Below the pieces are notes generated by a model. That model had not been told where the DNA came from and made no database searches. It saw only the letters and a list, made by a program, of their open reading frames with translations. A DNA stretch of 64,000 nt from positions 2,282,656 to 2,346,655 of the forward strand of contig NZ_CP013015.1 in assembly GCF_001577525.1 (NCBI RefSeq), written 5' to 3'. The DNA comes from Candidatus Desulfofervidus auxilii. GTDB taxonomy: Bacteria; Desulfobacterota; Desulfofervidia; Desulfofervidales; Desulfofervidaceae. Shown piece after piece: positions 1 to 64,000 of this stretch. The first letter of the stretch is position 1; each line of letters starts with the position of its first letter. Position numbers and translations under genes: made by a program.

Positions 1-32
1 TCTTAAAGGAGGAAATGGAGAAGGCTGCTTAA
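1..32 (+). CDS. Possible 3' end of a gene entering from the left
   Basis: A short open stretch ends in TAA at 30-32 and would read ...LKEEMEKAA. The composition looks like the charged C-terminus of a protein. Only about nine codons are visible, so no function can be given and the call may be wrong. Confidence 0.2.
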   Translation, partial: LKEEMEKAA

Positions 33-73
33 AAAATATTTCCATTTTTTACTTGACTTTTTAAATGGAAAGT

Positions 74-362
74 TCAAACCTACAAAATACAGTTAAGAAA
101 ATAGAAAACGGAAAACAGAAATTTCCAATTCCAACGTGTTAACTTGCAAACTTTCTAACTTACAACTTTGTAAACGTGCATAAGGAAGGAAAGGGAAACG
201 GGAAACAGAAAATAGAAATTCCCAATTCCCAGTTCCTAATTCCCAATTCTAACGTGCCAACGTTCTAACGTGCAAACGTGTAAACGTGCTAACGTTCCAA
301 TTTAACAGAAGGCGATTTTGCATTTTTCAATTTGCATTCTGCATTGAGCCATTGCGCTTAAC
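74..362 (+). repeat. Composite heptamer/octamer repeat block, copy 1
   Basis: The block has no gene. It is built from degenerate short units. Positions about 194-248 run in 7-bp steps (gggaaac, agaaaat, cccaatt, cccagtt, cctaatt). Positions 251-298 are six 8-bp units of the form aacgtKYN, and 135-182 holds six more degenerate 8-bp units. The same block occurs inverted at 35434-35746. The two copies differ mainly by whole units, for example one extra attctgc and two extra agaaaa-type heptamers in copy 2. The pattern resembles the short tandemly repeated repetitive sequences of cyanobacteria, but here it is dispersed. Confidence 0.8.
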
Positions 363-380
363 TCTACTTTTTAAAGAAGT

Positions 381-440
381 CAACCTTGAGGTATTTCCTT
401 ATTCCACTTATTGAACGCCAAAAATCCTTAATTCATCCCT
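381..440 (+). repeat. 60-bp repeat, left arm of an inverted pair with 8820-8879
   Basis: This stretch (from caaccttgaggtattt to aattcatccct) is nearly identical to the reverse complement of 8820-8879, with only a few differences. The two arms enclose about 8.4 kb of core genes from the epimerase to the aldolase. The left arm is immediately followed by a GC-rich palindromic element at 438-497. Confidence 0.75.
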
Positions 441-497
441 GCCTGCCGCCTGCCTGTCCCCGCCTGCCTGCGGGCAGGGGCAGACAGGGCAGACAGG
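438..497. repeat. GC-rich palindromic mini-element, copy 1
   Basis: A GC-rich island in AT-rich DNA made of repeated CCTGCCTG/CAGGCAGG words around a cctgcgggcagg core. It can fold into a strong hairpin. It is one of six related copies in the window (others near 14670, 35444, 41271, 43169 and 48843). Confidence 0.7.
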
Positions 498-552
498 AAT
501 GCTTTTAAAGATTCACGCCTAAATTTTGGGGAATGTTCAAAAAAAGATATTC

Positions 553-581
553 TTGACAGCATTTTTGCACTGCTATATCAT
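553..581 (+). promoter_or_regulatory. Sigma-70-type promoter of the epimerase gene
   Basis: TTGACA at 553-558 and TATCAT at 576-581 are separated by exactly 17 bp. The downstream gene starts at 614. Confidence 0.65.
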
Positions 582-613
582 TTTGAGAAGAATGAGTTAA
601 TGAGGTATAAACC

Positions 614-1561
614 TTGAAAATACTAGTTACAGGAGGAGCAGGTTTTATTGGTTCGCATGTGGTTGATGGGTATATTAAGGCAGGTCATGATGTTGTTGTA
701 GTGGATAATCTTTTCACAGGAAAACGGGAAAATATAAATCCTGAGGCTAAATTCTATGAAATAGATATAAGGTCAAAGGGTCTTGAAAAGATATTTGAGA
801 GGGAGAAACCGCTAATAGTAAACCACCATGCAGCTCAAATATCTGTCCCAGTGTCTGTTGAAAATCCTATATTTGATGCTGAGGTAAATATCATTGGTCT
901 TATAAACATATTACAGGCATGTGTTAAATATGGTGTTAAAAAAATAATCTTTGCCTCATCAGGTGGCGCAATCTATGGCGAAGCCCAGGAGTATCCTACA
1001 TCAGAAAAATATCCACCACTGCCTTTATCCCCATACGCAATCGCAAAATTGACTTCAGAATATTACCTTGAGTTTTATAGACATCAATATAGGCTAAATT
1101 ACACTATCTTGAGATATGCCAATATTTATGGCCCCAGACAGATACCCAAAGGAGAGGCAGGAGTGGTAGCAATATTTATAGAAAATCTTTTATCAGGAAG
1201 GCCTTCTGTTATGTACCATTTTCCGGACGAACCAGATGGAATGGCAAGGGACTACTGTTATGTTGAGGATGTAGTAAAAGCAAATATCCTTGTTTTAAAA
1301 AATGGTTCAAATGAAATATTTAACATAGGTTTTGGTAAACCTACTAGGACCAGGGAGCTTTATAAAAGGCTGTATGATTTGGTGAATAATTCTAACCCAT
1401 CACTTAGATCACCAGTTCCTGCTCCTCCCCGACCTGGAGATATAAAACGCAGTTGTCTTAATATAGATAAAGCCAAAAGAATGCTTGGCTGGACTCCAGA
1501 TGTCAGCCTTGAAGAGGGGCTCAAAAAAACTGTTGGATGGTATTCTACACATAAAGTTTAA
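614..1561 (+). CDS. NAD-dependent epimerase/dehydratase (UDP-glucose 4-epimerase type)
   Basis: Extended short-chain dehydrogenase acting on nucleotide sugars, probably supplying precursors for cell-surface polysaccharide. The Rossmann motif GGAGFIG is at residues 7-13. The catalytic pair is Y141-x3-K145 in YAIAK, with the serine cluster SSGG near 115-118. Length (315) is normal for the family. The start codon is TTG, supported by a GAGGT ribosome site eight bases upstream. It stands alone, convergent with pgsA, and has its own promoter. The exact sugar specificity (galactose, glucuronate or other) cannot be read from the sequence. Confidence 0.88.
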   Translation: MKILVTGGAGFIGSHVVDGYIKAGHDVVVVDNLFTGKRENINPEAKFYEIDIRSKGLEKIFEREKPLIVNHHAAQISVPVSVENPIFDAEVNIIGLINILQACVKYGVKKIIFASSGGAIYGEAQEYPTSEKYPPLPLSPYAIAKLTSEYYLEFYRHQYRLNYTILRYANIYGPRQIPKGEAGVVAIFIENLLSGRPSVMYHFPDEPDGMARDYCYVEDVVKANILVLKNGSNEIFNIGFGKPTRTRELYKRLYDLVNNSNPSLRSPVPAPPRPGDIKRSCLNIDKAKRMLGWTPDVSLEEGLKKTVGWYSTHKV

Positions 1562-1574
1562 GGAGCAGTTACCT

Positions 1575-2099
1575 CTATTCTAATATCTTATAACCCATAT
1601 AAGCATACTGCAGCCCTGAAGCCACTGTTAAGATTAAAGTGATACCAAGTAGAATTGAAAGAAGTATAGGGGGAAGGGTTACTTGAATATTGGTTAAGAC
1701 TGTCAACACGGTGATGATTTGGACCAAAGTAGTGGTCTTGCCTAGTAAGGATGGTTTAACTTCAAATTCAATGTCGAATAAAAAAAACAAAAGGGCACCT
1801 AAAAGGATAAATGCATCCCTACAAAGCACTATAACTGCTAACCAACTAGGTATAAATTGATACCAGGCTAATAATACAAAGCTAGAACAGAGTAATAATT
1901 TGTCAGCTATAGGGTCAAGGCAGGCACCTAACCTGGTAGCTTGATGGAGGTAGCGGGCCAGAAAGCCATCGATAGCATCAGTTATTCCTGCAATTAAAAA
2001 GGTAATCGTGGCCAAACTAAAGTAATTATTGAGGATGAGAATGATGAAAACAGGTGTTAGCAGAAACCGAAAGAAGGTGAATAAATTTGGCCAAGACAA
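1575..2099 (-). CDS. pgsA: CDP-diacylglycerol-glycerol-3-phosphate 3-phosphatidyltransferase
   Basis: Membrane enzyme that makes phosphatidylglycerol phosphate, the first committed step of phosphatidylglycerol and cardiolipin synthesis. The CDP-alcohol phosphatidyltransferase signature D-G-x2-A-R-x8-G-x3-D-x3-D is complete, at D44, G45, A48, R49, G58, D62 and D66. At 174 residues it is typical, with several hydrophobic helices. It is the last gene of a leftward run that also holds plsY, another phospholipid gene. A second family member lies at 58454. Confidence 0.88.
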   Translation of the reverse strand: MSWPNLFTFFRFLLTPVFIILILNNYFSLATITFLIAGITDAIDGFLARYLHQATRLGACLDPIADKLLLCSSFVLLAWYQFIPSWLAVIVLCRDAFILLGALLFFLFDIEFEVKPSLLGKTTTLVQIITVLTVLTNIQVTLPPILLSILLGITLILTVASGLQYAYMGYKILE

Positions 2100-2109
2100 T
2101 CTTTACTCC

Positions 2110-3138
2110 TCATTTTCTTAAACAAATAGAGCTACCTCTTACCTGGTCTATAACAAAGCCAAGAGTGCTAAGTTGATTAACTAAATCAGGCATTATTCCC
2201 TTATAACTTCCTGTATAAATTACTTTTTTTGAGGTTATTTCTCTTATACTTATCTCCACTATTCCATTCATCTCTTTTAGGGTATACCATATATTGAAAA
2301 TGTCTTTATACTTTGAAATACCCGTAAATACTAATTTAAACATTGTGCCTTTTCTTTTATATTTTCCTAACCAACCAGATAATTTAGGCACAATTTCATA
2401 AGCCATATTTTGGTTTTGATATAAAATAGTTTGAGTAAGTTTCTCAATGTCAGGAGCAAAAACCTTATGCTTAAAGTGCTCTCGGAAAATGGTTTCGTTA
2501 TAAGTAGTGTATATTAACTCTGGAGTAGAATCTAAATCCCAAGTACTCGGTTCTCCGGATTCAGGAAAATGGGTGTTTACTGAAAGATTAAAGATAAAGG
2601 GAATTCCTTTTTGAAAGGCATAGTCTGATATTTTTTCTCTTGTTAACACTTCTTCATAGACAGGGCTAAAGCCAAAAACCAAGAAAAACTGTTGCCAAAA
2701 TGATAAAATTTGAGTCTTGAAATCTATATCTTCAGGCAAGGTGAAGAAAAGTAAAATTTTTTCTCCATTTGCAGAGTTAATAATGCCCAAATTAGATAGT
2801 TTACGGGCCAATCTTCTCCAATCTATCCTTGCCTCTATTTGTATACGGTAAATACCATCTCTAGCCTCTTCTTGCACAATACTATAATTTTGAATAAAGT
2901 CAGATGGTGATATTGTTTCTCTTATTTGTTCAGCATAAGGATAAACTGTTTTTACTGTATTCATTACAGCCTGGTCTAAAGCAGTATCAATGGCTTCTTG
3001 CCTACTATTTATCACATTATCCATTAAGGGAGCCGTGCCTGTGACAATAACACTTTCCTCTGCCTGAGTAGTGAGGGGAAGAAATATTAAAACCAAAAAA
3101 ATAAAAATATTATTTTTCCAAAAATTGGGAAATTGCAT
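2110..3138 (-). CDS. Exported protein with FlgT N-terminal-like domain
   Basis: An N-terminal signal peptide (hydrophobic stretch near residues 11-24, ending ...TQAEE) sends this 342-residue protein across the inner membrane. Residues about 30-115 resemble the N-terminal domain of flagellar assembly protein T and related LPP20-like envelope proteins (repeated 'A-x-x-x-A-x-x-x-A' helix, then I-D-W-R-R-L). The remaining two thirds have no family I recognise. It overlaps miaA by 29 bases and is probably translationally coupled to it. No flagellar gene is nearby, so a flagellar role is not supported. Confidence 0.6.
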   Translation of the reverse strand: MQFPNFWKNNIFIFLVLIFLPLTTQAEESVIVTGTAPLMDNVINSRQEAIDTALDQAVMNTVKTVYPYAEQIRETISPSDFIQNYSIVQEEARDGIYRIQIEARIDWRRLARKLSNLGIINSANGEKILLFFTLPEDIDFKTQILSFWQQFFLVFGFSPVYEEVLTREKISDYAFQKGIPFIFNLSVNTHFPESGEPSTWDLDSTPELIYTTYNETIFREHFKHKVFAPDIEKLTQTILYQNQNMAYEIVPKLSGWLGKYKRKGTMFKLVFTGISKYKDIFNIWYTLKEMNGIVEISIREITSKKVIYTGSYKGIMPDLVNQLSTLGFVIDQVRGSSICLRK

Positions 3139-4027
3139 TTTTTATCCTCTCTTTTTCTTCAGGCAAATACCATGCTATATTTTTTTCTTGGCGAAACCAA
3201 GTCAATTGTCTTTTGGCATACCGCCTGGTGTCTCTTTTTATTAAAGACTTGGCTTCCTCTAAACTATGTTTGCCTTCAAGATAAGCAATCACATGACGAT
3301 AGCCTATAGCCTGCATGGGTTTTAAGCTAGTTTTATACCCCATTTTAAGTAATTTTTCTACTTCTTCTACCAATCCGTGCTTAAACATTTGTTCTACCCG
3401 ATTTTCAATATGGCGATAAAGGACTTCTCTAGGGCGATAAAGACAGATTTTTAGATATTTATAATCCTCTCTCATAAAATGATGCTGTTTTTGATGCCAA
3501 GAGATGGGTTTACCGGTGAGCTCATAGACTTCAATAGCCCTAATTAAGCGGACAATATCCCTAGGTTTAATTCTCCTAGCGGCTTCAGGGTCGATTTGGA
3601 CAAGCCGTTGATGTAAATATTCTCTACCTCTCTCTTTGGCCACCTGGTTTAAACGTTGTCTTAAGGCCATATCAACAGGAGGGGCTGGAAAAACTCCATG
3701 GATAAGTATCTTTAAATAGAGCATAGTGCCGCCAACCACTAATACTTGCTTACCCCGAGTGAGAATATCTTTAATTACCCAGTCTGCATCTGCCTTAAAT
3801 TGAGATACATCATAATCTTCATCTGGATACTTAATGTCTATTAAATGGTGAGGGACGATGGCCCTTTCTTTAAGTGTAGGTTTAGCGGTCCCAATATCCA
3901 TGTAACGATAAATTTGCATAGAGTCTGCATTGACAATTTCTGCATTGAATGCCTGAGCTAGGTTTAATGACAAGGCAGTTTTACCTACCCCTGTGGGACC
4001 AGTGAGGATAATAATCTTTTCCTTCAT
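3110..4027 (-). CDS. miaA: tRNA dimethylallyltransferase
   Basis: Transfers an isopentenyl group to N6 of A37 in tRNAs that read codons starting with U. The P-loop GPTGVGKT is at residues 10-17, followed by the family motif DSMQIYRYMDIGTAKP that carries the catalytic aspartate and substrate contacts. Length 305 is standard. Its ATGA start overlaps the stop of mutL by 4 bases; mutL-miaA is a common bacterial arrangement, which supports both calls. Confidence 0.95.
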   Translation of the reverse strand: MKEKIIILTGPTGVGKTALSLNLAQAFNAEIVNADSMQIYRYMDIGTAKPTLKERAIVPHHLIDIKYPDEDYDVSQFKADADWVIKDILTRGKQVLVVGGTMLYLKILIHGVFPAPPVDMALRQRLNQVAKERGREYLHQRLVQIDPEAARRIKPRDIVRLIRAIEVYELTGKPISWHQKQHHFMREDYKYLKICLYRPREVLYRHIENRVEQMFKHGLVEEVEKLLKMGYKTSLKPMQAIGYRHVIAYLEGKHSLEEAKSLIKRDTRRYAKRQLTWFRQEKNIAWYLPEEKERIKNAISQFLEK

Positions 4028-5721
4028 GAACGATGGAAAAAACGAGCAATTTCTTCTTTGCTAAATAGTTTATAAAAAGGCCGGCCATGGGGACAATGTA
4101 AAATATTTAGTTTCTTGAGCTCCTTTAGTAAAGATACCATTTCCATTTCCGTCAATACATCATGTGCTTTAATGGAAGCATGACAGGCCATGCTTTTTAA
4201 TAAACTAGGCACTATATCTGATAAAGTTGATGTCTTGCTCAATAAATACAAGTCTTTTAGGACATTTTCTAAAATTTTCCTCACATCTCTTTGAACCAAA
4301 AAACTAGGGACAGAGCGAATAACAAAGCTAAATTCACCAAATGGTTCTAAAACAAACCCTAGTTTTTGCAGATGGGGGAGGATTTCTTCTAAAAGGCTGG
4401 CCTCCACTGGGGATACTTCCAATAATACTGAGGTTAATAGCTCCTGGGAATGAGATGGCCCATTCTCATAAAGAGATTTTATTTTTTCATAATTTAAGCG
4501 TTCATGGGCAGCGTGTTGGTCAATGAGCATCAAACCTTCTGGGACTTCACACAAGATATAAGTCCCCCATAGTTGTCCTAAAACACGAAAGGGAACTTCC
4601 TCTACTTCAGCCATAGGCATTTTTTGAGGATAAACTGAGCTAAAGTCTTTTACCTGAGAAGAAATTTTACCTGTATCTTTATTAATTGAAGGATAAAGAG
4701 GAATATCACCTTCCAAAGTTTCTTCTTGAAATAGGCTTTCTCCCAATGCCTGTTTAATAGCTATTCCCAAGACCTCCTGAACTATATAAGGCTCTTTAAA
4801 TCGGACTTCCTGTTTGGTGGGATGTACATTCACATCTATTTCCTCTGGAGGTAGCTGAATAAACACTACCAAAAGAGGATACCTTCCTTTAGGCCAAATA
4901 TCTTCTAAAGTTTTATAAACAACTTGGTTGAGAAAAGGACTCCTTATCCAGCGATTATTAACATAAAAATACATATCTCTAGTAGTAGGCCGACTAAACT
5001 CTAAAGGGGCAATAAAACATTTTATTTTTATATCATTTTTTTCTTCCTCCCTTTGTTTTAGCTTTTGGGCTAATTTTAGACCAAATATTTGACTAATACG
5101 TTCTACTAAATTATTAGCAGGAGGAAGGTTCAATAAAATGCGGTTTTCACTTTTCAATAAAAAATGCACTTGGCTATGAGCCAGACCAAGCCTCACTATG
5201 GTTTCATAAATATGTCCTAATTCCGTAGCATCTTTTTTTAAAAACTTCAGCCTCACTGGGGTATTAAAAAACAGGTCTTTTACTTCCACCATAGTGCCTA
5301 TAGGCATGCCTATTTCCCTCTCTTCCTTTATTTCTCCACCTATGACCAGGATTTCCTTCCCCCAAGGATAATTAGGCACCCGGCTAGCCAAATGTAACTT
5401 AGAAATACCAGCAATACTGGCCAAGGCTTCACCTCGGAATCCCAGAGTGTGAATATGAAATAGGTCTTCTGGCTCACTAATCTTACTGGTAGTGTAGCGT
5501 TGGATAACCAAAGGCAAATCCTCTGGAAGGATTCCCATACCATTGTCTTCTACTTTAATCAAGGCCTTTCCTGCCTTTTTTAATTGTATTTTAATATGCT
5601 GGGCTTGGGCATCTAGGGCATTCTCCAATAACTCTTTTACTACTGCAGCAGGGCGTTCTATTACCTCCCCTGCTGCTATAAGGTTAATTAAGGATGGGGA
5701 TAAACGTTTTAATCGTCCCAT
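4024..5721 (-). CDS. mutL: DNA mismatch repair protein MutL
   Basis: GHKL ATPase of mismatch repair. The N-terminal ATPase motifs are visible in order: ENALDA, DNGMGI, TSKI and GFRGEALASI. The C-terminal part carries DQHAAHERLNYE, which fits the DQHA-x2-E-x4-E motif of nicking-competent MutL proteins, plus the metal-binding CPHGRP near the end. It therefore probably has latent endonuclease activity, as expected for bacteria without MutH. The start codon overlaps the plsY stop (TAATG). Confidence 0.95.
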   Translation of the reverse strand: MGRLKRLSPSLINLIAAGEVIERPAAVVKELLENALDAQAQHIKIQLKKAGKALIKVEDNGMGILPEDLPLVIQRYTTSKISEPEDLFHIHTLGFRGEALASIAGISKLHLASRVPNYPWGKEILVIGGEIKEEREIGMPIGTMVEVKDLFFNTPVRLKFLKKDATELGHIYETIVRLGLAHSQVHFLLKSENRILLNLPPANNLVERISQIFGLKLAQKLKQREEEKNDIKIKCFIAPLEFSRPTTRDMYFYVNNRWIRSPFLNQVVYKTLEDIWPKGRYPLLVVFIQLPPEEIDVNVHPTKQEVRFKEPYIVQEVLGIAIKQALGESLFQEETLEGDIPLYPSINKDTGKISSQVKDFSSVYPQKMPMAEVEEVPFRVLGQLWGTYILCEVPEGLMLIDQHAAHERLNYEKIKSLYENGPSHSQELLTSVLLEVSPVEASLLEEILPHLQKLGFVLEPFGEFSFVIRSVPSFLVQRDVRKILENVLKDLYLLSKTSTLSDIVPSLLKSMACHASIKAHDVLTEMEMVSLLKELKKLNILHCPHGRPFYKLFSKEEIARFFHRS

Positions 5722-6317
5722 TATTTAAAAGTTGGTTCTCTTCCAGCTAAAAGTCGTTTGATATTATCTTTATGACGATAAAAAATTAAAAAAGCAATAA
5801 CCACGGCCAATAAGATATACACTTTTTTATCAGAGAATAAACCCATTAACACAGGCATGGCTAAGGCAGCAGAAAGAGAGGCTAATGAGACATAACGCCA
5901 GCGCCAGGCTACAAAGGAAAAGACCATAATATCTACCAATACAGCCAAAGGACATAATCCCAAAAATACCCCAGTGGCCGTAGCTACTCCTTTCCCTCCT
6001 TTAAATTTTAAAAAAATAGAAAATATATGTCCTAAAAAGGCCGATAAACCAGCCAAGGCTACTATGGTTTGTTCTTGCCAGGTATCAGTGCCTATTAGGA
6101 TAGAGAAAAATAAGACTGGTAATAATCCCTTGGTTATATCTCCTATTAGGGTAATTATCCCTGCTTTTTTCCCCACTATTCTAGCTACATTAGTAGCCCC
6201 AATATTTCCACTACCTTTCTGAGTGAGGTCGGGATGTCCATATTTTCTAGCTACCAATATTCCTACTGGAATAGCACCTAGAAGATAACTGAGAAATAAG
6301 CCCAAAAGGAGATACAT
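5721..6317 (-). CDS. plsY: Acyl-phosphate:glycerol-3-phosphate acyltransferase
   Basis: Multi-pass inner-membrane enzyme that acylates glycerol 3-phosphate to lysophosphatidate using acyl-phosphate. The family motifs are present: GSGNIGATNVAR near residues 35-46 and GGKGVATATG near 108-117. Length 198 and a hydrophobic profile with about five membrane segments fit. It sits directly upstream of mutL with a 1-base overlap. gpsA, which makes its substrate, is at 43774. Confidence 0.93.
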   Translation of the reverse strand: MYLLLGLFLSYLLGAIPVGILVARKYGHPDLTQKGSGNIGATNVARIVGKKAGIITLIGDITKGLLPVLFFSILIGTDTWQEQTIVALAGLSAFLGHIFSIFLKFKGGKGVATATGVFLGLCPLAVLVDIMVFSFVAWRWRYVSLASLSAALAMPVLMGLFSDKKVYILLAVVIAFLIFYRHKDNIKRLLAGREPTFK

Positions 6318-6361
6318 ATTTATCCTTCGCAGTATAAAATGCCTGACAAGTAAATTTGGCG

Positions 6362-7366
6362 TTATTTGCTATATTGCTCTATAAATTCTATAGCCTTTTT
6401 TACATCATAAGGACTGCCCATAATAACAGGCACGCGCTGATGTAAGGTCTCAGGAACAATATCTAAAATTCTCTCTCTTCCAGTTGAGGCTATTCCTCCT
6501 GCCTGTTCAATGATAAAACCCATAGGATTGGCTTCATAAAGCAACCTTAATTTTCCATTGGGATTCTTTTTATCTGCAGGATACATAAAAATTCCACCTT
6601 TTAAAAGAGTCCTATGAATATCTGCTACCATGCAGCCTATATAACGCATACTATATGGTCTTTTGGTCTCTTCATCCTTTTCTTTCAACCAATCAATGTA
6701 TTTCTTAATCCCATTTTCTATCCAATGCTTATAGTTTCCTTCATTCACGGAGTAAATCTTGCCTTTTTCTGGAATCTTTATAGGTTCATGAGAAAGTAGA
6801 TAGGTTCCCACTGCCGGGTCAAAGGTAAAACCATATACTCCATGCCCTGTAGTATAAACAAACATAGTGCTTGAACCATATATGATATAACCTGCCGCTA
6901 TCTGCTTATTTCCAGGTTGAAGTAAGTCATCCATAGTAGCCATTTCTCCGCTAGATGTTCTCTTAAAGATAGAAAAAATGGTGCCAATACTAATATTTAT
7001 ATCAATATTAGAAGAACCATCCAATGGGTCAAAGGTAATAACATATTCACCGCCATTGCTGATTAATACTGCTTCTTTCATTTCTTCAGAAGCCATCGCA
7101 CAAAACCGTCCTGAGGTTTTTATGGCCTCCATAAAGACATGATTAGAAAATTCATCTAACCTTCGCACCCTTTCCCCAAAGACATTGAGTTTACCAGTAA
7201 ACCCCAATATATCCACCAGCCCTGCTTTTCGGACATGTCCCCTCACCACCTGTGAGGCAGTAGCTAATTGTTCCATAATAATGCTAAATTCACCTCTTGC
7301 TCCTGGATGTTTCCTTTGCTCTTCTAAAATAAACCTGGATAAAGGCATACCCAGTCTCTCACTCAT
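6362..7366 (-). CDS. fbp: Fructose-1,6-bisphosphatase, class I
   Basis: Hydrolyses fructose 1,6-bisphosphate to fructose 6-phosphate in gluconeogenesis. The metal-binding signature DPLDGSSNID starts at residue 113, and the substrate-site stretch ending in the conserved KLRLLYEANP region is present. Length 334 is typical. It follows the aldolase gene by 13 bases in the same direction, so the two consecutive gluconeogenic steps are probably co-transcribed. Confidence 0.95.
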   Translation of the reverse strand: MSERLGMPLSRFILEEQRKHPGARGEFSIIMEQLATASQVVRGHVRKAGLVDILGFTGKLNVFGERVRRLDEFSNHVFMEAIKTSGRFCAMASEEMKEAVLISNGGEYVITFDPLDGSSNIDINISIGTIFSIFKRTSSGEMATMDDLLQPGNKQIAAGYIIYGSSTMFVYTTGHGVYGFTFDPAVGTYLLSHEPIKIPEKGKIYSVNEGNYKHWIENGIKKYIDWLKEKDEETKRPYSMRYIGCMVADIHRTLLKGGIFMYPADKKNPNGKLRLLYEANPMGFIIEQAGGIASTGRERILDIVPETLHQRVPVIMGSPYDVKKAIEFIEQYSK

Positions 7367-7379
7367 TTTAACCTCCTAC

Positions 7380-8768
7380 TTAATCTAAAACACCCTTTGG
7401 TTTGGGTGGATTAACTTTTATTGGCTTAATATATTTTTTTACATATTCTTTAGTATGAAATACATTCAATTTTTCAAATATAAGATGGAATTTTTTTTGT
7501 AATGCAGAAAGCATTTTTTCTTTTATCTCTACTGGTAATTCCCAAAAAGTCTTTTTAAATGGGCCAAATGCCTTTTTTCTAGTCTTATAAAGAAACTGCT
7601 GTTCAGTCATACCTTCTTTCCATTCTTTTTTAAAATGAATCTTAAGATAGTCATAAATCTCATTTTTTATATCTTCTGGTAAATAATCATAAATAATATT
7701 TTGAAATCCAGTAGCTAAATGAATTTCTGAGGTATTTACTTCAGGGAATTTATCAAAGAGTTCGTCAGGAAGAGTAGAGGCACCATGTTGCACAGCACCA
7801 GATAAACCATATTTTTTTCTAGCCACTTCAGAAATGCTTCTTAATACCTCAAAGTCCAGTTTTACCTTAGCAATAGTTCCATCTGGCAGAGGGATACCAC
7901 CATGAGCAGTGCCTGTCTGCACACTAATCTTACTTATCCCCGGCATTTCACCTTTTTTTCTAAGGACATTCAAATAACCTTCCATAAAGGCCTCAAACTC
8001 TTCTACCGTGGAATTTTTGCCTCCAATGTGGCCAATCTCTGCACCCACAGAAACAGTGATACCTTCAGGCTCCAAACTTCTAATAAATGCTGTCACTTCA
8101 GCAGTGCATTCATAATTTTCTTTTTGCTGCTCCATCAGGGTGGGTTTACTATAATCTACCAAAGTAGATGGGTCTATATCTATATTGTAAAAACCTGCTT
8201 CTATGGCCTCTTGGGTAAGTGCTTTAATTGTTTGCAATTCAGCTTCTTTATCTTGAGCATATTTCTTCTGATTAAACTGAAAATGATCTCCTTGAATAAA
8301 AACCGGACCAGAAAAACCTTCCTTGATAGCTGCTCCTAAAAGGCAAGCAGTATACTCTGATGGTCTTTGCTCAGTATAGCCTATCTCTGACTTGGCAATT
8401 TCAAATATAAATGTTCCTATTTCTTGAGATAACACTAGTTTAAACACCTCCCTAGCTACATCATAAGTCATTCCTCGCAAATTTACCGCCGGTACAGTAA
8501 AACCCCCAATTTCTTCCCTACCTACTGCCATATAAAGTTCATGGATAGAAGCAGGTATGATTTCTAAGGCCTGGGCTAATGCCCTGATACTCCAGCGAGT
8601 TGCGTTTTTTAAGGCCACATCTTGAGTAAAGACAGATGTATACACTAAATCATCAATAATCTTATCTTTTAGTTTATCCTCATGTTTTACTACCAATACC
8701 TCTCCTTCCAACCGGGCTACACTTTTTAATGCCTCATTTAATTCCTGGATATTTTTATACAAAGTCAC
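7380..8768 (-). CDS. fba: Class II fructose-bisphosphate aldolase family protein
   Basis: Metal-dependent aldolase fold. The likely zinc ligands are the histidines in QGDHFQF, GTAHGG and VQHGAST. An acidic motif (GAEIGHIGG) sits where class II aldolases have ExG-x2-GG. At 462 residues it is longer than the usual 300-350, with extra N- and C-terminal helices, so it belongs to a divergent subgroup. Placement directly upstream of fbp argues for fructose-1,6-bisphosphate as substrate. A tagatose- or other ketose-phosphate aldolase remains possible. Start is ATG with the promoter just upstream. Confidence 0.72.
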   Translation of the reverse strand: MTLYKNIQELNEALKSVARLEGEVLVVKHEDKLKDKIIDDLVYTSVFTQDVALKNATRWSIRALAQALEIIPASIHELYMAVGREEIGGFTVPAVNLRGMTYDVAREVFKLVLSQEIGTFIFEIAKSEIGYTEQRPSEYTACLLGAAIKEGFSGPVFIQGDHFQFNQKKYAQDKEAELQTIKALTQEAIEAGFYNIDIDPSTLVDYSKPTLMEQQKENYECTAEVTAFIRSLEPEGITVSVGAEIGHIGGKNSTVEEFEAFMEGYLNVLRKKGEMPGISKISVQTGTAHGGIPLPDGTIAKVKLDFEVLRSISEVARKKYGLSGAVQHGASTLPDELFDKFPEVNTSEIHLATGFQNIIYDYLPEDIKNEIYDYLKIHFKKEWKEGMTEQQFLYKTRKKAFGPFKKTFWELPVEIKEKMLSALQKKFHLIFEKLNVFHTKEYVKKYIKPIKVNPPKPKGVLD

Positions 8769-8791
8769 ACCCCCATTATTTTTTCTTTTTA

Positions 8792-8818
8792 AGATATTAT
8801 AGATTAGGGGAGAAAGTC
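8792..8818 (-). promoter_or_regulatory. Candidate promoter of the aldolase-fbp genes
   Basis: On the minus strand TTGACT (near 8813-8818) is followed after 15-17 bp by a TAATAT/ATATCT box, just upstream of the aldolase start at 8768. It abuts the end of the 60-bp inverted repeat at 8820. Confidence 0.45.
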
Positions 8819-8819
8819 A

Positions 8820-8879
8820 AGGGATGAATTAAGGATTTTTGGCGTTCAATAAAAGGAATAAGAAAATACCTCAAGGTTA
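8820..8879 (-). repeat. 60-bp repeat, right arm of an inverted pair with 381-440
   Basis: Reverse-complement match of 381-440 with a few mismatches. It ends immediately before the aldolase promoter on the left and runs into the stacked palindromes on the right. Confidence 0.75.
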
Positions 8880-8886
8880 ACTTTCG

Positions 8887-9004
8887 CCAACCTATTTATA
8901 GCTTAGCAGATTGCTCCGTTAAGCCATCAAGACCAAGCCCTTCAGGGTGGCTTTCGCCAGTCTTGATGGCACTTCGCAATCTGCTTTTTAAAAACTAGAG
9001 TTGG
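8887..9004. repeat. Long imperfect palindrome E1 (attC-like shape)
   Basis: Nested arms pair in order: CCAACC (8887-8892) with GTTGG (9000-9004); AGCAGATTGC (8905-8914) with GCAATCTGCT (8976-8985); GCCATCAAGAC (8923-8933) with GTCTTGATGGC (8960-8970). Unpaired bases between the arms interrupt the stem. No coding sequence is visible. The same plan recurs in E2. Confidence 0.65.
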
Positions 9005-9006
9005 TT

Positions 9007-9032
9007 GAAAGGAAAAAAAGTTTTTTTCTTTC
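9007..9032. repeat. Short A/T palindrome between E1 and E2
   Basis: GAAAGg-A7 is followed by one g and then T7-CTTTC. This near-perfect hairpin with a one-base loop is ended by a U-run, so it could also act as a terminator. Confidence 0.5.
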
Positions 9033-9035
9033 TCG

Positions 9036-9160
9036 CCAACCTTAATTTTCAGGAGCACGCTGCAAAGCGCTGTCAAAGCCGTAAGCCCAAAGGGTGCGGA
9101 GTGAAACGGAGCAGCTTTGACAGCAAGCGAAGCAGCGTGCTAAACTAGAAAACAGGTTGG
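9036..9160. repeat. Long imperfect palindrome E2 (attC-like shape)
   Basis: Arms are CCAACC (9036-9041) with GGTTGG (9155-9160), AGCACGCTGC (9054-9063) with GCAGCGTGCT (9132-9141), and GCTGTCAAAGC (9069-9079) with GCTTTGACAGC (9114-9124). The right box GTTGGGT fits the integron consensus GTTRRRY; the left box does not fit exactly. It lies about 150 bp before the HD-STAND gene. Confidence 0.65.
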
Positions 9161-9314
9161 GTAAAGGGAATATGCATCTGACTTTTTCAACAGCCTGCAA
9201 AGACACAACCCATCTATCCGAAAACCTTTGGCCATTTACTTAAGTGAGGGCTGTGGTAAATTCAGAAAGGAAGTGGTAAACTTAAAGCGCCCTGGTAAAG
9301 GTCAGGAGGCGACA

Positions 9315-9791
9315 TTGGGCTTCATGGAAGGATGGAAAGAGAGTTTTGAGAAATTCAATCTTCCTTCTTCGTGGGGAAGTCCAAAAGCAGATCTGTGGCG
9401 CATAGAAAAAGAAATTGATGAAAAAATGGCAAATGTTATAGCGCCGAGGGAGTTTCCTGACCTTGGCTTTTGGTACTACAATAGGCATGATATAGACCAC
9501 ATCAAGCGAGTCATTGGCTATCTCTATGAGATTCTAAAAACGAGAAAAATTAAATTAAGGCCTCATGAGCAATATCTCCTTTATCTGGCCGCCTATGGTC
9601 ACGATCTTGGCATGACTATTTGGAACGATTTACTGAAAGAGGCTTACGAGAGGGCGTTGGGCAGGAAGATAGATACATCTCTTATGCGAAAGACCCACGG
9701 TGTAGCTAGTGGTAATATAATAGAGGACATTTTAAAACCTTTGGGATGCCCCCAAATTTTGGACACTGTTAGTGTTAGGGGGTCGTTATAA
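9315..9791 (+). CDS. 5' part of the interrupted HD/STAND NTPase gene (HD_CE-like domain)
   Basis: This is the N-terminal piece of the gene split by the IS3 insertion; genuine host sequence ends at codon TGC 9747-9749 and the rest is IS-derived. It shows an HD-superfamily start: RHDIDH, then a helix-rich segment and YGHDLG, the paired metal-binding HD. The further histidine (SYHCGE) and aspartate (RIADTMDAGE) lie in the 3' part. HD proteins are phosphohydrolases, often on nucleotides. An AGGAGG at 9304-9309 favours TTG 9315 as start; ATG 9324 is the alternative. As it stands the product is truncated and lacks part of the active site. Confidence 0.6.
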   Translation: MGFMEGWKESFEKFNLPSSWGSPKADLWRIEKEIDEKMANVIAPREFPDLGFWYYNRHDIDHIKRVIGYLYEILKTRKIKLRPHEQYLLYLAAYGHDLGMTIWNDLLKEAYERALGRKIDTSLMRKTHGVASGNIIEDILKPLGCPQILDTVSVRGSL

Positions 9792-9837
9792 CGACCCCCT
9801 AACTTGGACATCACCAATGTTAGGGTTAAAGAATCTT

Positions 9838-10668
9838 TTATTCTCTGCCTTTTTCCCATATTTCCTTTGGTGTTTTGTATCCAAGTGCACTGTGTAATCT
9901 GCAAGTGTTGTAATCCTCTATCCAGTTGTTTATCTTTTCCCTTGCCTCAAAAATATCACTAAATATCTCTCTATTCAAGCATTCAAGGCGCAAAAGCTTG
10001 TGAAAGCTTTCCATATGACCATTATTAAATGGCTGTCCAGGTGGTATCACTTCCTCTTCTATATTCCATCTATGTATAAGTGCCTTGAAATGTTTTGATT
10101 TAAATTCAGGCCCATCGTCACGTCTTATCATTTTGGGAGGCCCGTATAGTCTAAAAAGTTCTTCAAGATGCTCAGATACAACTTTACCACTAATACTAAA
10201 GCCAACCACAGGCTCAAATGCCCTCCTGGAATAAACATCTATTACATTGAACACTCTAAAAGCCCTTCCATTTTCGAGACTGTCATGGATAAAATCCATT
10301 GCCAAAATTTCTCCGGCATAGGTAGCAGGAGCAGGATTGAATTCTTTTTGCCTTGTCTTATGCCGCCTCTTGCTCTTAAAGAAACCATATCTATTAAATC
10401 CCTCTTCTTTCCAAATCCGATAAACCTTTTTGTGATTTACATTAAAACCCTCTTTCTTAAGAAGCACAGTAATTTTTTTGTAACCATAAGTTTTATAAAT
10501 CATGGCTAATTGCCTTATCCTTTCCCGTAAAATCTTATCTTTAGAAAATTTAGTTGTTTTATAATAAAAGGTTGAACGAGAAATCTCTAATCTCTTAAGT
10601 ATCACACTTAAAGAAATACCTTTAGGAGAAATCTGTTTACTTATGCTATGTATTCTTTTAGCTAACAT
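9838..10668 (-). CDS. IS3-family transposase OrfB (DDE integrase)
   Basis: Catalytic half of the transposase. An N-terminal HTH_21-type segment (about residues 25-85) is followed by the rve integrase core. Its DDE residues are in LAMDFIHD, RRDDGPEF and GHMESFHK. At 276 residues it is full length and undamaged, so the element may be active. Translation probably also occurs as an OrfAB fusion: its frame is -1 relative to orfA and is open back to the A8-C slippery run at 10691-10699. Confidence 0.93.
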   Translation of the reverse strand: MLAKRIHSISKQISPKGISLSVILKRLEISRSTFYYKTTKFSKDKILRERIRQLAMIYKTYGYKKITVLLKKEGFNVNHKKVYRIWKEEGFNRYGFFKSKRRHKTRQKEFNPAPATYAGEILAMDFIHDSLENGRAFRVFNVIDVYSRRAFEPVVGFSISGKVVSEHLEELFRLYGPPKMIRRDDGPEFKSKHFKALIHRWNIEEEVIPPGQPFNNGHMESFHKLLRLECLNREIFSDIFEAREKINNWIEDYNTCRLHSALGYKTPKEIWEKGRE

Positions 10669-10684
10669 GTGTTTTTCCTCTAGG

Positions 10685-10954
10685 TTAGAAGTTTTTTTTA
10701 ATAAGTTCTGTTAGTGTTTGTATTTCTAATTCTTTTTCAGCTAAAAGTCTTTTAAGTCTTGCATTTTCTTCCTCAAGAGCTTTGAGTCGTTTGGCTTCAG
10801 AAGCAGAAAAACCCTTGTATTTTTGTCTCCAGCGATAGATAGTTTGTTCTACTATTCCATATTTTCTAGCGACAAACGCCACAGAGTTACCTGGAGTTTC
10901 AGCTTCAGCCAAGATACGAATGATTTGGTCAATACTAAATCTATTTTTCTTCAT
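10685..10954 (-). CDS. IS3-family transposase OrfA (HTH_8 type)
   Basis: DNA-binding half of the transposase. MKKNRFS begins an 89-residue protein with a helix-turn-helix (SVAFVARKYGIVEQTIYRW) followed by a leucine-zipper-like coiled coil (ALEEENARLKRLLAEKEL). I chose ATG 10954 rather than an upstream TTG inside the terminal repeat. The gene ends in AAAAAAAAC TTC TAA, a plausible programmed -1 frameshift site for making OrfAB. Confidence 0.88.
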   Translation of the reverse strand: MKKNRFSIDQIIRILAEAETPGNSVAFVARKYGIVEQTIYRWRQKYKGFSASEAKRLKALEEENARLKRLLAEKELEIQTLTELIKKNF

Positions 10955-10994
10955 AGCCGCTCCCCTTAATCCTAACATTTTACATGTCCAAAAA

Positions 10995-13900
10995 ATGGGG
11001 AGCAATCCACCTTATATTAAAAATCCTGAGGCTCTTGGAGTGATAAGAGAGATTGTAAGTTATCACTGTGGGGAGATAGAAAACATAGAAGATCTCACCA
11101 AGGAGAGGATAATTGATGGTAAAAAAATTCGAATTGGTTTGCTCATTGCCCTTTTAAGGATTGCTGATACTATGGATGCTGGTGAGCAGAGGTTACCCGA
11201 TGAGGAGATTATAGCAACTTCTCTTGCCCTTTCCTCTACCTGTGAGCCATTTCAAGGTCAGTTTGAACACTATATGAGAAGAAAGATTATAGAATCATGT
11301 CACTATGAGAAGGAAGGGATTGTCCTCAGAGTCAGAAGGAGATTTTGTAACTTTGAGGTTAAAAGTCCAGCAGGTAAAAAGGGAAAGTCTATCTGTGTTA
11401 CAGGTAAGGATGCCTTCTTGGGTGTGTTGGAGGAGTTTGGTAAAGAACTTGGTTCACCTGAAAATTTAGATGAGCTGGAAGAAAAATTTCCTGATTTAGC
11501 ATGGGATAAGCTTGAAGATGTGTGGAAAAAGCAAACGTCCAATAGATTGCTAGAAAAATACAAGCTTAAAATCCCATGGATAGTTGACTTTTTTGGACAT
11601 CCTTATGGGGCAATTCCAGTTAATTGGGAATCAAAAGCTGAAAAGAAACGGAAAGGATATGATAAAGACCCACATTCTATTGAAACTCTTCTTGCTAAGC
11701 GAGGTATAATAAAACCTCCTATTAAATCCCTTATGCTAATAAAAGAAGCTTTAGCGGCACAGGATATTAAGCCAGACCCCTTTAGACCAGGCCGTCTTTT
11801 CTGGCCAGACATAGAGGGACTTTTAAAAAGAGATGAAATAGACAAGATTCTCAGATGTTTTACTAAGAATAATGTTGTGCTTTTGGAGGGTTATCCAGCA
11901 AGTGGAAAGTCATCCATAGCCTGCCGACTTGGTTATGAATTAGTGAAAGAAGGTAAATGGGTCTATTATGGAAATTTAACCACCAGGGTAGGGCTAAATT
12001 GCCAGCCTAAGGAACTGCCAGGTAAGCTTCGTGAGGAAGTAGAAGAGGTTAAAGCGGAGGTTTTCATTATCATTGAAGATATTCATCACATGCTTAAAGA
12101 ATTCGATAGATTAAATCCTATCGCTAATCAGAAGAATATAAAACTTCTTCTCACCTCAAGACCTCTAAAACAGTATGATATAGAGGAATACTTCGGCCAT
12201 CATGAAGGAAGGAGTCTTTACTTTCAGTGGATTGTCCCTGAAAACAAAATTGAGTTGAAGACAGACAAAGATGTGGTGGAAAAGATTTTGAGGGAAGCAG
12301 GAAGTTCTTTTAGCAATTTAGACCCTATATTAGAGACAATTGGAAAAGATCAGCCCAATCTCCTCCTTCTCTCTTTTCTGATTCAGGCCTCTAAGGAAGA
12401 AAGAAAGCAGACTGATGAAATCAAAGAAGAAGAAATCAGGAAATCGGTGATAGACCATCTGAATGGATTAAAAAAAAGCGCCTGTAAGACTTCTCAGGAG
12501 CGAAAGGCATTTAGAGACCTAATTGGCACGCTGTCTGTCCTCTCCGAATTTGAGGTGCCGATGGAAAGGAGATTTATAGATGGGGGAGCTGTTGGTAATC
12601 TCTTAGAGAGACTTGAAAAGAAAAAGGAGATCCTTTCTCTTAAGGGAAGAATTTTTGACCAGGAATATTACCTTCTTCCCCACTCTCGACTTGCTTCTCT
12701 TTATAGAGATGTTTGCCTTGATGAAGAGAAGAGGAGAGAGGTTCTTAAAGATTATATCATTCAAGGAGATTTTTTTGGCACATTGATAAGCCGGCTGGCA
12801 TTTGAGGCAGGAAGTTTGCTTAAAGGCCTCATCAAAGACTCAAGAAGAGAGTTCATTAAAAGAGACCTTTCTCAGGCCAGCATTAAAGAGATAGGATATT
12901 TCCTTGGGGTTATCGCCTGGGCTGATAAAGAGCTAGCAAAAGAGATAGCAAGGGTACACAGTGATATCCTAAGGCAAAAGGATCTCTCTCAGGCCAGCAT
13001 TAAAGAGATAGTATATTTCCTTGAGGGAATCGCCTGGGCTGATGAAGAGCTAGCAAAAGAGATAGCAAGTGTACACAGTGATACCCTAAGGCAAAGGATC
13101 TCTCAGGCCAGCATTAAAGAGATAGGATATTTCCTTTGGGGTATCGCCCGGGCTGATAAAGAGCTAGCAAAAGAGATAGCAAGTGTACACAGTGATACCC
13201 TAAGGCAAAAGGATCTCTCTCAGGCCAGCATTAAAGAGATAGGATATTTCCTTATGGGTATCGCCCGGGCTGATGAAGAGCTAGCAAAAGAGATAGCAAG
13301 TGTACACAGTGATATCCTAAGGCAAAAGGATCTCTCTCAGGCCGGTATTGAAGAGATAGGATATTTCCTTTGGGGAATCGCCTGGGCTGATGAAGAGCTA
13401 GCAAAAGAGATAGCAAGTGTACACAGTGATATCCTAAAGCAAAAGGATCTCTCTCAGGCCAGTATTAAAGAGATAATAGATTTCCTTGAGGGTATCGCCC
13501 GGGCTGATAAAGAGCTAGCAAAAGAGATAGCAAGTGTACACAGTGATATCCTAAGGCAAAAGGATCTCTCTCAGGCCAGTATTAAAGAGATAGGAAAGTT
13601 CCTTGAGGGTATCGCCCGGGCTGATAAAGAGCTAGCAAAAGAGATAGCAAGTGTACACAGTGATACCCTAAGGCAAAAGGATCTCTCTCAGGCCAGCATT
13701 AAAGAGATAGGAAAGTTCCTTGAGGTTATCGCCTGGGCTGATAAAGAGCTAGCAAAAGAAATAGCAAGCATGCACAGTGATATCCTAAGGCAAAGGATCT
13801 CTCAGGCCAGCATTAAAGAGATAGGATATTTCCTTATGGTTATCGCCTGGGCTGATGAAGAGCTAGCAAAAGAAATAGCAAGTGAGCACAGTGATACCCT

Positions 13901-14201
13901 AAGGCAAAAGGATCTTTCTCAGGCCGGTATTGAAGAGATAGGATATTTCCTTTGGGGTATCGCCCGGGCTGATAAAGAGCTAGCAAAAGAGATAGCAAGG
14001 GTGCACGAAAAAATATTGAAAAAGAAACTGTCTGAGGAGAAAAATTATAACGCTAGGGGGTTCTTTATATGGGTGATCAATGCGTACATCGATCCCGTCA
14101 TGGTCAAGAGGCTAGAAAAACAATATCGGGGCGAGAGGATGTATTCTTTTAAGAAGGTTTTAATATCAATTAAAAACACCCTTTTCCATCCACCTTTTTA
14201 G
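10995..14201 (+). CDS. 3' part of the interrupted HD/STAND NTPase gene with tandem repeats
   Basis: This fragment has an in-frame ATG at 10995 that lies within the right end of the IS, so the insertion could supply a new start for a 1,068-residue product lacking the first HD residues. It carries the end of the HD domain (SYHCGE; RIADTMDAGE), the NTPase core (Walker A GYPASGKSS, Walker B IIIEDIH) and the ten repeats. No Shine-Dalgarno sequence is obvious before 10995. Whether it is expressed is unknown. Confidence 0.65.
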   Translation: MGSNPPYIKNPEALGVIREIVSYHCGEIENIEDLTKERIIDGKKIRIGLLIALLRIADTMDAGEQRLPDEEIIATSLALSSTCEPFQGQFEHYMRRKIIESCHYEKEGIVLRVRRRFCNFEVKSPAGKKGKSICVTGKDAFLGVLEEFGKELGSPENLDELEEKFPDLAWDKLEDVWKKQTSNRLLEKYKLKIPWIVDFFGHPYGAIPVNWESKAEKKRKGYDKDPHSIETLLAKRGIIKPPIKSLMLIKEALAAQDIKPDPFRPGRLFWPDIEGLLKRDEIDKILRCFTKNNVVLLEGYPASGKSSIACRLGYELVKEGKWVYYGNLTTRVGLNCQPKELPGKLREEVEEVKAEVFIIIEDIHHMLKEFDRLNPIANQKNIKLLLTSRPLKQYDIEEYFGHHEGRSLYFQWIVPENKIELKTDKDVVEKILREAGSSFSNLDPILETIGKDQPNLLLLSFLIQASKEERKQTDEIKEEEIRKSVIDHLNGLKKSACKTSQERKAFRDLIGTLSVLSEFEVPMERRFIDGGAVGNLLERLEKKKEILSLKGRIFDQEYYLLPHSRLASLYRDVCLDEEKRREVLKDYIIQGDFFGTLISRLAFEAGSLLKGLIKDSRREFIKRDLSQASIKEIGYFLGVIAWADKELAKEIARVHSDILRQKDLSQASIKEIVYFLEGIAWADEELAKEIASVHSDTLRQRISQASIKEIGYFLWGIARADKELAKEIASVHSDTLRQKDLSQASIKEIGYFLMGIARADEELAKEIASVHSDILRQKDLSQAGIEEIGYFLWGIAWADEELAKEIASVHSDILKQKDLSQASIKEIIDFLEGIARADKELAKEIASVHSDILRQKDLSQASIKEIGKFLEGIARADKELAKEIASVHSDTLRQKDLSQASIKEIGKFLEVIAWADKELAKEIASMHSDILRQRISQASIKEIGYFLMVIAWADEELAKEIASEHSDTLRQKDLSQAGIEEIGYFLWGIARADKELAKEIARVHEKILKKKLSEEKNYNARGFFIWVINAYIDPVMVKRLEKQYRGERMYSFKKVLISIKNTLFHPPF
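12864..14027 (+). repeat. Ten tandem 117-bp coding repeats (39 residues each)
   Basis: Consecutive units start DLSQASIKEIGYFL and end ELAKEIASVHSDILRQK. Units 3 and 9 are joined by RISQAS instead of KDLSQAS and so are one codon shorter. Total length is exactly 388 codons. The DNA of the units is nearly identical. Variation is concentrated at a few positions: G/V/I and Y/K/D before FL, then W/E/M/G, W/R in IAxAD, and K/E. The units are predicted to form helical hairpins, as in HEAT/TPR-like solenoids. The last unit diverges (VHEKILKKK), as is usual for a terminal cap. Confidence 0.92.
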
Positions 14202-14337
14202 AAACATTATTGGAAGTAGACCGTACCAGAACCATAATAAATCGCAGCCCGGAGATTACTGATAAAAAACATTGCAATCACTGCTAAATTAGCATAAATA
14301 AAAATTAGGGGTCCACCTCAGTAGGCTTGTATGTAAT

Positions 14338-14641
14338 TTCTATCAAGCACAGCATGTACTCTGTTTTTAAGAGAAGTCCTTACTTTTACAAAGGCTATTC
14401 TAAACCTTAGAAGATTTCTCTAGTTTCAAAACCAGGCATATAAGCCTTTGGGATAAGACCTGAACGAAGTAGATGAGCAAGTATTGCTTCATCTACAAAA
14501 GGAGAAATTTCATCATAAAAATAAACCCAATTAAAAGTAGCTTCCATAACTGCTTTGGGAACGTTTTAACGTTTAAACGTTTTTATCCATAATAGTTGAA
14601 ACAAAATACTTTTTATGAAGATCAATTCCCATATAATACAT
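14338..14641 (-). pseudogene. IS110-family transposase remnant A
   Basis: ATG 14641 follows an AAGGAGGGG ribosome site and begins MYYMGIDLHKKYF, the RuvC-like DEDD start of IS110 transposases, with the first catalytic aspartate. Later AVMEATFNW is readable, but the frame is broken. Compared with copy C, a segment between two gatgagcaag direct repeats is deleted, joining VDEAILAH directly to LLRSGL. The C-terminal domain is missing, so it is non-functional. Confidence 0.8.
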
Positions 14642-14669
14642 ACTTGCCCCTCCTTCTTTGCTAAAAATC

Positions 14670-14709
14670 CCTGCCTGCCCCTGCCCGACGGCAGGCGGGG
14701 ACAGGCAGG
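14670..14709. repeat. GC-rich palindromic mini-element, copy 2
   Basis: CCTGCCTGCCCCTGCC facing GGCAGGCGGGGACAGGCAGG. It sits in the non-coding left end of IS110 remnant A, between the transposase start and the conserved 120-bp repeat. This suggests it inserted there. Confidence 0.7.
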
Positions 14710-14746
14710 CCATACTACCAGAGGTGCACAACTTTTTCATGTTACC

Positions 14747-14866
14747 ATACTGTGCGTAAAGTCGGTTACTATATTTGTAGGTTTTCTTTTAAAGTTATTA
14801 CTGTTTTGAAGAGCTTACCTTATCTTTCTTCTCGGAAAGCTTTTAAAAATTGTGGGGAAAGTCCTG
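14747..14866 (-). repeat. IS110 left-end non-coding repeat, copy A (candidate bridge-RNA region)
   Basis: About 120 bp from atactgtgcgtaaag to gaaagtcctg. It is conserved with 38984-39093 (inverted) and 56149-56264. It lies upstream of the transposase start of remnant A, where IS110-group elements encode their bridge RNA. It has no reading frame and contains the short inverted words gaaagctttt and aaagtt. Confidence 0.65.
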
Positions 14867-14970
14867 ATAGGCAAATAAAAAATTCTAATTGTTAAGCAGT
14901 AAAAAACTTGTTTAAAAGGTGCAATTTTGAATAAGAGAAAAATAACCTTAAAGTATCCCTAATCTAAATA

Positions 14971-15144
14971 TTAGCCCGCCTTTTTCCTTTGCATTATCAC
15001 AGGAGGAACAATTAAAAGGGCGGTAGCAATTTCTCCAATGAGAACCGCTATCCAAGATTCAGTAAAGTGCCAAATCACCCCACCTGTAACTATAAACACA
15101 ATACCAAAAACAATCAAAATTCCTATAATCCGCTGTATTGGCAT
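14971..15144 (-). CDS. 57-residue two-helix membrane protein at the end of the dsr operon
   Basis: The product starts MPIQRIIGIL and ends MQRKKAG. Two hydrophobic segments (about residues 6-24 and 31-50) are followed by a positive C-terminus, so an inner-membrane hairpin is likely. It begins 27 bases after the stop of dsrP in the same direction, so it is probably the last gene of the dsr operon. I recognise no family; it could be a small accessory subunit of the Dsr membrane complex. Confidence 0.6.
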   Translation of the reverse strand: MPIQRIIGILIVFGIVFIVTGGVIWHFTESWIAVLIGEIATALLIVPPVIMQRKKAG

Positions 15145-15171
15145 ATTAATTCCTCACAAAAATTCCTTAAC

Positions 15172-16329
15172 TTACGCCTCTATTTCTTCATTAACTGAGA
15201 CAGCTATTTTATAAAGAATGGTTACCACTAAAAAGCCTGTGGCCCATACCCCTAAAGTAATTAGTGCCTCAGGTACTGTAGGCCAATACTCAGTTATTTC
15301 TTCCAAAGGATTAGGCACAAAACCACCAGTAACCAAACCAAGACCTTTGTCTATCCAGGTAGTAATTATCAATAATACACAACAAAAGGCCAATGAACCT
15401 TCATTTCTGCGTATACTAGGAATGACCAAAAGGATGCAAACTATAAACATTCCTATCATAGAGACCCACATCCAGGGCACCAACTTCCCATGTCCTTCTA
15501 ATCCAACAAATAGATATTTAAAGTGATTCATATGCCCTGGTATCTGACTGTAGAAAACAGTAAAAACCTCAAACAAGAAGAAACAAAAATTGATGATAAT
15601 GCAATAAGTAATGATCTTAGCTAAAGTCTGAATTGCCTCTCTCCCTGGGTCAAATTTACTATATTTTCTTATAATAAGAGCCAGTAACACTATAAATGAA
15701 GGACCAGCCGCAAAGGCGGAGGCAAGAAAACGAGGAGCCATGATAGCAGTAAGCCAAAAATGCCTTCCAGGCAGACCCGAATAAAGAAATGCAGTTACAA
15801 TATGAATACAAGGTGCCCATACTACAGAGAAAACAGCCAAAACTTTTACCCATTTGGCAGGTTCCATGTGAAAACGCTCTGCCTCTAAGGCCGCCCAACC
15901 TACTACCACATTCAAAAAAAGATATACATTCAAAACAATCATATCCCAGAATAAAATAGAATTAGGAGTAGGATGTAATAATACATTAAAAAGACGCATG
16001 GGTTTTCCAAGGTCCACAATAATAAATAAAAGGCACATAATGATAGCAGCTATGGCCATAAACTCTCCTAAAACAACAATCCTAGCAAATTTCTTGTAAT
16101 TATGAAGGTAGCAAGGTAAAGCTATCATTACACCTCCAGCCGCCACGCCAACCAGATAGGTGAATTGGGCAATGTAAAAACCCCAAGAGACATCCCTACT
16201 CATGCCCGTAATCTTTAACCCTACCTTTAACTGCCAGAGATAACAAATAGCACCTACTCCTACAATAGCAGCCAAAATGGCTACTACTGTCCAGTACTTC
16301 CGCCCTCCAACTAATGCCTTTTCAAACAT
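15172..16329 (-). CDS. dsrP: DsrP, NrfD-like quinone-interacting membrane subunit
   Basis: Integral membrane subunit of the DsrMKJOP complex, which couples the menaquinone pool to sulfite reduction in sulfate reducers. The 385-residue protein has about ten hydrophobic segments and NrfD/PsrC-type features, and no cofactor motif, as expected. It is followed by a small membrane gene and preceded 12 bases upstream by dsrO. Identity is secured by the M-K-J-O-P order. Confidence 0.95.
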   Translation of the reverse strand: MFEKALVGGRKYWTVVAILAAIVGVGAICYLWQLKVGLKITGMSRDVSWGFYIAQFTYLVGVAAGGVMIALPCYLHNYKKFARIVVLGEFMAIAAIIMCLLFIIVDLGKPMRLFNVLLHPTPNSILFWDMIVLNVYLFLNVVVGWAALEAERFHMEPAKWVKVLAVFSVVWAPCIHIVTAFLYSGLPGRHFWLTAIMAPRFLASAFAAGPSFIVLLALIIRKYSKFDPGREAIQTLAKIITYCIIINFCFFLFEVFTVFYSQIPGHMNHFKYLFVGLEGHGKLVPWMWVSMIGMFIVCILLVIPSIRRNEGSLAFCCVLLIITTWIDKGLGLVTGGFVPNPLEEITEYWPTVPEALITLGVWATGFLVVTILYKIAVSVNEEIEA

Positions 16330-16341
16330 AGCGCTACCTCA

Positions 16342-17121
16342 TTATATTAAATAATAAACTGCTGGCCTGGTTCCTAGACCAGGTTTACGCTGAATAGAAT
16401 AGCGTGAACGTAATATCTTTCTTACCTCCGATTCCGGATCTCCCAAATCACCAAAAATCATTGCCCCCTCAGATACTTCCACACAAGCTGGCATAAGACC
16501 CTTCTCAATCCTTTCAGAACAAAATTCACATTTTTCTACTACTCCCTTGGTCCTGGTTGGATATTCCGGGTTCTCCTTGACAATAAAGGGACGGGGGTCT
16601 TGCCAATTAAAGCTCCTTGAGCCATAAGGACAGGCAGCCATACAGAACCTACAGCCAATACAACGATGCATATCCATCATCACAATGCCATCTTCTCTTT
16701 GAAATGTAGCCTTTGTAGGGCAAACTTGCACACAAGGAGGATTCTCACAGTTATTACAAAACACAGGCACAGGTATATGTTCTAATACCTCATCCATGTG
16801 TTCATGTGCCTGTTCTGGAAAGGCATGTTCAAAATGTGTTTCCCAAATCCACTTAATCTCACGTTTTTTATCAGGAATATGAGGCACATTATGAATACTA
16901 TGACAGGCCTTTATGCACTTTTCAACAATTTCTTTATTCATCTTTTTTAAATCTACTACCATAGCCCATCTTTTTGCATGTAAAGCTTTAGGATTAGGTG
17001 AGATTTGTGAGGCATTTAACTGGTTCTTAAAAAGTGCATTTAGAGCCATAGTAGGGGCACCTAACCCCATTACCGAAACACCTGCTATTTTTAAAAATTC
17101 TCTTCTGTTAAGGCCCATCAC
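16342..17121 (-). CDS. dsrO: DsrO, periplasmic Tat-exported ferredoxin-like subunit
   Basis: Iron-sulfur electron carrier of the Dsr complex. A twin-arginine signal (RREFLKIAG near residues 6-14) directs it to the periplasm. Cysteine clusters of the NrfC/PsrB type follow: CNNCENPPCVQVCP, CIGCRFCMAACP and CEFCSERIEKGLMPACVE. These are enough for several 4Fe-4S centres. At 259 residues it is typical. Its stop/start overlap with dsrJ is 4 bases. Confidence 0.95.
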   Translation of the reverse strand: MMGLNRREFLKIAGVSVMGLGAPTMALNALFKNQLNASQISPNPKALHAKRWAMVVDLKKMNKEIVEKCIKACHSIHNVPHIPDKKREIKWIWETHFEHAFPEQAHEHMDEVLEHIPVPVFCNNCENPPCVQVCPTKATFQREDGIVMMDMHRCIGCRFCMAACPYGSRSFNWQDPRPFIVKENPEYPTRTKGVVEKCEFCSERIEKGLMPACVEVSEGAMIFGDLGDPESEVRKILRSRYSIQRKPGLGTRPAVYYLI

Positions 17122-17510
17122 TTCTCCTCCTCTTCCTTAGGCTCAATATGACACTCCCAACAATATGGTGTTACATCTACATAGTTATGGCATTCATCGC
17201 AAAATTTTTTCTTATTAGAGTGGCAATCCATACAGGTATTTTGCAAACTCATTTCATATTTTTTGTCATGAAGACCTACATAAATCCTATTACCATCACG
17301 GACCACCCAATCTCTCCACTTATCCAGTAATGCCATATGCTCTGCTTGCATGTATTCTTTAGACTCCACACAAAACTTTGCCTTTTCTGCCTTGGGAGTG
17401 AGCTTTGGCTCTGGTATTTTTGCCGCCTTCCCTAAATTGAACCAAAAGGGTAAAGTAAATAAAGCAATGCCAATAATGAGGCCGGTTAAAATTTTACCTC
17501 CATCATACAT
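17118..17510 (-). CDS. dsrJ: DsrJ, triheme cytochrome c subunit
   Basis: Periplasmic cytochrome of the Dsr complex. An N-terminal hydrophobic anchor (residues about 8-24) is followed by three CxxCH haem sites near the C-terminus: CMDCH, CDECH and CWECH. Length 130 is standard. It sits between dsrO and dsrK with almost no spacing. Confidence 0.95.
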   Translation of the reverse strand: MYDGGKILTGLIIGIALFTLPFWFNLGKAAKIPEPKLTPKAEKAKFCVESKEYMQAEHMALLDKWRDWVVRDGNRIYVGLHDKKYEMSLQNTCMDCHSNKKKFCDECHNYVDVTPYCWECHIEPKEEEEK

Positions 17511-17513
17511 TCT

Positions 17514-19181
17514 TTACTCCTCCATTTCCTCTTCTTCTACTTCTACTCCTTTAACAGGCTTCTTAAGGGGTAGTCCTCTTAAATCCGTTGTCCGGCTCTT
17601 CTCGCCAGGAAATACCAGGGCATTGGCTATCAATTCATGAATACCACCCACATCTACTGCAGGACACCAATATTCCATCATAGAAACCAAAGTAGCTCTA
17701 TCAATAGCACAGATACACAGGAGGCGATTCACTCCATGTTTTTCATGCACATACTTTACCGCACTCCCCCGGCATATACCGCCTCTCATGCGCATCTCTA
17801 AAAATTCATCCGAACCTACACCACTTCCACCTGAACAACAAAAAGTCTTTTCTCTAATAGTATTCTCAGGCATCTCATAAAAATTATTACAACATGCCCT
17901 AATGCAATATCTTGGTTCTTCAAAGAGTCCCATGGCCCTAGAAGGGTTACATGAATCATGATAGGTAACTATTAGATGGTCATTTCTGCTGGGGTCTAAA
18001 TCTAATTTACCATGTCTGATTAAATCAGCCGTAAACTCACAAATATGCACCATCTTTGTAGACCTTGCATTCTCAAATACCGTGCCAGTAATAGGATTAA
18101 CCGGCACTTCCAAAAAATCCGCAGGACCATTCATGGTATCCATGTATTGATGCTTATCCCTCCACATATGGCCACACTCTCCCCCAATAATCCACTTCAC
18201 CCCTAATCTTTTAGCCTCAGCATATATCTTAGCACTCAGTCTCTTTTGTGCCTCATTAGAAGTAAACATCCCAAAATTTCCACCTTCTCCCGCATAAGCA
18301 CTCCAGGTATAGGTAAGACCATATTTTCTTTTTAGCCATTCAAATAACATCATATAACCGGCACAGGTATAAGTGCCTTCTGTGCCGAAATAATCACCAG
18401 AAGGGGCAACAAATAAGATATCTGCTCCTTTTTGATTAATAGGGGTTTCTATCTTGATTCCAGTAACAGCCTCTATATCGTCCTCTAAAAATTCAAATGT
18501 CTCTTTAAAGGCATGCGGTTGAATACCAAGGTGATTCCCTGTGCGTTGACAATTAGCTACTGGTTCTATGGTCCAGGCTACATGTAAACCCAGAGAAACA
18601 AGGAGCTCACGCATAAACATGGTGATCTCACAAGTATCAATACCATAAGGACAAAAAACCGAACAACGACGACATTCTGTGCACTGAAAGGCATAATAAA
18701 AGATTTCCCTCAATACATCCTCATCAAGGTCTCTAGCACCTGCAAGTTTCCCTAAAACCTTTCCTGAAGTGGTAAAATATCTCCGATATAACGACCTAAA
18801 AAGTTCGGCCCTGAGTACAGGCATATTTTTAGGGTCTCCACCTCCAATAAAAAAGTGACACTTATCCGCACAGGCACCACACCTCACACAAATATCCAGA
18901 AAAAGCCTAAAAGAACGCCACCTTTTAAGCCTATTCTCCATTCCTTCTATAAATGTCTCTTTCCAGTTTTCTGGAAGTTGCCAATCTTCTGAACCTACTT
19001 CCCACTCTCTGGGATTTGGGAAACCCATATATTTTGTATGCTTTTCACGCGCAGCAAAGCAATAAGTTCCTTTTTTGAACACGGGTTTGGTTTCCATCCA
19101 TGGCTTTTCAGGTGGAACATAGTCTATAGACCTCAATAATTCATCTTTTTCTGGACAAAACTCTCCAGTTTCTACTGCCAT
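17514..19181 (-). CDS. dsrK: DsrK, HdrD-like iron-sulfur catalytic subunit
   Basis: Cytoplasmic subunit thought to reduce the DsrC disulfide or trisulfide. Two 4Fe-4S motifs are visible at C98/C101/C104/C108 and C168/C171/C174/C178. The CCG domains for the special catalytic 4Fe-4S cluster are HDSCNPSRA...CCNN and FCCSGGSGVGS. At 555 residues it is full length. Only a 1-base gap separates it from dsrM. A shorter paralogue lies at 20867. Confidence 0.95.
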   Translation of the reverse strand: MAVETGEFCPEKDELLRSIDYVPPEKPWMETKPVFKKGTYCFAAREKHTKYMGFPNPREWEVGSEDWQLPENWKETFIEGMENRLKRWRSFRLFLDICVRCGACADKCHFFIGGGDPKNMPVLRAELFRSLYRRYFTTSGKVLGKLAGARDLDEDVLREIFYYAFQCTECRRCSVFCPYGIDTCEITMFMRELLVSLGLHVAWTIEPVANCQRTGNHLGIQPHAFKETFEFLEDDIEAVTGIKIETPINQKGADILFVAPSGDYFGTEGTYTCAGYMMLFEWLKRKYGLTYTWSAYAGEGGNFGMFTSNEAQKRLSAKIYAEAKRLGVKWIIGGECGHMWRDKHQYMDTMNGPADFLEVPVNPITGTVFENARSTKMVHICEFTADLIRHGKLDLDPSRNDHLIVTYHDSCNPSRAMGLFEEPRYCIRACCNNFYEMPENTIREKTFCCSGGSGVGSDEFLEMRMRGGICRGSAVKYVHEKHGVNRLLCICAIDRATLVSMMEYWCPAVDVGGIHELIANALVFPGEKSRTTDLRGLPLKKPVKGVEVEEEEMEE

Positions 19182-19182
19182 T

Positions 19183-20184
19183 TTATTCCTCCTTATCTAG
19201 TGGTATGCCTGCGGCTTTTATTTTATCTTTGAATTCCTCTTCCCATTCTTCATAGGTGTGAATTACAACTGGAGGATTCCAAGGATTAATATGCCTAACA
19301 GCCCGATTATTATTGGCTAAATTCCGCGTAGGACTGAGAAACACTCCTGCCATGTGGGTCAGTTTGCTAAATGGGAAATAGGCAAAAAGAACACTTACCA
19401 AAAAGATATGGACATAAAAAATAGCACTAATACCCTCAGGTAGCCTAGGATGAAATGTGGCTAATCCCATAGTCAATTCCTTTACAGCCACTATATTGGT
19501 CTTAAAGATATAGCGCATGAGAATGCCACTCAGGGCAATGCTTATTATAAGAAAAAGAGGAAAATAGTCAGCAGGAAGAGAAATATAACGCAATTTGGGG
19601 TCAACCACCCGTCTTGCCAAAAGAAAGAGCAAAGCCGCCACAAGAACTATACCACTCAAATAGAGCGCAGGTATGGTAATCTGAAAAAGCCCATCTATTT
19701 TTTCAATAAGGCGCACAAAAAAGGGAGTAGGTTCTGTAAAAAACCTCAGATGTCTGATTAAAACTACCAAAAAAGAATAGTGAAAAGCTATTGCCCCTAA
19801 CCATAGCCATTTGGCAGATACAAAGGAAAGCCTCTCTCCATGTCTTACGGTCTTTGTATTTCTAAACAAACTACGGAAAAAAAGCACCTCAAGCACCATC
19901 CTGCCTATTACATCAAAGGTAGTAAAAGGGCTTTCCAAACGACTATATTTAATCCAAGGTAAACTCTTCTCTTGCCCACAAGTAGTGGGAATGCGGAATG
20001 GTACCGGACACTTTGCCCATTTCACCACTTGATAAATCATGCCTGCTAAAAATATAATAAAGGCTAAATAAGGTATGACTATTCCAAAAAGAACTTGTAA
20101 GTGTGAGGCTACCCCTATAATAGGAATTAATATAAGGGCTATCACTATAAAAAGTGCCGAGTAAAAAGAAAAATTAAAACTCAT
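19183..20184 (-). CDS. dsrM: DsrM, NarI-like cytochrome b subunit
   Basis: Membrane cytochrome b that exchanges electrons with menaquinone and passes them to DsrK. The 333 residues contain about six hydrophobic segments with histidines in HYSFLVVLIRHLRF and near FYVHIF, suited to haem b. It overlaps the upstream RsbRD_N-like gene by 11 bases, so it is co-translated with it. Confidence 0.93.
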   Translation of the reverse strand: MSFNFSFYSALFIVIALILIPIIGVASHLQVLFGIVIPYLAFIIFLAGMIYQVVKWAKCPVPFRIPTTCGQEKSLPWIKYSRLESPFTTFDVIGRMVLEVLFFRSLFRNTKTVRHGERLSFVSAKWLWLGAIAFHYSFLVVLIRHLRFFTEPTPFFVRLIEKIDGLFQITIPALYLSGIVLVAALLFLLARRVVDPKLRYISLPADYFPLFLIISIALSGILMRYIFKTNIVAVKELTMGLATFHPRLPEGISAIFYVHIFLVSVLFAYFPFSKLTHMAGVFLSPTRNLANNNRAVRHINPWNPPVVIHTYEEWEEEFKDKIKAAGIPLDKEE

Positions 20185-20746
20185 TTACTCCTCTCCTCAT
20201 TTCAATATTTTTAGAATCGGAATTGTCTTCTTTAAAATCAGGGATTTCATATATCAAATCTGCCCTTTTTAATAAACTGTATGTCTTCCTTTTTATTTCA
20301 TTTACCCTAATTTCATAAAGTTTCTCTTTACATTGCATATATATATTAAAACAAAGAAGAGCTAAATGATCTATTTTGGATTCAAGTTCTAACCACTCAT
20401 CTGCAAGTCCATCCTTTAGAATTGTTTCTTCCAATTCTTCTCTAATTGCTTTCTTTAATAAAAAGATAAAGGATACTGCCTGGGCAGGAGAAAAATCCTG
20501 AACTGCTCTAATTCTAGCAATTTTATCAATAAAAATGGTTACTTCGCTGTCTTCTACTTTCTCAATAAGTGCCCGATAAATACCACCTATCCCCTTACGA
20601 AACTCATATCCCACTGGATTGAGGAACCTATCTTTTTCTTTTTTAAAAAAGATTTGTCCGCGTTTTTGATAACCTTCTAATATTAAATCAAGCCACTTAT
20701 CTAAAATAACAGACCTTTTTTCTATCAATAGATTTTGCAAATTCAT
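20174..20746 (-). CDS. RsbRD_N-like domain protein heading the dsr operon
   Basis: A 190-residue helical protein beginning MNLQNLLIEKRSVILDKWLD, similar to the N-terminal domain of RsbRD sensor proteins. A gene of this kind is commonly found before dsrM in sulfate reducers, and it overlaps dsrM here. A sensory or regulatory role for the Dsr complex is likely but unproven. Residues about 140-170 are charged with no further domain. Confidence 0.72.
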   Translation of the reverse strand: MNLQNLLIEKRSVILDKWLDLILEGYQKRGQIFFKKEKDRFLNPVGYEFRKGIGGIYRALIEKVEDSEVTIFIDKIARIRAVQDFSPAQAVSFIFLLKKAIREELEETILKDGLADEWLELESKIDHLALLCFNIYMQCKEKLYEIRVNEIKRKTYSLLKRADLIYEIPDFKEDNSDSKNIEMRRGVNEF

Positions 20747-20795
20747 AACATTTATATCAATACCATTTTTTTCAATAACTCACTTAATGAAATGC

Positions 20796-20824
20796 CTTAT
20801 ATACTAAGTAACCTTTTTTGTCAA
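20796..20824 (-). promoter_or_regulatory. Sigma-70-type promoter of the dsr operon
   Basis: On the minus strand TTGACA (20824-20819) and TATAAG (20801-20796) are separated by exactly 17 bp. The predicted transcript starts about 40 nt before the first gene. Confidence 0.72.
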
Positions 20825-20866
20825 GATAATTTTTCTAAAAACTAAAATTTAATGATTTTCTAAATA

Positions 20867-22198
20867 TCATGCCTTTAATCCTTCTGGAATTTCCATGCAT
20901 TCAATCAGTAATTCACTAATGAATTTAGTATGCATATCCAATTTATAATAGTTAATAATATCTTCCATCCCACTATGGCAGTTGTGACATGGGGTGACAA
21001 GAATTTTTGCTCCAGTTCTCTGCAACTGTTCTGCCTTTACTTTATTGCTATCCACCCGCTTTGTCTTCCAAGGTGGCCCACAATTGATAACTCCGCCTCC
21101 TGCGCAACAACAGTAATTGTATTCTCTATTGGGCCACATTTCCCTGAAGTCTTCACATATCTCCTGCATAATATAGCGGGCCATTTCATGTAGACCTCTA
21201 CCCCTTATAACATTACATGGGTCATGTAGGGTCACAGGTTCTTTTATCTTTTTGGCAATCTTAATCCTACCCTCACACAACAATTCATAATAAAATTGTA
21301 TGGCATGAATAACAGGAATGGGATGCATCTTCCAACCCAGAGTTCTATTGCCTACATCATAAACAGACCTGAATGCGTGGCCACATTCACCCATCACAAT
21401 TTTCTTCACTTTAAGGCGCATAGCTGCTTCAAAATGGGCCTTTTTTATTCTGCCCATGACCTCCCAATCTCCAGAATACATAGCCATATCACTATTGTCC
21501 CAGCCATCAAAAGAGGGCATTGTCCAGTCAATTCCAGCTACTGTCATAATTACAGCGGCATTGGCCAGTAATTGAGCCAAAATTTTGGGTTCTGGCCCAA
21601 TCACAGAATACATTACATCCGCTCCTTCTTTATCAAGGGGAATGCGCACAGTAGAAACCATATCTTGGGCATCTTCTTCTTGCCACTGTAAGGTATCAAT
21701 CCATTCATCTTGCTTTACCCACATCTGATTCATAGTCACTGAATGACTATTTACCGTGTCCTGTAAATATTGAGGCACTACTCCACAAAAATGGCATATC
21801 CTTCTGATGAGACTCAACATCCATGCTATATCTATTCCAAAGGGACAATACATGGCACAGCGTTTACACATGTTACACTCAGTATAGGCAATTTCAGCCA
21901 TTTTTTTAATGAATTCAGGTGTAAGCTTCCCTTTTCTCTTTAAGATTTCCCAAAGAGTCTCTTTAATCTTCGCTACCGGGGCAAAACTAGGGTCACAGTC
22001 ATTAGAAAGATAGTGATGACAAGCAGCAGAACACAATCCACAATGGATGCAAGTATCCACATAAGTCTTAATCCTGGCTAGACCTTCTCCCCTTAATACC
22101 CGATTAACTGCCTTTTCTATTTTTTCAGGAGTTAATCTCTTCATTCCTTCTTCTAAGCCAATATCAGTTATGTCCCATTTTTTGGCTCTTTCTATCAT
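20867..22198 (-). CDS. DsrK/HdrD-like iron-sulfur oxidoreductase (stand-alone paralogue)
   Basis: Heterodisulfide-reductase-type protein of 443 residues. It has two 4Fe-4S motifs (C50/C53/C56/C60 and C108/C111/C114/C118) and CCG motifs HDPCNVIRGRG...YCCCAGGG and CHNCHSG. It is shorter than DsrK because it lacks the 50-residue N-terminal part. No cytochrome or membrane gene is attached, and its own promoter separates it from the dsr operon. Candidates are a TmcB-type subunit or a second DsrC-interacting protein. Confidence 0.75.
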   Translation of the reverse strand: MIERAKKWDITDIGLEEGMKRLTPEKIEKAVNRVLRGEGLARIKTYVDTCIHCGLCSAACHHYLSNDCDPSFAPVAKIKETLWEILKRKGKLTPEFIKKMAEIAYTECNMCKRCAMYCPFGIDIAWMLSLIRRICHFCGVVPQYLQDTVNSHSVTMNQMWVKQDEWIDTLQWQEEDAQDMVSTVRIPLDKEGADVMYSVIGPEPKILAQLLANAAVIMTVAGIDWTMPSFDGWDNSDMAMYSGDWEVMGRIKKAHFEAAMRLKVKKIVMGECGHAFRSVYDVGNRTLGWKMHPIPVIHAIQFYYELLCEGRIKIAKKIKEPVTLHDPCNVIRGRGLHEMARYIMQEICEDFREMWPNREYNYCCCAGGGVINCGPPWKTKRVDSNKVKAEQLQRTGAKILVTPCHNCHSGMEDIINYYKLDMHTKFISELLIECMEIPEGLKA

Positions 22199-22247
22199 AA
22201 CTTGGATCCTCCATTAATAAAAAATAAATATTAAAGACTTATAGACC

Positions 22248-22276
22248 TTTTTATCCTTTTTTAATTTTGTTGTCAA
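22248..22276 (-). promoter_or_regulatory. Candidate promoter of the DsrK-like gene
   Basis: Minus-strand TTGACA (22276-22271) and TAAAAA (22253-22248) with a 17-bp spacer, followed by a GGAGG ribosome site before 22198. Confidence 0.5.
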
Positions 22277-22418
22277 GTATTTTTTAAACCGAATTTTGTC
22301 ATCAATTTCTAAACTCTAAACAACACCAAAATCCAAAAAGTCAAAAGTTTTAAGTGTTAAGAAGAGAAAATGATGAGGTTAGGCTAAAGGTGAATTAAGC
22401 TATTTACCGTCCCACCGA

Positions 22419-22880
22419 CTAACCTTTATTAAGTTTTGAACTATTTCTTTCTGGCGCCTCTTCTCCACAAGAGAGGCTTGCCTTGGAAGCAATATCCAAT
22501 ATGGTTGTGCTCTCTAGAAAGTCTATAATCTGGTTTCTAATAGCGCCCCACTGAGGATATAAGGGACAACTTCTTTGCTGGTTGCAAGGACGAAGGCCAA
22601 ATAAACAACCATGTAAAGCCTGTTTACCCTCAATAGCCTTCACTACTTCTGCTACAGAGACCTCAGCAGGAGAACGGGCGAAGTGAATACCTCCTTTTTT
22701 CCCTTTTATGGAGTCAAGAATACCTGCCCTTACCAGTGTTCGAATAATCTTGGCCAGAAAATGGCAAGAAATGCCAGTGGCGTCAGCTAATTCCCTCACG
22801 TGCATTGTCCGTCCTGTCCCTCGGATTGCCAGTGCTACAAGAGCCATTACAGCATATGTGCTTGTGGTGGAATAAATCAT
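22419..22880 (-). CDS. Rrf2-family transcriptional regulator, probably metal-cluster binding
   Basis: Winged-helix regulator of 153 residues. The start MIYSTTSTYAVMALVALA is the usual Rrf2 N-terminus, and the recognition helix lies near residues 35-55. Three cysteines (C92, C99, C105; spacing C-x6-C-x5-C) match IscR/NsrR-type iron-sulfur binding, so it may sense iron-sulfur status, nitric oxide or redox state. It is divergent from hsp20, with a palindromic operator overlapping both promoters. Confidence 0.88.
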   Translation of the reverse strand: MIYSTTSTYAVMALVALAIRGTGRTMHVRELADATGISCHFLAKIIRTLVRAGILDSIKGKKGGIHFARSPAEVSVAEVVKAIEGKQALHGCLFGLRPCNQQRSCPLYPQWGAIRNQIIDFLESTTILDIASKASLSCGEEAPERNSSKLNKG

Positions 22881-22891
22881 GGCCTCACAGC

Positions 22892-22936
22892 TATATAATA
22901 ATTTATCTATAAATTGTCAATAAACTCTTTATTGAC
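22892..22936. promoter_or_regulatory. Divergent promoter/operator between the Rrf2 gene and hsp20
   Basis: A perfect inverted repeat GTCAATAAA-ctc-TTTATTGAC occupies 22916-22936. Its left arm contains the Rrf2 -35 box (TTGACA, minus strand, 22920-22915) with TATATA 17 bp further at 22897-22892. Its right arm contains TTGACT (22932-22937) pointing at hsp20. One bound regulator could therefore control both directions. It does not match CIRCE (TTAGCACTC). Confidence 0.7.
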
Positions 22937-23002
22937 TTCTCTCCCAAAATGATTATTTATTTAAATGGAGAATTTAAAAATTCTTAAAAGGAGGTGATGG
23001 AA

Positions 23003-23443
23003 ATGTTTGAAATTTTACCCTGGGGTGCAAGAAGAGAATTAGAGACCCTGAGAAGGGAAATGGACAGGTTGTGGGAAGGATTTTTTGGTGAAAGAAGAGG
23101 TTTAGAACCCGAGGTATGGGCACCAGCTTTGGATCTCAGCGAGACCAAGGATAAGTTGATTGTAAAGGCTGAATTGCCTGGTGTTGACCCTAAAGATGTG
23201 GATGTATCCTTAACTGGAAATGTGTTAACTATTAAGGGAGAAAAGAAAGAAGAAAAAGAAGAGAAAGAAGAGAACTATCATACAATAGAACGTAGATATG
23301 GCAGTTTTATGCGGAGTATTAGGCTCCCTGTGGAAGTAGAAGAGGATAAAATTGAGGCTTCTTATAAAAAGGGTGTCCTAAAAATAGTATTACCCAAATC
23401 TGAAAAGGCTAAGCCAAAGGGCATTAAGATTAAAGTAGAATAA
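23003..23443 (+). CDS. Small heat-shock protein, Hsp20/alpha-crystallin family
   Basis: ATP-independent chaperone that holds unfolding proteins. The alpha-crystallin domain spans about residues 38-140 with ALDLSETKDKLIVKAELPG and the GVLKIVLPK motif. The C-terminal IKI motif needed for oligomer packing is present (KGIKIKVE). The start at 23003 (MFEILPWG) is chosen because AAGGAGGTG lies just upstream; two earlier start-like codons fall within or beside that ribosome site. A second hsp20 is at 25736. Confidence 0.93.
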   Translation: MFEILPWGARRELETLRREMDRLWEGFFGERRGLEPEVWAPALDLSETKDKLIVKAELPGVDPKDVDVSLTGNVLTIKGEKKEEKEEKEENYHTIERRYGSFMRSIRLPVEVEEDKIEASYKKGVLKIVLPKSEKAKPKGIKIKVE

Positions 23444-23470
23444 ACAGGAGTTGGATAATCATTTGTTTTT

Positions 23471-23503
23471 TGCGCCCAAATAAATTTTGGGCGCAATTTT
23501 TTT
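23471..23503 (+). terminator. Rho-independent terminator after hsp20
   Basis: TGCGCCCAAA (23471-23480) pairs with TTTGGGCGCA (23486-23495) across a 5-nt loop, followed by AATTTTTTT. It ends just before the convergent gene's stop. Confidence 0.88.
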
Positions 23504-23504
23504 C

Positions 23505-24560
23505 TCACACATAGATAGTTCTATATTCAATAGGTCTAATGTGAGGATATTTAAAAAGGGGTAAAAGTAATTGTTTATTTACTACTATCCAATAGTGGTC
23601 AGGATTCAATTCCCTTAATTTCCCATCGGCAGGAGGGAGAGAAACTTCTGGGTGAGAATAAGTTACCTCAAAGAGTCCTACACCATATTCTTTATTACGA
23701 TAAAAAAGGTAGTGGTTTTCAAAGGTATTTTTTTTCATTTTATTTTCACTAGCTATTTTTTTAATTTCTTCATTAGATAACTTTAACAATACAAATTTAC
23801 TCAAATTCCCATCTGTTGTAATTTTAGTGAGAGAGCGACAACTAGAGCTGCTGACATAAATAGTGGAAATGAAATCCAAGTGTTTTAAATACTGAGCAGC
23901 AGTGATGGCTGCAGTTCGCCTGCCTCCGGCTGTATAATGAAATCCATAGTATTCAAAAAATTTCTGCTGTAATAATAAAGCATACCTTTCCCCTTTTTCG
24001 TATAATTCCTTTGAAATATACCTTAAATATTTAGCCAAATCCTCTGCAGCAGCATCAATGGGCCAATCTATTTTTACTCTAAAGTGAGAAAGAAGATAGC
24101 GAAAGGACTTAGTTGAACTATCTCGTTGAATTAATAAGGCAAAATCTATAGGTAAAAGCTGCTCTAATAATTTGAAAAATCCTGTCTGGTCAAAATAAGA
24201 TAGGTTTTTAGTAAAGTCTTTATAAAGTTTAAAATCCACAAGATATTGAAGGTTTTCTTTAACTAATTTGTTGGTTTCAAAAAACCGGATATAGCGTTTG
24301 CAATAACTTGGCAGAGTTCCTTCACAAAATATAATTAAAAAGGCATTATACAAAGGATATTCCTTTTCATAGATTCGAGCCCTAGGCTTTAATTCTCTTT
24401 TATCTATAAAAGGATATTCTTCTTTTGCATTTAAAAATTTCCAAAGAGAATCTAATAATGCCTTTTGAATTAAAACCCTATCTAGTTCTTCCTGTAGGAA
24501 GTGATAGATGATGCGTCCTGTTCTTTCTTGATAACTTATTTGTTCTCTAGATAATGCCAT
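23505..24560 (-). CDS. Conserved-looking protein of unknown function
   Basis: A 351-residue soluble, tyrosine- and phenylalanine-rich protein with no signal peptide or membrane helix and no motif I recognise. A central segment is rich in small and basic residues (YTAGGRRTAAITAAQYL). It is 4 bases downstream of the DHH phosphoesterase gene in the same direction, so they probably form a two-gene operon and may act together. Confidence 0.6.
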   Translation of the reverse strand: MALSREQISYQERTGRIIYHFLQEELDRVLIQKALLDSLWKFLNAKEEYPFIDKRELKPRARIYEKEYPLYNAFLIIFCEGTLPSYCKRYIRFFETNKLVKENLQYLVDFKLYKDFTKNLSYFDQTGFFKLLEQLLPIDFALLIQRDSSTKSFRYLLSHFRVKIDWPIDAAAEDLAKYLRYISKELYEKGERYALLLQQKFFEYYGFHYTAGGRRTAAITAAQYLKHLDFISTIYVSSSSCRSLTKITTDGNLSKFVLLKLSNEEIKKIASENKMKKNTFENHYLFYRNKEYGVGLFEVTYSHPEVSLPPADGKLRELNPDHYWIVVNKQLLLPLFKYPHIRPIEYRTIYV

Positions 24561-24564
24561 TTCA

Positions 24565-25557
24565 TCACCATGCCCTTTTTATTTGATGTAAAACATATGT
24601 TTTTAAAACTTTGTTGGTTACTGAACCTATGGTATTTTTTAAATTGACCAAGGGTATTTCTACTCGTGCCATCTCTTTATGTCCTCCTGCCCGCCCTATT
24701 TCACCAAAGGCTTTTTCAGCTAATCTTCCTGCATGTTTACGATAGTCACTATTTCGGAAAACTATAATTAAGTTATTCTCACATAGACCAGAAACGATAC
24801 TATGTGAATTTTCATATATTCTTAAGAGAAAATCAGCTAAAATAACGCAGACATCAGGTTTTTTTATCTTTCCTAAATAAACAAATATCCTGTGGTGAGC
24901 CAAATCTACCTCCATCACCTCAAATGCCTTTTTAAAGTAAGGAATAAGCTCCAAGCGAAACTCTGAAGTCTCTATCTTACGAACAATTGTTTGGTTGATA
25001 TATTTGAATAAATACCTGAAGGATTGAATGTCCTTTTCTGTCCCTCTAAGGGTGAAATTGTGAGTGTCGGCTTTAATGCCATAAAAAAGGGCAGTGGCTA
25101 AACGAGAAGAAGGTTTAATTCTAGCTGCTCGTATATATTCAGTTAATAATGTAGCCGTCGCTCCATATTCTGGTTCTATATCCACAAATCTTCCAGTAAT
25201 TTCTTTTTTTATAGGGTGGTGGTCGATGATAATATCAAAGGAAATTTTCTCTAGTGTTGGAAAGTGTTGGGGCTGAGAATCAACCAGAGCAAATTTGTTA
25301 TACAGAGAAATATCCACTTTTGCTATAAGCTCAATAGGGATTTTTAACAAGTGAACCATGGTCAAATTGTCAATACGTTCAATCTCACGAATGGAAGCAA
25401 TGGTTATGGTTTTTACTCTTCTCCATAAAATTCTTTTTAAGGCCCAAGCGCTAGAAATAGAATCAGGATCAGGGACTATCAAAATTAATATCTGATCTTC
25501 AGAAGTAATAGTTTCAAAAAGATATTTTACTTTTTCTTTAGCCGACTTAAAAATCAT
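24565..25557 (-). CDS. DHH-family phosphoesterase (NrnA-like)
   Basis: Manganese-dependent phosphoesterase of the DHH/DHHA1 type. The N-terminal catalytic domain has VPDPDSISSA (in place of D-x-D-x-x-G), the core DHH in IIDHHP, and a later aspartate (GIKADTHNF). The C-terminal DHHA1 substrate domain ends with a glycine-rich GGHKEMARVEIP, where GGH is typical. At 330 residues it resembles nanoRNase/pAp phosphatase NrnA. pAp hydrolysis or cyclic-dinucleotide turnover are possible; the substrate is unknown. Confidence 0.8.
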   Translation of the reverse strand: MIFKSAKEKVKYLFETITSEDQILILIVPDPDSISSAWALKRILWRRVKTITIASIREIERIDNLTMVHLLKIPIELIAKVDISLYNKFALVDSQPQHFPTLEKISFDIIIDHHPIKKEITGRFVDIEPEYGATATLLTEYIRAARIKPSSRLATALFYGIKADTHNFTLRGTEKDIQSFRYLFKYINQTIVRKIETSEFRLELIPYFKKAFEVMEVDLAHHRIFVYLGKIKKPDVCVILADFLLRIYENSHSIVSGLCENNLIIVFRNSDYRKHAGRLAEKAFGEIGRAGGHKEMARVEIPLVNLKNTIGSVTNKVLKTYVLHQIKRAW

Positions 25558-25735
25558 ATTTACAAGATAAAGATTTTTTTAAAAAAATCAATCCTAAAAC
25601 CTAACTTTCGCCATCCACAATTATAATCTAACCAAAACTTTGAAAAAAGGGCATATGTGAATTTTGAGTTTACATATTGCAGAAAATATTAAAAAAATGT
25701 TAAAAATGGTAAGTATGATTTAAAGGAGGTTTCAT

Positions 25736-26170
25736 ATGCCTATTGAAATAGAGAAGGAAATAGAGAAAATCCATAAGCAGATCAAGTACTTGATGGATAC
25801 ATTTTCTCAACAAATGATGTCTATACCTACTTTTTTTGAACAAAGATGGATACCTAATATGGATGTGGTTGAAACTGAGCATGAATTGATAGTAATAATA
25901 GATGCAGCAGGGTTAAATAAAAAGGAATTCAACATTACTTTGGAAGGAGATATTCTGAGCATCTTTGGTTTTCGTAAAGAACGTTTTCAGGCTACAAATA
26001 GAAAGTACCATCAGGTAGAAATTCATTATGGTCCTTTTGAAAGAAAATATCGTTTACCTGTCTCTGTTAGAACAGATGCCATATCAGCAACTTATAAAAA
26101 CGGCTTTCTGGAGATTAAGCTTCCTAAAAAGAAAGTAACTATCTCAAAAATAATTGAGACTAAGGAGTAA
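25736..26170 (+). CDS. Small heat-shock protein, Hsp20 family (second copy)
   Basis: A 144-residue alpha-crystallin-domain protein with the core NMDVVETEHELIVIIDAAG and the NGFLEIKLPKK motif. The N-terminal arm is rich in isoleucine, lysine and glutamate. An AAAGGAGG site precedes the ATG. It ends 2 bases before lon, so chaperone and protease are probably co-expressed in heat response. rpoH is at 61885. Confidence 0.92.
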   Translation: MPIEIEKEIEKIHKQIKYLMDTFSQQMMSIPTFFEQRWIPNMDVVETEHELIVIIDAAGLNKKEFNITLEGDILSIFGFRKERFQATNRKYHQVEIHYGPFERKYRLPVSVRTDAISATYKNGFLEIKLPKKKVTISKIIETKE

Positions 26171-26172
26171 CC

Positions 26173-28539
26173 ATGCCAGAAGAAAAGGCCCTTTTCCCAA
26201 CAGGAGAGGTAAAAATACCTCAAGAATTACCCATTCTTCCTTCTCAAGACTTGGTGTTATTTCCCAAAATGGTGTTACCACTTGTAGTAGCAGAACCCAA
26301 GCTAATCCAATTAATAGATGATGCCTTAAGTGGTGATAAGATTATTGGCCTGGTTGTTACCAAAAAAGGAGAAGAAGCCAAAACGCCACCTGAGAATTTA
26401 TATCAAGTGGGCTGTGCAGCCCAGATATTAAAAATGGCCAAAGTTCCAGATGTGGGTGTGCGATTACTGGTGCAGGGTTTAGCCCGAATTGGCATCATGA
26501 ATTATCTTCAAACAGAACCTTATCTTAAGGCCACGGTTGTTCCTCACTATGATGAGATAGAAAAAGATGTGGAGATTGATGCCCTGGTTACTAATATAAG
26601 AGGGCTTTTTCGAAAAGTAGTAGAGCTTTCACCTTATTTACCTTCAGAATTGGGCGTCATGGCTATGAATGTGGATGAGGCTGGTGTCTTGGCAGATATG
26701 GTAACTTCTACCTTAAATATTTCTAAAGAAGATAAACAAAAAATACTTGAAACCTTTGATATAAAAGAGCGGTTAAGGGAGGTAGTTAAGTTTCTTAATA
26801 GAGAAATAGAAGTTTTAGAGTTGGCAAATAAGATTCAAACCCAAGTAAAATCAGATTTGGATAAGGCACAGCGAGAATATTTTTTGCGCCAGCAATTAAA
26901 GGCTATTCAGAAAGAACTTGGGGAAAAAGACGAGCATGAGATAGAAATAGAAGAGCTAAAGGCCAGGATTAAAGAAAAGGGATTGCCAGAAGCCGCCGCT
27001 AAGGAAGCAGAAAAGGAGCTAAATCGGCTTGCACGTATGAATCCTGCCTCACCTGAATATGTAGTGGCCAGAACATACTTGGACTGGGTATTAGAGTTGC
27101 CTTGGAATGAAAGCACTCAGGATAATCTGGATATCAACTCAGCAAGGGGTATTTTGGATAAAGACCATTATGATTTAGATAAGGTAAAAAAACGTATCCT
27201 TGAGTATCTGGCCGTGAGGAAACTCAAACCAGATGCCAAAGGTTCTATTCTTTGTTTTGTTGGTCCTCCTGGGACAGGCAAGACTTCATTGGGTAGGTCC
27301 ATTGCTACGGCCTTAGGTAGGAAGTTTGTGCGTATTTCCCTAGGAGGGATAAGAGATGAGGCAGAAATTCGAGGACATCGTCGGACATATGTGGGGGCAT
27401 TGCCAGGAAAGATTATTCAAGGAATGAAAAAGGCAGGTTCAAATAATCCTGTGTTTATGCTTGACGAGATAGATAAGATTGGGGCAGACTTTCGGGGTGA
27501 CCCAGCGGCTGCCCTTTTAGAAGTCCTTGACCCCGAACAAAACTATGCCTTTGTTGACCATTACTTAGGAGTTGAGTTTGACCTTTCTAAGGTAATGTTT
27601 ATTACCACTGCCAATATTTTAGATACCATTCCTCCGCCTTTGCGTGATCGTATGGAGATTTTAGAATTACCTGGCTATACTGTGCAGGAAAAAGTCAAAA
27701 TCGCAGAGAAATACCTCATTCCACGGCAGTTAGATGCCCATGGGTTAAATGAAAACTATATTAAATTTGAAAAGGAAGCTATTAAAAAAATTATTCTTGA
27801 CTATACTAGGGAAGCAGGATTGCGGAATTTGGAAAGAGAGATTGCTAGTATTTGCCGACAGGTGGCAGTGAAGATAGCAGAAGGTAAAGAAGAATTGACT
27901 GTTATTACTGCTGAAAATCTAGCTGATTTTCTGGGACCACCACGTTTTTATCGTGAGGTGGCTGAAAGGGTAACAGAGCCTGGTGTAGCTACGGGACTGG
28001 CTTGGACACCCACTGGAGGTGAAATCATCTTCGTAGAAGCCACAAAGATGGCAGGGAAAAAATCACTGGTTTTAACAGGTCATTTAGGGGAAATAATGAA
28101 AGAATCTGCTGAAACTGCCTTAAGTTATATCCGTTCTAAGGCTCAGCAGTTTGGCATTTCTGAAGACTTTTATGAGCATAATGACATTCACATTCATATT
28201 CCTGCTGGAGCCATTCCCAAAGATGGGCCTTCAGCTGGTGTGGCTATTTGCACTGCCTTAGTCTCTCTATTCAAAAACAAGCCAGTGAGAAGCGACCTAG
28301 CAATGACTGGTGAGATTACTTTAAGAGGATTAGTACTTCCTGTGGGTGGCATTAAAGAAAAAGTCTTAGCTGCCCATCTAGCAGGAATAAAATATGTAGC
28401 GTTACCGAAAAAAAATGAAAATGATTTAACAGAAGTCCCTAAAGAGGTAAAAGAGGATATAAAGTTTTTATTTATAGAGAAAATAGAAGAAGTAATAAAC
28501 TTTGCCTTAAAAGAAGATGTTCCATCAGATAAAAGTTAA
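26173..28539 (+). CDS. lon: ATP-dependent Lon protease
   Basis: Degrades damaged and regulatory proteins. The layout is N-terminal LON substrate domain (residues about 15-205), coiled coil, AAA+ module with Walker A GPPGTGKTS and Walker B PVFMLDEIDK, and the Ser-Lys protease domain. The catalytic serine is in PKDGPSAGVA and the lysine in GGIKEKVLAA. At 788 residues it is the standard LonA soluble form. Upstream coupling to hsp20 fits heat-shock control. Confidence 0.97.
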   Translation: MPEEKALFPTGEVKIPQELPILPSQDLVLFPKMVLPLVVAEPKLIQLIDDALSGDKIIGLVVTKKGEEAKTPPENLYQVGCAAQILKMAKVPDVGVRLLVQGLARIGIMNYLQTEPYLKATVVPHYDEIEKDVEIDALVTNIRGLFRKVVELSPYLPSELGVMAMNVDEAGVLADMVTSTLNISKEDKQKILETFDIKERLREVVKFLNREIEVLELANKIQTQVKSDLDKAQREYFLRQQLKAIQKELGEKDEHEIEIEELKARIKEKGLPEAAAKEAEKELNRLARMNPASPEYVVARTYLDWVLELPWNESTQDNLDINSARGILDKDHYDLDKVKKRILEYLAVRKLKPDAKGSILCFVGPPGTGKTSLGRSIATALGRKFVRISLGGIRDEAEIRGHRRTYVGALPGKIIQGMKKAGSNNPVFMLDEIDKIGADFRGDPAAALLEVLDPEQNYAFVDHYLGVEFDLSKVMFITTANILDTIPPPLRDRMEILELPGYTVQEKVKIAEKYLIPRQLDAHGLNENYIKFEKEAIKKIILDYTREAGLRNLEREIASICRQVAVKIAEGKEELTVITAENLADFLGPPRFYREVAERVTEPGVATGLAWTPTGGEIIFVEATKMAGKKSLVLTGHLGEIMKESAETALSYIRSKAQQFGISEDFYEHNDIHIHIPAGAIPKDGPSAGVAICTALVSLFKNKPVRSDLAMTGEITLRGLVLPVGGIKEKVLAAHLAGIKYVALPKKNENDLTEVPKEVKEDIKFLFIEKIEEVINFALKEDVPSDKS

Positions 28540-29446
28540 AAATAAAAAACAAGGTCTAATAGACCTTCACACTCATTCTACTGCCTCTGATGGTTCCTTT
28601 AAACCCAGAGAAATAGTGCTTCTGGCGAAAAAAATAGGATTAAGGGCTGTTGCCCTTACTGACCATGATACCGTAAAAGGCCTAGATGAATTTATGCAAG
28701 CAGGAACAGAAAATAAGTTAGAGACAGTCCCAGGGGTTGAGCTCAGTGCACATTTTGAAAAGGGGACACTCCATATTTTAGGTTATTTTTTAGATTATAA
28801 AAACCCGACCCTAATTACAAAATTAAAAAAATTTCAACAAGTTAGAGCTGAACGCAATCCCAAGATTATTAAAAAACTACAGGCTTTAAATATTCCTATT
28901 ACCTATGAAGAAGTAATTGCTATTTCTGGAGGTGGTCAGATTGGTCGTCCTCATATTGCCAAAGTGCTTTTAGATAAAGGAATTGTAAACACATTTGATG
29001 AGGCCTTTCAAAGATTTTTGAAAAAAGGTGGCCCTGCTTATGTAGAAAAGGAATATATCTCGCCAAAGGAATGCATAGAAATCATTCTTGAGGTAGGCGG
29101 CTTGCCCGTGCTTGCCCATCCTTTTACTTTACATTTAGAAAATAGAGAATTAGAGGTCTTTGTTAAAAAATTAAAAACATGGGGGTTGGAAGGAATAGAA
29201 ATCTATTATACCGAACACACCCAAGAGCAAATTAACTTTTATCTTTATCTTGCCCAACGATTTAATCTGTGTATTACTGGAGGCTCTGACTTTCATGGTG
29301 AACAAAAAAAGGAAATAAAATTGGGTTTTGGTTATGGAAATCTTAGGATACCATATAGTTTGCTAGAAAAACTTAAGGAGGTTTACTATGCAAAATACAG
29401 AGACCGTTTTATCAGAAATCAAAAAACAAGAACAAAATCTCTATGA
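28517..29446 (+). CDS. PHP-domain phosphoesterase
   Basis: Metal-dependent phosphoesterase with the four PHP motifs: DLHTHSTASDG, ALTDHDTVKG, a later H in VLAHPF and GGSDFHG. At 309 residues it resembles the YciV/RNase AM family, which removes phosphates from 3',5'-nucleoside bisphosphates or degrades short RNA 5' ends. The start overlaps the lon 3' end by 23 bases. The substrate is inferred by family only. Confidence 0.85.
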   Translation: MFHQIKVKNKKQGLIDLHTHSTASDGSFKPREIVLLAKKIGLRAVALTDHDTVKGLDEFMQAGTENKLETVPGVELSAHFEKGTLHILGYFLDYKNPTLITKLKKFQQVRAERNPKIIKKLQALNIPITYEEVIAISGGGQIGRPHIAKVLLDKGIVNTFDEAFQRFLKKGGPAYVEKEYISPKECIEIILEVGGLPVLAHPFTLHLENRELEVFVKKLKTWGLEGIEIYYTEHTQEQINFYLYLAQRFNLCITGGSDFHGEQKKEIKLGFGYGNLRIPYSLLEKLKEVYYAKYRDRFIRNQKTRTKSL

Positions 29447-29903
29447 CTTTTACCTAGAGGCCAAGAAAAAAATTTTACATCCTGTTTGTCAAAAGGTATT
29501 TGCTACTCTGAGTAAAGAACACCAAAAACACCTTGAAAGAATAAAAGAAATCCTCTCCCATGCAAAAAAGGGAAAAAGCTGGCTGGTAGATAGATGGCTT
29601 TGGGATGTGGGACAAGGAATTTCCAACCCTTTAACCCAAATGTCTGAATTCTCAGAAATGCCTCTTTGTACTACAGAAGAATTAAGATGGCTCAATTCAG
29701 CCATGGAAAAGGAAGAAGATTTTTTTAATTTCTTGGATGAACAAGTAAGAAAGAGCTCACAACCTCTTATTAAGCGGTTTTATTTGAGCCTTGCTTATGA
29801 AACTAGAGGTTATTACCTGCTTTTGTTAGATACCAAAGATTGTATCACCCATCCTGATTATTGGCAACAACCCCTTCAACCGGTGCTTGTTGATGGTATA
29901 TAA
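29388..29903 (+). CDS. Ferritin-like/rubrerythrin-type domain protein
   Basis: A 171-residue helical protein. ETVLSEIKKQEQNLYDFY and KEHQKHLERI give the E...ExxH-type ligands of a di-iron four-helix bundle. A second half (KEEDFFNFLDEQ, ETRGYY) supplies further acidic residues. There is no rubredoxin CxxC domain, so it is not a full rubrerythrin. An AAGGAGG site fixes the start inside the 3' end of the PHP gene. An oxidative-stress role is a guess. Confidence 0.65.
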   Translation: MQNTETVLSEIKKQEQNLYDFYLEAKKKILHPVCQKVFATLSKEHQKHLERIKEILSHAKKGKSWLVDRWLWDVGQGISNPLTQMSEFSEMPLCTTEELRWLNSAMEKEEDFFNFLDEQVRKSSQPLIKRFYLSLAYETRGYYLLLLDTKDCITHPDYWQQPLQPVLVDGI

Positions 29904-30459
29904 ATTGTTGGCCATATATGGTAGTCCAAGAGTGGGCGGTAACTCAGATTTGCTTTTAGACAGCTTTGTAGCTGGAGTAAAATCACCAAATTGGGAGATA
30001 ACTCGCCTTTATGTGCGTGAGCTTAATATACTTCCTTGTATAGCTTGTGGAGAGTGTGATAAAAAAGGAGAATGTCCTATAAAAGACGATATGCAAGCAA
30101 TCTATCCCTTACTTTCACAAACAGATGCAATGATAGTAGCCACCCCTGTATATTTTTATAATGTTCCTGCCCAATTAAAGGCCCTAATTGACCGTTGCCA
30201 ACTCCTTTGGTATAAAAATAAAGGGAAAAGACCTGTTTTATTCAAACCAGGCTATTTGATTACCATAGGTGGCAGACAAGAGAAAAGTATCTTTGAGGGA
30301 ATTTTTCTTACCATTAAGTCTTTTTTCTTGACTTTAGGAGTGAGACTTAAGGCTAGTTGGACTTATGCTGGTATTGACAACCTAGGCACTATCAAAAAAC
30401 ATCCTACTGCCTTAAGAGAGGTTTATCAAGCAGGTAAGAAATTATGCCAGAAGTCATAG
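29893..30459 (+). CDS. NADPH-dependent FMN reductase family flavoprotein
   Basis: Flavodoxin-like fold of about 188 residues with the FMN-binding loop YGSPRVGGNSD at the N-terminus and TPVYFYNVPAQLK, as in iron-sulfur flavoproteins and NAD(P)H oxidoreductases. A compact cysteine motif (CIACGECDKKGECP) could hold an iron-sulfur cluster, as in archaeal iron-sulfur flavoprotein. ATG 29893 is preferred over the TTG codons just before it. It overlaps both neighbours. Confidence 0.82.
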   Translation: MVYKLLAIYGSPRVGGNSDLLLDSFVAGVKSPNWEITRLYVRELNILPCIACGECDKKGECPIKDDMQAIYPLLSQTDAMIVATPVYFYNVPAQLKALIDRCQLLWYKNKGKRPVLFKPGYLITIGGRQEKSIFEGIFLTIKSFFLTLGVRLKASWTYAGIDNLGTIKKHPTALREVYQAGKKLCQKS

Positions 30460-31202
30460 TGATTGGTTCAGGTACCGGAGTACCTTCTTTAAATAGGGCA
30501 TCCCCTGCCATCTTGTTAAAGACTAAAAATACTTTTGTCCTTTTAGACAGTGGACCTGGCACCCTTAGACAATTGTTAAAGGTCAATATTACCTTTTCTC
30601 AGTTGGATTTAATTCTTTATACCCATTTCCATCCTGACCATATAACTGATTTAATCCACTTTCTTTTTGCCTCTAAATATACCCCAGGTTTTCAACGAAA
30701 AACACCTGTTTTTATCTGGGGACCGCCAGGGTTTCTGGAATTCTATAATAAATTAAAACAGGCATTTGGCTCATGGATTGAAGTATCAAAGGATAAAATT
30801 ACTCTAGCTGAAATTCCTCCAGGTTCTCTATGGGCCTATGAAGATATTTACATTCAGCCCTTTTCTACTTTTCATACTCCACATAGTCAAGGATATTGCT
30901 TGCACACAGAGGGGAAAAAGATTGCCTATACAGGTGATACTGACTTTGACCTATCTCTTGTAGATGCTGTTAAAGATGCAGATTTATTAATCTGTGAGGC
31001 TTCCTTTCCTGCTTCTCAAAAAGTGGAAGGTCACCTTACACCTACCTTAGCGGGAGAGTTGGCTAGAAAAGCAAATGCAAAGTGTCTCCTTTTAACTCAT
31101 TTTTATCCTGAATGTGATGCTATAGATATCGGAGCTGAATGCAGGCAATCTTTTACTGGCCCTCTCTATCTAGCTCAAGACTTAATGCATATAGAATTAT
31201 AA
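30444..31202 (+). CDS. Metallo-beta-lactamase-fold hydrolase (RNase Z-like)
   Basis: A 252-residue MBL-fold protein with the metal motif HFHPDH in YTHFHPDHITD, further ligands in YTGDTDFD and LTHFYP, and the GTGVPS start typical of RNase Z/ElaC relatives. It lacks a clear RNase Z exosite arm, so it may be a general MBL hydrolase rather than the tRNA 3'-processing enzyme. It ends convergent with the PAP2 gene. Confidence 0.8.
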   Translation: MPEVIVIGSGTGVPSLNRASPAILLKTKNTFVLLDSGPGTLRQLLKVNITFSQLDLILYTHFHPDHITDLIHFLFASKYTPGFQRKTPVFIWGPPGFLEFYNKLKQAFGSWIEVSKDKITLAEIPPGSLWAYEDIYIQPFSTFHTPHSQGYCLHTEGKKIAYTGDTDFDLSLVDAVKDADLLICEASFPASQKVEGHLTPTLAGELARKANAKCLLLTHFYPECDAIDIGAECRQSFTGPLYLAQDLMHIEL

Positions 31203-31210
31203 GAATACCA

Positions 31211-32251
31211 TCATGCTTTTTTTACTAACATATACATTAAGTAAACAATAATCATCCCGGCAACATCATCAATCAAGTAGTGATAGCCTAAAATCAAACT
31301 GCCTATAATAATAAAACAGAGAAAGAAAAAGGAAATCGCTATGAGCCATCTTTTGCCGAAATCACGCGAGAGTAAAAATAATTGAAGGGCATAACCTACA
31401 TGGAAACTAGGGAAGGCAGCAATAGGAGTAATGGCCTTTCCTTTCAAGAAAGTGAAGACTTCTGCTCCTTTAGTGAGAAATAAGGTTTGTTGGTTAAGAC
31501 AATGAAGATGGTATTTCCAGCTAATGAGTGCATCAGGCAAGTAATTAAAATAATCCTTAGCTACATAAATAGGTGAAACTGCTGGGAAAAGATAATGTAA
31601 CACGCCTCCTACCATCAGAGAAAGTCCGTAAACGCCAAATAATCTTTTTCTGAATGTTTCATTCCCAGAAATTAATCCAAAAAGGAAAAGCCAGTGAGCT
31701 GCTCCCCAACCAGGAACATATATAAAATCTAAAAAACGATATACCCAAGCTGGTAAGCTAGAAAAAACAGGTTGCATTAAAGACCAAAAAGGAGTTTCCC
31801 ACTTCCATAAAGGAAGATGATGATTATGAACACTCCCAAATAGCTTGAGAGTAAAATAGGTCTGGATAATGAATAAAAAAGGGACAGCCCATTTGAACCA
31901 GTTAATAATAAGATTTTTCTTCCATTGTCTGGGGAGGGGGAAAATTGTTTCTTCTTTGTATCTTTTTTTGAGAAAATATTCTATAATTGCCAGCAGGGAA
32001 ACAATAATCAGCGATCTTTTAAGCCAAGAGCTTCTTATAATGAGCTGGAACAGATAGCAATGAAGTTCCATATGTAGATAATATTGGCCTAAAAGGGTTC
32101 CCCGACTGATTTCAAAAAAGGCAAAGAGAAGGTTAGACAGAAGATATATGTAAAAAATAGATAAAATAGGCTCTTTAAACCAGTTTTCTAGTTGGATAGG
32201 TTTGGAGGAAATTAATGTCTTTGTCTCGGTAGATATTTTTAGTTTTTCCAT
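31211..32251 (-). CDS. PAP2-superfamily membrane phosphatase/phosphotransferase
   Basis: Multi-pass membrane protein of 346 residues. The C-terminal PAP2 motifs are FPSFHVGYAL (motif with catalytic histidine) and GYHYLIDDVAG. The size and the spread of helices resemble the inositolphosphotransferase (Aur1/Ipt1-like) branch. It probably acts on polyisoprenyl or phospholipid phosphates at the outer face of the inner membrane. It overlaps thiL by 13 bases. Confidence 0.75.
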   Translation of the reverse strand: MEKLKISTETKTLISSKPIQLENWFKEPILSIFYIYLLSNLLFAFFEISRGTLLGQYYLHMELHCYLFQLIIRSSWLKRSLIIVSLLAIIEYFLKKRYKEETIFPLPRQWKKNLIINWFKWAVPFLFIIQTYFTLKLFGSVHNHHLPLWKWETPFWSLMQPVFSSLPAWVYRFLDFIYVPGWGAAHWLFLFGLISGNETFRKRLFGVYGLSLMVGGVLHYLFPAVSPIYVAKDYFNYLPDALISWKYHLHCLNQQTLFLTKGAEVFTFLKGKAITPIAAFPSFHVGYALQLFLLSRDFGKRWLIAISFFFLCFIIIGSLILGYHYLIDDVAGMIIVYLMYMLVKKA

Positions 32252-33246
32252 ACCCTCTTATCCTTAAAATGGCTAAATCCTTTCTGGCTGATGTCTTCTT
32301 TTTGTCCATTAGAAATTAAATAAACTTTGTTCCCTTTAGTTATTTCACCAATAATAAAAATATCTTTTTTTAATTTTTTTTGAATATCTTTTTTTAATCC
32401 TTCTACTTCTGATGCAGGAACAGTAAACAAAAGGCAATAATCTTCTCCTCCACTTAACACCCACTGAAGGAGGTTTATCTTGAACCTTTTAGCTGCTTCC
32501 TTACAAGCAGGCGATATAGGTAATTTTTCTTGATAAATTTCTGCCCCCACTCCACTTTCCAGACAAATCCAGGTTAAGTCAGAAGCAATGCCGTCAGATA
32601 CATCTATCATGGCATGGACAAGACCTGTCTGGGCTAGATATTGACCCAAAGAAACCTCAGGTTTGGGAAAAAGTTGGGCATTAATAAGAGAGGAAAAAAT
32701 AGTGTCTTCAACATTATAACCTCTTTCTAATAAAGCAAGCCCTGCAGCTGCATTGCCTAGATAATTACTTACACAGATTATGTCTCCTACCTTAGCTTTG
32801 GACCGAAAGATTATTTGTCCTTTGGGAGCTGTTCCTAAGAGAGAAATGTTTATAACAGTCTTTTCTGATTCTACGGTATCTCCTCCAATTAAAGCTAGCT
32901 TATATTCTTGGGCAGTTTTTTTTAAACTTTGTAAGAATTCCTGTAGTTTGTTTTTAGAAAATTCTTTAGGAAAACCAATAGAAATAGTAAAACACAATGG
33001 CTTGCCTCCCATAGCAGCAATATCACTTATATTTACTGCTAGGGCCTTATAAGCAAGAGCAAAAGGTGACATCCATTCCCAACGAAAATGTGTGTTTTCT
33101 ATAAATAAATCAGTAGTCCAAAGTAAATAAACATCTCCAAATTTTAATACCGCTGCATCATCCTCTATGCCCTTTTTTATAAATGGATAAAAAGGCAAGT
33201 TTTGTGCTACTGTTTTGAAAAGTTGAATAATATCTTTTTCTTCCAT
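32239..33246 (-). CDS. thiL: Thiamine-monophosphate kinase
   Basis: ATP-dependent kinase making thiamine diphosphate, the final step of cofactor synthesis. The family markers are GIEDDAAVL near residues 25-33, WTTDLFIENTHF, GGDTVESE and SGGEDYCLLFT. Length 335 is normal. The start codon lies just a few bases after the U-tract of the sat-operon terminator and has no clear ribosome site, so expression may be leaderless or by read-through. Confidence 0.93.
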   Translation of the reverse strand: MEEKDIIQLFKTVAQNLPFYPFIKKGIEDDAAVLKFGDVYLLWTTDLFIENTHFRWEWMSPFALAYKALAVNISDIAAMGGKPLCFTISIGFPKEFSKNKLQEFLQSLKKTAQEYKLALIGGDTVESEKTVINISLLGTAPKGQIIFRSKAKVGDIICVSNYLGNAAAGLALLERGYNVEDTIFSSLINAQLFPKPEVSLGQYLAQTGLVHAMIDVSDGIASDLTWICLESGVGAEIYQEKLPISPACKEAAKRFKINLLQWVLSGGEDYCLLFTVPASEVEGLKKDIQKKLKKDIFIIGEITKGNKVYLISNGQKEDISQKGFSHFKDKRVWKN

Positions 33247-33247
33247 A

Positions 33248-33279
33248 ATAAAAAAGCCGTCTGTGGAACACAGACGGCT
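33248..33279 (-). terminator. Rho-independent terminator of the sat transcript
   Basis: AGCCGTCTGTG (33255-33265) and CACAGACGGCT (33269-33279) form a perfect 11-bp stem with a 3-nt loop. On the minus strand it is followed by TTTTTTATTATGG; the ATG is the thiL start. Confidence 0.92.
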
Positions 33280-33366
33280 GCTTTTAAAATTTAGTTTCTA
33301 TTCAGCGTCTTTCCCAGGAAATTGTTCTCTTTTCAAGAATTTCTCCTCACGTTCAAATCTTAAACA

Positions 33367-33765
33367 TTAAGGTTTTTGGTATGGACTTTTTTGAAGCTCT
33401 TCTATATCAGAAATATCTATATCAGGAACAGGTAGAGCCTCAGATTCCTTTGCTGCTGCCTCTTTTATTTCATCAGTTCGGGATATAACTGCATCTAAAG
33501 CCTCCTTACCCATAGACTTGTGTTTTGCAATTTCTTCAAAAAGCACTCTATTGAAGGCTACAGGTACGTCTGTAATTGCTCCTCTAGAATCAATTCTGGC
33601 CGCAGTAAATGCTTCCATTATTTTTTTCTCAACTTCTTCAGGAATTTCTACATTAATAGCCTTTAAAGTACCTCCAAATAAATTCACAATTTTTTCTTCA
33701 ACCTCCGTCCCCTTTATTGCATTTAGCCTTTTATCATCCAAAAGAATAACTATAAAATGAGCCAT
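33367..33765 (-). CDS. Unknown protein in the sat operon
   Basis: A 132-residue soluble, acidic protein (MAHFIVILLDDKRLNAIKG... ending LQKSPYQKP) with no membrane segment or known motif. It starts 23 bases after the sat stop and is followed by the operon terminator, so it is probably co-transcribed with ATP sulfurylase. A role linked to sulfate activation is only an inference from position. Confidence 0.7.
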   Translation of the reverse strand: MAHFIVILLDDKRLNAIKGTEVEEKIVNLFGGTLKAINVEIPEEVEKKIMEAFTAARIDSRGAITDVPVAFNRVLFEEIAKHKSMGKEALDAVISRTDEIKEAAAKESEALPVPDIDISDIEELQKSPYQKP

Positions 33766-33788
33766 TTTTTTCCTCCTAATTAAATTTT

Positions 33789-35156
33789 TTAAACCTCCAT
33801 GTCAGGTAATTCTACTTCTAGCCTTTCTTCTTTCTCTTTCACATACTTCTCATTACAAAATGGATAACCAAATTTTTTCCACCACTTAACAATCACCTTA
33901 TAAACTTCAGGCCTAAAGATTACCTTAGGTGGAAAGACACCTTCAGCTACCATACCCCTAACAAAACTGCCGCTGAATTTCTGCTTTTCTTTAGCATGGT
34001 TGCAACACCCACTGTAGGCAATTTCATTACAATGAGGACAATACCAAAACTCAGCCATATTCTGTGCCCTGATCTGCAAGCCATAAGGCACTTCATTAAG
34101 TGGTTTAGGAATACCAAAGCTGGGAATACCCTTGCCCCAGAGTATTTGGGTAGCATACATATCATAATATTCACCGACAGCGGCATGGTCTCTACCAAAC
34201 ATATGATGTGTGCAACCCATATTCTGCCTAATGATTCCATGCAACATGGACTCAATGGGATTTCCGTATCTCATATCCCACAAACAAATGGTGACTAAGT
34301 GCCTTTCTGGCTTGATATAACCTCCAAGATGCACCATCTCATGACCTTCCACGATGGCTTCGTCAGGATAATCACCTCTTCTTTTCACTCCAATAATGGC
34401 ATTTACCTGTATTCCATGACAAGGTTCTATATCTCCTGTAAAACCAGCGCTCTTCATCAACATCTCATGTCCTACGTGAGGCACATTTCTGGTTTGATGG
34501 TTTATTACTGTCCTCCATCCTCTCTTAGCATATTCTTCCCTAGACTTTCTTGGAGGATACCAGAATCTATCAAATGGTGGCATCAGTTTAGGTTCATTTA
34601 TAATGGTATATTTACCTGCCAATATTACAGGATTCATACTGCGATAAATTACCCAACCTGGATGTTTCTTATCAAATGGCTCCCTTACTACTTCTGGATT
34701 GTCTTCAGGTGTCCCAAATGTCCTGGTAGCCACTTCTTCTGGGTTAATTCTATATATTTCCTCTACATCAATGACAGCAAAGGGTTTGCCTTTAAGTCTT
34801 AAAAGCACCCTATCACCTACTTCCACCCCCAATTCCTTATAATCTTCCTCACTAATATCAAAGAGCATGGGATAAGGGAAAATCCATTCACTTAACAATC
34901 TTCTTTCTTTCAACACCCTTTCCAGCTCTGCCTGTTTCATTGAACCTTCAACTGGAGAAAAGAAACCATAACAAATAGACATTATTTCCCTATAAACATT
35001 TCTTACTGGCACACCTGTCTCATAATGTAAGGTAGGCTTAATGTCATAAACTGCCTTAGCCATTTTGGCCATCTTTTTCCCCACTTCAGGGTCTGTTACC
35101 ACTCTTTCTACAAGTCTGCCTCCATGAGGCAAAGGCGTTTCAATTAATAATCCCAT
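33789..35156 (-). CDS. sat: ATP sulfurylase (sulfate adenylyltransferase), dissimilatory type
   Basis: Forms adenosine 5'-phosphosulfate from sulfate and ATP, the first step of dissimilatory sulfate reduction. The active-site motif QTRNVPHVGHE and the GRDHAAVGEYYD segment are present. A cysteine cluster (CPHCNEIAYSGCCNH) near the C-terminus may bind zinc, as in archaeal/dissimilatory Sat. At 455 residues it has no APS-kinase extension. It has a strong own promoter and a 3' partner gene. aprBA is not in the window. Confidence 0.96.
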   Translation of the reverse strand: MGLLIETPLPHGGRLVERVVTDPEVGKKMAKMAKAVYDIKPTLHYETGVPVRNVYREIMSICYGFFSPVEGSMKQAELERVLKERRLLSEWIFPYPMLFDISEEDYKELGVEVGDRVLLRLKGKPFAVIDVEEIYRINPEEVATRTFGTPEDNPEVVREPFDKKHPGWVIYRSMNPVILAGKYTIINEPKLMPPFDRFWYPPRKSREEYAKRGWRTVINHQTRNVPHVGHEMLMKSAGFTGDIEPCHGIQVNAIIGVKRRGDYPDEAIVEGHEMVHLGGYIKPERHLVTICLWDMRYGNPIESMLHGIIRQNMGCTHHMFGRDHAAVGEYYDMYATQILWGKGIPSFGIPKPLNEVPYGLQIRAQNMAEFWYCPHCNEIAYSGCCNHAKEKQKFSGSFVRGMVAEGVFPPKVIFRPEVYKVIVKWWKKFGYPFCNEKYVKEKEERLEVELPDMEV

Positions 35157-35277
35157 TGTGCACCTCCTTTTTTATTTTTCACTTTTTATTGGAATATCAC
35201 CCTTTACGCCCCACATCCCTCCTTTCTGTTTATTTTTTACCTTATTACATGCCTAAGTCTCACTTACAACGGTTGCT

Positions 35278-35306
35278 TTTATACTATAAGTTAACTGAGT
35301 TGTCAA
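35278..35306 (-). promoter_or_regulatory. Sigma-70-type promoter of sat
   Basis: Minus-strand TTGACA (35306-35301) and TATAAA (35283-35278) with a 17-bp spacer. The predicted leader before the sat ATG is about 115 nt, with a GGAGG ribosome site near its end. Confidence 0.72.
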
Positions 35307-35433
35307 GTTTATTTTTCTTCCAACAGCTACGAAGAATCAAAACCAAAAAATAAGATAAAAATAGCTAGGGAATAAAGATAGGTCAACTTTGGAGCTAGGA
35401 CTTCGTCAAAGTAATTTTAACGGAAATCCAAAT

Positions 35434-35746
35434 GTTAAGCGCACCTGTCTGCCGACAGGCAGGATGGCTCAATGCAGAATGCAGAATGCAAATTGAAAAA
35501 TGCAAAATCGCCTTCTGTTAAATTGGAGCGTTAGCACGTTTACACGTTTGCACGTTGGAATTGGGAATTAGGAACTGGGAATTGGGAATTTCTATTTTCT
35601 GTTTTCTATTTTCTGTTTCCCGTTTCCCTTTCCTTCTTTATGCACGTTAACACGTTTACACATTGACACGTTTACATGTTAGAATTGGGAACTGGGAATT
35701 TCTGTTTTCCGTTTTCTACTTTCTTAACTGTATTTTGTAGGTTTGA
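35434..35746 (-). repeat. Composite heptamer/octamer repeat block, copy 2 (inverted)
   Basis: Reverse-complement copy of 74-362, with unit-number differences and a 20-bp GC-rich palindrome (35444-35463) that copy 1 lacks. The surrounding 35157-35989 region has no gene; apart from the sat promoter I see only AT-rich degenerate runs such as repeated catttggatt. Confidence 0.8.
35444..35463. repeat. GC-rich palindromic mini-element, copy 3 (filled site)
   Basis: CCTGTCTGCCGACAGGCAGG splits the sequence gttaagcgca/atggctc. The same sequence is continuous in the other repeat copy at 344-362. This shows a precise 20-bp gain with no duplicated target. Confidence 0.85.
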
Positions 35747-35989
35747 CCCCAATTCCACTACATTTGACTATTTCATTCCCTCACTATTTCACTACTCACT
35801 GATTTAATGTTTTGGCATTAAGACATTTGGATTTCATTTGGCATTTGGATTTTGAAATTTGGATTTTTTAGACCATATTTAAACGTTTGTCCTTTTTGTT
35901 AAATTACTTATGGCCTGACTTTGGGGCTTAAGGTAATTTGTTTTTTTTAATATTTTTTCTATAATTAAAAAAACTTTTAGGAGGTAAAA

Positions 35990-36604
35990 ATGAAATTAAT
36001 TACTCTTTATGATAATCAGGCCCGAGAAAAGTTCAAAGCAGGATGGGGTTTTTCTTGTTTGTTAAAATTAGAGGAACAAACTATTTTATTTGATACTGGT
36101 GCAGATGTAGAAACATTGGCCTATAATGCCCGCCTTTTAGAAATAGATAAAGACAAAATTTCTCATTGTTTTATTTCTCATGACCATTATGACCATACTG
36201 GAGGTATAGGATGGCTTTCTCCAAAAACAAAGGTGGTGTTTCCTAATCAATATAAAGGGGAGATATCACAAATTGATGCTATGGTTTTTGATCTTCCCAT
36301 AAAAGAACAAACAGTGATTGTGAAACCCAACAAAGTAATGCTGGTGGGTTGTTCTCATCCAGGGATTGTGCGAATGGCTAATGCGGTTTATGAAAAGTAT
36401 GGAAAGCTTAAGCTTATTATTGGTGGCTTCCATCTTTTAGGTAAAAGTGAAAGGGAAGTCTCAGAAATGGCTAAGGTTTTACTAGAAAAAACAGAACTGA
36501 TTGCCCCTTGTCATTGCACAGGAGAATCAGCCATAAAGGTATTTGAAGAAGTCTTTGGGAAACGTTTCATAGAAAATTATGCTGGAAAAATAATAGAGAT
36601 TTAA
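35990..36604 (+). CDS. Metallo-beta-lactamase-fold hydrolase (dihydropterin synthase-like subgroup)
   Basis: A 204-residue MBL protein with the motif SHDHYDHTGG, then GCSHPG and a late GGFHLL/CHCTG pair of histidines. These are typical of the subgroup annotated as 7,8-dihydropterin-6-methyl-4-(ribofuranosyl)aminobenzene phosphate synthase. It is slightly short for that family. A TAGGAGG ribosome site fits the start. It converges with the hydrogenase-like genes over a shared terminator. Confidence 0.78.
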   Translation: MKLITLYDNQAREKFKAGWGFSCLLKLEEQTILFDTGADVETLAYNARLLEIDKDKISHCFISHDHYDHTGGIGWLSPKTKVVFPNQYKGEISQIDAMVFDLPIKEQTVIVKPNKVMLVGCSHPGIVRMANAVYEKYGKLKLIIGGFHLLGKSEREVSEMAKVLLEKTELIAPCHCTGESAIKVFEEVFGKRFIENYAGKIIEI

Positions 36605-36628
36605 CCCCTCTCCCTTAAAGGAGAGGGG
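36605..36628. terminator. Hairpin terminator between convergent genes
   Basis: CCCCTCTCC (36605-36613) pairs with GGAGAGGGG (36620-36628) over a 6-nt loop, with attttaat following. It could serve both the MBL gene and the hydrogenase-like operon. Confidence 0.65.
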
Positions 36629-36633
36629 ACATT

Positions 36634-37980
36634 TTAATCTTGAAATGAGGGGTTATACGCCCTAACAACCATCTCTAAGTGGTTGATTGAATCTTGGTCA
36701 TAATTTCCTTCTTTAATGAGTGTTTGGGCAGCTTGTTTGAGGGAAAGATTCATAGCCGCTGCATTGTGAGTCAGACCTAAAATAATATTTGTCTTAGTGA
36801 TAAATCCATCTTTGTCTGTTTCACAATCATGAATTAATGTGCCAGGAACAGATTCCACACAGCCCACTCCATGTCCTGCTTTTGCTTCTACTGGCACACG
36901 CACATCTTTATCAGTAATCTCTGAATCTTTTAACAAGGCTAGTGCCTGTTCAGCATTGGCAAGCATTTCTATTAAACTGGCATATGGATAAAGCATGGTG
37001 TATTGACAAGGACGACCAAATTTATCTCTAAATTCTTCAAGCTCTGCTTGAGCTAAAGGAGTAGCCATTTTTTCACATACATTAATGCGGGCAAGGGCAC
37101 CAGTGCGATAAATGGTGGAATTATCTAATTCTAAACCAAATTCACCCCAGTTTTTTACATAACAAAATTTGCTATATGTCCAAGGTTCTATATGTTGGGC
37201 AATATAATCTGTGTATTGCTCATAACTGAAATCTTCACAACTCCCATCGGCCTTCATTAAACGCAACTTTCCATCATAGATCTCCCAAGTCCCATCATCT
37301 GTAATGGTGCCTAGGAAACCAGTATTGATCACTCCTATCTGTTCTATAACATCCATATATTTAGATAACATTTCTGTTTTGGCTAATTCCATACTAAATT
37401 TAGCAAATTCTAATAATTCTTCTGTGCCTTTCAACATTTCCTCTCTTTCACTTTCCGTCATGGGTTTGCTAAAACCACCAGGCACTGCTGCCATAGGATG
37501 AATAACTTTACCGCTAAAGTGTTCTACTAACATAGCTGCCAATTGCCTCATCTTGATTACCTTTGTTCCTAATTCAGGATTAGATTTAAATATACTGAAC
37601 ACATTTCTTGATTCAGCCTCAGGTCTTATGTAGTCAGGGGCTACTAGAAAGTAAAAATGCAGGGTTTTATTAGCTATCCAGGCTAAGTGTTGCATAAGGC
37701 GTCGCAGTTTGTCTCCGGCAGCAGGTAGTGTAGCCCCAAAGATTTTGTCAATGGCTTTATTTGAAGCTAGATGATTATCCCAAGAAGAGATACCACAAAT
37801 GCGATTAACAATCCTGGGTATTTCTTCAGCCGGACGTCCAATACAAAACTCCTCAAAACCACGCATGGAAGGAATGACTATTTTTGTTTCTGCCACGTTA
37901 CCATTATCATCTAAATCTATCATTATCTTAGCATGGCCTGTAATCCTAGTTATGGGATCAATGGTTAGAGTTTTTCCCAT
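36634..37980 (-). CDS. [NiFe]-hydrogenase large-subunit homologue lacking the NiFe ligands
   Basis: A 448-residue homologue of MvhA-type (group 3c) large subunits, aligning from TIDPITRITGHAKI to the C-terminus. The first ligand motif, normally RICGxC, is RICGIS: C62 is kept but S65 replaces the second cysteine. The C-terminal motif, normally DPCxxC, is N443-P-S-F-Q-D448. Three of four NiFe cysteines are therefore absent, and the protein ends there with TAA, not UGA. It cannot carry a normal NiFe site, so hydrogenase activity is unlikely. The scaffold is otherwise intact, and the small-subunit gene is adjacent. Confidence 0.85.
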   Translation of the reverse strand: MGKTLTIDPITRITGHAKIMIDLDDNGNVAETKIVIPSMRGFEEFCIGRPAEEIPRIVNRICGISSWDNHLASNKAIDKIFGATLPAAGDKLRRLMQHLAWIANKTLHFYFLVAPDYIRPEAESRNVFSIFKSNPELGTKVIKMRQLAAMLVEHFSGKVIHPMAAVPGGFSKPMTESEREEMLKGTEELLEFAKFSMELAKTEMLSKYMDVIEQIGVINTGFLGTITDDGTWEIYDGKLRLMKADGSCEDFSYEQYTDYIAQHIEPWTYSKFCYVKNWGEFGLELDNSTIYRTGALARINVCEKMATPLAQAELEEFRDKFGRPCQYTMLYPYASLIEMLANAEQALALLKDSEITDKDVRVPVEAKAGHGVGCVESVPGTLIHDCETDKDGFITKTNIILGLTHNAAAMNLSLKQAAQTLIKEGNYDQDSINHLEMVVRAYNPSFQD

Positions 37981-37992
37981 TTTCTACCTCCT

Positions 37993-38895
37993 TTATCTTT
38001 TAGGTAATGGTCTTAAATTATTATGTGCCCCGATAAACCGATTAAGTAAGGCCCTTCTATCTGGCACACCCTGAGGACTAAGACCAATAGAAGACCAGGC
38101 AGACATCATGTCTACCATGGGTTTTGCCCCTTTTCTTATGGGACCAAAACAGCCACGACATCCTACTCTAGCCCTGATACATCTGGGAGCGTCACTATCC
38201 CCTCGGCAACCTGCCCTGGTTACTGGACCCAGACAAATAAAACCCTGTTCCATAACACAGCGCATGGTATCCAAGGATTCTTCAGGAGAAAAAGTTAAGT
38301 TTTCAAAGAATCGCTTGGTGGTCCCACTACTGGCCTTCTTTTCCCGACGCGTGGGGCAGGTATCACACACACTCCTCTCTGGTAAAGACCAAGTTTCTCC
38401 TTTTAACAAAGCATTAATAGCCTCATTAATATTTTGAGGATGAGGTGGGCAACCTGGGATATAAATATCTACTTTAGCTATTTCATCTATGGCATATACG
38501 CGGTCTAACCAGGCTGGCACCTCTGAAGGCAAGGAAGAATAAATAGCATTTAATATCTCTTCCCTTTTCCACATATTGGCCATGGCAGGAATACCACCAT
38601 TTATGGCACAAGTGCCTAAGGCTACTAATGTTTTACATTTTTCCCTTATTTTTTGAAGAATTTCTTTTTGTTCCTCGGTCCTCACTCCTCCAGAAACAAT
38701 GGCCACATCTGCCTCAGGTATTTCTACCTGAGTGCCTTCACCAGTTTGACCATAATATTTGTGGTCTATCAAAAAAGGCATGTGAACAAATTCCAATTCT
38801 GATAATAAATCAACCAGGTTTTCTCCTATATTTAGGATACTAACCTCACACCCTGCACAGGCATTAAACCATTCTTCTACTACCTTGAGCGCCAT
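37993..38895 (-). CDS. mvhG: [NiFe]-hydrogenase small subunit (MvhG-like)
   Basis: Electron-transfer subunit of the hydrogenase-like pair, 300 residues. The proximal-cluster ligands are present: CAGCE at the N-terminus, GTCAING and GCPPHP. Further cysteines (CDTCPTRR and a C-terminal run CRGDSDAPRC...GCRGCFG) can hold two more iron-sulfur clusters. All cluster ligands look intact, unlike the partner large subunit. It starts the operon behind its own promoter and an AAAGGAGG site. mvhD or hdrABC are not adjacent. Confidence 0.85.
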   Translation of the reverse strand: MALKVVEEWFNACAGCEVSILNIGENLVDLLSELEFVHMPFLIDHKYYGQTGEGTQVEIPEADVAIVSGGVRTEEQKEILQKIREKCKTLVALGTCAINGGIPAMANMWKREEILNAIYSSLPSEVPAWLDRVYAIDEIAKVDIYIPGCPPHPQNINEAINALLKGETWSLPERSVCDTCPTRREKKASSGTTKRFFENLTFSPEESLDTMRCVMEQGFICLGPVTRAGCRGDSDAPRCIRARVGCRGCFGPIRKGAKPMVDMMSAWSSIGLSPQGVPDRRALLNRFIGAHNNLRPLPKR

Positions 38896-38942
38896 CTTTA
38901 ACCTCCTTTCCTCACAAATTCAACCTCTTTAAAATGGAGATT

Positions 38943-38971
38943 TTTATAGACTATTCTTAATGACTTGTAAA
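38943..38971 (-). promoter_or_regulatory. Promoter of the hydrogenase-like operon
   Basis: Minus-strand TTTACA (38971-38966) and TATAAA (38948-38943), spacer 17 bp. It lies only 12 bp from the end of the solo IS110 left-end repeat. Confidence 0.65.
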
Positions 38972-38983
38972 GTAATTTGATTG

Positions 38984-39093
38984 CAGGACTTTCCCAGAAT
39001 TTTTAAAAGCTTTCCGAAAAGAAAGATAAGCTCCTCAAAATAGTAATAACTTTAAAAAAAACGGTCAAATGTAGTAACTGACCTTACGCACAT
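38984..39093 (+). repeat. IS110 left-end non-coding repeat, copy B (solo)
   Basis: Reverse-complement match, with few mismatches, to 14747-14866 and 56149-56264 over about 110 bp, ending in caggacttt at the same boundary. No transposase fragment adjoins it; instead the hicA-like remnant begins on the other side. It may be a leftover of a decayed element, or a non-coding unit moved on its own. Confidence 0.75.
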
Positions 39094-39102
39094 TATAAAA
39101 AA

Positions 39103-39222
39103 TCATTTTTTAAGGGTTGCAACCATATAAAATTTGGGTGAGTGCAGTAAGGCACGAAGCTTTCCCTTCTTTTCAAGCATCTTGATAATTTTCTGGGGAG
39201 TAAGAGAAAGGAGTTTAGGCAT
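39103..39222 (-). pseudogene. hicA: Truncated HicA-like toxin remnant
   Basis: MPKLLSLTPQKIIKMLEKKG matches the start of HicA mRNA-interferase toxins, but the sequence then departs from the family and stops after 39 residues. The double-stranded-RNA-binding core with its catalytic histidine (GSH) is missing. Truncation coincides with the IS110-end repeat, so an insertion and later decay probably destroyed it. Its start overlaps the end of the hicB frame, as in hicBA pairs. Confidence 0.55.
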
Positions 39223-39446
39223 AAGCGCCTACCGTTAAAGTATATTCCAAAGTTTCTTCCTCCGTTGGTATCTCTTCACCATGCTCCTTTAAGCTCTCTA
39301 TATAACTCAATAGCTTCCTTTGCCATTTCTATCGCTTCTTCTATTGTGTCCCCATAGGTTACACAGCTAGGAAGAGAGGGAACTATCACCGTATAACCGC
39401 CCTCAGGTTCTTTTCTAAGCAGGATTCTATAGCTTAATGTTTTCAT
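39215..39446 (-). pseudogene. hicB: HicB-family antitoxin gene with a frameshift
   Basis: It begins MKTLSYRILLRKEPEGGYTV with PSLPSC and GDTIEEAIEMAKEAIELY, the usual HicB core. After ELY the frame closes at a TGA near 39276. Shifting frame at the TTATATAG run restores IESLKEHGEEIP and ...TLEYTLTVGAYA up to a stop at 39215. Loss of one TA unit (2 bp) explains this. The total is 232 bp where 234 would be open. It may be a real inactivation or a sequencing indel. Confidence 0.65.
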
Positions 39447-39465
39447 ATTATCACCTCATACAGCA

Positions 39466-39616
39466 TAGTGTATAACGGCTTGCGTGTATCTGAAGTCCGA
39501 GCCCATAGGGCGAGGATTTGGGCGAAGGCATAAGCCGAAGCCAGATACCCGCTTGTTAAGTGACTCCGATAGGGGCAAGGTGCGAAGCACCGCAGAGTTA
39601 CTGGCTTGCCCGATTA
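39466..39616 (-). repeat. attC-like site(s) 3 between the PLD-like gene and hicB
   Basis: Read on the minus strand, TTAACAAGCG-GTATCTG pairs with CAGATAC-...-GTTATAC, with two internal hairpins around a shared TTCGCCCAAAT segment. A second nested palindrome (GTTAA, AGTAACTC, GGTGC-TTC-GCACC, GAGTCACT, TTAAC) adjoins it at 39552-39616. The site begins 21 bases after the PLD-like gene and ends 24 bases before hicB, as in a gene-cassette array. Confidence 0.6.
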
Positions 39617-39636
39617 ACTATTTAATCAGAAAATGA

Positions 39637-40770
39637 TTAAACATTGTCATAAAAAATTTCATCTAGTAATCTTTTCCTATAGGAGATATTCATTATTGCT
39701 TCATAAACAATTGGCTCATGAAATCTCTTAAATCCCGATATTTTACTTCGCTCTAATTCGGTCATTACCGCTTGTTTCCAATAACTTTTTAAACTGTCGG
39801 AAAACTCGATTCTATTTTTTCTTTCAAACACTACCCAAAGAGCTTCACGGATTTTATTTCTAAAAAAATACCCATCATCTATCTGCACAACTCCATCTTT
39901 TGTGTAATCCTCCATCTCATAGTCAAGAGGCATAATTAAACCAATTTTGCCATTATATTCAGGATTCAATACATATCTTTGATTGATGGTAATCGGTATT
40001 CTGCCCCTTTTGGTAATGGACATCACAAGTCTTGGATCGTTGCTTTTAAGACTGGTAAACTCGATAAGGTCTTTAGCTAAATCAAAATAGTCATTTATCC
40101 ATTTTCTATTTGGTGCTAATTTTTTAATACACGTAACCAAACGTTGGTGAGATTCTTTATAGTTTTTTATTATGTTTTGAACACTGGTTCCAACATCATC
40201 TACCAACTTTGCCTTAATCGATGTTGACTTTGAGGGTAAACCACCTATGGTATTGTATATCTCATTATAAGAGGGTAATGAGCTAATCGATAATATATAC
40301 TCATCTAAAGCTTGAGTATTTATTGATTCTGATTTGTCCCATAGATCACGAAACCAATTTTGAAGCTCCACCACTAGTTCCTTTTCTTCAATAAAAACAC
40401 CCATTTCCACTCGTTCCGTTATTCCTTTCTCTGTAAGATTAGATGAGCCTATGAAGGCCTTACTATTTCCTATAACGACCTTTGCATGGATATCCCTGTA
40501 ATGATGGATACTCGACGATTTTTCCGAGATAAAATTTTTAATCTTTTGTCTTTCTTTTTTGTTATGAGAACATATCCATTCCTCAACATCTGTAATAAGA
40601 CGCCAATAATTAGCTAATTTAATGATTCTCTCAAAATATTTCATCCCGATATAAGGACATACTATAGATACATCTTCATTTCTAACGATTGCTGTTATGA
40701 CTTTGTCAAAAGGGGATTCGCCCCCTCTTGAGCTTTCTTTGTCATGATAAACTAATTGAATTTTATTCAT
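39637..40770 (-). CDS. Phospholipase-D-like domain protein
   Basis: A 377-residue protein. The N-terminal half carries one PLD-type motif (HAKVVIGNSKAFIGSSNLT, i.e. H-x-K...N). Single-motif members act as dimers and include nucleases such as Nuc and BfiI. The rest has no domain I can name, although a C-terminal helical region could bind DNA. It lies in the cassette array, with attC-like structures after its stop. A nuclease or defence role is possible but unproven. Confidence 0.65.
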   Translation of the reverse strand: MNKIQLVYHDKESSRGGESPFDKVITAIVRNEDVSIVCPYIGMKYFERIIKLANYWRLITDVEEWICSHNKKERQKIKNFISEKSSSIHHYRDIHAKVVIGNSKAFIGSSNLTEKGITERVEMGVFIEEKELVVELQNWFRDLWDKSESINTQALDEYILSISSLPSYNEIYNTIGGLPSKSTSIKAKLVDDVGTSVQNIIKNYKESHQRLVTCIKKLAPNRKWINDYFDLAKDLIEFTSLKSNDPRLVMSITKRGRIPITINQRYVLNPEYNGKIGLIMPLDYEMEDYTKDGVVQIDDGYFFRNKIREALWVVFERKNRIEFSDSLKSYWKQAVMTELERSKISGFKRFHEPIVYEAIMNISYRKRLLDEIFYDNV

Positions 40771-40859
40771 TGTATCCCTTTTTACATTATTGATATGTTC
40801 ATATAAAGTTATCGTCTATATTCTTTCCATTAGCCTTTTGGGCAAGCCAGTAATTTCAC

Positions 40860-41376
40860 TTATTGTTGATTAAAATTACGCTTTTTAGAATTGACTGCCT
40901 TAAATTTGCTTCCATCTATGGCCACAAGTTCTCCACTAAAAAGATCAAGCTTCTTACAAAGTAGGATAAAATCCCTGCCTACCTTCTTTATGGCCTCTTT
41001 GTTATCTTTTCTAAAATCAGCAATGGTTTTAAAATCTGGGGCCAATTTTTTGAGTAGCCACATTAGCTCTATATTTCTTTTACATTCTTTTTCTAAACAC
41101 CGACTGGAACGAATACGATTTAAGTAGCCATAAATATATAGCTTTAATAAATCAGCAGGGTTGTATGAAGGACGCCCTGTGGACTTTAACTTAGCATGTT
41201 TAAAACCAAGTCCCTCTAAATCTAAATTATCTACAAAGGCATCTATAAATTGGACAGGATTTTCTTCCTCCCCGCCTGCCTGTCAGCAGACACGGCCGTC
41301 GGGCAGGAATGTAATCATCAATGGCTTTTGGAAATAATATCGTCTGTCTTCTGGGGACGCCCTGAATATACTTCAT
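40860..41376 (-). pseudogene. IS1182-family transposase remnant split by a palindromic mini-element
   Basis: MKYIQGVPRRQTILFPKAIDDYI is followed by a 37-bp GC-rich palindrome (41271-41307) and then, in another frame, EENPVQFIDAFVDNLDLEGL and so on to GELVAIDGSKFKAVNSKKRNF before a stop. Taking out the 37 bp rejoins DDYI-EEENPV in frame, the normal family sequence. The C-terminal catalytic half is missing. The remnant sits between the PLD-like gene and the next cassette. Confidence 0.85.
41271..41307. repeat. GC-rich palindromic mini-element, copy 4 (inside a transposase gene)
   Basis: The 37-bp element (CCTGCCCGACGGCCGTG... on the minus strand, ending GGCAGGCGGG) splits codons for DDYI and EEENPV of the IS1182 transposase and shifts the frame. 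No target duplication is seen. Confidence 0.85.
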
Positions 41377-41454
41377 ATTTCCCTCTTATCATTTTTTTCT
41401 TGCCAAAATGATATCAATATTTTATTATTTTTCAAGGGTTTTCACACAATCTGA

Positions 41455-41536
41455 CGTTTTCGGCATAAGCGAACTTGCGAAGCAAGTTAGGTGGAGCGAA
41501 GGGAAACCGCTTATGCTGTATTATCTGACGTCGCAT
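41455..41536 (-). repeat. attC-like site 2
   Basis: GCATAAGCG (minus strand) pairs with CGCTTATGC around an inner ACTTGC-GAA-GCAAGT hairpin and a CCCTTCGCTCC spacer that resembles the TTCGCCC element of sites 1 and 3. It lies about 20 bases after the stop of the 202-residue gene. The terminal boxes are less canonical than those of site 1. Confidence 0.45.
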
Positions 41537-41555
41537 AGCCGAATTATCTGCAGAA

Positions 41556-42164
41556 TCAAATAGCAGCCCGCATCCGCTTTTCAAGTTCAATAAATCTATC
41601 TCGATATTGCTGAATTACTGTTCTGGCCTCTTCCAGCTTAGTCAAAACGAAGTCAGGTCTTTCATCTACCTCAGCGTGAAGTTGTGCAAGGTCGTACAGA
41701 AGTCGGGCGATGAATTCTCCGGCCACACGCTCAGTTTCCAAGAACGACTCTATAGTTCTACGCAATTCATCAGGATCTCTGAAGGAAAAGAAGCTAACAA
41801 ACCTCCCTAGAATGCCATCTCTGATTTCACTTCCTGCTGTCCGAAGCGATTCACACAACTGGAAGGCTCTGTACTGGTGCTCCCATTTGTCCATATTATT
41901 TAGCTCTATGATCTCGTTTTTAACTTGTTGAAGATTTCCTGCCCTCATTTCTCTAATAATATGACTAATATGCTGCTTAACTGCGGTCAGCAACAAATCG
42001 ACCATTTCACACGTGTCGCCAATAGATTGCCTCATTTGGTGACGTTGATCTTTAGTAAGCCTTGTCGCTTTACTTACTCCATCTATGAGCTTCTCAAACA
42101 AATTGAGAAGTCTGTCCAATTCTGCAATGCTTACTTGAAACTTTTGGGTATTTTGATTTGACAT
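41556..42164 (-). CDS. Cassette gene of unknown function (helical protein)
   Basis: A 202-residue, almost entirely helical soluble protein (MSNQNTQKFQVSIAELDRLL...) with coiled-coil-like stretches and a conserved-looking FFSFRDPDELRRTIESFLE segment. I recognise no family. It is the sole gene of its cassette: it starts 23 bases after attC-like site 1 and ends before site 2. Codon use looks more balanced in GC than the neighbouring core genes, consistent with transfer. Confidence 0.65.
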   Translation of the reverse strand: MSNQNTQKFQVSIAELDRLLNLFEKLIDGVSKATRLTKDQRHQMRQSIGDTCEMVDLLLTAVKQHISHIIREMRAGNLQQVKNEIIELNNMDKWEHQYRAFQLCESLRTAGSEIRDGILGRFVSFFSFRDPDELRRTIESFLETERVAGEFIARLLYDLAQLHAEVDERPDFVLTKLEEARTVIQQYRDRFIELEKRMRAAI

Positions 42165-42186
42165 TTTCCGATCCTCCGTATCGCGA

Positions 42187-42297
42187 TGTCAGATAACGTT
42201 CCGAGCGTATCTGAAGTTTGCGGTCGAAGACCGCAAATTTGGGCGAAGGTGCATAGCACCGAAGCCAGATCGCTCTGTTATACGCCGTTGCCTCATA
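42187..42297 (-). repeat. attC-like site 1
   Basis: On the minus strand GTATAAC...GAGCG-ATCTG pairs with CAGAT-...CGCTC-GTTATC, with unpaired bases in the arms and two inner hairpins (GGTGC-TAT-GCACC; TTTGCGGTC-TTC-GACCGCAAA) flanking TTCGCCCAAAT. The left box starts within a few bases of the DUF5615 stop codon. Its sequence is clearly related to site 3. Confidence 0.65.
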
Positions 42298-42657
42298 GTT
42301 TACCCCTACTTTCTTTAACAATACGGACAGTTTTCTCAGTCACGATTATAAAATTATTGACAAGCTTGTCAGAGTAGGACTCTAATACTCGCTGTAATAC
42401 AGCAATTTTATTCTCAGACCGTTCATCTTCTAATCGCAAAAGGATTACACCTTTGTGTGGTTTTCTCATGCGGAATACAAGTTCGCCAAAATCTTTATCA
42501 TTGGTAACCAAGATATAGTTCTCAAGATTTGCTTTCTCGATAATGCTCTCATCATCTAATCCCGAGCCTCATCATAAACAGAAAATACATCGTGATGTAA
42601 TCTTTGCGACCATCTAGCAACTGCAGGACCCGTGCATTCATCAACAAGAAAACGCAT
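42293..42657 (-). pseudogene. DUF5615 PIN-like toxin gene with a frameshift
   Basis: The start MRFLVDECTGPAVARWSQRL and YDEAR read in one frame, then stop. From LDDESIIEKANLENY the next frame continues to VTNDKDFGELVFRMRKPHKG and ends KESRGKL. One missing G in a GGG run (GCTCGGGATTAG) explains it; the intact product would read YDEARGLDDES. The family is a PIN-domain-like RNase toxin paired with a DUF433 antitoxin, which is exactly the gene before it, 2 bases away. Confidence 0.75.
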
Positions 42658-42659
42658 GT

Positions 42660-42905
42660 CTAAACCGCCTCTACCAAAGGCATAAATGTTGTGTCCTCGA
42701 GTGTTTCAGAAGCGTACAGCAAACAGGCTAAAATATCTTCCTTTGTTAATCCCTTGTATTCTTGGAGAATTTCATCAATGGTTGCTCCATGTGCTAATAG
42801 ATTCAAAATGTACTGCACTGTTAACCGCGTGCCTCTAATGACTGGTTTTCCTACCATAATTTTAGGGTTTAACACAATGCGTTCAAGTAATTGCTTTTGC
42901 TCCAT
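42660..42905 (-). CDS. DUF433 antitoxin
   Basis: An 81-residue DUF433 protein (NPKIMVGKPVIRGTRLTVQYIL, then a helix-turn-helix-like LTKEDILACLLYA). It is VapB-like, and members neutralise DUF5615 toxins by binding them and their own promoter. It starts behind a GGAGGG site and precedes the frameshifted toxin gene, so the antitoxin may now be an orphan. It forms a single cassette with the toxin. Confidence 0.88.
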   Translation of the reverse strand: MEQKQLLERIVLNPKIMVGKPVIRGTRLTVQYILNLLAHGATIDEILQEYKGLTKEDILACLLYASETLEDTTFMPLVEAV

Positions 42906-42949
42906 TTTTCCCTCCTGTTATATTGTACGTCATTCTACTATATAAAGGG

Positions 42950-43030
42950 CAATGGCGTATAACTTAAAATAATCGAATAGTTCGTTTATCCCCCAAAATG
43001 GGAGATAATCCGAACCTATTTCGTTTATCC
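42950..43030 (-). repeat. attC-like site 0 / long hairpin before the DUF433 cassette
   Basis: It contains the same GTTATACGCC box (minus strand, near 42964-42954) that flanks site 1, next to a long hairpin: CGAATAG-TTCG (42974 region) pairs with CGAACCTATTTCG, with inner TTATCcCCCA/TGGGaGATAA. It may be the first attC of the visible array. The rest of 42906-43302 has no gene apart from a palindromic mini-element and a promoter. Confidence 0.4.
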
Positions 43031-43168
43031 CTTGCTCTGGAAGAACTTAACTTTCTGCACATAAAGTAGGTTCACTTCTTTGTAATCTCATTTAAACAAT
43101 TATCATGCTCATTAAAATTTGTAAATAAATTTCTTTATATTGCATTGCATTTTTGTAAGTGTTCACCA

Positions 43169-43219
43169 CCCCGCCTGCCTGCGGGCAGGGGCAGACAGGC
43201 CTGCCTGCCGTCAGGCAGG
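43169..43219. repeat. GC-rich palindromic mini-element, copy 5
   Basis: A double unit: CCCGCCTGCCTGCGGGCAGGGG followed by CCTGCCTGCCGTCAGGCAGG-type sequence. It is intergenic, just outside the cassette region. Confidence 0.7.
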
Positions 43220-43241
43220 TATCCAAAAATCAATGTGGATT

Positions 43242-43271
43242 TTGGGATTGAGATAAAAAGTGTGTTATAAT
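43242..43271 (+). promoter_or_regulatory. Candidate promoter of the CoA-binding gene
   Basis: TTGGGA (43242-43247), 18-bp spacer, then a consensus TATAAT (43266-43271), about 30 bp before the start at 43303. Confidence 0.5.
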
Positions 43272-43302
43272 ACACCTTAAATTTTAAAAATAGGAGATAG
43301 AC

Positions 43303-43773
43303 ATGTGGCAGCGAAATATTATTATTGACCAAAAGGAATTGAAATCTTTGTTAGAAGAAACAAGGGTTATTGCCATTATTGGTTTAAAAAATGACCCTAA
43401 TGGACCTAGTTATCAAGTAGCTTCTTATTTGAAAAAGGCAGGCTATAAAATTATTCCCGTTAATCCTAAATTAACTGAAGTATTGGGAGAGAGGGCTTAC
43501 CCTAATCTAAAAACTATCACTCAACCTGTAGACATTGTAGACATCTTCCGAGCCTCACATCGGGTAAAGGTGCATACTCAAGAGGTGCTAGAACTCAGAC
43601 CAAAGGCGGCTTGGATGCAAGCGGGGATTGAAAATTGGGAAGTAGCTGAAATTTGGGCTCAGAGCGGGATTAAGGTAGTAATGAATCGCTGCATCATGGC
43701 TGAACACGCGGTTTTATTAGGCAGTGAGGAAACGCCTTTTTGTCCTGTATCTTTTCCTAAAAAGGGAGTATAA
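43303..43773 (+). CDS. CoA-binding domain protein (YccU type)
   Basis: A 156-residue single Rossmann domain of the CoA_binding_2 family: VIAIIGLKNDPNGPSYQVA at the N-terminus, then IPVNPKL and the region AAWMQAGIENWEVA, with NRCIMAEH near the end. Such proteins resemble the CoA-binding half of succinyl-CoA synthetase, but their role is poorly known. It ends directly before gpsA. Confidence 0.85.
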   Translation: MWQRNIIIDQKELKSLLEETRVIAIIGLKNDPNGPSYQVASYLKKAGYKIIPVNPKLTEVLGERAYPNLKTITQPVDIVDIFRASHRVKVHTQEVLELRPKAAWMQAGIENWEVAEIWAQSGIKVVMNRCIMAEHAVLLGSEETPFCPVSFPKKGV

Positions 43774-44775
43774 ATGTCTTCTATAGCCATTTTAGGGGCA
43801 GGAAGCTGGGGAACCGCCCTAGCCTTATTACTGGCAGAAAAAGGATTAAGGGTAAGACTTTGGGTTCATGGAAAGGAGACATACCAATCTTTAATTGAAC
43901 ACAGAGAAAACATTTATTATCTGCCAGGGGCCAAGTTATCCCCTAATATTTTCCCTACCCAATCTTTTGCGCAGGCATTAGGAGGACAACAGGATATTGT
44001 GATGGTGGTGCCTTCTCATGCTTACAGAATGGTACTTAAACAGGCCCTACCTTATCTCCAATCTGATTGCCACATTATCTCGGCTACAAAAGGAATAGAG
44101 ACTCAGACCTTATTGACTATGTCTGAAGTTACTAAACAGGTATTAAAGGGTTTTTCTTACACCTATACTGTGCTTTCAGGCCCAAGCTTTGCTAAAGAAG
44201 TAAGCCAGCATTTTCCTACCGCCGTCACAGTAGCTTCTTCCCAACAGGAAACCGCATTACATACCCAGAAATTGTTTTCCACCCCCTATTTTCGTGCTTA
44301 TACCCATCATGATGTTTTGGGAGTGGAGCTAGGAGGGGCATTAAAAAATGTCATGGCTATTGCGGCTGGGATTTGCGATGGTTTAGGACTAGGACATAAT
44401 GCCCGTGCTGCTTTGATTACTAGAGGTCTAGTAGAAATGACGCGCCTGGGGGTGAAGCTAGGGGCTGGATCAAAAACCTTTGCTGGACTTTCAGGACTAG
44501 GAGACCTGGTTTTGACTTGCACCAGTTGTTTAAGCCGAAATTACACAGTAGGCAAACGCTTAGGAAAGGGAGAGGGTATTAAAGAAATCCTTTCTTCCAT
44601 GCGGATGATAGCTGAGGGGATAAAGACTACGCATTCAGCCTATTTTCTATCCCAAAGAGAAAAAATAGAAATGCCCATCACCTCTGAGGTTTATGCCATA
44701 CTTTATCAAGGGAAATCCCCCTTAGAGGGCCTTAAAGATTTATTGAGTAGAACACTAAAAAGGGAATTTTGGTAA
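43774..44775 (+). CDS. gpsA: Glycerol-3-phosphate dehydrogenase [NAD(P)+]
   Basis: Reduces dihydroxyacetone phosphate to sn-glycerol 3-phosphate for phospholipids. The nucleotide-binding motif GAGSWGTALA is at residues 7-16, and the catalytic-lysine region GVELGGALKNVMAIAAG and the GLGDLVLTCTS segment are present. Length 333 is standard. It begins one base after the CoA-binding gene and feeds PlsY and PgsA made at the other end of the window. Confidence 0.95.
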   Translation: MSSIAILGAGSWGTALALLLAEKGLRVRLWVHGKETYQSLIEHRENIYYLPGAKLSPNIFPTQSFAQALGGQQDIVMVVPSHAYRMVLKQALPYLQSDCHIISATKGIETQTLLTMSEVTKQVLKGFSYTYTVLSGPSFAKEVSQHFPTAVTVASSQQETALHTQKLFSTPYFRAYTHHDVLGVELGGALKNVMAIAAGICDGLGLGHNARAALITRGLVEMTRLGVKLGAGSKTFAGLSGLGDLVLTCTSCLSRNYTVGKRLGKGEGIKEILSSMRMIAEGIKTTHSAYFLSQREKIEMPITSEVYAILYQGKSPLEGLKDLLSRTLKREFW

Positions 44776-44797
44776 TGAAATTTCCCAAATTTAGAAA

Positions 44798-46726
44798 ATG
44801 ATGCAAAAATTTATCCGTTTCTTAAAACAAAATACCACTAAAGAACAATATGAGGCCATTACTTATACCAAAGGGCCTTTACTAGTCACTGCTGGGGCAG
44901 GGAGTGGCAAAACACGAGTAATTACCTTTAAAATAGCTTATCTGATTAAAAAAGGCCTTTCTCCTGACCGCATTCTGGCGGTTACTTTTACTAACAAGGC
45001 GGCTAATGAAATGAAGGAGCGGGTTAAGGAATTAACAGGATTTACTCCACCCTGGATCCGGACTTTCCATAGTGCATGTGTAAGGATATTGCGTAAATAT
45101 GGTCCTGTGATTGGCATTAAACCAGAATTTAAGATAGCTACCGAAACTGACCAAAAAAATATGATAAAGGAGGTAATGAAAGGCCAAAAAGAGAGGGAAA
45201 GAAAACGGATGTTGCTTTTAATCACTAATTTAAAGAATAACCATCCTGCCTATGTCTTAAGGCAAGACCACCGGTTTATTCAGCCTATTTGTAGAAAGCT
45301 GGCCCTGCAATTGAGGTTGAAGGCAAATGGGGCATATTACTATTATTTGAATTATGAAAAGATAAAGAAAAAATATGAGTATCTTGATTTTGATGATTTG
45401 CTTCTTAAATCTCTTGAGCTATTCCAATTTCAACCAGAGGTGAGAAAGAAAGTTCAAAACTATTTTGAGTATATCCTGGTGGATGAATATCAGGACACTA
45501 ATAATGTTCAAGAACAAATTATTGGACACTTAATGCGAAAAGGGAATATTACGGTAGTGGGAGATGATTATCAAAGCATCTATGGTTTTAGGGGGGCAGT
45601 AATCCAAAATTTTTTAGACTTTAAGAAAAAATACCAAGCAAAAACGGTTGTTTTAGGATGTAATTTCAGGTCAGTAAAAACCATTGTGGAGGCCTCAAGT
45701 AAACTGATTAAAAACAATTTAGGCCAGGTGCATAAAGACCTATATGCCTACGATAAAACCGAAATCCCAGTTTGTATTAAGTCATTTGAGGACGAATACC
45801 AAGAAGCTCAATGTATTCCAGGCATAATTCGGGGATTAGCCGAACACAGAGGTTGTGATTATAAAGATATAGCAGTGCTATACCGAAGTGCGTATATCTC
45901 TTATATCTTGCAACATGAATTAATCAAACAAGGCATTCCAGTGATAGTCGTGGGAAATAATTTTTTCTTTAAGAAGAAGGAGATAAAGATTATTATTTTG
46001 TTTTTACGGATGGTGTTTCAAAACGATAAATTGGCCTTGATGCAATTTTTAGAAGAGAATTTCTTAAAAGGCTTTGGGAAAAAGGGGTTGGAAAGGCTCA
46101 AAAAATACGTTGAAACTTTAAGCACTGTTTTAGATATAGTGAAGGAGACAGAATGTGGAAAGGAGTTTACAAGACAACAAAAAATGACCCTTCGGGCCCT
46201 TAAAGAAGGAATAGAAACCGTTAAAAAATATAATAAAAGTGCTGATGCCATTCAGGCCTTTTTAGAAGCCTTCCCGAACGTATTCAGTCGTTATCTAATA
46301 GCTATTTCTGATGATAAAGAACAACTACAAGAGCGAAAAAGGAGTGTAAATGAATTTTTATCCTTTGCTAAGTCTCATCAAGACATAAATGGCTTATTGG
46401 AGGAAATTGCCCTTTTAACAGACAAAGTGGCCAACGTAAATGAGAAAGATGCCGTGCATCTGATGACTGTTCATCAAGCCAAAGGATTAGAATGGAAGGC
46501 AGTGATTGTGCTTGGGGCTGAAGAAGAAATCTTTCCTACCAGACATGCCTTAACTCCAGCAAAAATTGAAGAAGAAAGAAGGCTTTTTTATGTAGCCATC
46601 ACCAGGGCTAAAAAATATCTATTAATCACCCATGCATTTTGGCGCAATAACTGGGACAATGCACTAAAAATCTCTCGATTTGTAAAAGAAATCCCTAGAG
46701 AATGCGTGATAGAGGATGGGCTATAG
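44798..46726 (+). CDS. UvrD/Rep-family DNA helicase
   Basis: Superfamily 1A 3'-5' helicase of 642 residues. Motifs in order: Q motif (TKEQYEAI), Walker A GAGSGKTRV, AVTFTNKAANEM, DEYQDTN, GDDYQSIYGFRGA, TVHQAKGLEWKAV and the late YVAITRAKK. It probably works in repair or replication restart. It is slightly shorter than UvrD/PcrA and lacks their C-terminal extension, so it is closer to Rep. Confidence 0.92.
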   Translation: MMQKFIRFLKQNTTKEQYEAITYTKGPLLVTAGAGSGKTRVITFKIAYLIKKGLSPDRILAVTFTNKAANEMKERVKELTGFTPPWIRTFHSACVRILRKYGPVIGIKPEFKIATETDQKNMIKEVMKGQKERERKRMLLLITNLKNNHPAYVLRQDHRFIQPICRKLALQLRLKANGAYYYYLNYEKIKKKYEYLDFDDLLLKSLELFQFQPEVRKKVQNYFEYILVDEYQDTNNVQEQIIGHLMRKGNITVVGDDYQSIYGFRGAVIQNFLDFKKKYQAKTVVLGCNFRSVKTIVEASSKLIKNNLGQVHKDLYAYDKTEIPVCIKSFEDEYQEAQCIPGIIRGLAEHRGCDYKDIAVLYRSAYISYILQHELIKQGIPVIVVGNNFFFKKKEIKIIILFLRMVFQNDKLALMQFLEENFLKGFGKKGLERLKKYVETLSTVLDIVKETECGKEFTRQQKMTLRALKEGIETVKKYNKSADAIQAFLEAFPNVFSRYLIAISDDKEQLQERKRSVNEFLSFAKSHQDINGLLEEIALLTDKVANVNEKDAVHLMTVHQAKGLEWKAVIVLGAEEEIFPTRHALTPAKIEEERRLFYVAITRAKKYLLITHAFWRNNWDNALKISRFVKEIPRECVIEDGL

Positions 46727-46744
46727 CCTCCTAAAAAATTACCA

Positions 46745-47170
46745 TTAATAATTTTGCCCTTGCCAGGTTTTTTCCTTTTCAATAATATGAATGACTTGCC
46801 AATGTCTTTGTTTTAGACTCTGGGCAATAAAACGCCGATGACACCGCCACGGAAATCTTTCTGCACAGGTAATCACAGAAACTCTCTCCTGAGCTATCTT
46901 CTCCAATTTTTCTATCGCCTTCAAATAAGTTTCTGTCTTCATATAAGCTTCATAACCACCCTTTCTATATCCACCCAATTCCTTGCCCAAATAACAATAT
47001 TTAATACCTTGCTGCGTGAGAATATCAAATAATTTTTCTCTTTTAAAATGGGGCAATCTACTGGTGGGAAATCTCCTTACATCTATAACACATTTTATTC
47101 CATAAATTTCCAATATTTCTAAAAATTCCTCTATAGAACGAACACTAGAACCAATAGTATAAATAACCAT
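46745..47170 (-). CDS. DUF488 family protein
   Basis: A 141-residue DUF488 member: it starts YTIGSSVRSIEEFL, continues VIDVRRFPTSRLPHF and YLGKELGG, and contains ITCAERFPWRCHRRFIA, the conserved cysteine/histidine motif. The biochemical role is unknown. It is convergent with the helicase gene and divergent from the UbiD-family gene. Confidence 0.88.
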   Translation of the reverse strand: MVIYTIGSSVRSIEEFLEILEIYGIKCVIDVRRFPTSRLPHFKREKLFDILTQQGIKYCYLGKELGGYRKGGYEAYMKTETYLKAIEKLEKIAQERVSVITCAERFPWRCHRRFIAQSLKQRHWQVIHIIEKEKTWQGQNY

Positions 47171-47208
47171 CTTGCCTTTTCCCTTTAACTATTGTAGAAG
47201 ATTTAAGC

Positions 47209-48666
47209 ATGGCTTATCAAGATTTGCAGTCATTTTTAAAAGATTTAGAAAAAGCTGATGAACTCTTGCGGATAAAAGAACCCATCAGCCCTTATCTTGA
47301 AATTACGGAATTCACAGATAGAATAAGCAAACAGCATGGGCCTGCCTTACTTTTTGAAAACGTAGTAGGCTATAAGACTCCTGTTTTGACCAATGCCTTT
47401 GGTTCTTTTAAGCGGATAACTATGGCTTTGGGTGTAAACTCTTTAGAAACATTGGGACAACAGATTTTGGATTTCTTACAAGTAGAGGCTCCAGATAGCC
47501 TGATAAAGAAATTAAGGCTTCTTCCTAAATTAAAGCGTCTAAGTAATATCTTCCCCAAATTGGTAAAAACCGCCCCTTGCCAGGAAGTGGTATTAAAAGA
47601 TGAGGAAGTGGATTTAAACAAATTTCCTATTTTGCACTGTTGGCCTTTAGATGGAGGAAGATTTATCACTTTACCCCTAGTTATTACCAAACACCCTATT
47701 ACCAAAGTGCGTAATGTAGGTATGTATCGGATGCAGGTCTATGATAAAAAGACTACCGGAATGCACTGGCATCCTCAAAAAGGAGGGGCTCAACACTATC
47801 GAGTGGCCGAGGAACTGGGACAGCGTTTAGAAGTAGCGGTAGCTATAGGGCCTGAGCCGGCCATGACCTATGCAGCTACTGCACCTTTACCTGAAGACAC
47901 AGACGAGGTGCTTTTAGCTGGATTTTTAAAAAATGAGCCAGTAGAAATGGTTAAGTGTCTGACTATTGATCAAGAAGTACCGGCAAATTCCCAAATTGTC
48001 CTTGAAGGTTATGTAGAGCCAGGTGAGAGGCGTAAAGAAGGTCCATTTGGTGACCATACGGGTTATTACTCCTTGCCTGATGATTATCCTGTATTTCACA
48101 TTACCTGTATTACCCATAGAAAGGATTTTATCTATCCTGCTACTATTGTGGGCCGTCCACCACAGGAAGATTGTTATCTAGCTAAGGCTACGGAAAGGCT
48201 ATTTTTGCCCTTGATAAAAAAGCAGTTACCTGAAATTGTGGATATAAACCTGCCTATAGAAGGTGTATTTCACAACTTAGCCTTTATCTCCATTGATAAA
48301 CGCTACCCTGGGCATGCTAAAAAAGTCATGTATGCCATCTGGGGATTGGGGCAGATGGCTTTTACAAAAATTGTGGTTGTTTTTGACAAAGATGTTAATG
48401 TCCAAGATACCTCTGAAGTAATTTGGCGTTTGGGAAACAACATTGACCCTAAAAGAGACATAGTATTTGTAGAAGGTCCAGTGGATGTCCTCGACCATGC
48501 CTCGCCTTTACCTATGTTGGGTAGCAAGATGGGCATAGATGCCACCCGCAAGTGGCCAGAAGAGGGTTTTACTAGAGAATGGCCACCAGTAATAGAAATG
48601 ACACCTGAAGTAAAGGAAAAAATAGATAAATTATGGGAAAAGCTTGGGATTAAGATTGAGGAATAA
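47209..48666 (+). CDS. UbiD-family decarboxylase (probable menaquinone-pathway enzyme)
   Basis: Prenylated-FMN-dependent decarboxylase of 485 residues. The UbiD signatures are present: GMYRMQVYDKKTTGMHWHPQ region, PEPAMTYAATAPLP, and EGPFGDHTGYYS with the catalytic glutamate area. UbiX, which makes its cofactor, is at 56328, and MqnP and MqnB are next to that. The likely role is decarboxylation of 1,4-dihydroxy-6-naphthoate-derived intermediates (MqnL) in futalosine menaquinone synthesis; other UbiD substrates are possible. Confidence 0.88.
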   Translation: MAYQDLQSFLKDLEKADELLRIKEPISPYLEITEFTDRISKQHGPALLFENVVGYKTPVLTNAFGSFKRITMALGVNSLETLGQQILDFLQVEAPDSLIKKLRLLPKLKRLSNIFPKLVKTAPCQEVVLKDEEVDLNKFPILHCWPLDGGRFITLPLVITKHPITKVRNVGMYRMQVYDKKTTGMHWHPQKGGAQHYRVAEELGQRLEVAVAIGPEPAMTYAATAPLPEDTDEVLLAGFLKNEPVEMVKCLTIDQEVPANSQIVLEGYVEPGERRKEGPFGDHTGYYSLPDDYPVFHITCITHRKDFIYPATIVGRPPQEDCYLAKATERLFLPLIKKQLPEIVDINLPIEGVFHNLAFISIDKRYPGHAKKVMYAIWGLGQMAFTKIVVVFDKDVNVQDTSEVIWRLGNNIDPKRDIVFVEGPVDVLDHASPLPMLGSKMGIDATRKWPEEGFTREWPPVIEMTPEVKEKIDKLWEKLGIKIEE

Positions 48667-48806
48667 GCATTTATACAGTAGCTTTTACCATTAAAGGTTG
48701 CCTTTTTAATTTATAATCAACATCATTGAGTGGCAAATGGCCAGCCATTTGGGGATGATAAGAGTTTGGCCAAGTATTACATAGTTTATCAAGAGTTCTA
48801 GAAATC

Positions 48807-49007
48807 TTGACAGTAAAGCAGTTAGCGGGCTATCTCCAGATGCTTGTCTGCCGACAGGCGGATTTGGGGAAAACCTACATTCCCCAAAATTTAGAAGTCA
48901 TCAATGTATTTAGACCGAAAAGTTCTCAGGAGAGAGGGAAAAATGAAAAAATTTGTTTATTAGCCTGGGTTGTTATCTTAATTTGGCATAGACCTAACCT
49001 AAATTAA
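48807..49007 (+). pseudogene. Possible remnant of an excisionase-type HTH gene
   Basis: The first twelve codons (LTVKQLAGYLQM) look like the start of an excisionase/MerR-type DNA-binding domain. A GC-rich palindromic element at 48843-48861 then replaces the expected helix-turn-helix. The remaining residues show no similarity. Evidence is thin. Apart from this and a terminator, 48667-49151 holds nothing I can identify. Confidence 0.3.
48843..48861. repeat. GC-rich palindromic mini-element, copy 6 (short)
   Basis: CTTGTCTGCCGACAGGCGG, nearly the same core as copy 3. It lies right after the LTVKQLAGYLQM codons, so it may have interrupted a gene. Confidence 0.6.
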
Positions 49008-49100
49008 AAGATGATACTAGGCATCAGTGTGTTTAAGTCTTTATGGCCTTTTGGTATAAAGAGAGCCATTTATATACCCAGATCAAGCTTATAAAAAATA

Positions 49101-49130
49101 AAAAGGGGATAGGAATTCCTATCCCCTTTT
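49101..49130. terminator. Perfect 30-bp palindromic terminator
   Basis: AAAAGGGGATAGGAA is followed immediately by its exact complement TTCCTATCCCCTTTT. On the minus strand it ends the stress/TauE operon, about 20 bases after the last gene. It can also stop rightward transcription. Confidence 0.88.
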
Positions 49131-49151
49131 AAACCCTTATTAAGCTTATTA

Positions 49152-49349
49152 CTACCTTTTAACCTTTCTCTTTGCAGATTCAAAAAGTAGTTTTTTTTGA
49201 GACACAGGGTGAGGGATAAGCCTTTTATAAATCGATTTTTGTTCTTTCTTCAATAACTCACGCGCCATATCAACACACCCTGCCTCAGCATAAGTAATTG
49301 CCATGAAAAGATTGTCTATTTTTTCCCTAAATTCTTTTAATTTGCCCAT
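49152..49349 (-). CDS. Small hypothetical protein at the end of the stress operon
   Basis: A 65-residue basic, helical protein (MGKLKEFREKIDNLFMAITYAEAGC..., ending SAKRKVKR). It resembles no family I know. An AAAGGAGGAGC site precedes its start 14 bases downstream of the response regulator gene. The operon terminator follows, so it is real and co-transcribed. Confidence 0.65.
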   Translation of the reverse strand: MGKLKEFREKIDNLFMAITYAEAGCVDMARELLKKEQKSIYKRLIPHPVSQKKLLFESAKRKVKR

Positions 49350-49363
49350 AATTGCTCCTCCTT

Positions 49364-49765
49364 TTAAGTAACTAATAATTCTCTTTTTTGAGTTTTTTTA
49401 GTCAGACGGGAAATGGCGTTATATAAATCTTTTAGCCAAAATGGTTTGCTAATAAACTCCGACGCTCCCTTTTTTAAAGCCTCCTTTGCTACTCCTGCTG
49501 TAGCAAAACCTGTAATAATGATTACTTCCGTATTTGGTTTCTTCTGTTTAATTGTCTCCAAAATTTGCATACCGTCTACCTTCCCTATTTTTAAATCTAT
49601 TACTACGATGTCAAAACATCTTTCTTCAATCCGTTTTAACGCTTCAGAACCATCGACAAATGTTTCCACATTACATCCCATTTTTTCTAAGGCAGTCTTT
49701 AACCTTTTACATAAAATAGCTTCATCATCTATTACTAAGACACATGGCATGGTTTGTTTCAGCAT
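49364..49765 (-). CDS. Single-domain response regulator
   Basis: A receiver domain without output domain, about 133 residues. The acidic pocket is VIDDE, the phosphoacceptor is D57 in VVIDLKIG, the switch residue T is in IIITGFA and the lysine in SKPF. The sequence is close to the receiver of the NtrC-type regulator at 52643, suggesting duplication and cross-talk with the same histidine kinase. ATG 49765 is chosen because it follows an AGAGGAAG site and avoids overlap with usp. Confidence 0.88.
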   Translation of the reverse strand: MLKQTMPCVLVIDDEAILCKRLKTALEKMGCNVETFVDGSEALKRIEERCFDIVVIDLKIGKVDGMQILETIKQKKPNTEVIIITGFATAGVAKEALKKGASEFISKPFWLKDLYNAISRLTKKTQKRELLVT

Positions 49766-49776
49766 GGACTTCCTCT

Positions 49777-50211
49777 CTACTTTTTCTTTTCTCTTACTAC
49801 CATTACAGGACAAGGGGCATTCCCCAGTACTCTTTGTGTTACACTACCTAAAAGGATCTTACTGAGGGTATTGTGTCCATGACTTCCCATTACGATTAAA
49901 TCGCAATTTTGTGCTTCAGCAGTTTTAACAATCTCTTCACAAGGTTTACCCTCTGTCAAGCGAATTACCGCTGATATTCCTTTTTGGGCAGCATATCTAC
50001 AGGCCTCTTCTAAAAGCTTCTCTCCTTCTTCCCGAAAGGCTGATTTTAAATTACTTATTTTATAGACCTCTATTAAATCAGCCCTGTTAGGAAACACATG
50101 AAGGATAATAATAGATGCGCCGTTTCTTTTAGCAATTTCAACAGCTTCTTCTAACGCCACTTTGCTTGCTTCAGAGCCATCAATTGGAACCAGGATGGAC
50201 GTATAACCCAT
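49777..50211 (-). CDS. Universal stress protein, UspA family
   Basis: A 144-residue Usp domain beginning ILVPIDGSEASKVALEEA, with the ATP-binding motif G-x2-G-x9-G-S in MGSHGHNTLSKILLGSVT and the end APCPVMVVR. It probably binds ATP and acts in stress survival. It is third of three Usp-type genes in this operon. Confidence 0.92.
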   Translation of the reverse strand: MGYTSILVPIDGSEASKVALEEAVEIAKRNGASIIILHVFPNRADLIEVYKISNLKSAFREEGEKLLEEACRYAAQKGISAVIRLTEGKPCEEIVKTAEAQNCDLIVMGSHGHNTLSKILLGSVTQRVLGNAPCPVMVVREKKK

Positions 50212-50220
50212 TTTTACCTC

Positions 50221-51339
50221 CTATTTAAGTGTTGAGATGGTAACAGGAACAGCATATTTCTTGATCAATCGTTGTTTTGCAAAGTGAGCCTTAAACACAG
50301 CAACAAGAATAAACGACATAGCAACAAAACCACTTCCAAACAGGAAAATTCTGCTCAAGGTTTCACATAGGTGAACACTTTGGGGAGTGAGATTGATAAT
50401 GTGGAGGCTATCCAAATATTCAGGAATAGCAAACGCACGTGAAACACAACAGAGGAGAATGAGAATAGCTGTAACTAAACGGATATAAAGTTCTTTTACC
50501 AAGCTTGTGCCAATTGCACCAAAGTAGATACCCACAAGTGAACCGGCATAAAGAAGCAACGTAAGACGCAAATCCACATATCCACCTAAGGCATAATTAA
50601 AGGCTCCCCATGCCCCCATAAACATAGCCAAAAAGAGTTCTGTTCCAGCTGCTACCACAGTAGGCACACCGAGGACATAAATCATAGCCGGTACACCAAT
50701 AAAACCTCCTACACCGATAGTACCAGCCATATACCCGGTTGCTAGACCTGCAATAATAATTACCAAAAGAGAAACCTTGACCCCTGCTACTTTGAAGTGA
50801 ATAAGAGGAGGAATCCGGAGTTTATTTGCCAATTCCAAAAGAAATTTGGATGGTCCTGTTGCTCCTCCACGCAGGGTCTTAAGAGCATCTTTAAGCATAG
50901 AACCACCAATTAAGCTAAGGGTAAGAACGAAGATCGCACTTACATAAAGGCTAGAGCCTGCTTTCCCCATTTTTTCAAAGAAATAACTATTTACCCAAAC
51001 AGCAATCTTAATTCCTACAAGGGCAGTAATAAGCATAAAAATGGCTAACTTTTTATCCACATGTCCTAATTCACCGTGTTTCTTGGAACCCATCATGGCC
51101 TTACCAAATTTGTGGGTGATATTGGCCCCCACGGCCATCACCCCCGGAACACCTAGATTCATCATTCCTGGGGTCATGATAAATGCTCCCCCTGAGCCTA
51201 TAAATCCGGAGAGAAGTCCTCCCATAAATCCCAAAAGGACAACCGCTGCCATCGTCCAAGGATGACTCTGAAAAATCTGGGAGACTACTTCCGTCTTATT
51301 TGCTAACTCAACAACAGTTGGTGCACTTAAGGCTGCCAT
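50221..51339 (-). CDS. TauE/SafE-family sulfite/anion exporter
   Basis: Membrane permease of 372 residues with about nine hydrophobic segments and the family repeats GFMGGLLSGFIGSGGAFIMTP and GLATGYMAGTIGVGGF. TauE/SafE proteins are thought to export sulfite, sulfonates or sulfoacetate, which fits a sulfate reducer that must deal with sulfite. It lies between Usp genes under the candidate sigma-54 promoter. Confidence 0.85.
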   Translation of the reverse strand: MAALSAPTVVELANKTEVVSQIFQSHPWTMAAVVLLGFMGGLLSGFIGSGGAFIMTPGMMNLGVPGVMAVGANITHKFGKAMMGSKKHGELGHVDKKLAIFMLITALVGIKIAVWVNSYFFEKMGKAGSSLYVSAIFVLTLSLIGGSMLKDALKTLRGGATGPSKFLLELANKLRIPPLIHFKVAGVKVSLLVIIIAGLATGYMAGTIGVGGFIGVPAMIYVLGVPTVVAAGTELFLAMFMGAWGAFNYALGGYVDLRLTLLLYAGSLVGIYFGAIGTSLVKELYIRLVTAILILLCCVSRAFAIPEYLDSLHIINLTPQSVHLCETLSRIFLFGSGFVAMSFILVAVFKAHFAKQRLIKKYAVPVTISTLK

Positions 51340-51363
51340 GTTTTACCTCCTTCTTTTATTGGT

Positions 51364-52029
51364 TTAATGCTTTACCGATTTTTCTAATCCCAAGAGTTTA
51401 GGAATACCTTCGGTAAAGCTACCATAAGTATAAGCTACTATCGGTACTGTTAACATTAGTGCTAAAGCGTCTAAAACACCTCCCTTCATGTAAACAATTT
51501 TATTGAGCTTATCTAAAAGAGGAAAAAAACCAAAATATATACCTGCCGAGGCAGCTCCAAAAAGCAACATGCGGCTTAATATTTGGCCGGTAGAGCTTTT
51601 TTCTTTTATTAAAGAACGCGCAGGTAGCACTGGACAAGAAAGAGATATACTTAAGTCTTCCAGATGTTTAATTCCTTTTTCTGCCAGAGGTTCAAGAGCT
51701 AGTTTCCCCACTATAACTACGTCTGCTGGCATCATTTCCCGAACACTCTCCATAAATGCTGTTGGAGTAAAAGGCGTTACCTTCCATGAGAATTTGATTC
51801 CCTCAGCAGCTAATTTCTCATGAATTTTCTTCCCTATCTCTTCTGCTTTGGCCATAGCTACCTTGACCTGTTTTTCTTGAACCTGAATCCAATCTACTAT
51901 TTCCAGTGAAACAGGTACTAAAAACACGCATTTCAAATCACATTTCTTTCTCCGCGCAATCTCTATTATACAATTTAGCGTCGGAGACCTTTCATCCACA
52001 TCTTGTTCTAAAAATAGCATGGTTTCCAT
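51364..52029 (-). CDS. Universal-stress-like domain fused to membrane segments
   Basis: The first 140 or so residues follow the Usp fold (METMLFLEQDVDERSPTL... VVIGKLALEPLAEKGI, CPVLPAR). The last 70 hold two hydrophobic helices (SRMLLFGAASAGIYFGFFPL; ALMLTVPIVAYTYG). This suggests a Usp sensor anchored to the membrane, perhaps with the TauE permease. ATG 52029 follows a perfect AAGGAGGAG site; an upstream in-frame start would overlap the previous gene. Confidence 0.7.
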   Translation of the reverse strand: METMLFLEQDVDERSPTLNCIIEIARRKKCDLKCVFLVPVSLEIVDWIQVQEKQVKVAMAKAEEIGKKIHEKLAAEGIKFSWKVTPFTPTAFMESVREMMPADVVIVGKLALEPLAEKGIKHLEDLSISLSCPVLPARSLIKEKSSTGQILSRMLLFGAASAGIYFGFFPLLDKLNKIVYMKGGVLDALALMLTVPIVAYTYGSFTEGIPKLLGLEKSVKH

Positions 52030-52051
52030 TGTTCTCCTCCTTGAACAAAAT

Positions 52052-52501
52052 TTATTGAATTGGGCTATCAAAACCCCTTTTAACCTTCATTTTTCTGGGT
52101 TCTTTTTTTAAATGAAAGTTATCAACCACTATTAAAGACCCTGGGATATTCTGCCGAATGGTATTGAGCCAAGCCGAAAATTGTGGATTTTGTTGCTGAA
52201 GTTTGGCTACAATCACAATGTCTGGATGAATTTCTTCAATAAACTTAGTTGCCTCTTCCAAAAATTTGTCTTTGATAAAGTAAGACTGGATACAAACTCC
52301 TTTTTCCCTATAGTTATCTAGTGCAGGACCTATTTCCTTCAAAAATTTTTCTTCTTCAATTTGGGGATTCTTTCTTGAAACAGTGAGAATAAATAGAACG
52401 TAGACCTTAGCCTGCAACCGAATCGCTAGCTCTCCGGCATAAAATAGCGGATTTAGTGAAAAACATTGATTACTCAATGTAACTAAAATACATGGTGTCA
52501 T
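52052..52501 (-). CDS. Universal-stress-like protein, first gene of the sigma-54 operon
   Basis: A 149-residue Usp-fold protein (PCILVTLSNQCFSLNPLFYAG..., PDIVIVAKL, PGSLIVVDN). The nucleotide-binding glycines are not conserved, so it may not bind ATP. It is preceded closely by a -24/-12 promoter; the ATG is only about two bases from the expected transcript start, so it may be leaderless. Confidence 0.7.
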   Translation of the reverse strand: MTPCILVTLSNQCFSLNPLFYAGELAIRLQAKVYVLFILTVSRKNPQIEEEKFLKEIGPALDNYREKGVCIQSYFIKDKFLEEATKFIEEIHPDIVIVAKLQQQNPQFSAWLNTIRQNIPGSLIVVDNFHLKKEPRKMKVKRGFDSPIQ

Positions 52502-52514
52502 GCCTTTTGGTTAA

Positions 52515-52531
52515 GGCAAAAGATATACCAA
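52515..52531 (-). promoter_or_regulatory. Candidate sigma-54 (-24/-12) promoter of the stress/TauE operon
   Basis: Minus strand TTGGTATATCTTTTGCC: the invariant GG and GC are separated by exactly 10 nt, as in TGGCAC-N5-TTGC. An NtrC-type activator gene and paired palindromic sites lie directly upstream. Confidence 0.6.
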
Positions 52532-52595
52532 AGAAAAAAATAGCTGAATTATAGGAAATTTATAGATAATTTAGAGATAAAAAAGTGTGTTTTTT

Positions 52596-52633
52596 GTTCC
52601 AAATTGAAACAAAAATTAGTTTCAGAATGAAAC
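52596..52633. promoter_or_regulatory. Paired upstream activator sites GTTTC-N5-GAAAC
   Basis: GTTCC-aaatt-GAAAC (52596-52610) and GTTTC-agaat-GAAAC (52619-52633) are two palindromes 23 bp apart centre to centre. They lie about 80-110 bp upstream of the candidate sigma-54 promoter, between it and the activator gene. This is the normal place for enhancer sites of the adjacent regulator. Confidence 0.62.
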
Positions 52634-52642
52634 ATCAGGATT

Positions 52643-53992
52643 TTATAAACCGTATTTTTTCATTCTTCGCCAGAGAGTAGTGCGAGAAAGGCCTAAAATT
52701 TTGGCTGCTTTATGTTTATTATAACCTGTTTGTTCTAAAGCCTTTTTAATATAGTACTTTTCTTGTTCAACTAAAGGTGAAACCTCGTTTGGTTCTTCGG
52801 CCTTTACTTCAAAGGCATTTAGGTCAGGAGGAAGATCACAGACATCTATTTCCTCCTTTTCAGTCAAGGCAACGGCCCTTTCAATTATATTCTCCAACTC
52901 TCGTACATTTCCAGGGAAGGGATAGTTTAATATCTTAGCCAGAGCCCTTTCTGTAACACGAAGAATCTGTTTACCAAAAAGAGCATTATATTTACACAAA
53001 AAATGATTTATAAGCAAAGGGATATCTTCCTTTCTTTCTCTTAAGGGTGGTAAAACGAAATTGACTACATTCAACCTATAAAACAAATCCTCTCGGAACT
53101 TACCTTCTTCTACCATCTTTTTTATATCACGGTTGGTAGCAGCAATAATCCGAATATTTAAGGGAATTGGCTTAATTCCTCCTACCCGAAGGATCTTTTT
53201 TTCCTGAAGTACCCGTAAAAGTTTAACCTGCATGGAAAGAGGCATTTCTCCAATTTCATCTAGAAAAACTGTCCCTCCATTAGCTGATTCTAATAAGCCT
53301 ATTTTGGTATGAAAAGCCCCAGTAAAAGCCCCTTTTTCATAACCAAAGAGTTCACTGGTAATAAGTTCTTCAGTAAAGCCCCCACAATTGAAAGAAACAA
53401 AAGGTGCCTGTTTACGAGGACTACGATAGTGAATAGCTTTAGCTACTAATTCCTTTCCTGTGCCTGTTTCTCCTTGAATTAGAACATTGCAATCAATAGG
53501 TGCAACTTTGATAATTAACTGATATATCTTTTGCATTTTTAAACTTTTTCCAACTAGTTCAGTAAAAGTATATCTAGCTAATGTTTCTTTTAATTGTTTA
53601 TTTTCGGAAACCAGAAAAATTTTTTCTTTAGCCTTATGGACAAGTGTACGGAATTCATCTAATTTAATGGGTTTGGTTATGTAATGAAACGCTCCCATCT
53701 TTGTAGCCTCAATGGCTGATTCTATTGACCCATAGGCAGTAATCATAATTACTTCTGTTTCCGGAGAGACAGCCTTGATTTGTTCTAAAACTTGAAGACC
53801 GTCTAACTTGGGTAGTTTAAGATCTAAAATTACCAAATGAAATTGATGAGAAGAAATTTTTCCTAACGCTGTTTCTCCGTCTAAAAAGGTTTCTACTTCA
53901 TAACCCTCTTTTTCTAAAACTTTCTTTAAACGCTTACAGACAATTTCTTCGTCATCTACAACTGCTATTTTGATTTTAAATTGATTTTCCAT
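52643..53992 (-). CDS. Sigma-54-dependent response regulator (NtrC/AtoC family)
   Basis: A 449-residue activator with three parts: a receiver (phosphoacceptor D57 in VILDLKLP), an AAA+ domain with Walker A GETGTGKE and the sigma-54-contact loop GAFTGAF, and a Fis-type helix-turn-helix at the C-terminus ([20 protein letters not shown]). Its gene follows the histidine kinase gene by 1 base. The likely target is the neighbouring stress/TauE operon. Confidence 0.95.
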
Positions 53993-53993
53993 G

Positions 53994-55397
53994 TTATGCT
54001 TCTACTGGTAAGAGAATAGTAAAAGTAGTGCCTTCATTAATCTTGCTATCAACCAATAATTTGCCTTTATGTTTTTTTATAATACCATAAGTTACAGCCA
54101 AACCCAAACCTGTTCCGTTCGTTTTAGTGGTAAAAAAAGGCTCAAAAATCCGAGGTAAATACTCCTCGGGGATACCTTCTCCAGTATCTGCTATCTCAAT
54201 CTTAATAAAATTACCCTCCCTTACCCCTGTGATAAGCAGGGAACCACCTTTTGACATTGCCTGGATAGCATTTTCAATAAGATTGATGAATATCTGTCTT
54301 AAGCTAGTCGGGTCTCCTTTGGTAAGAGGCAAATCTTGAACTATATCTATCTCCAGTTCAATGTGATTAAGCTTCATTTGATTTTGAAATAATTTCACCA
54401 CATCACTGATGATTTTTTGAATGTCTACCTTCTCCTTTGTTAAAGGTCTTGCTCGAGAAAAGTCCAATAGATTTCCAACAATATCTGTGGAACGCCGAGC
54501 CTGCTGTAGGATATCAACCAGATATTGTTTTTGCTCAGGATTTAGAACCGTTCCGAATTCTTCCAAAAATAATTCAGCCGTAATGATAATGTTATTTAAA
54601 GGATTATTCAATTCATGCGCTATCCCAGCGGTAAGGGTACCGATAGAGGCCATTTTTTTAGACTGAATTATTTCTTGATGTCTCAAGTCTAACTCCTGGA
54701 TCATTTTATTTAAAGCATCTACTACTACACTGATTTCCGACAATGTTTCTTTTGGTCTAGGAAATGAAGAAAAATCACCTCTACTAATTTGATCGGCAGA
54801 TTGCTGAATAAAATGCAAAGGGCGAATAATTTGATGAGCTACTATGTAAATAAGTAAAGAAGCCATAAACACAACCACAAAGCCAAAATAGAAAGTAATA
54901 TGTCGGGATAAACTAAGGGCTTTATTAATATCCTGTTTTACCCTCTTATTTAAATAAATAGAAACATCAACAATTTCTTTGCCCATCTCCCTGAGTTTTT
55001 GTGATTTTGCACCATTTTCATGGGGATTAAGATGGCTAAACAATTCCTGATACTGACTTAGGAGACCCTGTAATTTTTCATAATAAGGGAAACCAATTAA
55101 TTTCTGAATTTCCCTCTTATTTCCCCTTAAGAGGTCTTTTGCTTTTTGGATATATAACAACGTATTTTTATAAGCACCTTTTTCTCTATAAAGGAAAAAG
55201 TTTTTTTCATATCGCCTTGTTTCTAATACATCGTTAAGGAACTCACCATTTCTTTCTAAAAATGCTATATTTTGATCTATTTTTTTCACATTCCAGCGAT
55301 CAATGGCTACACCACATATGGTTAATACAAAAAATATGAAGGATACAAAGGCAATACGCCATCTAACTGAGTGCCACCATTTAAGCTTATTTATCAT
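53994..55397 (-). CDS. Membrane histidine kinase paired with the sigma-54 regulator
   Basis: A 467-residue sensor with TM1 near residues 13-33, a 130-residue helical periplasmic sensing domain, TM2 near 168-187, HAMP linker, HisKA with H261 in AGIAHELNNPL, and a HATPase_c domain (NLIENAIQAM, DTGEGIPEE, GTGLGLAV). The periplasmic part has no named sensor fold I can see. Its signal is unknown; stress or sulfur-compound sensing would fit the target operon. Confidence 0.92.
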   Translation of the reverse strand: MINKLKWWHSVRWRIAFVSFIFFVLTICGVAIDRWNVKKIDQNIAFLERNGEFLNDVLETRRYEKNFFLYREKGAYKNTLLYIQKAKDLLRGNKREIQKLIGFPYYEKLQGLLSQYQELFSHLNPHENGAKSQKLREMGKEIVDVSIYLNKRVKQDINKALSLSRHITFYFGFVVVFMASLLIYIVAHQIIRPLHFIQQSADQISRGDFSSFPRPKETLSEISVVVDALNKMIQELDLRHQEIIQSKKMASIGTLTAGIAHELNNPLNNIIITAELFLEEFGTVLNPEQKQYLVDILQQARRSTDIVGNLLDFSRARPLTKEKVDIQKIISDVVKLFQNQMKLNHIELEIDIVQDLPLTKGDPTSLRQIFINLIENAIQAMSKGGSLLITGVREGNFIKIEIADTGEGIPEEYLPRIFEPFFTTKTNGTGLGLAVTYGIIKKHKGKLLVDSKINEGTTFTILLPVEA

Positions 55398-55639
55398 GAT
55401 TTATTTCTAAAACTAAAACACTTCTGATATTATAAAACCCCTAGAGGAGGCGTTTTATCATTTTTCACCCAAACTTTAAAAATCATATATCTTATCCATA
55501 CTAACCTGTGGCATTTTTTAAAAATAAGGATTAAATTTTTAAACTTTTGCGAAATATTGTAAACACCCATCTTACCATCAGTCAAGTCCTTAACCTTCCT
55601 CCTTAGAGTTTTTAAAATCATTCCCTTGCCTACATATTG

Positions 55640-56143
55640 GGTTTTAGGTATTCTCTAGACATCTTCAGTACTTTTATTTTCCTTGGTCTTACAGCCACCT
55701 TGGAGCAGGACAGCAACAATGTCACCAATGCCTGGTATGCTTAAGTAGTAAGGTAATTTTATCTTCTTTAACAAAGGATTTAATCCTTTTTTCTAAATCA
55801 TTTATCTTTTTTGTAATTTCTTCTATAAGATCAAGGTATCCACTACACGTTTTAACGTTACTTTTACAAGGGCTATTCTAAACCTTAGAAGATTTCTTAA
55901 ATCTCTGGTTTCAAAACCAGGCGTATAAGCCTTTGGGGTAAGACCTGAACGAAGTAGATGAGCAAGAGTATTTGAATCAATAGAATCTGTTTTAATCCTT
56001 GCCTCTGCTATTGCCCTTGTTTTAAGTGGATGAGCAAGTATTGCTTCATCTACAAAAGGAGATATCTCATCATAAAAATAAACCCAATTAAAAGTAGCTT
56101 CCATAACTGCTTTTGGAATGTTTACACGTTGGAGCGTTTTCAT
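55640..56143 (-). pseudogene. IS110-family transposase remnant C
   Basis: From 56143 leftward an open frame gives KAVMEATFNWVYFYDE, AHPLKTRAIAEARIKTD, AHLLRSGLTPKAY and RNLLRFRIALVKVTLKR, the RuvC-like half of an IS110 transposase. Past a disrupted junction near 55850, pieces such as YLDLIEEITKKI and, in another frame, LSIPGIGDIVAVLLQ belong to the second transposase domain. The N-terminal GIDLHKK segment kept in remnant A is missing here. It is non-functional. The rest of 55398-55640 shows no supported gene. Confidence 0.82.
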
Positions 56144-56148
56144 GTTAT

Positions 56149-56264
56149 CATACTGTGCGTAAGGTCAGTTACTATATTTGACCGTTTTCTTTTAAAGTTA
56201 TTACGGTTTTGAGGAGCTTAATCTTTCTCTTTAGAAAGCTTTTAAAAATTCTGGGAAAGTCCTG
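56149..56264 (-). repeat. IS110 left-end non-coding repeat, copy C
   Basis: Closely matches 14747-14866 and the reverse complement of 38984-39093, from catactgtgcg to gggaaagtcctg. It lies directly upstream of transposase remnant C. Confidence 0.75.
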
Positions 56265-56327
56265 AAATTTTATCAGGTTGACAAAATTGGGTTGATTGAC
56301 ATAGTATAAAATTGGCTAAAAAGTGAA

Positions 56328-56930
56328 ATGAGTAACAAAAATCTAACCACCCAAGATAAGTCCAGATATATTCTAGCTATTACAGGTGCCAGTGGAGTTA
56401 TTTATGCCAAAACATTAATAGAGTATTTTTATAAAAATAAGTTACCTTTAACCTGCTTGGTTTCCCATATAGGTGAGAAGGTTTGGGAATGGGAAATAGG
56501 TAGCTCTATTTCTGAGACTTTACCCTCTGAAATTACTATTTATTTTGAAAACGACTGGTGGTCACCTGTAGCCAGTGGAAGTGTGAAGGCCAAAGCCATG
56601 GTAATCATGCCCTGTTCTATGGGCACCTTAGCCGCTATTGCCCATGGTTTGGCTAAAAATGTGATTATTCGAGTGGCAGATGTGATGTTCAAGGAAAAAA
56701 GACCTTTGATTTTGGTGCCTAGAGAAACGCCCTTAAACATTATCCATCTAAAAAATATGCTTACTCTTGCTGAAGCAGGAGCTACTATTCTACCGGCCAT
56801 GCCTGGTTTTTATCATAAACCTAATACTGTTCAGGCTTTAGTAAACTTTGTAGTGGCTAGGGTATTAGACCACTTGGGACTGGTACATAATTTAATGCAA
56901 TCTTGGGAAGAACTCTTCAAACAATCTTAA
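56328..56930 (+). CDS. ubiX: Flavin prenyltransferase UbiX (MqnM-type role)
   Basis: Makes prenylated FMN, the cofactor of UbiD-type decarboxylases. The flavoprotein signature AITGASGVIYAK is at the N-terminus, and MPCSMGTLAAIAHG and RPLILVPRETPLN are the known UbiX motifs. At 200 residues it is normal. It is followed 2 bases later by mqnP, so it belongs to the menaquinone set together with the UbiD-family gene at 47209. Confidence 0.95.
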   Translation: MSNKNLTTQDKSRYILAITGASGVIYAKTLIEYFYKNKLPLTCLVSHIGEKVWEWEIGSSISETLPSEITIYFENDWWSPVASGSVKAKAMVIMPCSMGTLAAIAHGLAKNVIIRVADVMFKEKRPLILVPRETPLNIIHLKNMLTLAEAGATILPAMPGFYHKPNTVQALVNFVVARVLDHLGLVHNLMQSWEELFKQS

Positions 56931-56932
56931 CC

Positions 56933-57787
56933 ATGTTTAAAAAAATCAAGATTATCCTAGAAATGATCAAGTTTGAACATAGTATTTTTGCCCTTCCTTT
57001 TGTTTATATTGGGGCCTTTTTGGCCCAAAGGGGTTTCCCTCCCTGGGACAAACTATTTTGGATTCTAGTGGCTGTAGTTAGTGCAAGGAGTGTGGCTATG
57101 GCCTTTAATCGTTTGGTAGACAAGGATATTGATGCCCAAAATCCCCGCACTAAAGATAGAACATTACCCAAAGGACTTCTCACTCCCAGATGGGTTATAG
57201 GATTTATTATCTTCTGCACATTCCTATTTTTCGTGGCTACTTACAATCTCAATCGCCTGGTATTTTATCTCTCTCCTGTTGCACTCTTTATAATAACTGG
57301 TTATTCCTATACCAAGAGATTTACCTGGCTTACTCACCTATTCTTAGGCATCGCTGATGGCCTTGCCCCTTTGGGGGGTTGGTTAGCCATCAAGCCTGTT
57401 TTCTCCATTGTTCCACTTTGGTTATTTTGGGGAGTGGCCTTTTGGATAGCCGGATTTGATATTTTATATAGTTGTCTTGATTATGAATTTGATAAAAAAC
57501 AGGGACTTCATTCTATACCCGTAAGATTTGGTATCAAAAACAGCCTTTATCTTTCTACTTTTTTTCATATATTGACTGTTATTTGTTTTTATTATGTAGG
57601 CAAGGATGCTCAACTTAATCTTTTTTATTTTTATGGTTTAGGTGTAGTGAGTTTACTTCTTCTTTATGAACACTTGATTATCAAACCTCATGATTTTTCC
57701 AAGCTTACCATGGCCTTTTTTACAGTCAATGGTGTTATAAGTATATCTATGTTTTTTATTATTCTGGTTTCTTTATCATGTATATAA
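56933..57787 (+). CDS. mqnP: UbiA-family prenyltransferase (menaquinone, MqnP-like)
   Basis: Membrane prenyltransferase with about eight helices. The first aspartate-rich motif is AFNRLVDKDIDAQNPRTKDR and the second is near DYEFDKKQGLHSIPVRFG, as in MqnP/UbiA. It attaches the polyprenyl tail in menaquinone synthesis. ATG 56933 (MFKKIKIILEMIKFEHS) is preferred to an upstream TTG inside ubiX. Its 3' end overlaps the next gene by 10 bases. Confidence 0.9.
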   Translation: MFKKIKIILEMIKFEHSIFALPFVYIGAFLAQRGFPPWDKLFWILVAVVSARSVAMAFNRLVDKDIDAQNPRTKDRTLPKGLLTPRWVIGFIIFCTFLFFVATYNLNRLVFYLSPVALFIITGYSYTKRFTWLTHLFLGIADGLAPLGGWLAIKPVFSIVPLWLFWGVAFWIAGFDILYSCLDYEFDKKQGLHSIPVRFGIKNSLYLSTFFHILTVICFYYVGKDAQLNLFYFYGLGVVSLLLLYEHLIIKPHDFSKLTMAFFTVNGVISISMFFIILVSLSCI

Positions 57788-58428
57788 AAATTCCTCCTGG
57801 CCCAGCACTCCCAGAAATGGCTTTTATAATTTCCCATCCTTTAGATTTAAATTTATTCTTATCTTTTATGCCCAAACCAATTAAAAAAATCTCTATTTGT
57901 TTAGCCAAACTCTGCATTTTTCCCACTTTATCAGTCATTGGTCCTTGTCTAGGCAGACCTCAACTATTGGTTATTTTAGAGCATCTTAAGGCTTGGGGTG
58001 GAAAGAGCTTTTTATTTTTGGGTTGGTGTGGCGGGATTAGCCCTATTTTAAATATAGGGGATATTATATTACCTCATACTGCCACCAGTGAATACCAAGC
58101 CCCATCTCATGTCTCTCCTGGGTTATTTAAGAATTTTCAAATTAACATACCTTTTTCTTTTCATACAGGCACCGTTATTTCCGTAGATAATCCCTATGTC
58201 TTTGATTTAGAAAAAATCCATAATTATCAGAAACAAGGGATTATGGCCATAGATATGGAAACAGAGGCCCTTTTTAGGAGGAGCCCTGATTTAGGCATCA
58301 ACTCTATTTCTTTACTAATAGTTTCTGATTTATTAACTCAGGCCCAATGGGAACAGGGTTTTTCTTCCCCTCAGTTTAAAAGCAGAAGGAAAATAGTATT
58401 AGAGTGGCTAAGTAGACTTTATTTTTAG
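57778..58428 (+). CDS. mqnB: Futalosine hydrolase-like nucleoside phosphorylase-fold protein
   Basis: Phosphorylase/hydrolase fold of 216 residues with FLGWCGGISPILNIGDIILP and the ribose-binding GIMAIDMETEALF. Futalosine hydrolase (MqnB) releases hypoxanthine or adenine from futalosine. Overlap with mqnP in a ubiX-mqnP-mqnB unit strongly supports this role; an MTA/SAH-type nucleosidase is the alternative. Sequence similarity by itself is moderate. Confidence 0.72.
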   Translation: MYIKIPPGPALPEMAFIISHPLDLNLFLSFMPKPIKKISICLAKLCIFPTLSVIGPCLGRPQLLVILEHLKAWGGKSFLFLGWCGGISPILNIGDIILPHTATSEYQAPSHVSPGLFKNFQINIPFSFHTGTVISVDNPYVFDLEKIHNYQKQGIMAIDMETEALFRRSPDLGINSISLLIVSDLLTQAQWEQGFSSPQFKSRRKIVLEWLSRLYF

Positions 58429-58453
58429 CTGGCTTTATGTTATTTATGGGAAG

Positions 58454-59041
58454 ATGATCAGTGCTAAACTAAGTGGGAGACTAGATAAATACATTATAAA
58501 ATTGCTTCCTAAAAAATATTCTCCTAATACTTATACCTTGTTAGGGCTTGGTGTTACTGCTATTTCTAGTTTTTTTCTGGCCTTGGGTTATTTTAAGATA
58601 GGAGGAGCCCTCATTTTTTTGGCAGGTTTATTTGATATGGCCGATGGTGCCATTGCTCGGGCTACTGGAAGGGTTTCTGAATTTGGTGGTTTTCTGGATT
58701 CAGTTATTGACCGTTATGCGGATTTATTATTTTTCTTTGGCCTCTGCTTTTATTATTATCACAGCCGAGAAATTTTTCTTTTTATTTGTGTCCTCCTTAC
58801 CATTGCTGGTAGTCTATTGACTTCTTATGCGCGGGCCAGGGCCGAGATATTTTTAGGTTCCAAATGTAATGTAGGTTTGGTGGAAAGACCCGAGCGTATT
58901 ATTTTACTAGGTATTGGAGCAATATTTGATTTATTCATATATATTTTGCCTTTACTGGCTTTTTTAAGTAATATCACTGTGTTTCAGCGCATTTATTATG
59001 TCTGGCAAAAAACCACTTCCAGTAAAAAAGAGCTAGGGTGA
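58454..59041 (+). CDS. CDP-alcohol phosphatidyltransferase family protein (second copy)
   Basis: A 195-residue membrane protein with the complete signature D-G-x2-A-R-x8-G-x3-D-x3-D in DMADGAIARATGRVSEFGGF...DSVIDRYAD. It is more like archaetidylinositol-phosphate or myo-inositol-type synthases than the PgsA at 1575. It may make an unusual polar lipid, for example phosphoinositol. It ends overlapping trmO by 4 bases. Confidence 0.82.
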   Translation: MISAKLSGRLDKYIIKLLPKKYSPNTYTLLGLGVTAISSFFLALGYFKIGGALIFLAGLFDMADGAIARATGRVSEFGGFLDSVIDRYADLLFFFGLCFYYYHSREIFLFICVLLTIAGSLLTSYARARAEIFLGSKCNVGLVERPERIILLGIGAIFDLFIYILPLLAFLSNITVFQRIYYVWQKTTSSKKELG

Positions 59042-59475
59042 AAACCCAGAATTCAAAACAAGAAAAGATAGAGATTTATCCCATGGGATGGATTGAATCT
59101 CCCATTACAGCTGTCCATAAAGGACCAGCCCAAGGCCAAGAGGCAAAGGTTAAGGGGAAAATTATTATTTTTAAAAAATTCATCTCCACTCTTAAAGGTC
59201 TAAGACCTGGAGATTACATCTGGGTTCTATGTTGGTTTCATCTAGCCAAAAGGGATGTGCTTCAGGTGCATCCACGACTAGCTAGGGAACAAGGGTTAGC
59301 AGGTGTATTTGCCAGCCGTAGTCAGGATAGACCAAATCCCATTGGTTTAGAATTGGTTAAAATTTTAAAAATAGAGCAAAACATCTTATGGGTGGAAGGG
59401 TTGGATGCCATAGATGGCACCCCAGTGTTGGATATAAAACTCCATTTTCCTCAAATAGATTGCCCTGAATACTAA
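59038..59475 (+). CDS. trmO: tRNA (N6-threonylcarbamoyl-A37) methyltransferase TrmO/TsaA
   Basis: A 145-residue SAM-dependent methyltransferase with the beta-barrel fold of the TsaA/VirR family: PMGWIESPI near the N-terminus, HLAKRDVLQVHPR and FASRSQDRPNPIGLELV with the SAM-binding arginine/proline stretch. GTG is the start, in a GTGA overlap with the preceding gene. It is shorter than E. coli TrmO because the C-terminal domain is absent, as in archaeal-type members. Confidence 0.85.
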   Translation: MKTQNSKQEKIEIYPMGWIESPITAVHKGPAQGQEAKVKGKIIIFKKFISTLKGLRPGDYIWVLCWFHLAKRDVLQVHPRLAREQGLAGVFASRSQDRPNPIGLELVKILKIEQNILWVEGLDAIDGTPVLDIKLHFPQIDCPEY

Positions 59476-60185
59476 AAGTTTGGGAACAAATTAAACATAT
59501 TAGGGTCTATTTCTGGACTGGGACTAAATGTTTTATAAGTTATTTCGACAATAGTCCCCTGTCTATCTCGCATTTTCATACCACTTACCTGTCTAGAAGA
59601 ATCATAACGGAAACAAATTCTACACAAAATTTCTCCTTTTCCTGTTTTAAAGGTAATTTTTTCTATTTTAAACCCTAATTTTCTTATCCAAATTTCCTCA
59701 ATTAGATATCTCTTTCTATCCTTCAGCCAAATAAAATATTTGTCTTTTTCTGCTTTTATCTGGTAACGGTCAGGAGTAATAAGCCATATTTGATTTCCCA
59801 ATAATGTTATCCACGCATCCATTGGTAAACCGTGAGGTAATAAAGACTTAAGGAACTCTGGTGGTTCTTCACTAGTGTAAATTCGGCCTTCTGGATAATA
59901 GAGAGAAACAAATTTATTTCCCTTTTTAATTACGGTGCATAAAGGCCAATCCAAGGAGGTAAACACATCTAATCTAAAGTTATTATTTGCTTTAACTAGT
60001 TGGATTTTTCCTATCCAACCATAACCTGTACGTTTAATTTTTAGCTTTCCTTCTAAGTAAAAATTTAAAATTTGTTCTTTTTTAATTACTTGCTTAAAAA
60101 GCGGTGAAATAGGCTGAGGTTGATAAGATACACAGGCCACAATGGTAAAAAAGATTAAGCACAAAATACTTTTAAAACCAAACAT
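59472..60185 (-). CDS. LolB-like outer-membrane lipoprotein
   Basis: A 237-residue lipoprotein: a signal peptide ends in the lipobox IVAC near residues 15-18. The mature part is a beta-rich domain of the LolB/LolA or DUF4292 type (LEGKLKIKRTGYGWIGKI, LKSLLPHGLP). It follows the TPR gene with a 1-base overlap. A role in lipoprotein placement or envelope assembly is likely; true LolB identity is uncertain. Confidence 0.6.
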   Translation of the reverse strand: MFGFKSILCLIFFTIVACVSYQPQPISPLFKQVIKKEQILNFYLEGKLKIKRTGYGWIGKIQLVKANNNFRLDVFTSLDWPLCTVIKKGNKFVSLYYPEGRIYTSEEPPEFLKSLLPHGLPMDAWITLLGNQIWLITPDRYQIKAEKDKYFIWLKDRKRYLIEEIWIRKLGFKIEKITFKTGKGEILCRICFRYDSSRQVSGMKMRDRQGTIVEITYKTFSPSPEIDPNMFNLFPNF

Positions 60186-61873
60186 TAAGAATTTTTCTCA
60201 AGAATTTGCTCTAATTTTTTAATCTTTAAAAGAATGTTTTCTGGATTATCAGGCTTAAGTTTTAAGGCTTGGCGATAGTATTTTAACGCTTCTTGATAAA
60301 GACCATTTTTGGAATAAACATCTCCTAAATGTTCAGTAATAATGGGGTCTTTAGAGGCTAATTTATGAGCCTTTTTTAAAATTTCTAATGCCTTTTTGTA
60401 TTCACCTCTTTGATAATATACCCAGCCCAAACTGTCTATAATATAGCCATCTTCAGGTTTTATTTCTAAGGCCCTTTTTATTAACCTTTCTGCCTCTTCT
60501 AAATTTTTGCCCATTTCGGCATAAGTGTAACCAAGATAATTAAGGGCCTCCGCATGGTTAGGGTCTAAGGAAATGGTCTGACGCATTTCTTTAATGCACA
60601 TATCTTTTGATTGCATTTTGTCATAAACCACACCCAGGCGGAAGTGAATAGAGGCATCCTGCGGAAAGGTCTTTACCGCTTTTTTGAGCACTTCTAATGC
60701 CCTTTGGTAATCCTTTTGGTCTTCCAAAATCTCTGCCAATACTATATAAGGCAATGGTTTCTGCGGGTATTGAATTATAATATGTTCCAATTTGGCAATG
60801 GCTTCAGATATTTTACCCTGGTTTTTCAAAAGATAAGCACTATAAATAATTCCATTTACATAAATAGGTGAAGAGGGAGGAATCTTTTTTAATATATTTA
60901 AGGCCTGGTCTATTTTTTCCATTCCTTCATAAGCAGAGGCCAGATAGTATCTAATTTCATCTTTTTTAGGAAATAGTTTTAATAAAGGTTTAAGATATGC
61001 TATAGCCTCAGAGTATTGTTTTTCACGAAGCCAAAATAGAGCTATTTCAAACTTATCTCCTGGTTTCTCAGCTAAAGAAGAAAGTAAGGTTTTTGCTTTT
61101 TTAAGTTTATTTTCTTTGAGATAAAGCTGGGCTAAAAGAAAAGCCACATTTAAATTCTTGGGATTTTCTTTCAAGATACCTTTATAAATCTCCTTTGCCT
61201 CTTTAAATTTCTTTTGATTTTCTTTTAATTTGGCTAGAGTTAAAAGGGCGTCCTCAAAATGGGGATTTAATTCTATAGCCTTTTTTAAATATTTTTCGGC
61301 TGATTTATATTTTTTTAGGGAAAAATAAGTATTCCCCAAATAGTAATAAACATAAAAGGAATTAGGGTCTAACTCAAGTAGCTTTTGAAAGGCATCTATT
61401 GCCCCTTGATAATCTTTGGTGTGGGTGTAAAGATTAGCTAAGTAAAAAGCGGCCTTTTTATTTTGGGGTGATATTTCTAAAATTCTCTTACATTCATTAA
61501 TGGCATTCTGGTAATTTTCTTGATTAGTATAAATCCACACTAACATAAATCTAGCTTCTATATTTTCTGGTTCTAACTTTAAAATATGGTCTGCCCAGTA
61601 TTTGGCTTGTTTTAATTCTCCTTTTTGCAAATAAATTTGAGTTAAATTCAAGATCACACTTGTTGCTTTAGGGTCATAAACAAGTGCCTTTTCAAGAAAA
61701 TCGATAGCTTCTTCTATGTCTCCTTGATGAAGGTATTGTTGCCCTTTGATGAAATAATAATAAGCAAGAGAGCGATCAACTGGTTTTTGAGATAAATCTG
61801 ACTGGCTTTTAGCCTTTAAACAACACAAAAAGATAACTAAACTTAAACATAAACTTATAATTTTGATTTTCAT
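60185..61873 (-). CDS. Exported tetratricopeptide-repeat protein
   Basis: About 562 residues. A signal peptide with a C-rich end (SLVIFLCCLKAKS) suggests export, perhaps as a lipoprotein. The rest is about fourteen TPR units (for example YYFIKGQQYLHQGDIEEAI; NYLGYTYAEMGKNLEEAE). It probably scaffolds envelope proteins together with the lipoprotein encoded after it. ATG 61873 follows an AAAGGAAG site; an upstream TTG is less likely. Confidence 0.82.
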   Translation of the reverse strand: MKIKIISLCLSLVIFLCCLKAKSQSDLSQKPVDRSLAYYYFIKGQQYLHQGDIEEAIDFLEKALVYDPKATSVILNLTQIYLQKGELKQAKYWADHILKLEPENIEARFMLVWIYTNQENYQNAINECKRILEISPQNKKAAFYLANLYTHTKDYQGAIDAFQKLLELDPNSFYVYYYLGNTYFSLKKYKSAEKYLKKAIELNPHFEDALLTLAKLKENQKKFKEAKEIYKGILKENPKNLNVAFLLAQLYLKENKLKKAKTLLSSLAEKPGDKFEIALFWLREKQYSEAIAYLKPLLKLFPKKDEIRYYLASAYEGMEKIDQALNILKKIPPSSPIYVNGIIYSAYLLKNQGKISEAIAKLEHIIIQYPQKPLPYIVLAEILEDQKDYQRALEVLKKAVKTFPQDASIHFRLGVVYDKMQSKDMCIKEMRQTISLDPNHAEALNYLGYTYAEMGKNLEEAERLIKRALEIKPEDGYIIDSLGWVYYQRGEYKKALEILKKAHKLASKDPIITEHLGDVYSKNGLYQEALKYYRQALKLKPDNPENILLKIKKLEQILEKNS

Positions 61874-61884
61874 TATTCTTCCTT

Positions 61885-62844
61885 TCAAAACCTTGTGGTT
61901 AGGGCTTCTTGATAATCTGGGAATTCCTCTTTCAAATAATTTCTTAGTTTTTCAATTAACCTCGCCTCAATCTGTCTAATTCTTTCTCTAGAAACATGGT
62001 GTCTTTTACCTATTTCTTTAAGTGTAAGAGGTTTATCTGCTAACAAACGTAATTCTAAAATATCTTTTTCCTTAGGAGAAAGTTCTTTTTTAATGACCTC
62101 TATTTTTTGAGCTACTAGTTCTTTAATTTCATTCCTTGCCCAGATTTCTTCTGGGGATTTCTCTGGTAAGGGAATAACTTCCTTAAAAGTGTCTTTTGTT
62201 TCAGGATTAAGGGGTGCATCCAGAGAAAATTCGCCTCCTTCCATACGTTGTTCCATTTCAATAACATCCTTTTCTCGCACATTAAGCTTTTTAGCGATTA
62301 ATTTAGGGATAGGTTCATAACCTAGCCGGGTCAAATTTTGTTTTTCTTTCTGAAGGTTATAAAACAATTTTCGTTGGGCCTGAGTAGTGCCTACTTTTAC
62401 TAATCGCCAATTATCCAAGATAAATTTTAGAATATAGGCCTTAATCCAAAAAGATGCATAATAAGGAAAGCGAATGCCTTTATCTGGGTCATACTTTTTT
62501 AAACCCATCATGAGCCCAATATTTCCTTCTTGAATTAAGTCCATCAAATTGCTTGCCCAGAAACTTTGAAACTCCAAGGCAATCTTTATTACTAGACGAA
62601 GATTTGAAGTAATAAGCTTAAAAGCCGCTTCCTTGTCTTTTTTTTCTTTATAAAGGTGAGCTAAACGAAATTCTTCCTCAGGTGTAAGTAAAGGATATTG
62701 GTTAACTTCCCACAAATACCTCTGAATAATAGCGGCACCAGAGGGGGGAACCAAAGTATTTTTCACCTCTGGTGGTGACAAAGAGGGTATTTCTTGAACC
62801 TCTACTTCTTCCATAAAATCGTTTTCTTTATCAAACTTTTTCAT
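61885..62844 (-). CDS. rpoH: Heat-shock sigma factor RpoH
   Basis: Sigma-70-family factor of about 320 residues without region 1.1. Region 2 (LVIKIALEFQSFW..DLIQEGNIGLM..GIRFPYYASFWIKAYI) is followed by the RpoH-box-like sequence TQAQRKLFYNLQKEK. Region 4 (HHVSRERIRQIEARL) ends the protein. It probably directs lon, hsp20 and other chaperone genes. ATG 62844 gives a normal start; the longer upstream frame uses TTG and no ribosome site. Confidence 0.9.
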   Translation of the reverse strand: MKKFDKENDFMEEVEVQEIPSLSPPEVKNTLVPPSGAAIIQRYLWEVNQYPLLTPEEEFRLAHLYKEKKDKEAAFKLITSNLRLVIKIALEFQSFWASNLMDLIQEGNIGLMMGLKKYDPDKGIRFPYYASFWIKAYILKFILDNWRLVKVGTTQAQRKLFYNLQKEKQNLTRLGYEPIPKLIAKKLNVREKDVIEMEQRMEGGEFSLDAPLNPETKDTFKEVIPLPEKSPEEIWARNEIKELVAQKIEVIKKELSPKEKDILELRLLADKPLTLKEIGKRHHVSRERIRQIEARLIEKLRNYLKEEFPDYQEALTTRF

Positions 62845-62911
62845 AAAAATTATGTTACCACAGAGAGACAGGGTTGCCAAGGTAGGTATAAAATGACAAA
62901 TTAGTTAAAAT

Positions 62912-63409
62912 ATGCAGTCAATGCAGAAATTCAATCAACAACTGGAAATCTTTTCTTTTTGCTCTCCCCAAGAGTTTAAGTCTTTTTTAGTCTCATTGAT
63001 AAATGTGTATCTTTCTGGATATAAAGGATTAGAAGGATATGCCTATACTGACAAGGGAGATGTGAAAAGGTATTTGAAATGGCTTTATAAAAAGGATCCA
63101 GAGGCATTTTTTGTAGCTAGTTTGAAAAATAAAACAGTGGGCTTTGTCAGTGGTTGCCGTTACTGGCACGATAGAATATATGGAGAAATCGGAGAACTGC
63201 ATGAAATAGTAGTAGATAAATCCTTTCAAGGACAGGGAATTGGTAAGGCACTGCATGAAACCATGTTGTCATTTCTTTTCAAGTATCATAGGATAATAGG
63301 ACTTTGGGTAGGAGAGAAAAATAAAAAGGCCATAAAATTTTACCAGGATTCTGGATTTAAGATTGTTGGTCAGGTAGGTAAATGGTTCAGGATGATAAAA
63401 GAGAAATAA
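62912..63409 (+). CDS. GNAT-family N-acetyltransferase
   Basis: A 165-residue acyl-CoA-dependent acetyltransferase. The acetyl-CoA-binding motif is FQGQGIGKALHE, after the beta-strand ELHEIVVDK, and NKKAIKFYQDSGF closes the domain. The substrate is not evident; it is upstream of and overlaps an M20 peptidase gene by 28 bases. Confidence 0.88.
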   Translation: MQSMQKFNQQLEIFSFCSPQEFKSFLVSLINVYLSGYKGLEGYAYTDKGDVKRYLKWLYKKDPEAFFVASLKNKTVGFVSGCRYWHDRIYGEIGELHEIVVDKSFQGQGIGKALHETMLSFLFKYHRIIGLWVGEKNKKAIKFYQDSGFKIVGQVGKWFRMIKEK

Positions 63410-64000
63410 TTCAATTATTGCTTACCCTTCTTTCTATTCCCAGTCCCAGTGGGGAAGAAATGCCTTTATTACAATGGATAGAAACCTATCTATATAATTG
63501 TGATTTCAAGACCTATTGGCAAAAAGTAACAGATAATAGGGCTAATTTGTGTGCTTATCGTGGACATCCCCAATACCTCATAGCTACTCATGTGGATACA
63601 GTTCCTGCTTGGGGTCACCCTTATGCATTTTCACCCAAAATTGAAGGAGGAAAAATTTGGGGAAGAGGGGCCATAGATACCAAAGGTCAACTGGCTGCCT
63701 TACTTAAGGCCATAAAGGAAACAGATGCTTCTTGTGCCATAGCCCTTTTTATAGATGAGGAAGAAGAGGGATTGGGTTCAGAGAAATATATTCCTCCCTT
63801 TTCATTTAAAGGAGCAGTGGTATTAGAACCCACTAATCTATCTTTGGCCATAGCTGAAGCAGGTAATATTGAGATTTATTTAAAGATTAAAGGTAAGGCT
63901 GCTCACGGTGCTTTGTTTGGTAGAGGGAAAAATGCCATAGAAGTCTTTTGTGATTTTTATCAAAGGCTAAAATTATTACCTGATTTGCAATATTCTCATT
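63382..64000 (+). CDS. M20-family metallopeptidase/deacylase, 3'-truncated by the window end
   Basis: ATG 63382 starts an open frame that runs past the window end (206 codons visible). Metal-site motifs are ATHVDTVPAW, GRGAIDTKGQLAAL and LFIDEEEEGLGSE, followed by the dimerisation-domain start KIKGKAAHGALFG. The closest known role is [LysW]-lysine hydrolase or ArgE/DapE-type deacylase. With the GNAT acetyltransferase upstream, an acetylation/deacetylation pair in amino-acid synthesis is possible. Confidence 0.85.
   Translation, partial: MVQDDKREIIQLLLTLLSIPSPSGEEMPLLQWIETYLYNCDFKTYWQKVTDNRANLCAYRGHPQYLIATHVDTVPAWGHPYAFSPKIEGGKIWGRGAIDTKGQLAALLKAIKETDASCAIALFIDEEEEGLGSEKYIPPFSFKGAVVLEPTNLSLAIAEAGNIEIYLKIKGKAAHGALFGRGKNAIEVFCDFYQRLKLLPDLQYSH

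Follow-up and report, generated by a model that had tools for sequence, protein, structure and literature searches.

Group 3c hydrogenases are recognized by two motifs of their large subunit, L1 (ICGxCxxxH) and L2 (AYDPCxxCATH, with C or U) (PMC6085437), and a selenocysteine (Sec)-containing cytoplasmic form, MvhA2DG, is known in Desulfobacterium autotrophicum (PMC2702500). In the Escherichia coli enzymes Hyd-1 and Hyd-2, a glutamate (E28/E14) and a pendant arginine (R509/R479) are crucial (PMC10430524). What is known of how hydrogenases turned into redox modules of another kind comes mostly from old, completed transitions in membrane complexes, namely complex I, which is without all four ligand cysteines, and the sulfane sulfur reductase MBS, which is without two (PMC7684303). 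The soluble pair described here, related to group 3c, gives a rare view of a step resembling the conversion of a hydrogenase into respiratory complex I. We found no published ligand-less group 3c pair in full-text searches of an open-access library, several of which used narrow queries, and the novelty of such a pair is not certain.

The window analyzed is a stretch of 64,000 nucleotides from Candidatus Desulfofervidus auxilii (genome G000), and both open reading frames of the pair were found in it where the original prediction had placed them. The small subunit gene (SSU; 37993..38895, reverse strand) comes first and encodes an MvhG-like protein of 300 aa with an Fe-S electron wire, assigned from 12 Fe-S cysteines and from profile matches, the MvhG match spanning most of its length. 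The large subunit gene (LSU; 36634..37980, reverse strand) lies directly downstream, starting 12 bases past the SSU end, and encodes an MvhA-like protein of 448 aa with an incomplete NiFe ligand set, assigned from the ORF list, profile matches and a fold model. Both have the ribosome-binding site AAAGGAGG, at 38902..38909 for SSU and at 37987..37994 for LSU (both on the reverse strand), the latter overlapping the SSU stop. Models of VhuA/MvhA cover most or all of the LSU length, with an E-value of 3e-123 for VhuA (NF041785) that is under the curated cut-off of that model. The PF00374 match is confined to the N-terminal 80 positions, and NuoD (PRK06075) was matched at 3e-5 only. AlphaFold modeling of LSU, which the original prediction had proposed, gave a confident fold (mean pLDDT 91.7, pTM 0.92, with values below 50 only in the final three residues) resembling MvhA of the HdrABC-MvhAGD complex (5odc_F, TM 0.93). 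The best PDB match was 9sfi_g, which ends ahead of the C-terminal ligand motif. In the tree, LSU was placed beside Sec-containing MvhA; fold and tree together establish its kinship with this subunit.

LSU had been predicted to have lost its NiFe cysteine ligands, which is correct for three of the four (codon coordinates in this paragraph are on the reverse strand). The N-terminal motif reads RICGIS and the C-terminus RAYNPSFQD followed by TAA, with no CxxC further downstream in frame, but the first N-terminal ligand, C62 (37795..37797), is kept in the alignment, and D116 is retained alongside it. The second N-terminal cysteine has become serine (codon 65, 37786..37788; C in 37/37 active relatives and also in genomes G001 and G002A). 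Codon 445, which lines up with the selenocysteine TGA, is TCA (Ser; 36646..36648), the aligned codon being TGA in G003, G012 and G002B, TAG in G002A and TAA in G001, and codon 448 (36637..36639) aligns Asp with the last ligand cysteine, just before the stop TAA. The 37 active relatives used as the reference set for LSU columns comprise 28 sequences of the closest clade and nine other group 3c proteins. Measured against them, 17 of 84 near-invariant columns are altered in the window protein, and the claim that exactly the metal ligands were lost with all else conserved does not stand. The altered columns include the proton-transfer Glu of RIEGH, now Thr (codon 14, 37939..37941), the His of ICGxCxxxH, now Asn (codon 69, 37774..37776), the pendant (canopy) Arg, now Pro (codon 379, 36844..36846; Q in G001 and G002A), and the Asp of DPUxxC, now Asn (codon 443, 36652..36654; A in G001, N in G002A), the original residue being present in 37/37 active relatives at each of these four positions. 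E14 and R379 of the LSU alignment are the equivalents of the Hyd-1/Hyd-2 glutamate and pendant arginine (PMC10430524). A stricter leave-one-out count gave 14 altered columns out of 65 invariant ones, and the same control on 28 active sequences gave no change in 20, one in six, three in G056 and six in G009. At the L1 and L2 motifs, LSU reads ICGISSWDN (C65S, H69N) and AYNPSFQD-stop. By the published motif definition (PMC6085437), and judging from sequence, the pair is not a group 3c hydrogenase, though descended from one. Sequencing errors, named in the original prediction as what could overturn it, are an unlikely cause of the ligand losses because the genome is a single contig, many separate codons are hit and in two further genomes the gene breaks off at the Sec codon.

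The small subunit was expected to keep every Fe-S ligand, and all 12 cysteines were found (13, 16, 96, 149, 177, 180, 213, 221, 230, 239, 246 and 249), conserved with 27 active relatives. Its proximal cluster has a hydrogenase-type CxxC (C13-A-G-C16) and four cysteines at hydrogenase spacing. The near-invariant SSU columns altered numbered 2/69 in G000, 4/69 in G001 and 2/69 in G002A, the LSU counterparts being 14/65, 11/65 and 6/65.

The closest relatives of LSU end in RAYDP-TGA-xSCATH, with selenocysteine as the fourth ligand. This form was found in about 45 Desulfobacterota genomes among a sample of 395, the Desulfobacterota status of the searched relatives having been deduced, partly from gene content. 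LSU is 47-68% identical to Sec-containing orthologues in Desulfobacterota, and a scan of the genome collection returned one relative. A search for orthologues with a like loss, another step suggested originally, yielded two more members of the window's family, from two other genera, that stop at the Sec codon. Within this family, G003 keeps TGA at the fourth-ligand codon. The G002A copy ends at the Sec codon with TAG, having RICGIC and RIEGH and lacking R379 and D443, and G001 ends there with TAA, having lost R379, D443, E14 and RIEGH and kept RICGVC. The window LSU has TCA at that codon and a stop three codons on. Residues at the emptied site in G000/G001/G002A are T/K/E at position 14, P/Q/Q at 379 and S/C/C at 65. 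Given these residue losses, we describe the process as graded: G003 is intact, G002A retains most of the site, G001 shows further losses and the window protein is the most degraded. The change from hydrogenase to non-hydrogenase appears recent here. The original prediction missed Sec as the ancestral fourth ligand, the retention of C62 and the second-shell catalytic losses. Lost Sec decoding was ruled out as the cause of ligand loss by the presence of tRNA-Sec in G000 and of several MvhD genes that read through TGA. Other variations were seen in MvhA homologues. In the one from G033 (L023), TGA stands in frame where the N-terminal ICGxC has its second Cys, and the C-terminal cysteines are intact, possibly placing Sec at a different ligand. 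In G009 (L008/L035) and G141 (L063), a Cys-type MvhA carries no extension beyond its terminal DPCxSCAT(H/M) and presumably needs no peptidase processing.

In the full LSU tree, G000, G001 and G002A were grouped (98/92), with G000 and G001 together inside (97/92). After removal of the catalytic columns, G000 and G001 stayed together (90/75), G002A paired with G003 (58/19) and a clade of G000, G001 and G003 was not rejected by the AU test (p 0.157). The SSU tree also joined G000 and G001 (96/96) and gave G002A no firm placement. On these trees the loss is common to at least G000 and G001. A single loss shared by all three, favored by the full LSU tree, is no longer supported without the catalytic columns, and both one and two losses are possible since the grouping of G002A vanishes without these columns and the SSU tree leaves it unplaced. 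The G002A truncation may go back to the loss common to G000 and G001 or have arisen separately. G002 has a Sec-containing MvhA, at a contig edge and adjoining a HycI peptidase, plus the copy truncated at the Sec codon (L045 and L037), either a duplicate or a binning mixture.

The original prediction had left room for a second, complete mvhA in the genome, and there is none. The sole other PF00374 protein is the large subunit of a group-1-like NiFeSe enzyme with DP-TGA-LACAVH, adjoined by hypA, hypB, hypF, hypE, hypD, hypC and the only HycI peptidase of the genome (only hypD was checked against a model, the other hyp genes being identified by reading the sequence). In G001, which is 99% complete, HypD, HycI and any other PF00374 protein were searched for and all are absent, and the mvhGA pair is kept. 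We infer that G001 is unable to make a NiFe site because it has no HypD, maturation peptidase or other hydrogenase. Methanogens have VhuA and VhuU, a short peptide, as separate proteins. A similar peptide supplying ligands in trans was ruled out by a pattern search for DPxxxCxxH, which matched only the group-1-like (periplasmic-type) enzyme in G000, gave zero matches in G001 and, as a positive control, recovered exactly the three hydrogenases of G003. Judged by sequence, the pair has very likely lost the ability to build or use a NiFe(Se) centre, and the loss of its H2 chemistry is near certain because of the ligand losses, the genes absent from G001 and the lack of a separate DPxxxCxxH peptide. 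The original view that H2 chemistry is gone while the scaffold and the Fe-S wire are kept is reinforced by its recurrence in two other genera and by the retention of the pair in G001 without HypD and peptidase.

Between G000 and G001, LSU differences amount to 0.244, 0.165 and 0.495 at codon positions 1, 2 and 3, and to 0.60 at fourfold sites. When 400 substitutions were placed at random, a mean of 13.8 stops was obtained and zero never occurred in 2000 runs. The observed LSU has no stop and its reading frame is intact in three genera, which rules out a pseudogene by stop or frameshift. A codon model gave an omega of ~0.04 for LSU of the inactive trio, a value to be read only as well under 1 because synonymous sites are at or close to saturation; the strength of selection is accordingly only bounded. 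SSU identity exceeds LSU identity by 16 points between G000 and G001, whereas among 351 active pairs this difference averaged -8.2 and never exceeded +4.1, and LSU is faster than that of G003 at codon positions 1 and 2. As the SSU/LSU identity shift is reversed relative to active pairs, constraint is judged to be partly relaxed on LSU and not on SSU. Continued selection on the pair is well supported by these comparisons. The spread of changes over codon positions, together with undamaged reading frames and the presence of ribosome-binding sites, suggests that expression and purifying selection persist.

These data bear on what the pair could be. A decaying relic of a recently lost hydrogenase, its genes awaiting deletion, would agree with the partly relaxed LSU, with emptied-site residues that differ among the three genomes and with the location of mvhD and hdr apart from mvhGA. 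It is unlikely in view of the intact frames and ribosome-binding sites, of a G000-G001 divergence lying mostly at third positions with zero stops against the 13.8 expected, and of the strong conservation of SSU with its 12/12 cysteines. That the enzyme is still a hydrogenase, taking its ligands in trans from a VhuU-like peptide or from other residues, or concealed by assembly errors, could draw on the kept C62 and on the match to 9sfi_g, which stops where a split VhuA would. Such a peptide was not found by the DPxxxCxxH search, the second-shell residues are lost too, G001 is without HypD and HycI and the pattern is seen in three genomes, making this explanation barely credible.

The emptied cavity might instead now receive a different substrate next to the proximal cluster, in the way that MBS takes sulfane sulfur and complex I quinone. 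Both complexes provide precedent through their missing ligand cysteines, and ATP sulfurylase is encoded nearby. This seems quite improbable, as no residue is commonly fixed across the three genomes, there is no membrane arm and SSU has the CxxC and four cysteines, unlike the open iron of MBS and the adjacent CC of complex I. The higher conservation of SSU than LSU, the reverse of active pairs, would also suit an SSU acting alone or with incidental help from LSU, for example by sensing redox state or by contributing its Fe-S clusters to a different complex. We hold this to be slightly less probable still, since LSU is of full length, with a fold that is intact in the model, and lies directly downstream of SSU in three genera, and since regulator or kinase genes are absent among the ORFs around the pair.

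Our preferred reading, to which we give a probability of about 0.55, is that of a former group 3c pair, NiFe-less and still selected, in which LSU would serve as scaffold and SSU as wire for an H2-independent relay on MvhD/HdrA. Its ancestor was very likely a cytoplasmic group 3c [NiFeSe] hydrogenase, MvhAG, acting as electron donor to MvhD-HdrA. LSU would have been kept as a structural partner enclosing SSU and the proximal cluster, and SSU as a wire of three Fe-S clusters that docks on a complex of the MvhD/HdrA type, for which the pair could be a relay or storage arm. This division of roles is proposed because no common residue occupies the emptied site across the three genomes, a pattern that speaks more for a scaffold than for a newly gained catalytic site common to them. 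Of the repurposing proposed originally, an electron-transfer role is plausible, whereas a quinone link is disfavored by the CxxC in place of an adjacent CC and by the lack of membrane-arm genes nearby, no such subunit being recognized among the ORFs at 28000-48000 of the window.

According to work cited in PMC6085437, formate dehydrogenase competes with MvhAG for MvhD in methanogens, so an exchange of electron-input modules there has precedent. In G000, the cognate Sec-containing MvhD is not co-located with the pair; it is an orphan gene (G000:C1:1500267-1500689) whose product is 85% identical to that of the mvhD adjoining mvhGA in G009. Orphan Sec-containing MvhD also occurs in G001, G003 and G004, at 88-95% identity, and near the orphan in all four genomes lies a homologous protein starting like MSIITLTTDFGL. 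HdrA-like proteins are abundant in all five genomes considered. The mvhGA pair of G001 faces hdrC-hdrA-hdrA-mvhD in convergent orientation, the mvhD there being a different paralogue. A relay on MvhD/HdrA is suggested by ancestry and gene content; against it, MvhD lies apart from mvhGA in the window's family and is well kept wherever found, and other complexes may be the clients. In the window, a gene for an MBL-fold protein (35990-36604, forward strand) separates the hydrogenase pair from ATP sulfurylase, and a homologue (L039:17901-18518) adjoins hdrC near the G001 mvhGA, hinting at an older shared locus. The ATP sulfurylase is followed by a DUF6955 (PF22271) protein (33367-35156, reverse strand), possibly an accessory of sulfate activation. 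Elsewhere in G000, an HdrA-like protein adjoins a CxxCH-rich protein (L096:10955-15327; G000:C1 about 2402954-2407326), resembling a putative HotSeep-1 cytochrome c oxidoreductase (PMC10553843). Both this neighborhood and the hydrogenase content of the genome agree with Ca. Desulfofervidus (HotSeep-1).

More tentatively, the family may preserve intermediate stages in which the hydrogenase-to-NuoD transition is being repeated independently by a soluble enzyme, starting from the Sec codon, and a metal-free MvhAG would feed MvhD-HdrA bifurcating complexes without H2. One family spans the range from an intact Sec enzyme to the most degraded site, which makes the order of loss directly testable in soluble proteins, as is the question of what usefulness remains without NiFe. 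For annotation, PF00374 or VhuA matches in such genomes should not be equated with H2 metabolism.

Set beside group 3c MvhAG/VhuAG, including MvhA2DG, the window pair agrees in its two genes, its fold and its Fe-S ligands, and is without three of the four metal ligands, the canopy residues, an adjacent mvhD/hdrA and a cognate maturation peptidase. The parallel drawn originally with NuoD/NuoB of complex I is apt as an analogy, both being hydrogenase-derived pairs that lost NiFe and kept their Fe-S wiring. Unlike complex I, the window pair is soluble, is nearest to group 3c in sequence, keeps C62 and has a proximal CxxC in SSU where NuoB has an adjacent CC (PMC7684303). MbsL/MbsJ of MBS (PMC7684303) likewise combine partial NiFe ligand loss with a kept scaffold, but MBS is a membrane complex that keeps two of four cysteines and has one iron of its proximal cluster without a Cys ligand, whereas the window LSU keeps one cysteine and SSU all four at the cluster. 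In the Hyl formate dehydrogenase complex (PMC6085437), HylA is likewise a soluble hydrogenase homologue whose active-site motifs are gone and whose presumed role is that of an electron relay in a soluble complex; it derives from the [FeFe]-hydrogenase HydA, and its fold and partners are unrelated to those of the window pair. At most, the pair resembles NuoD, MbsL or HylA in how it works. It belongs to none of these groups, being a soluble pair with a proximal CxxC of the hydrogenase type and with its place among group 3c sequences.
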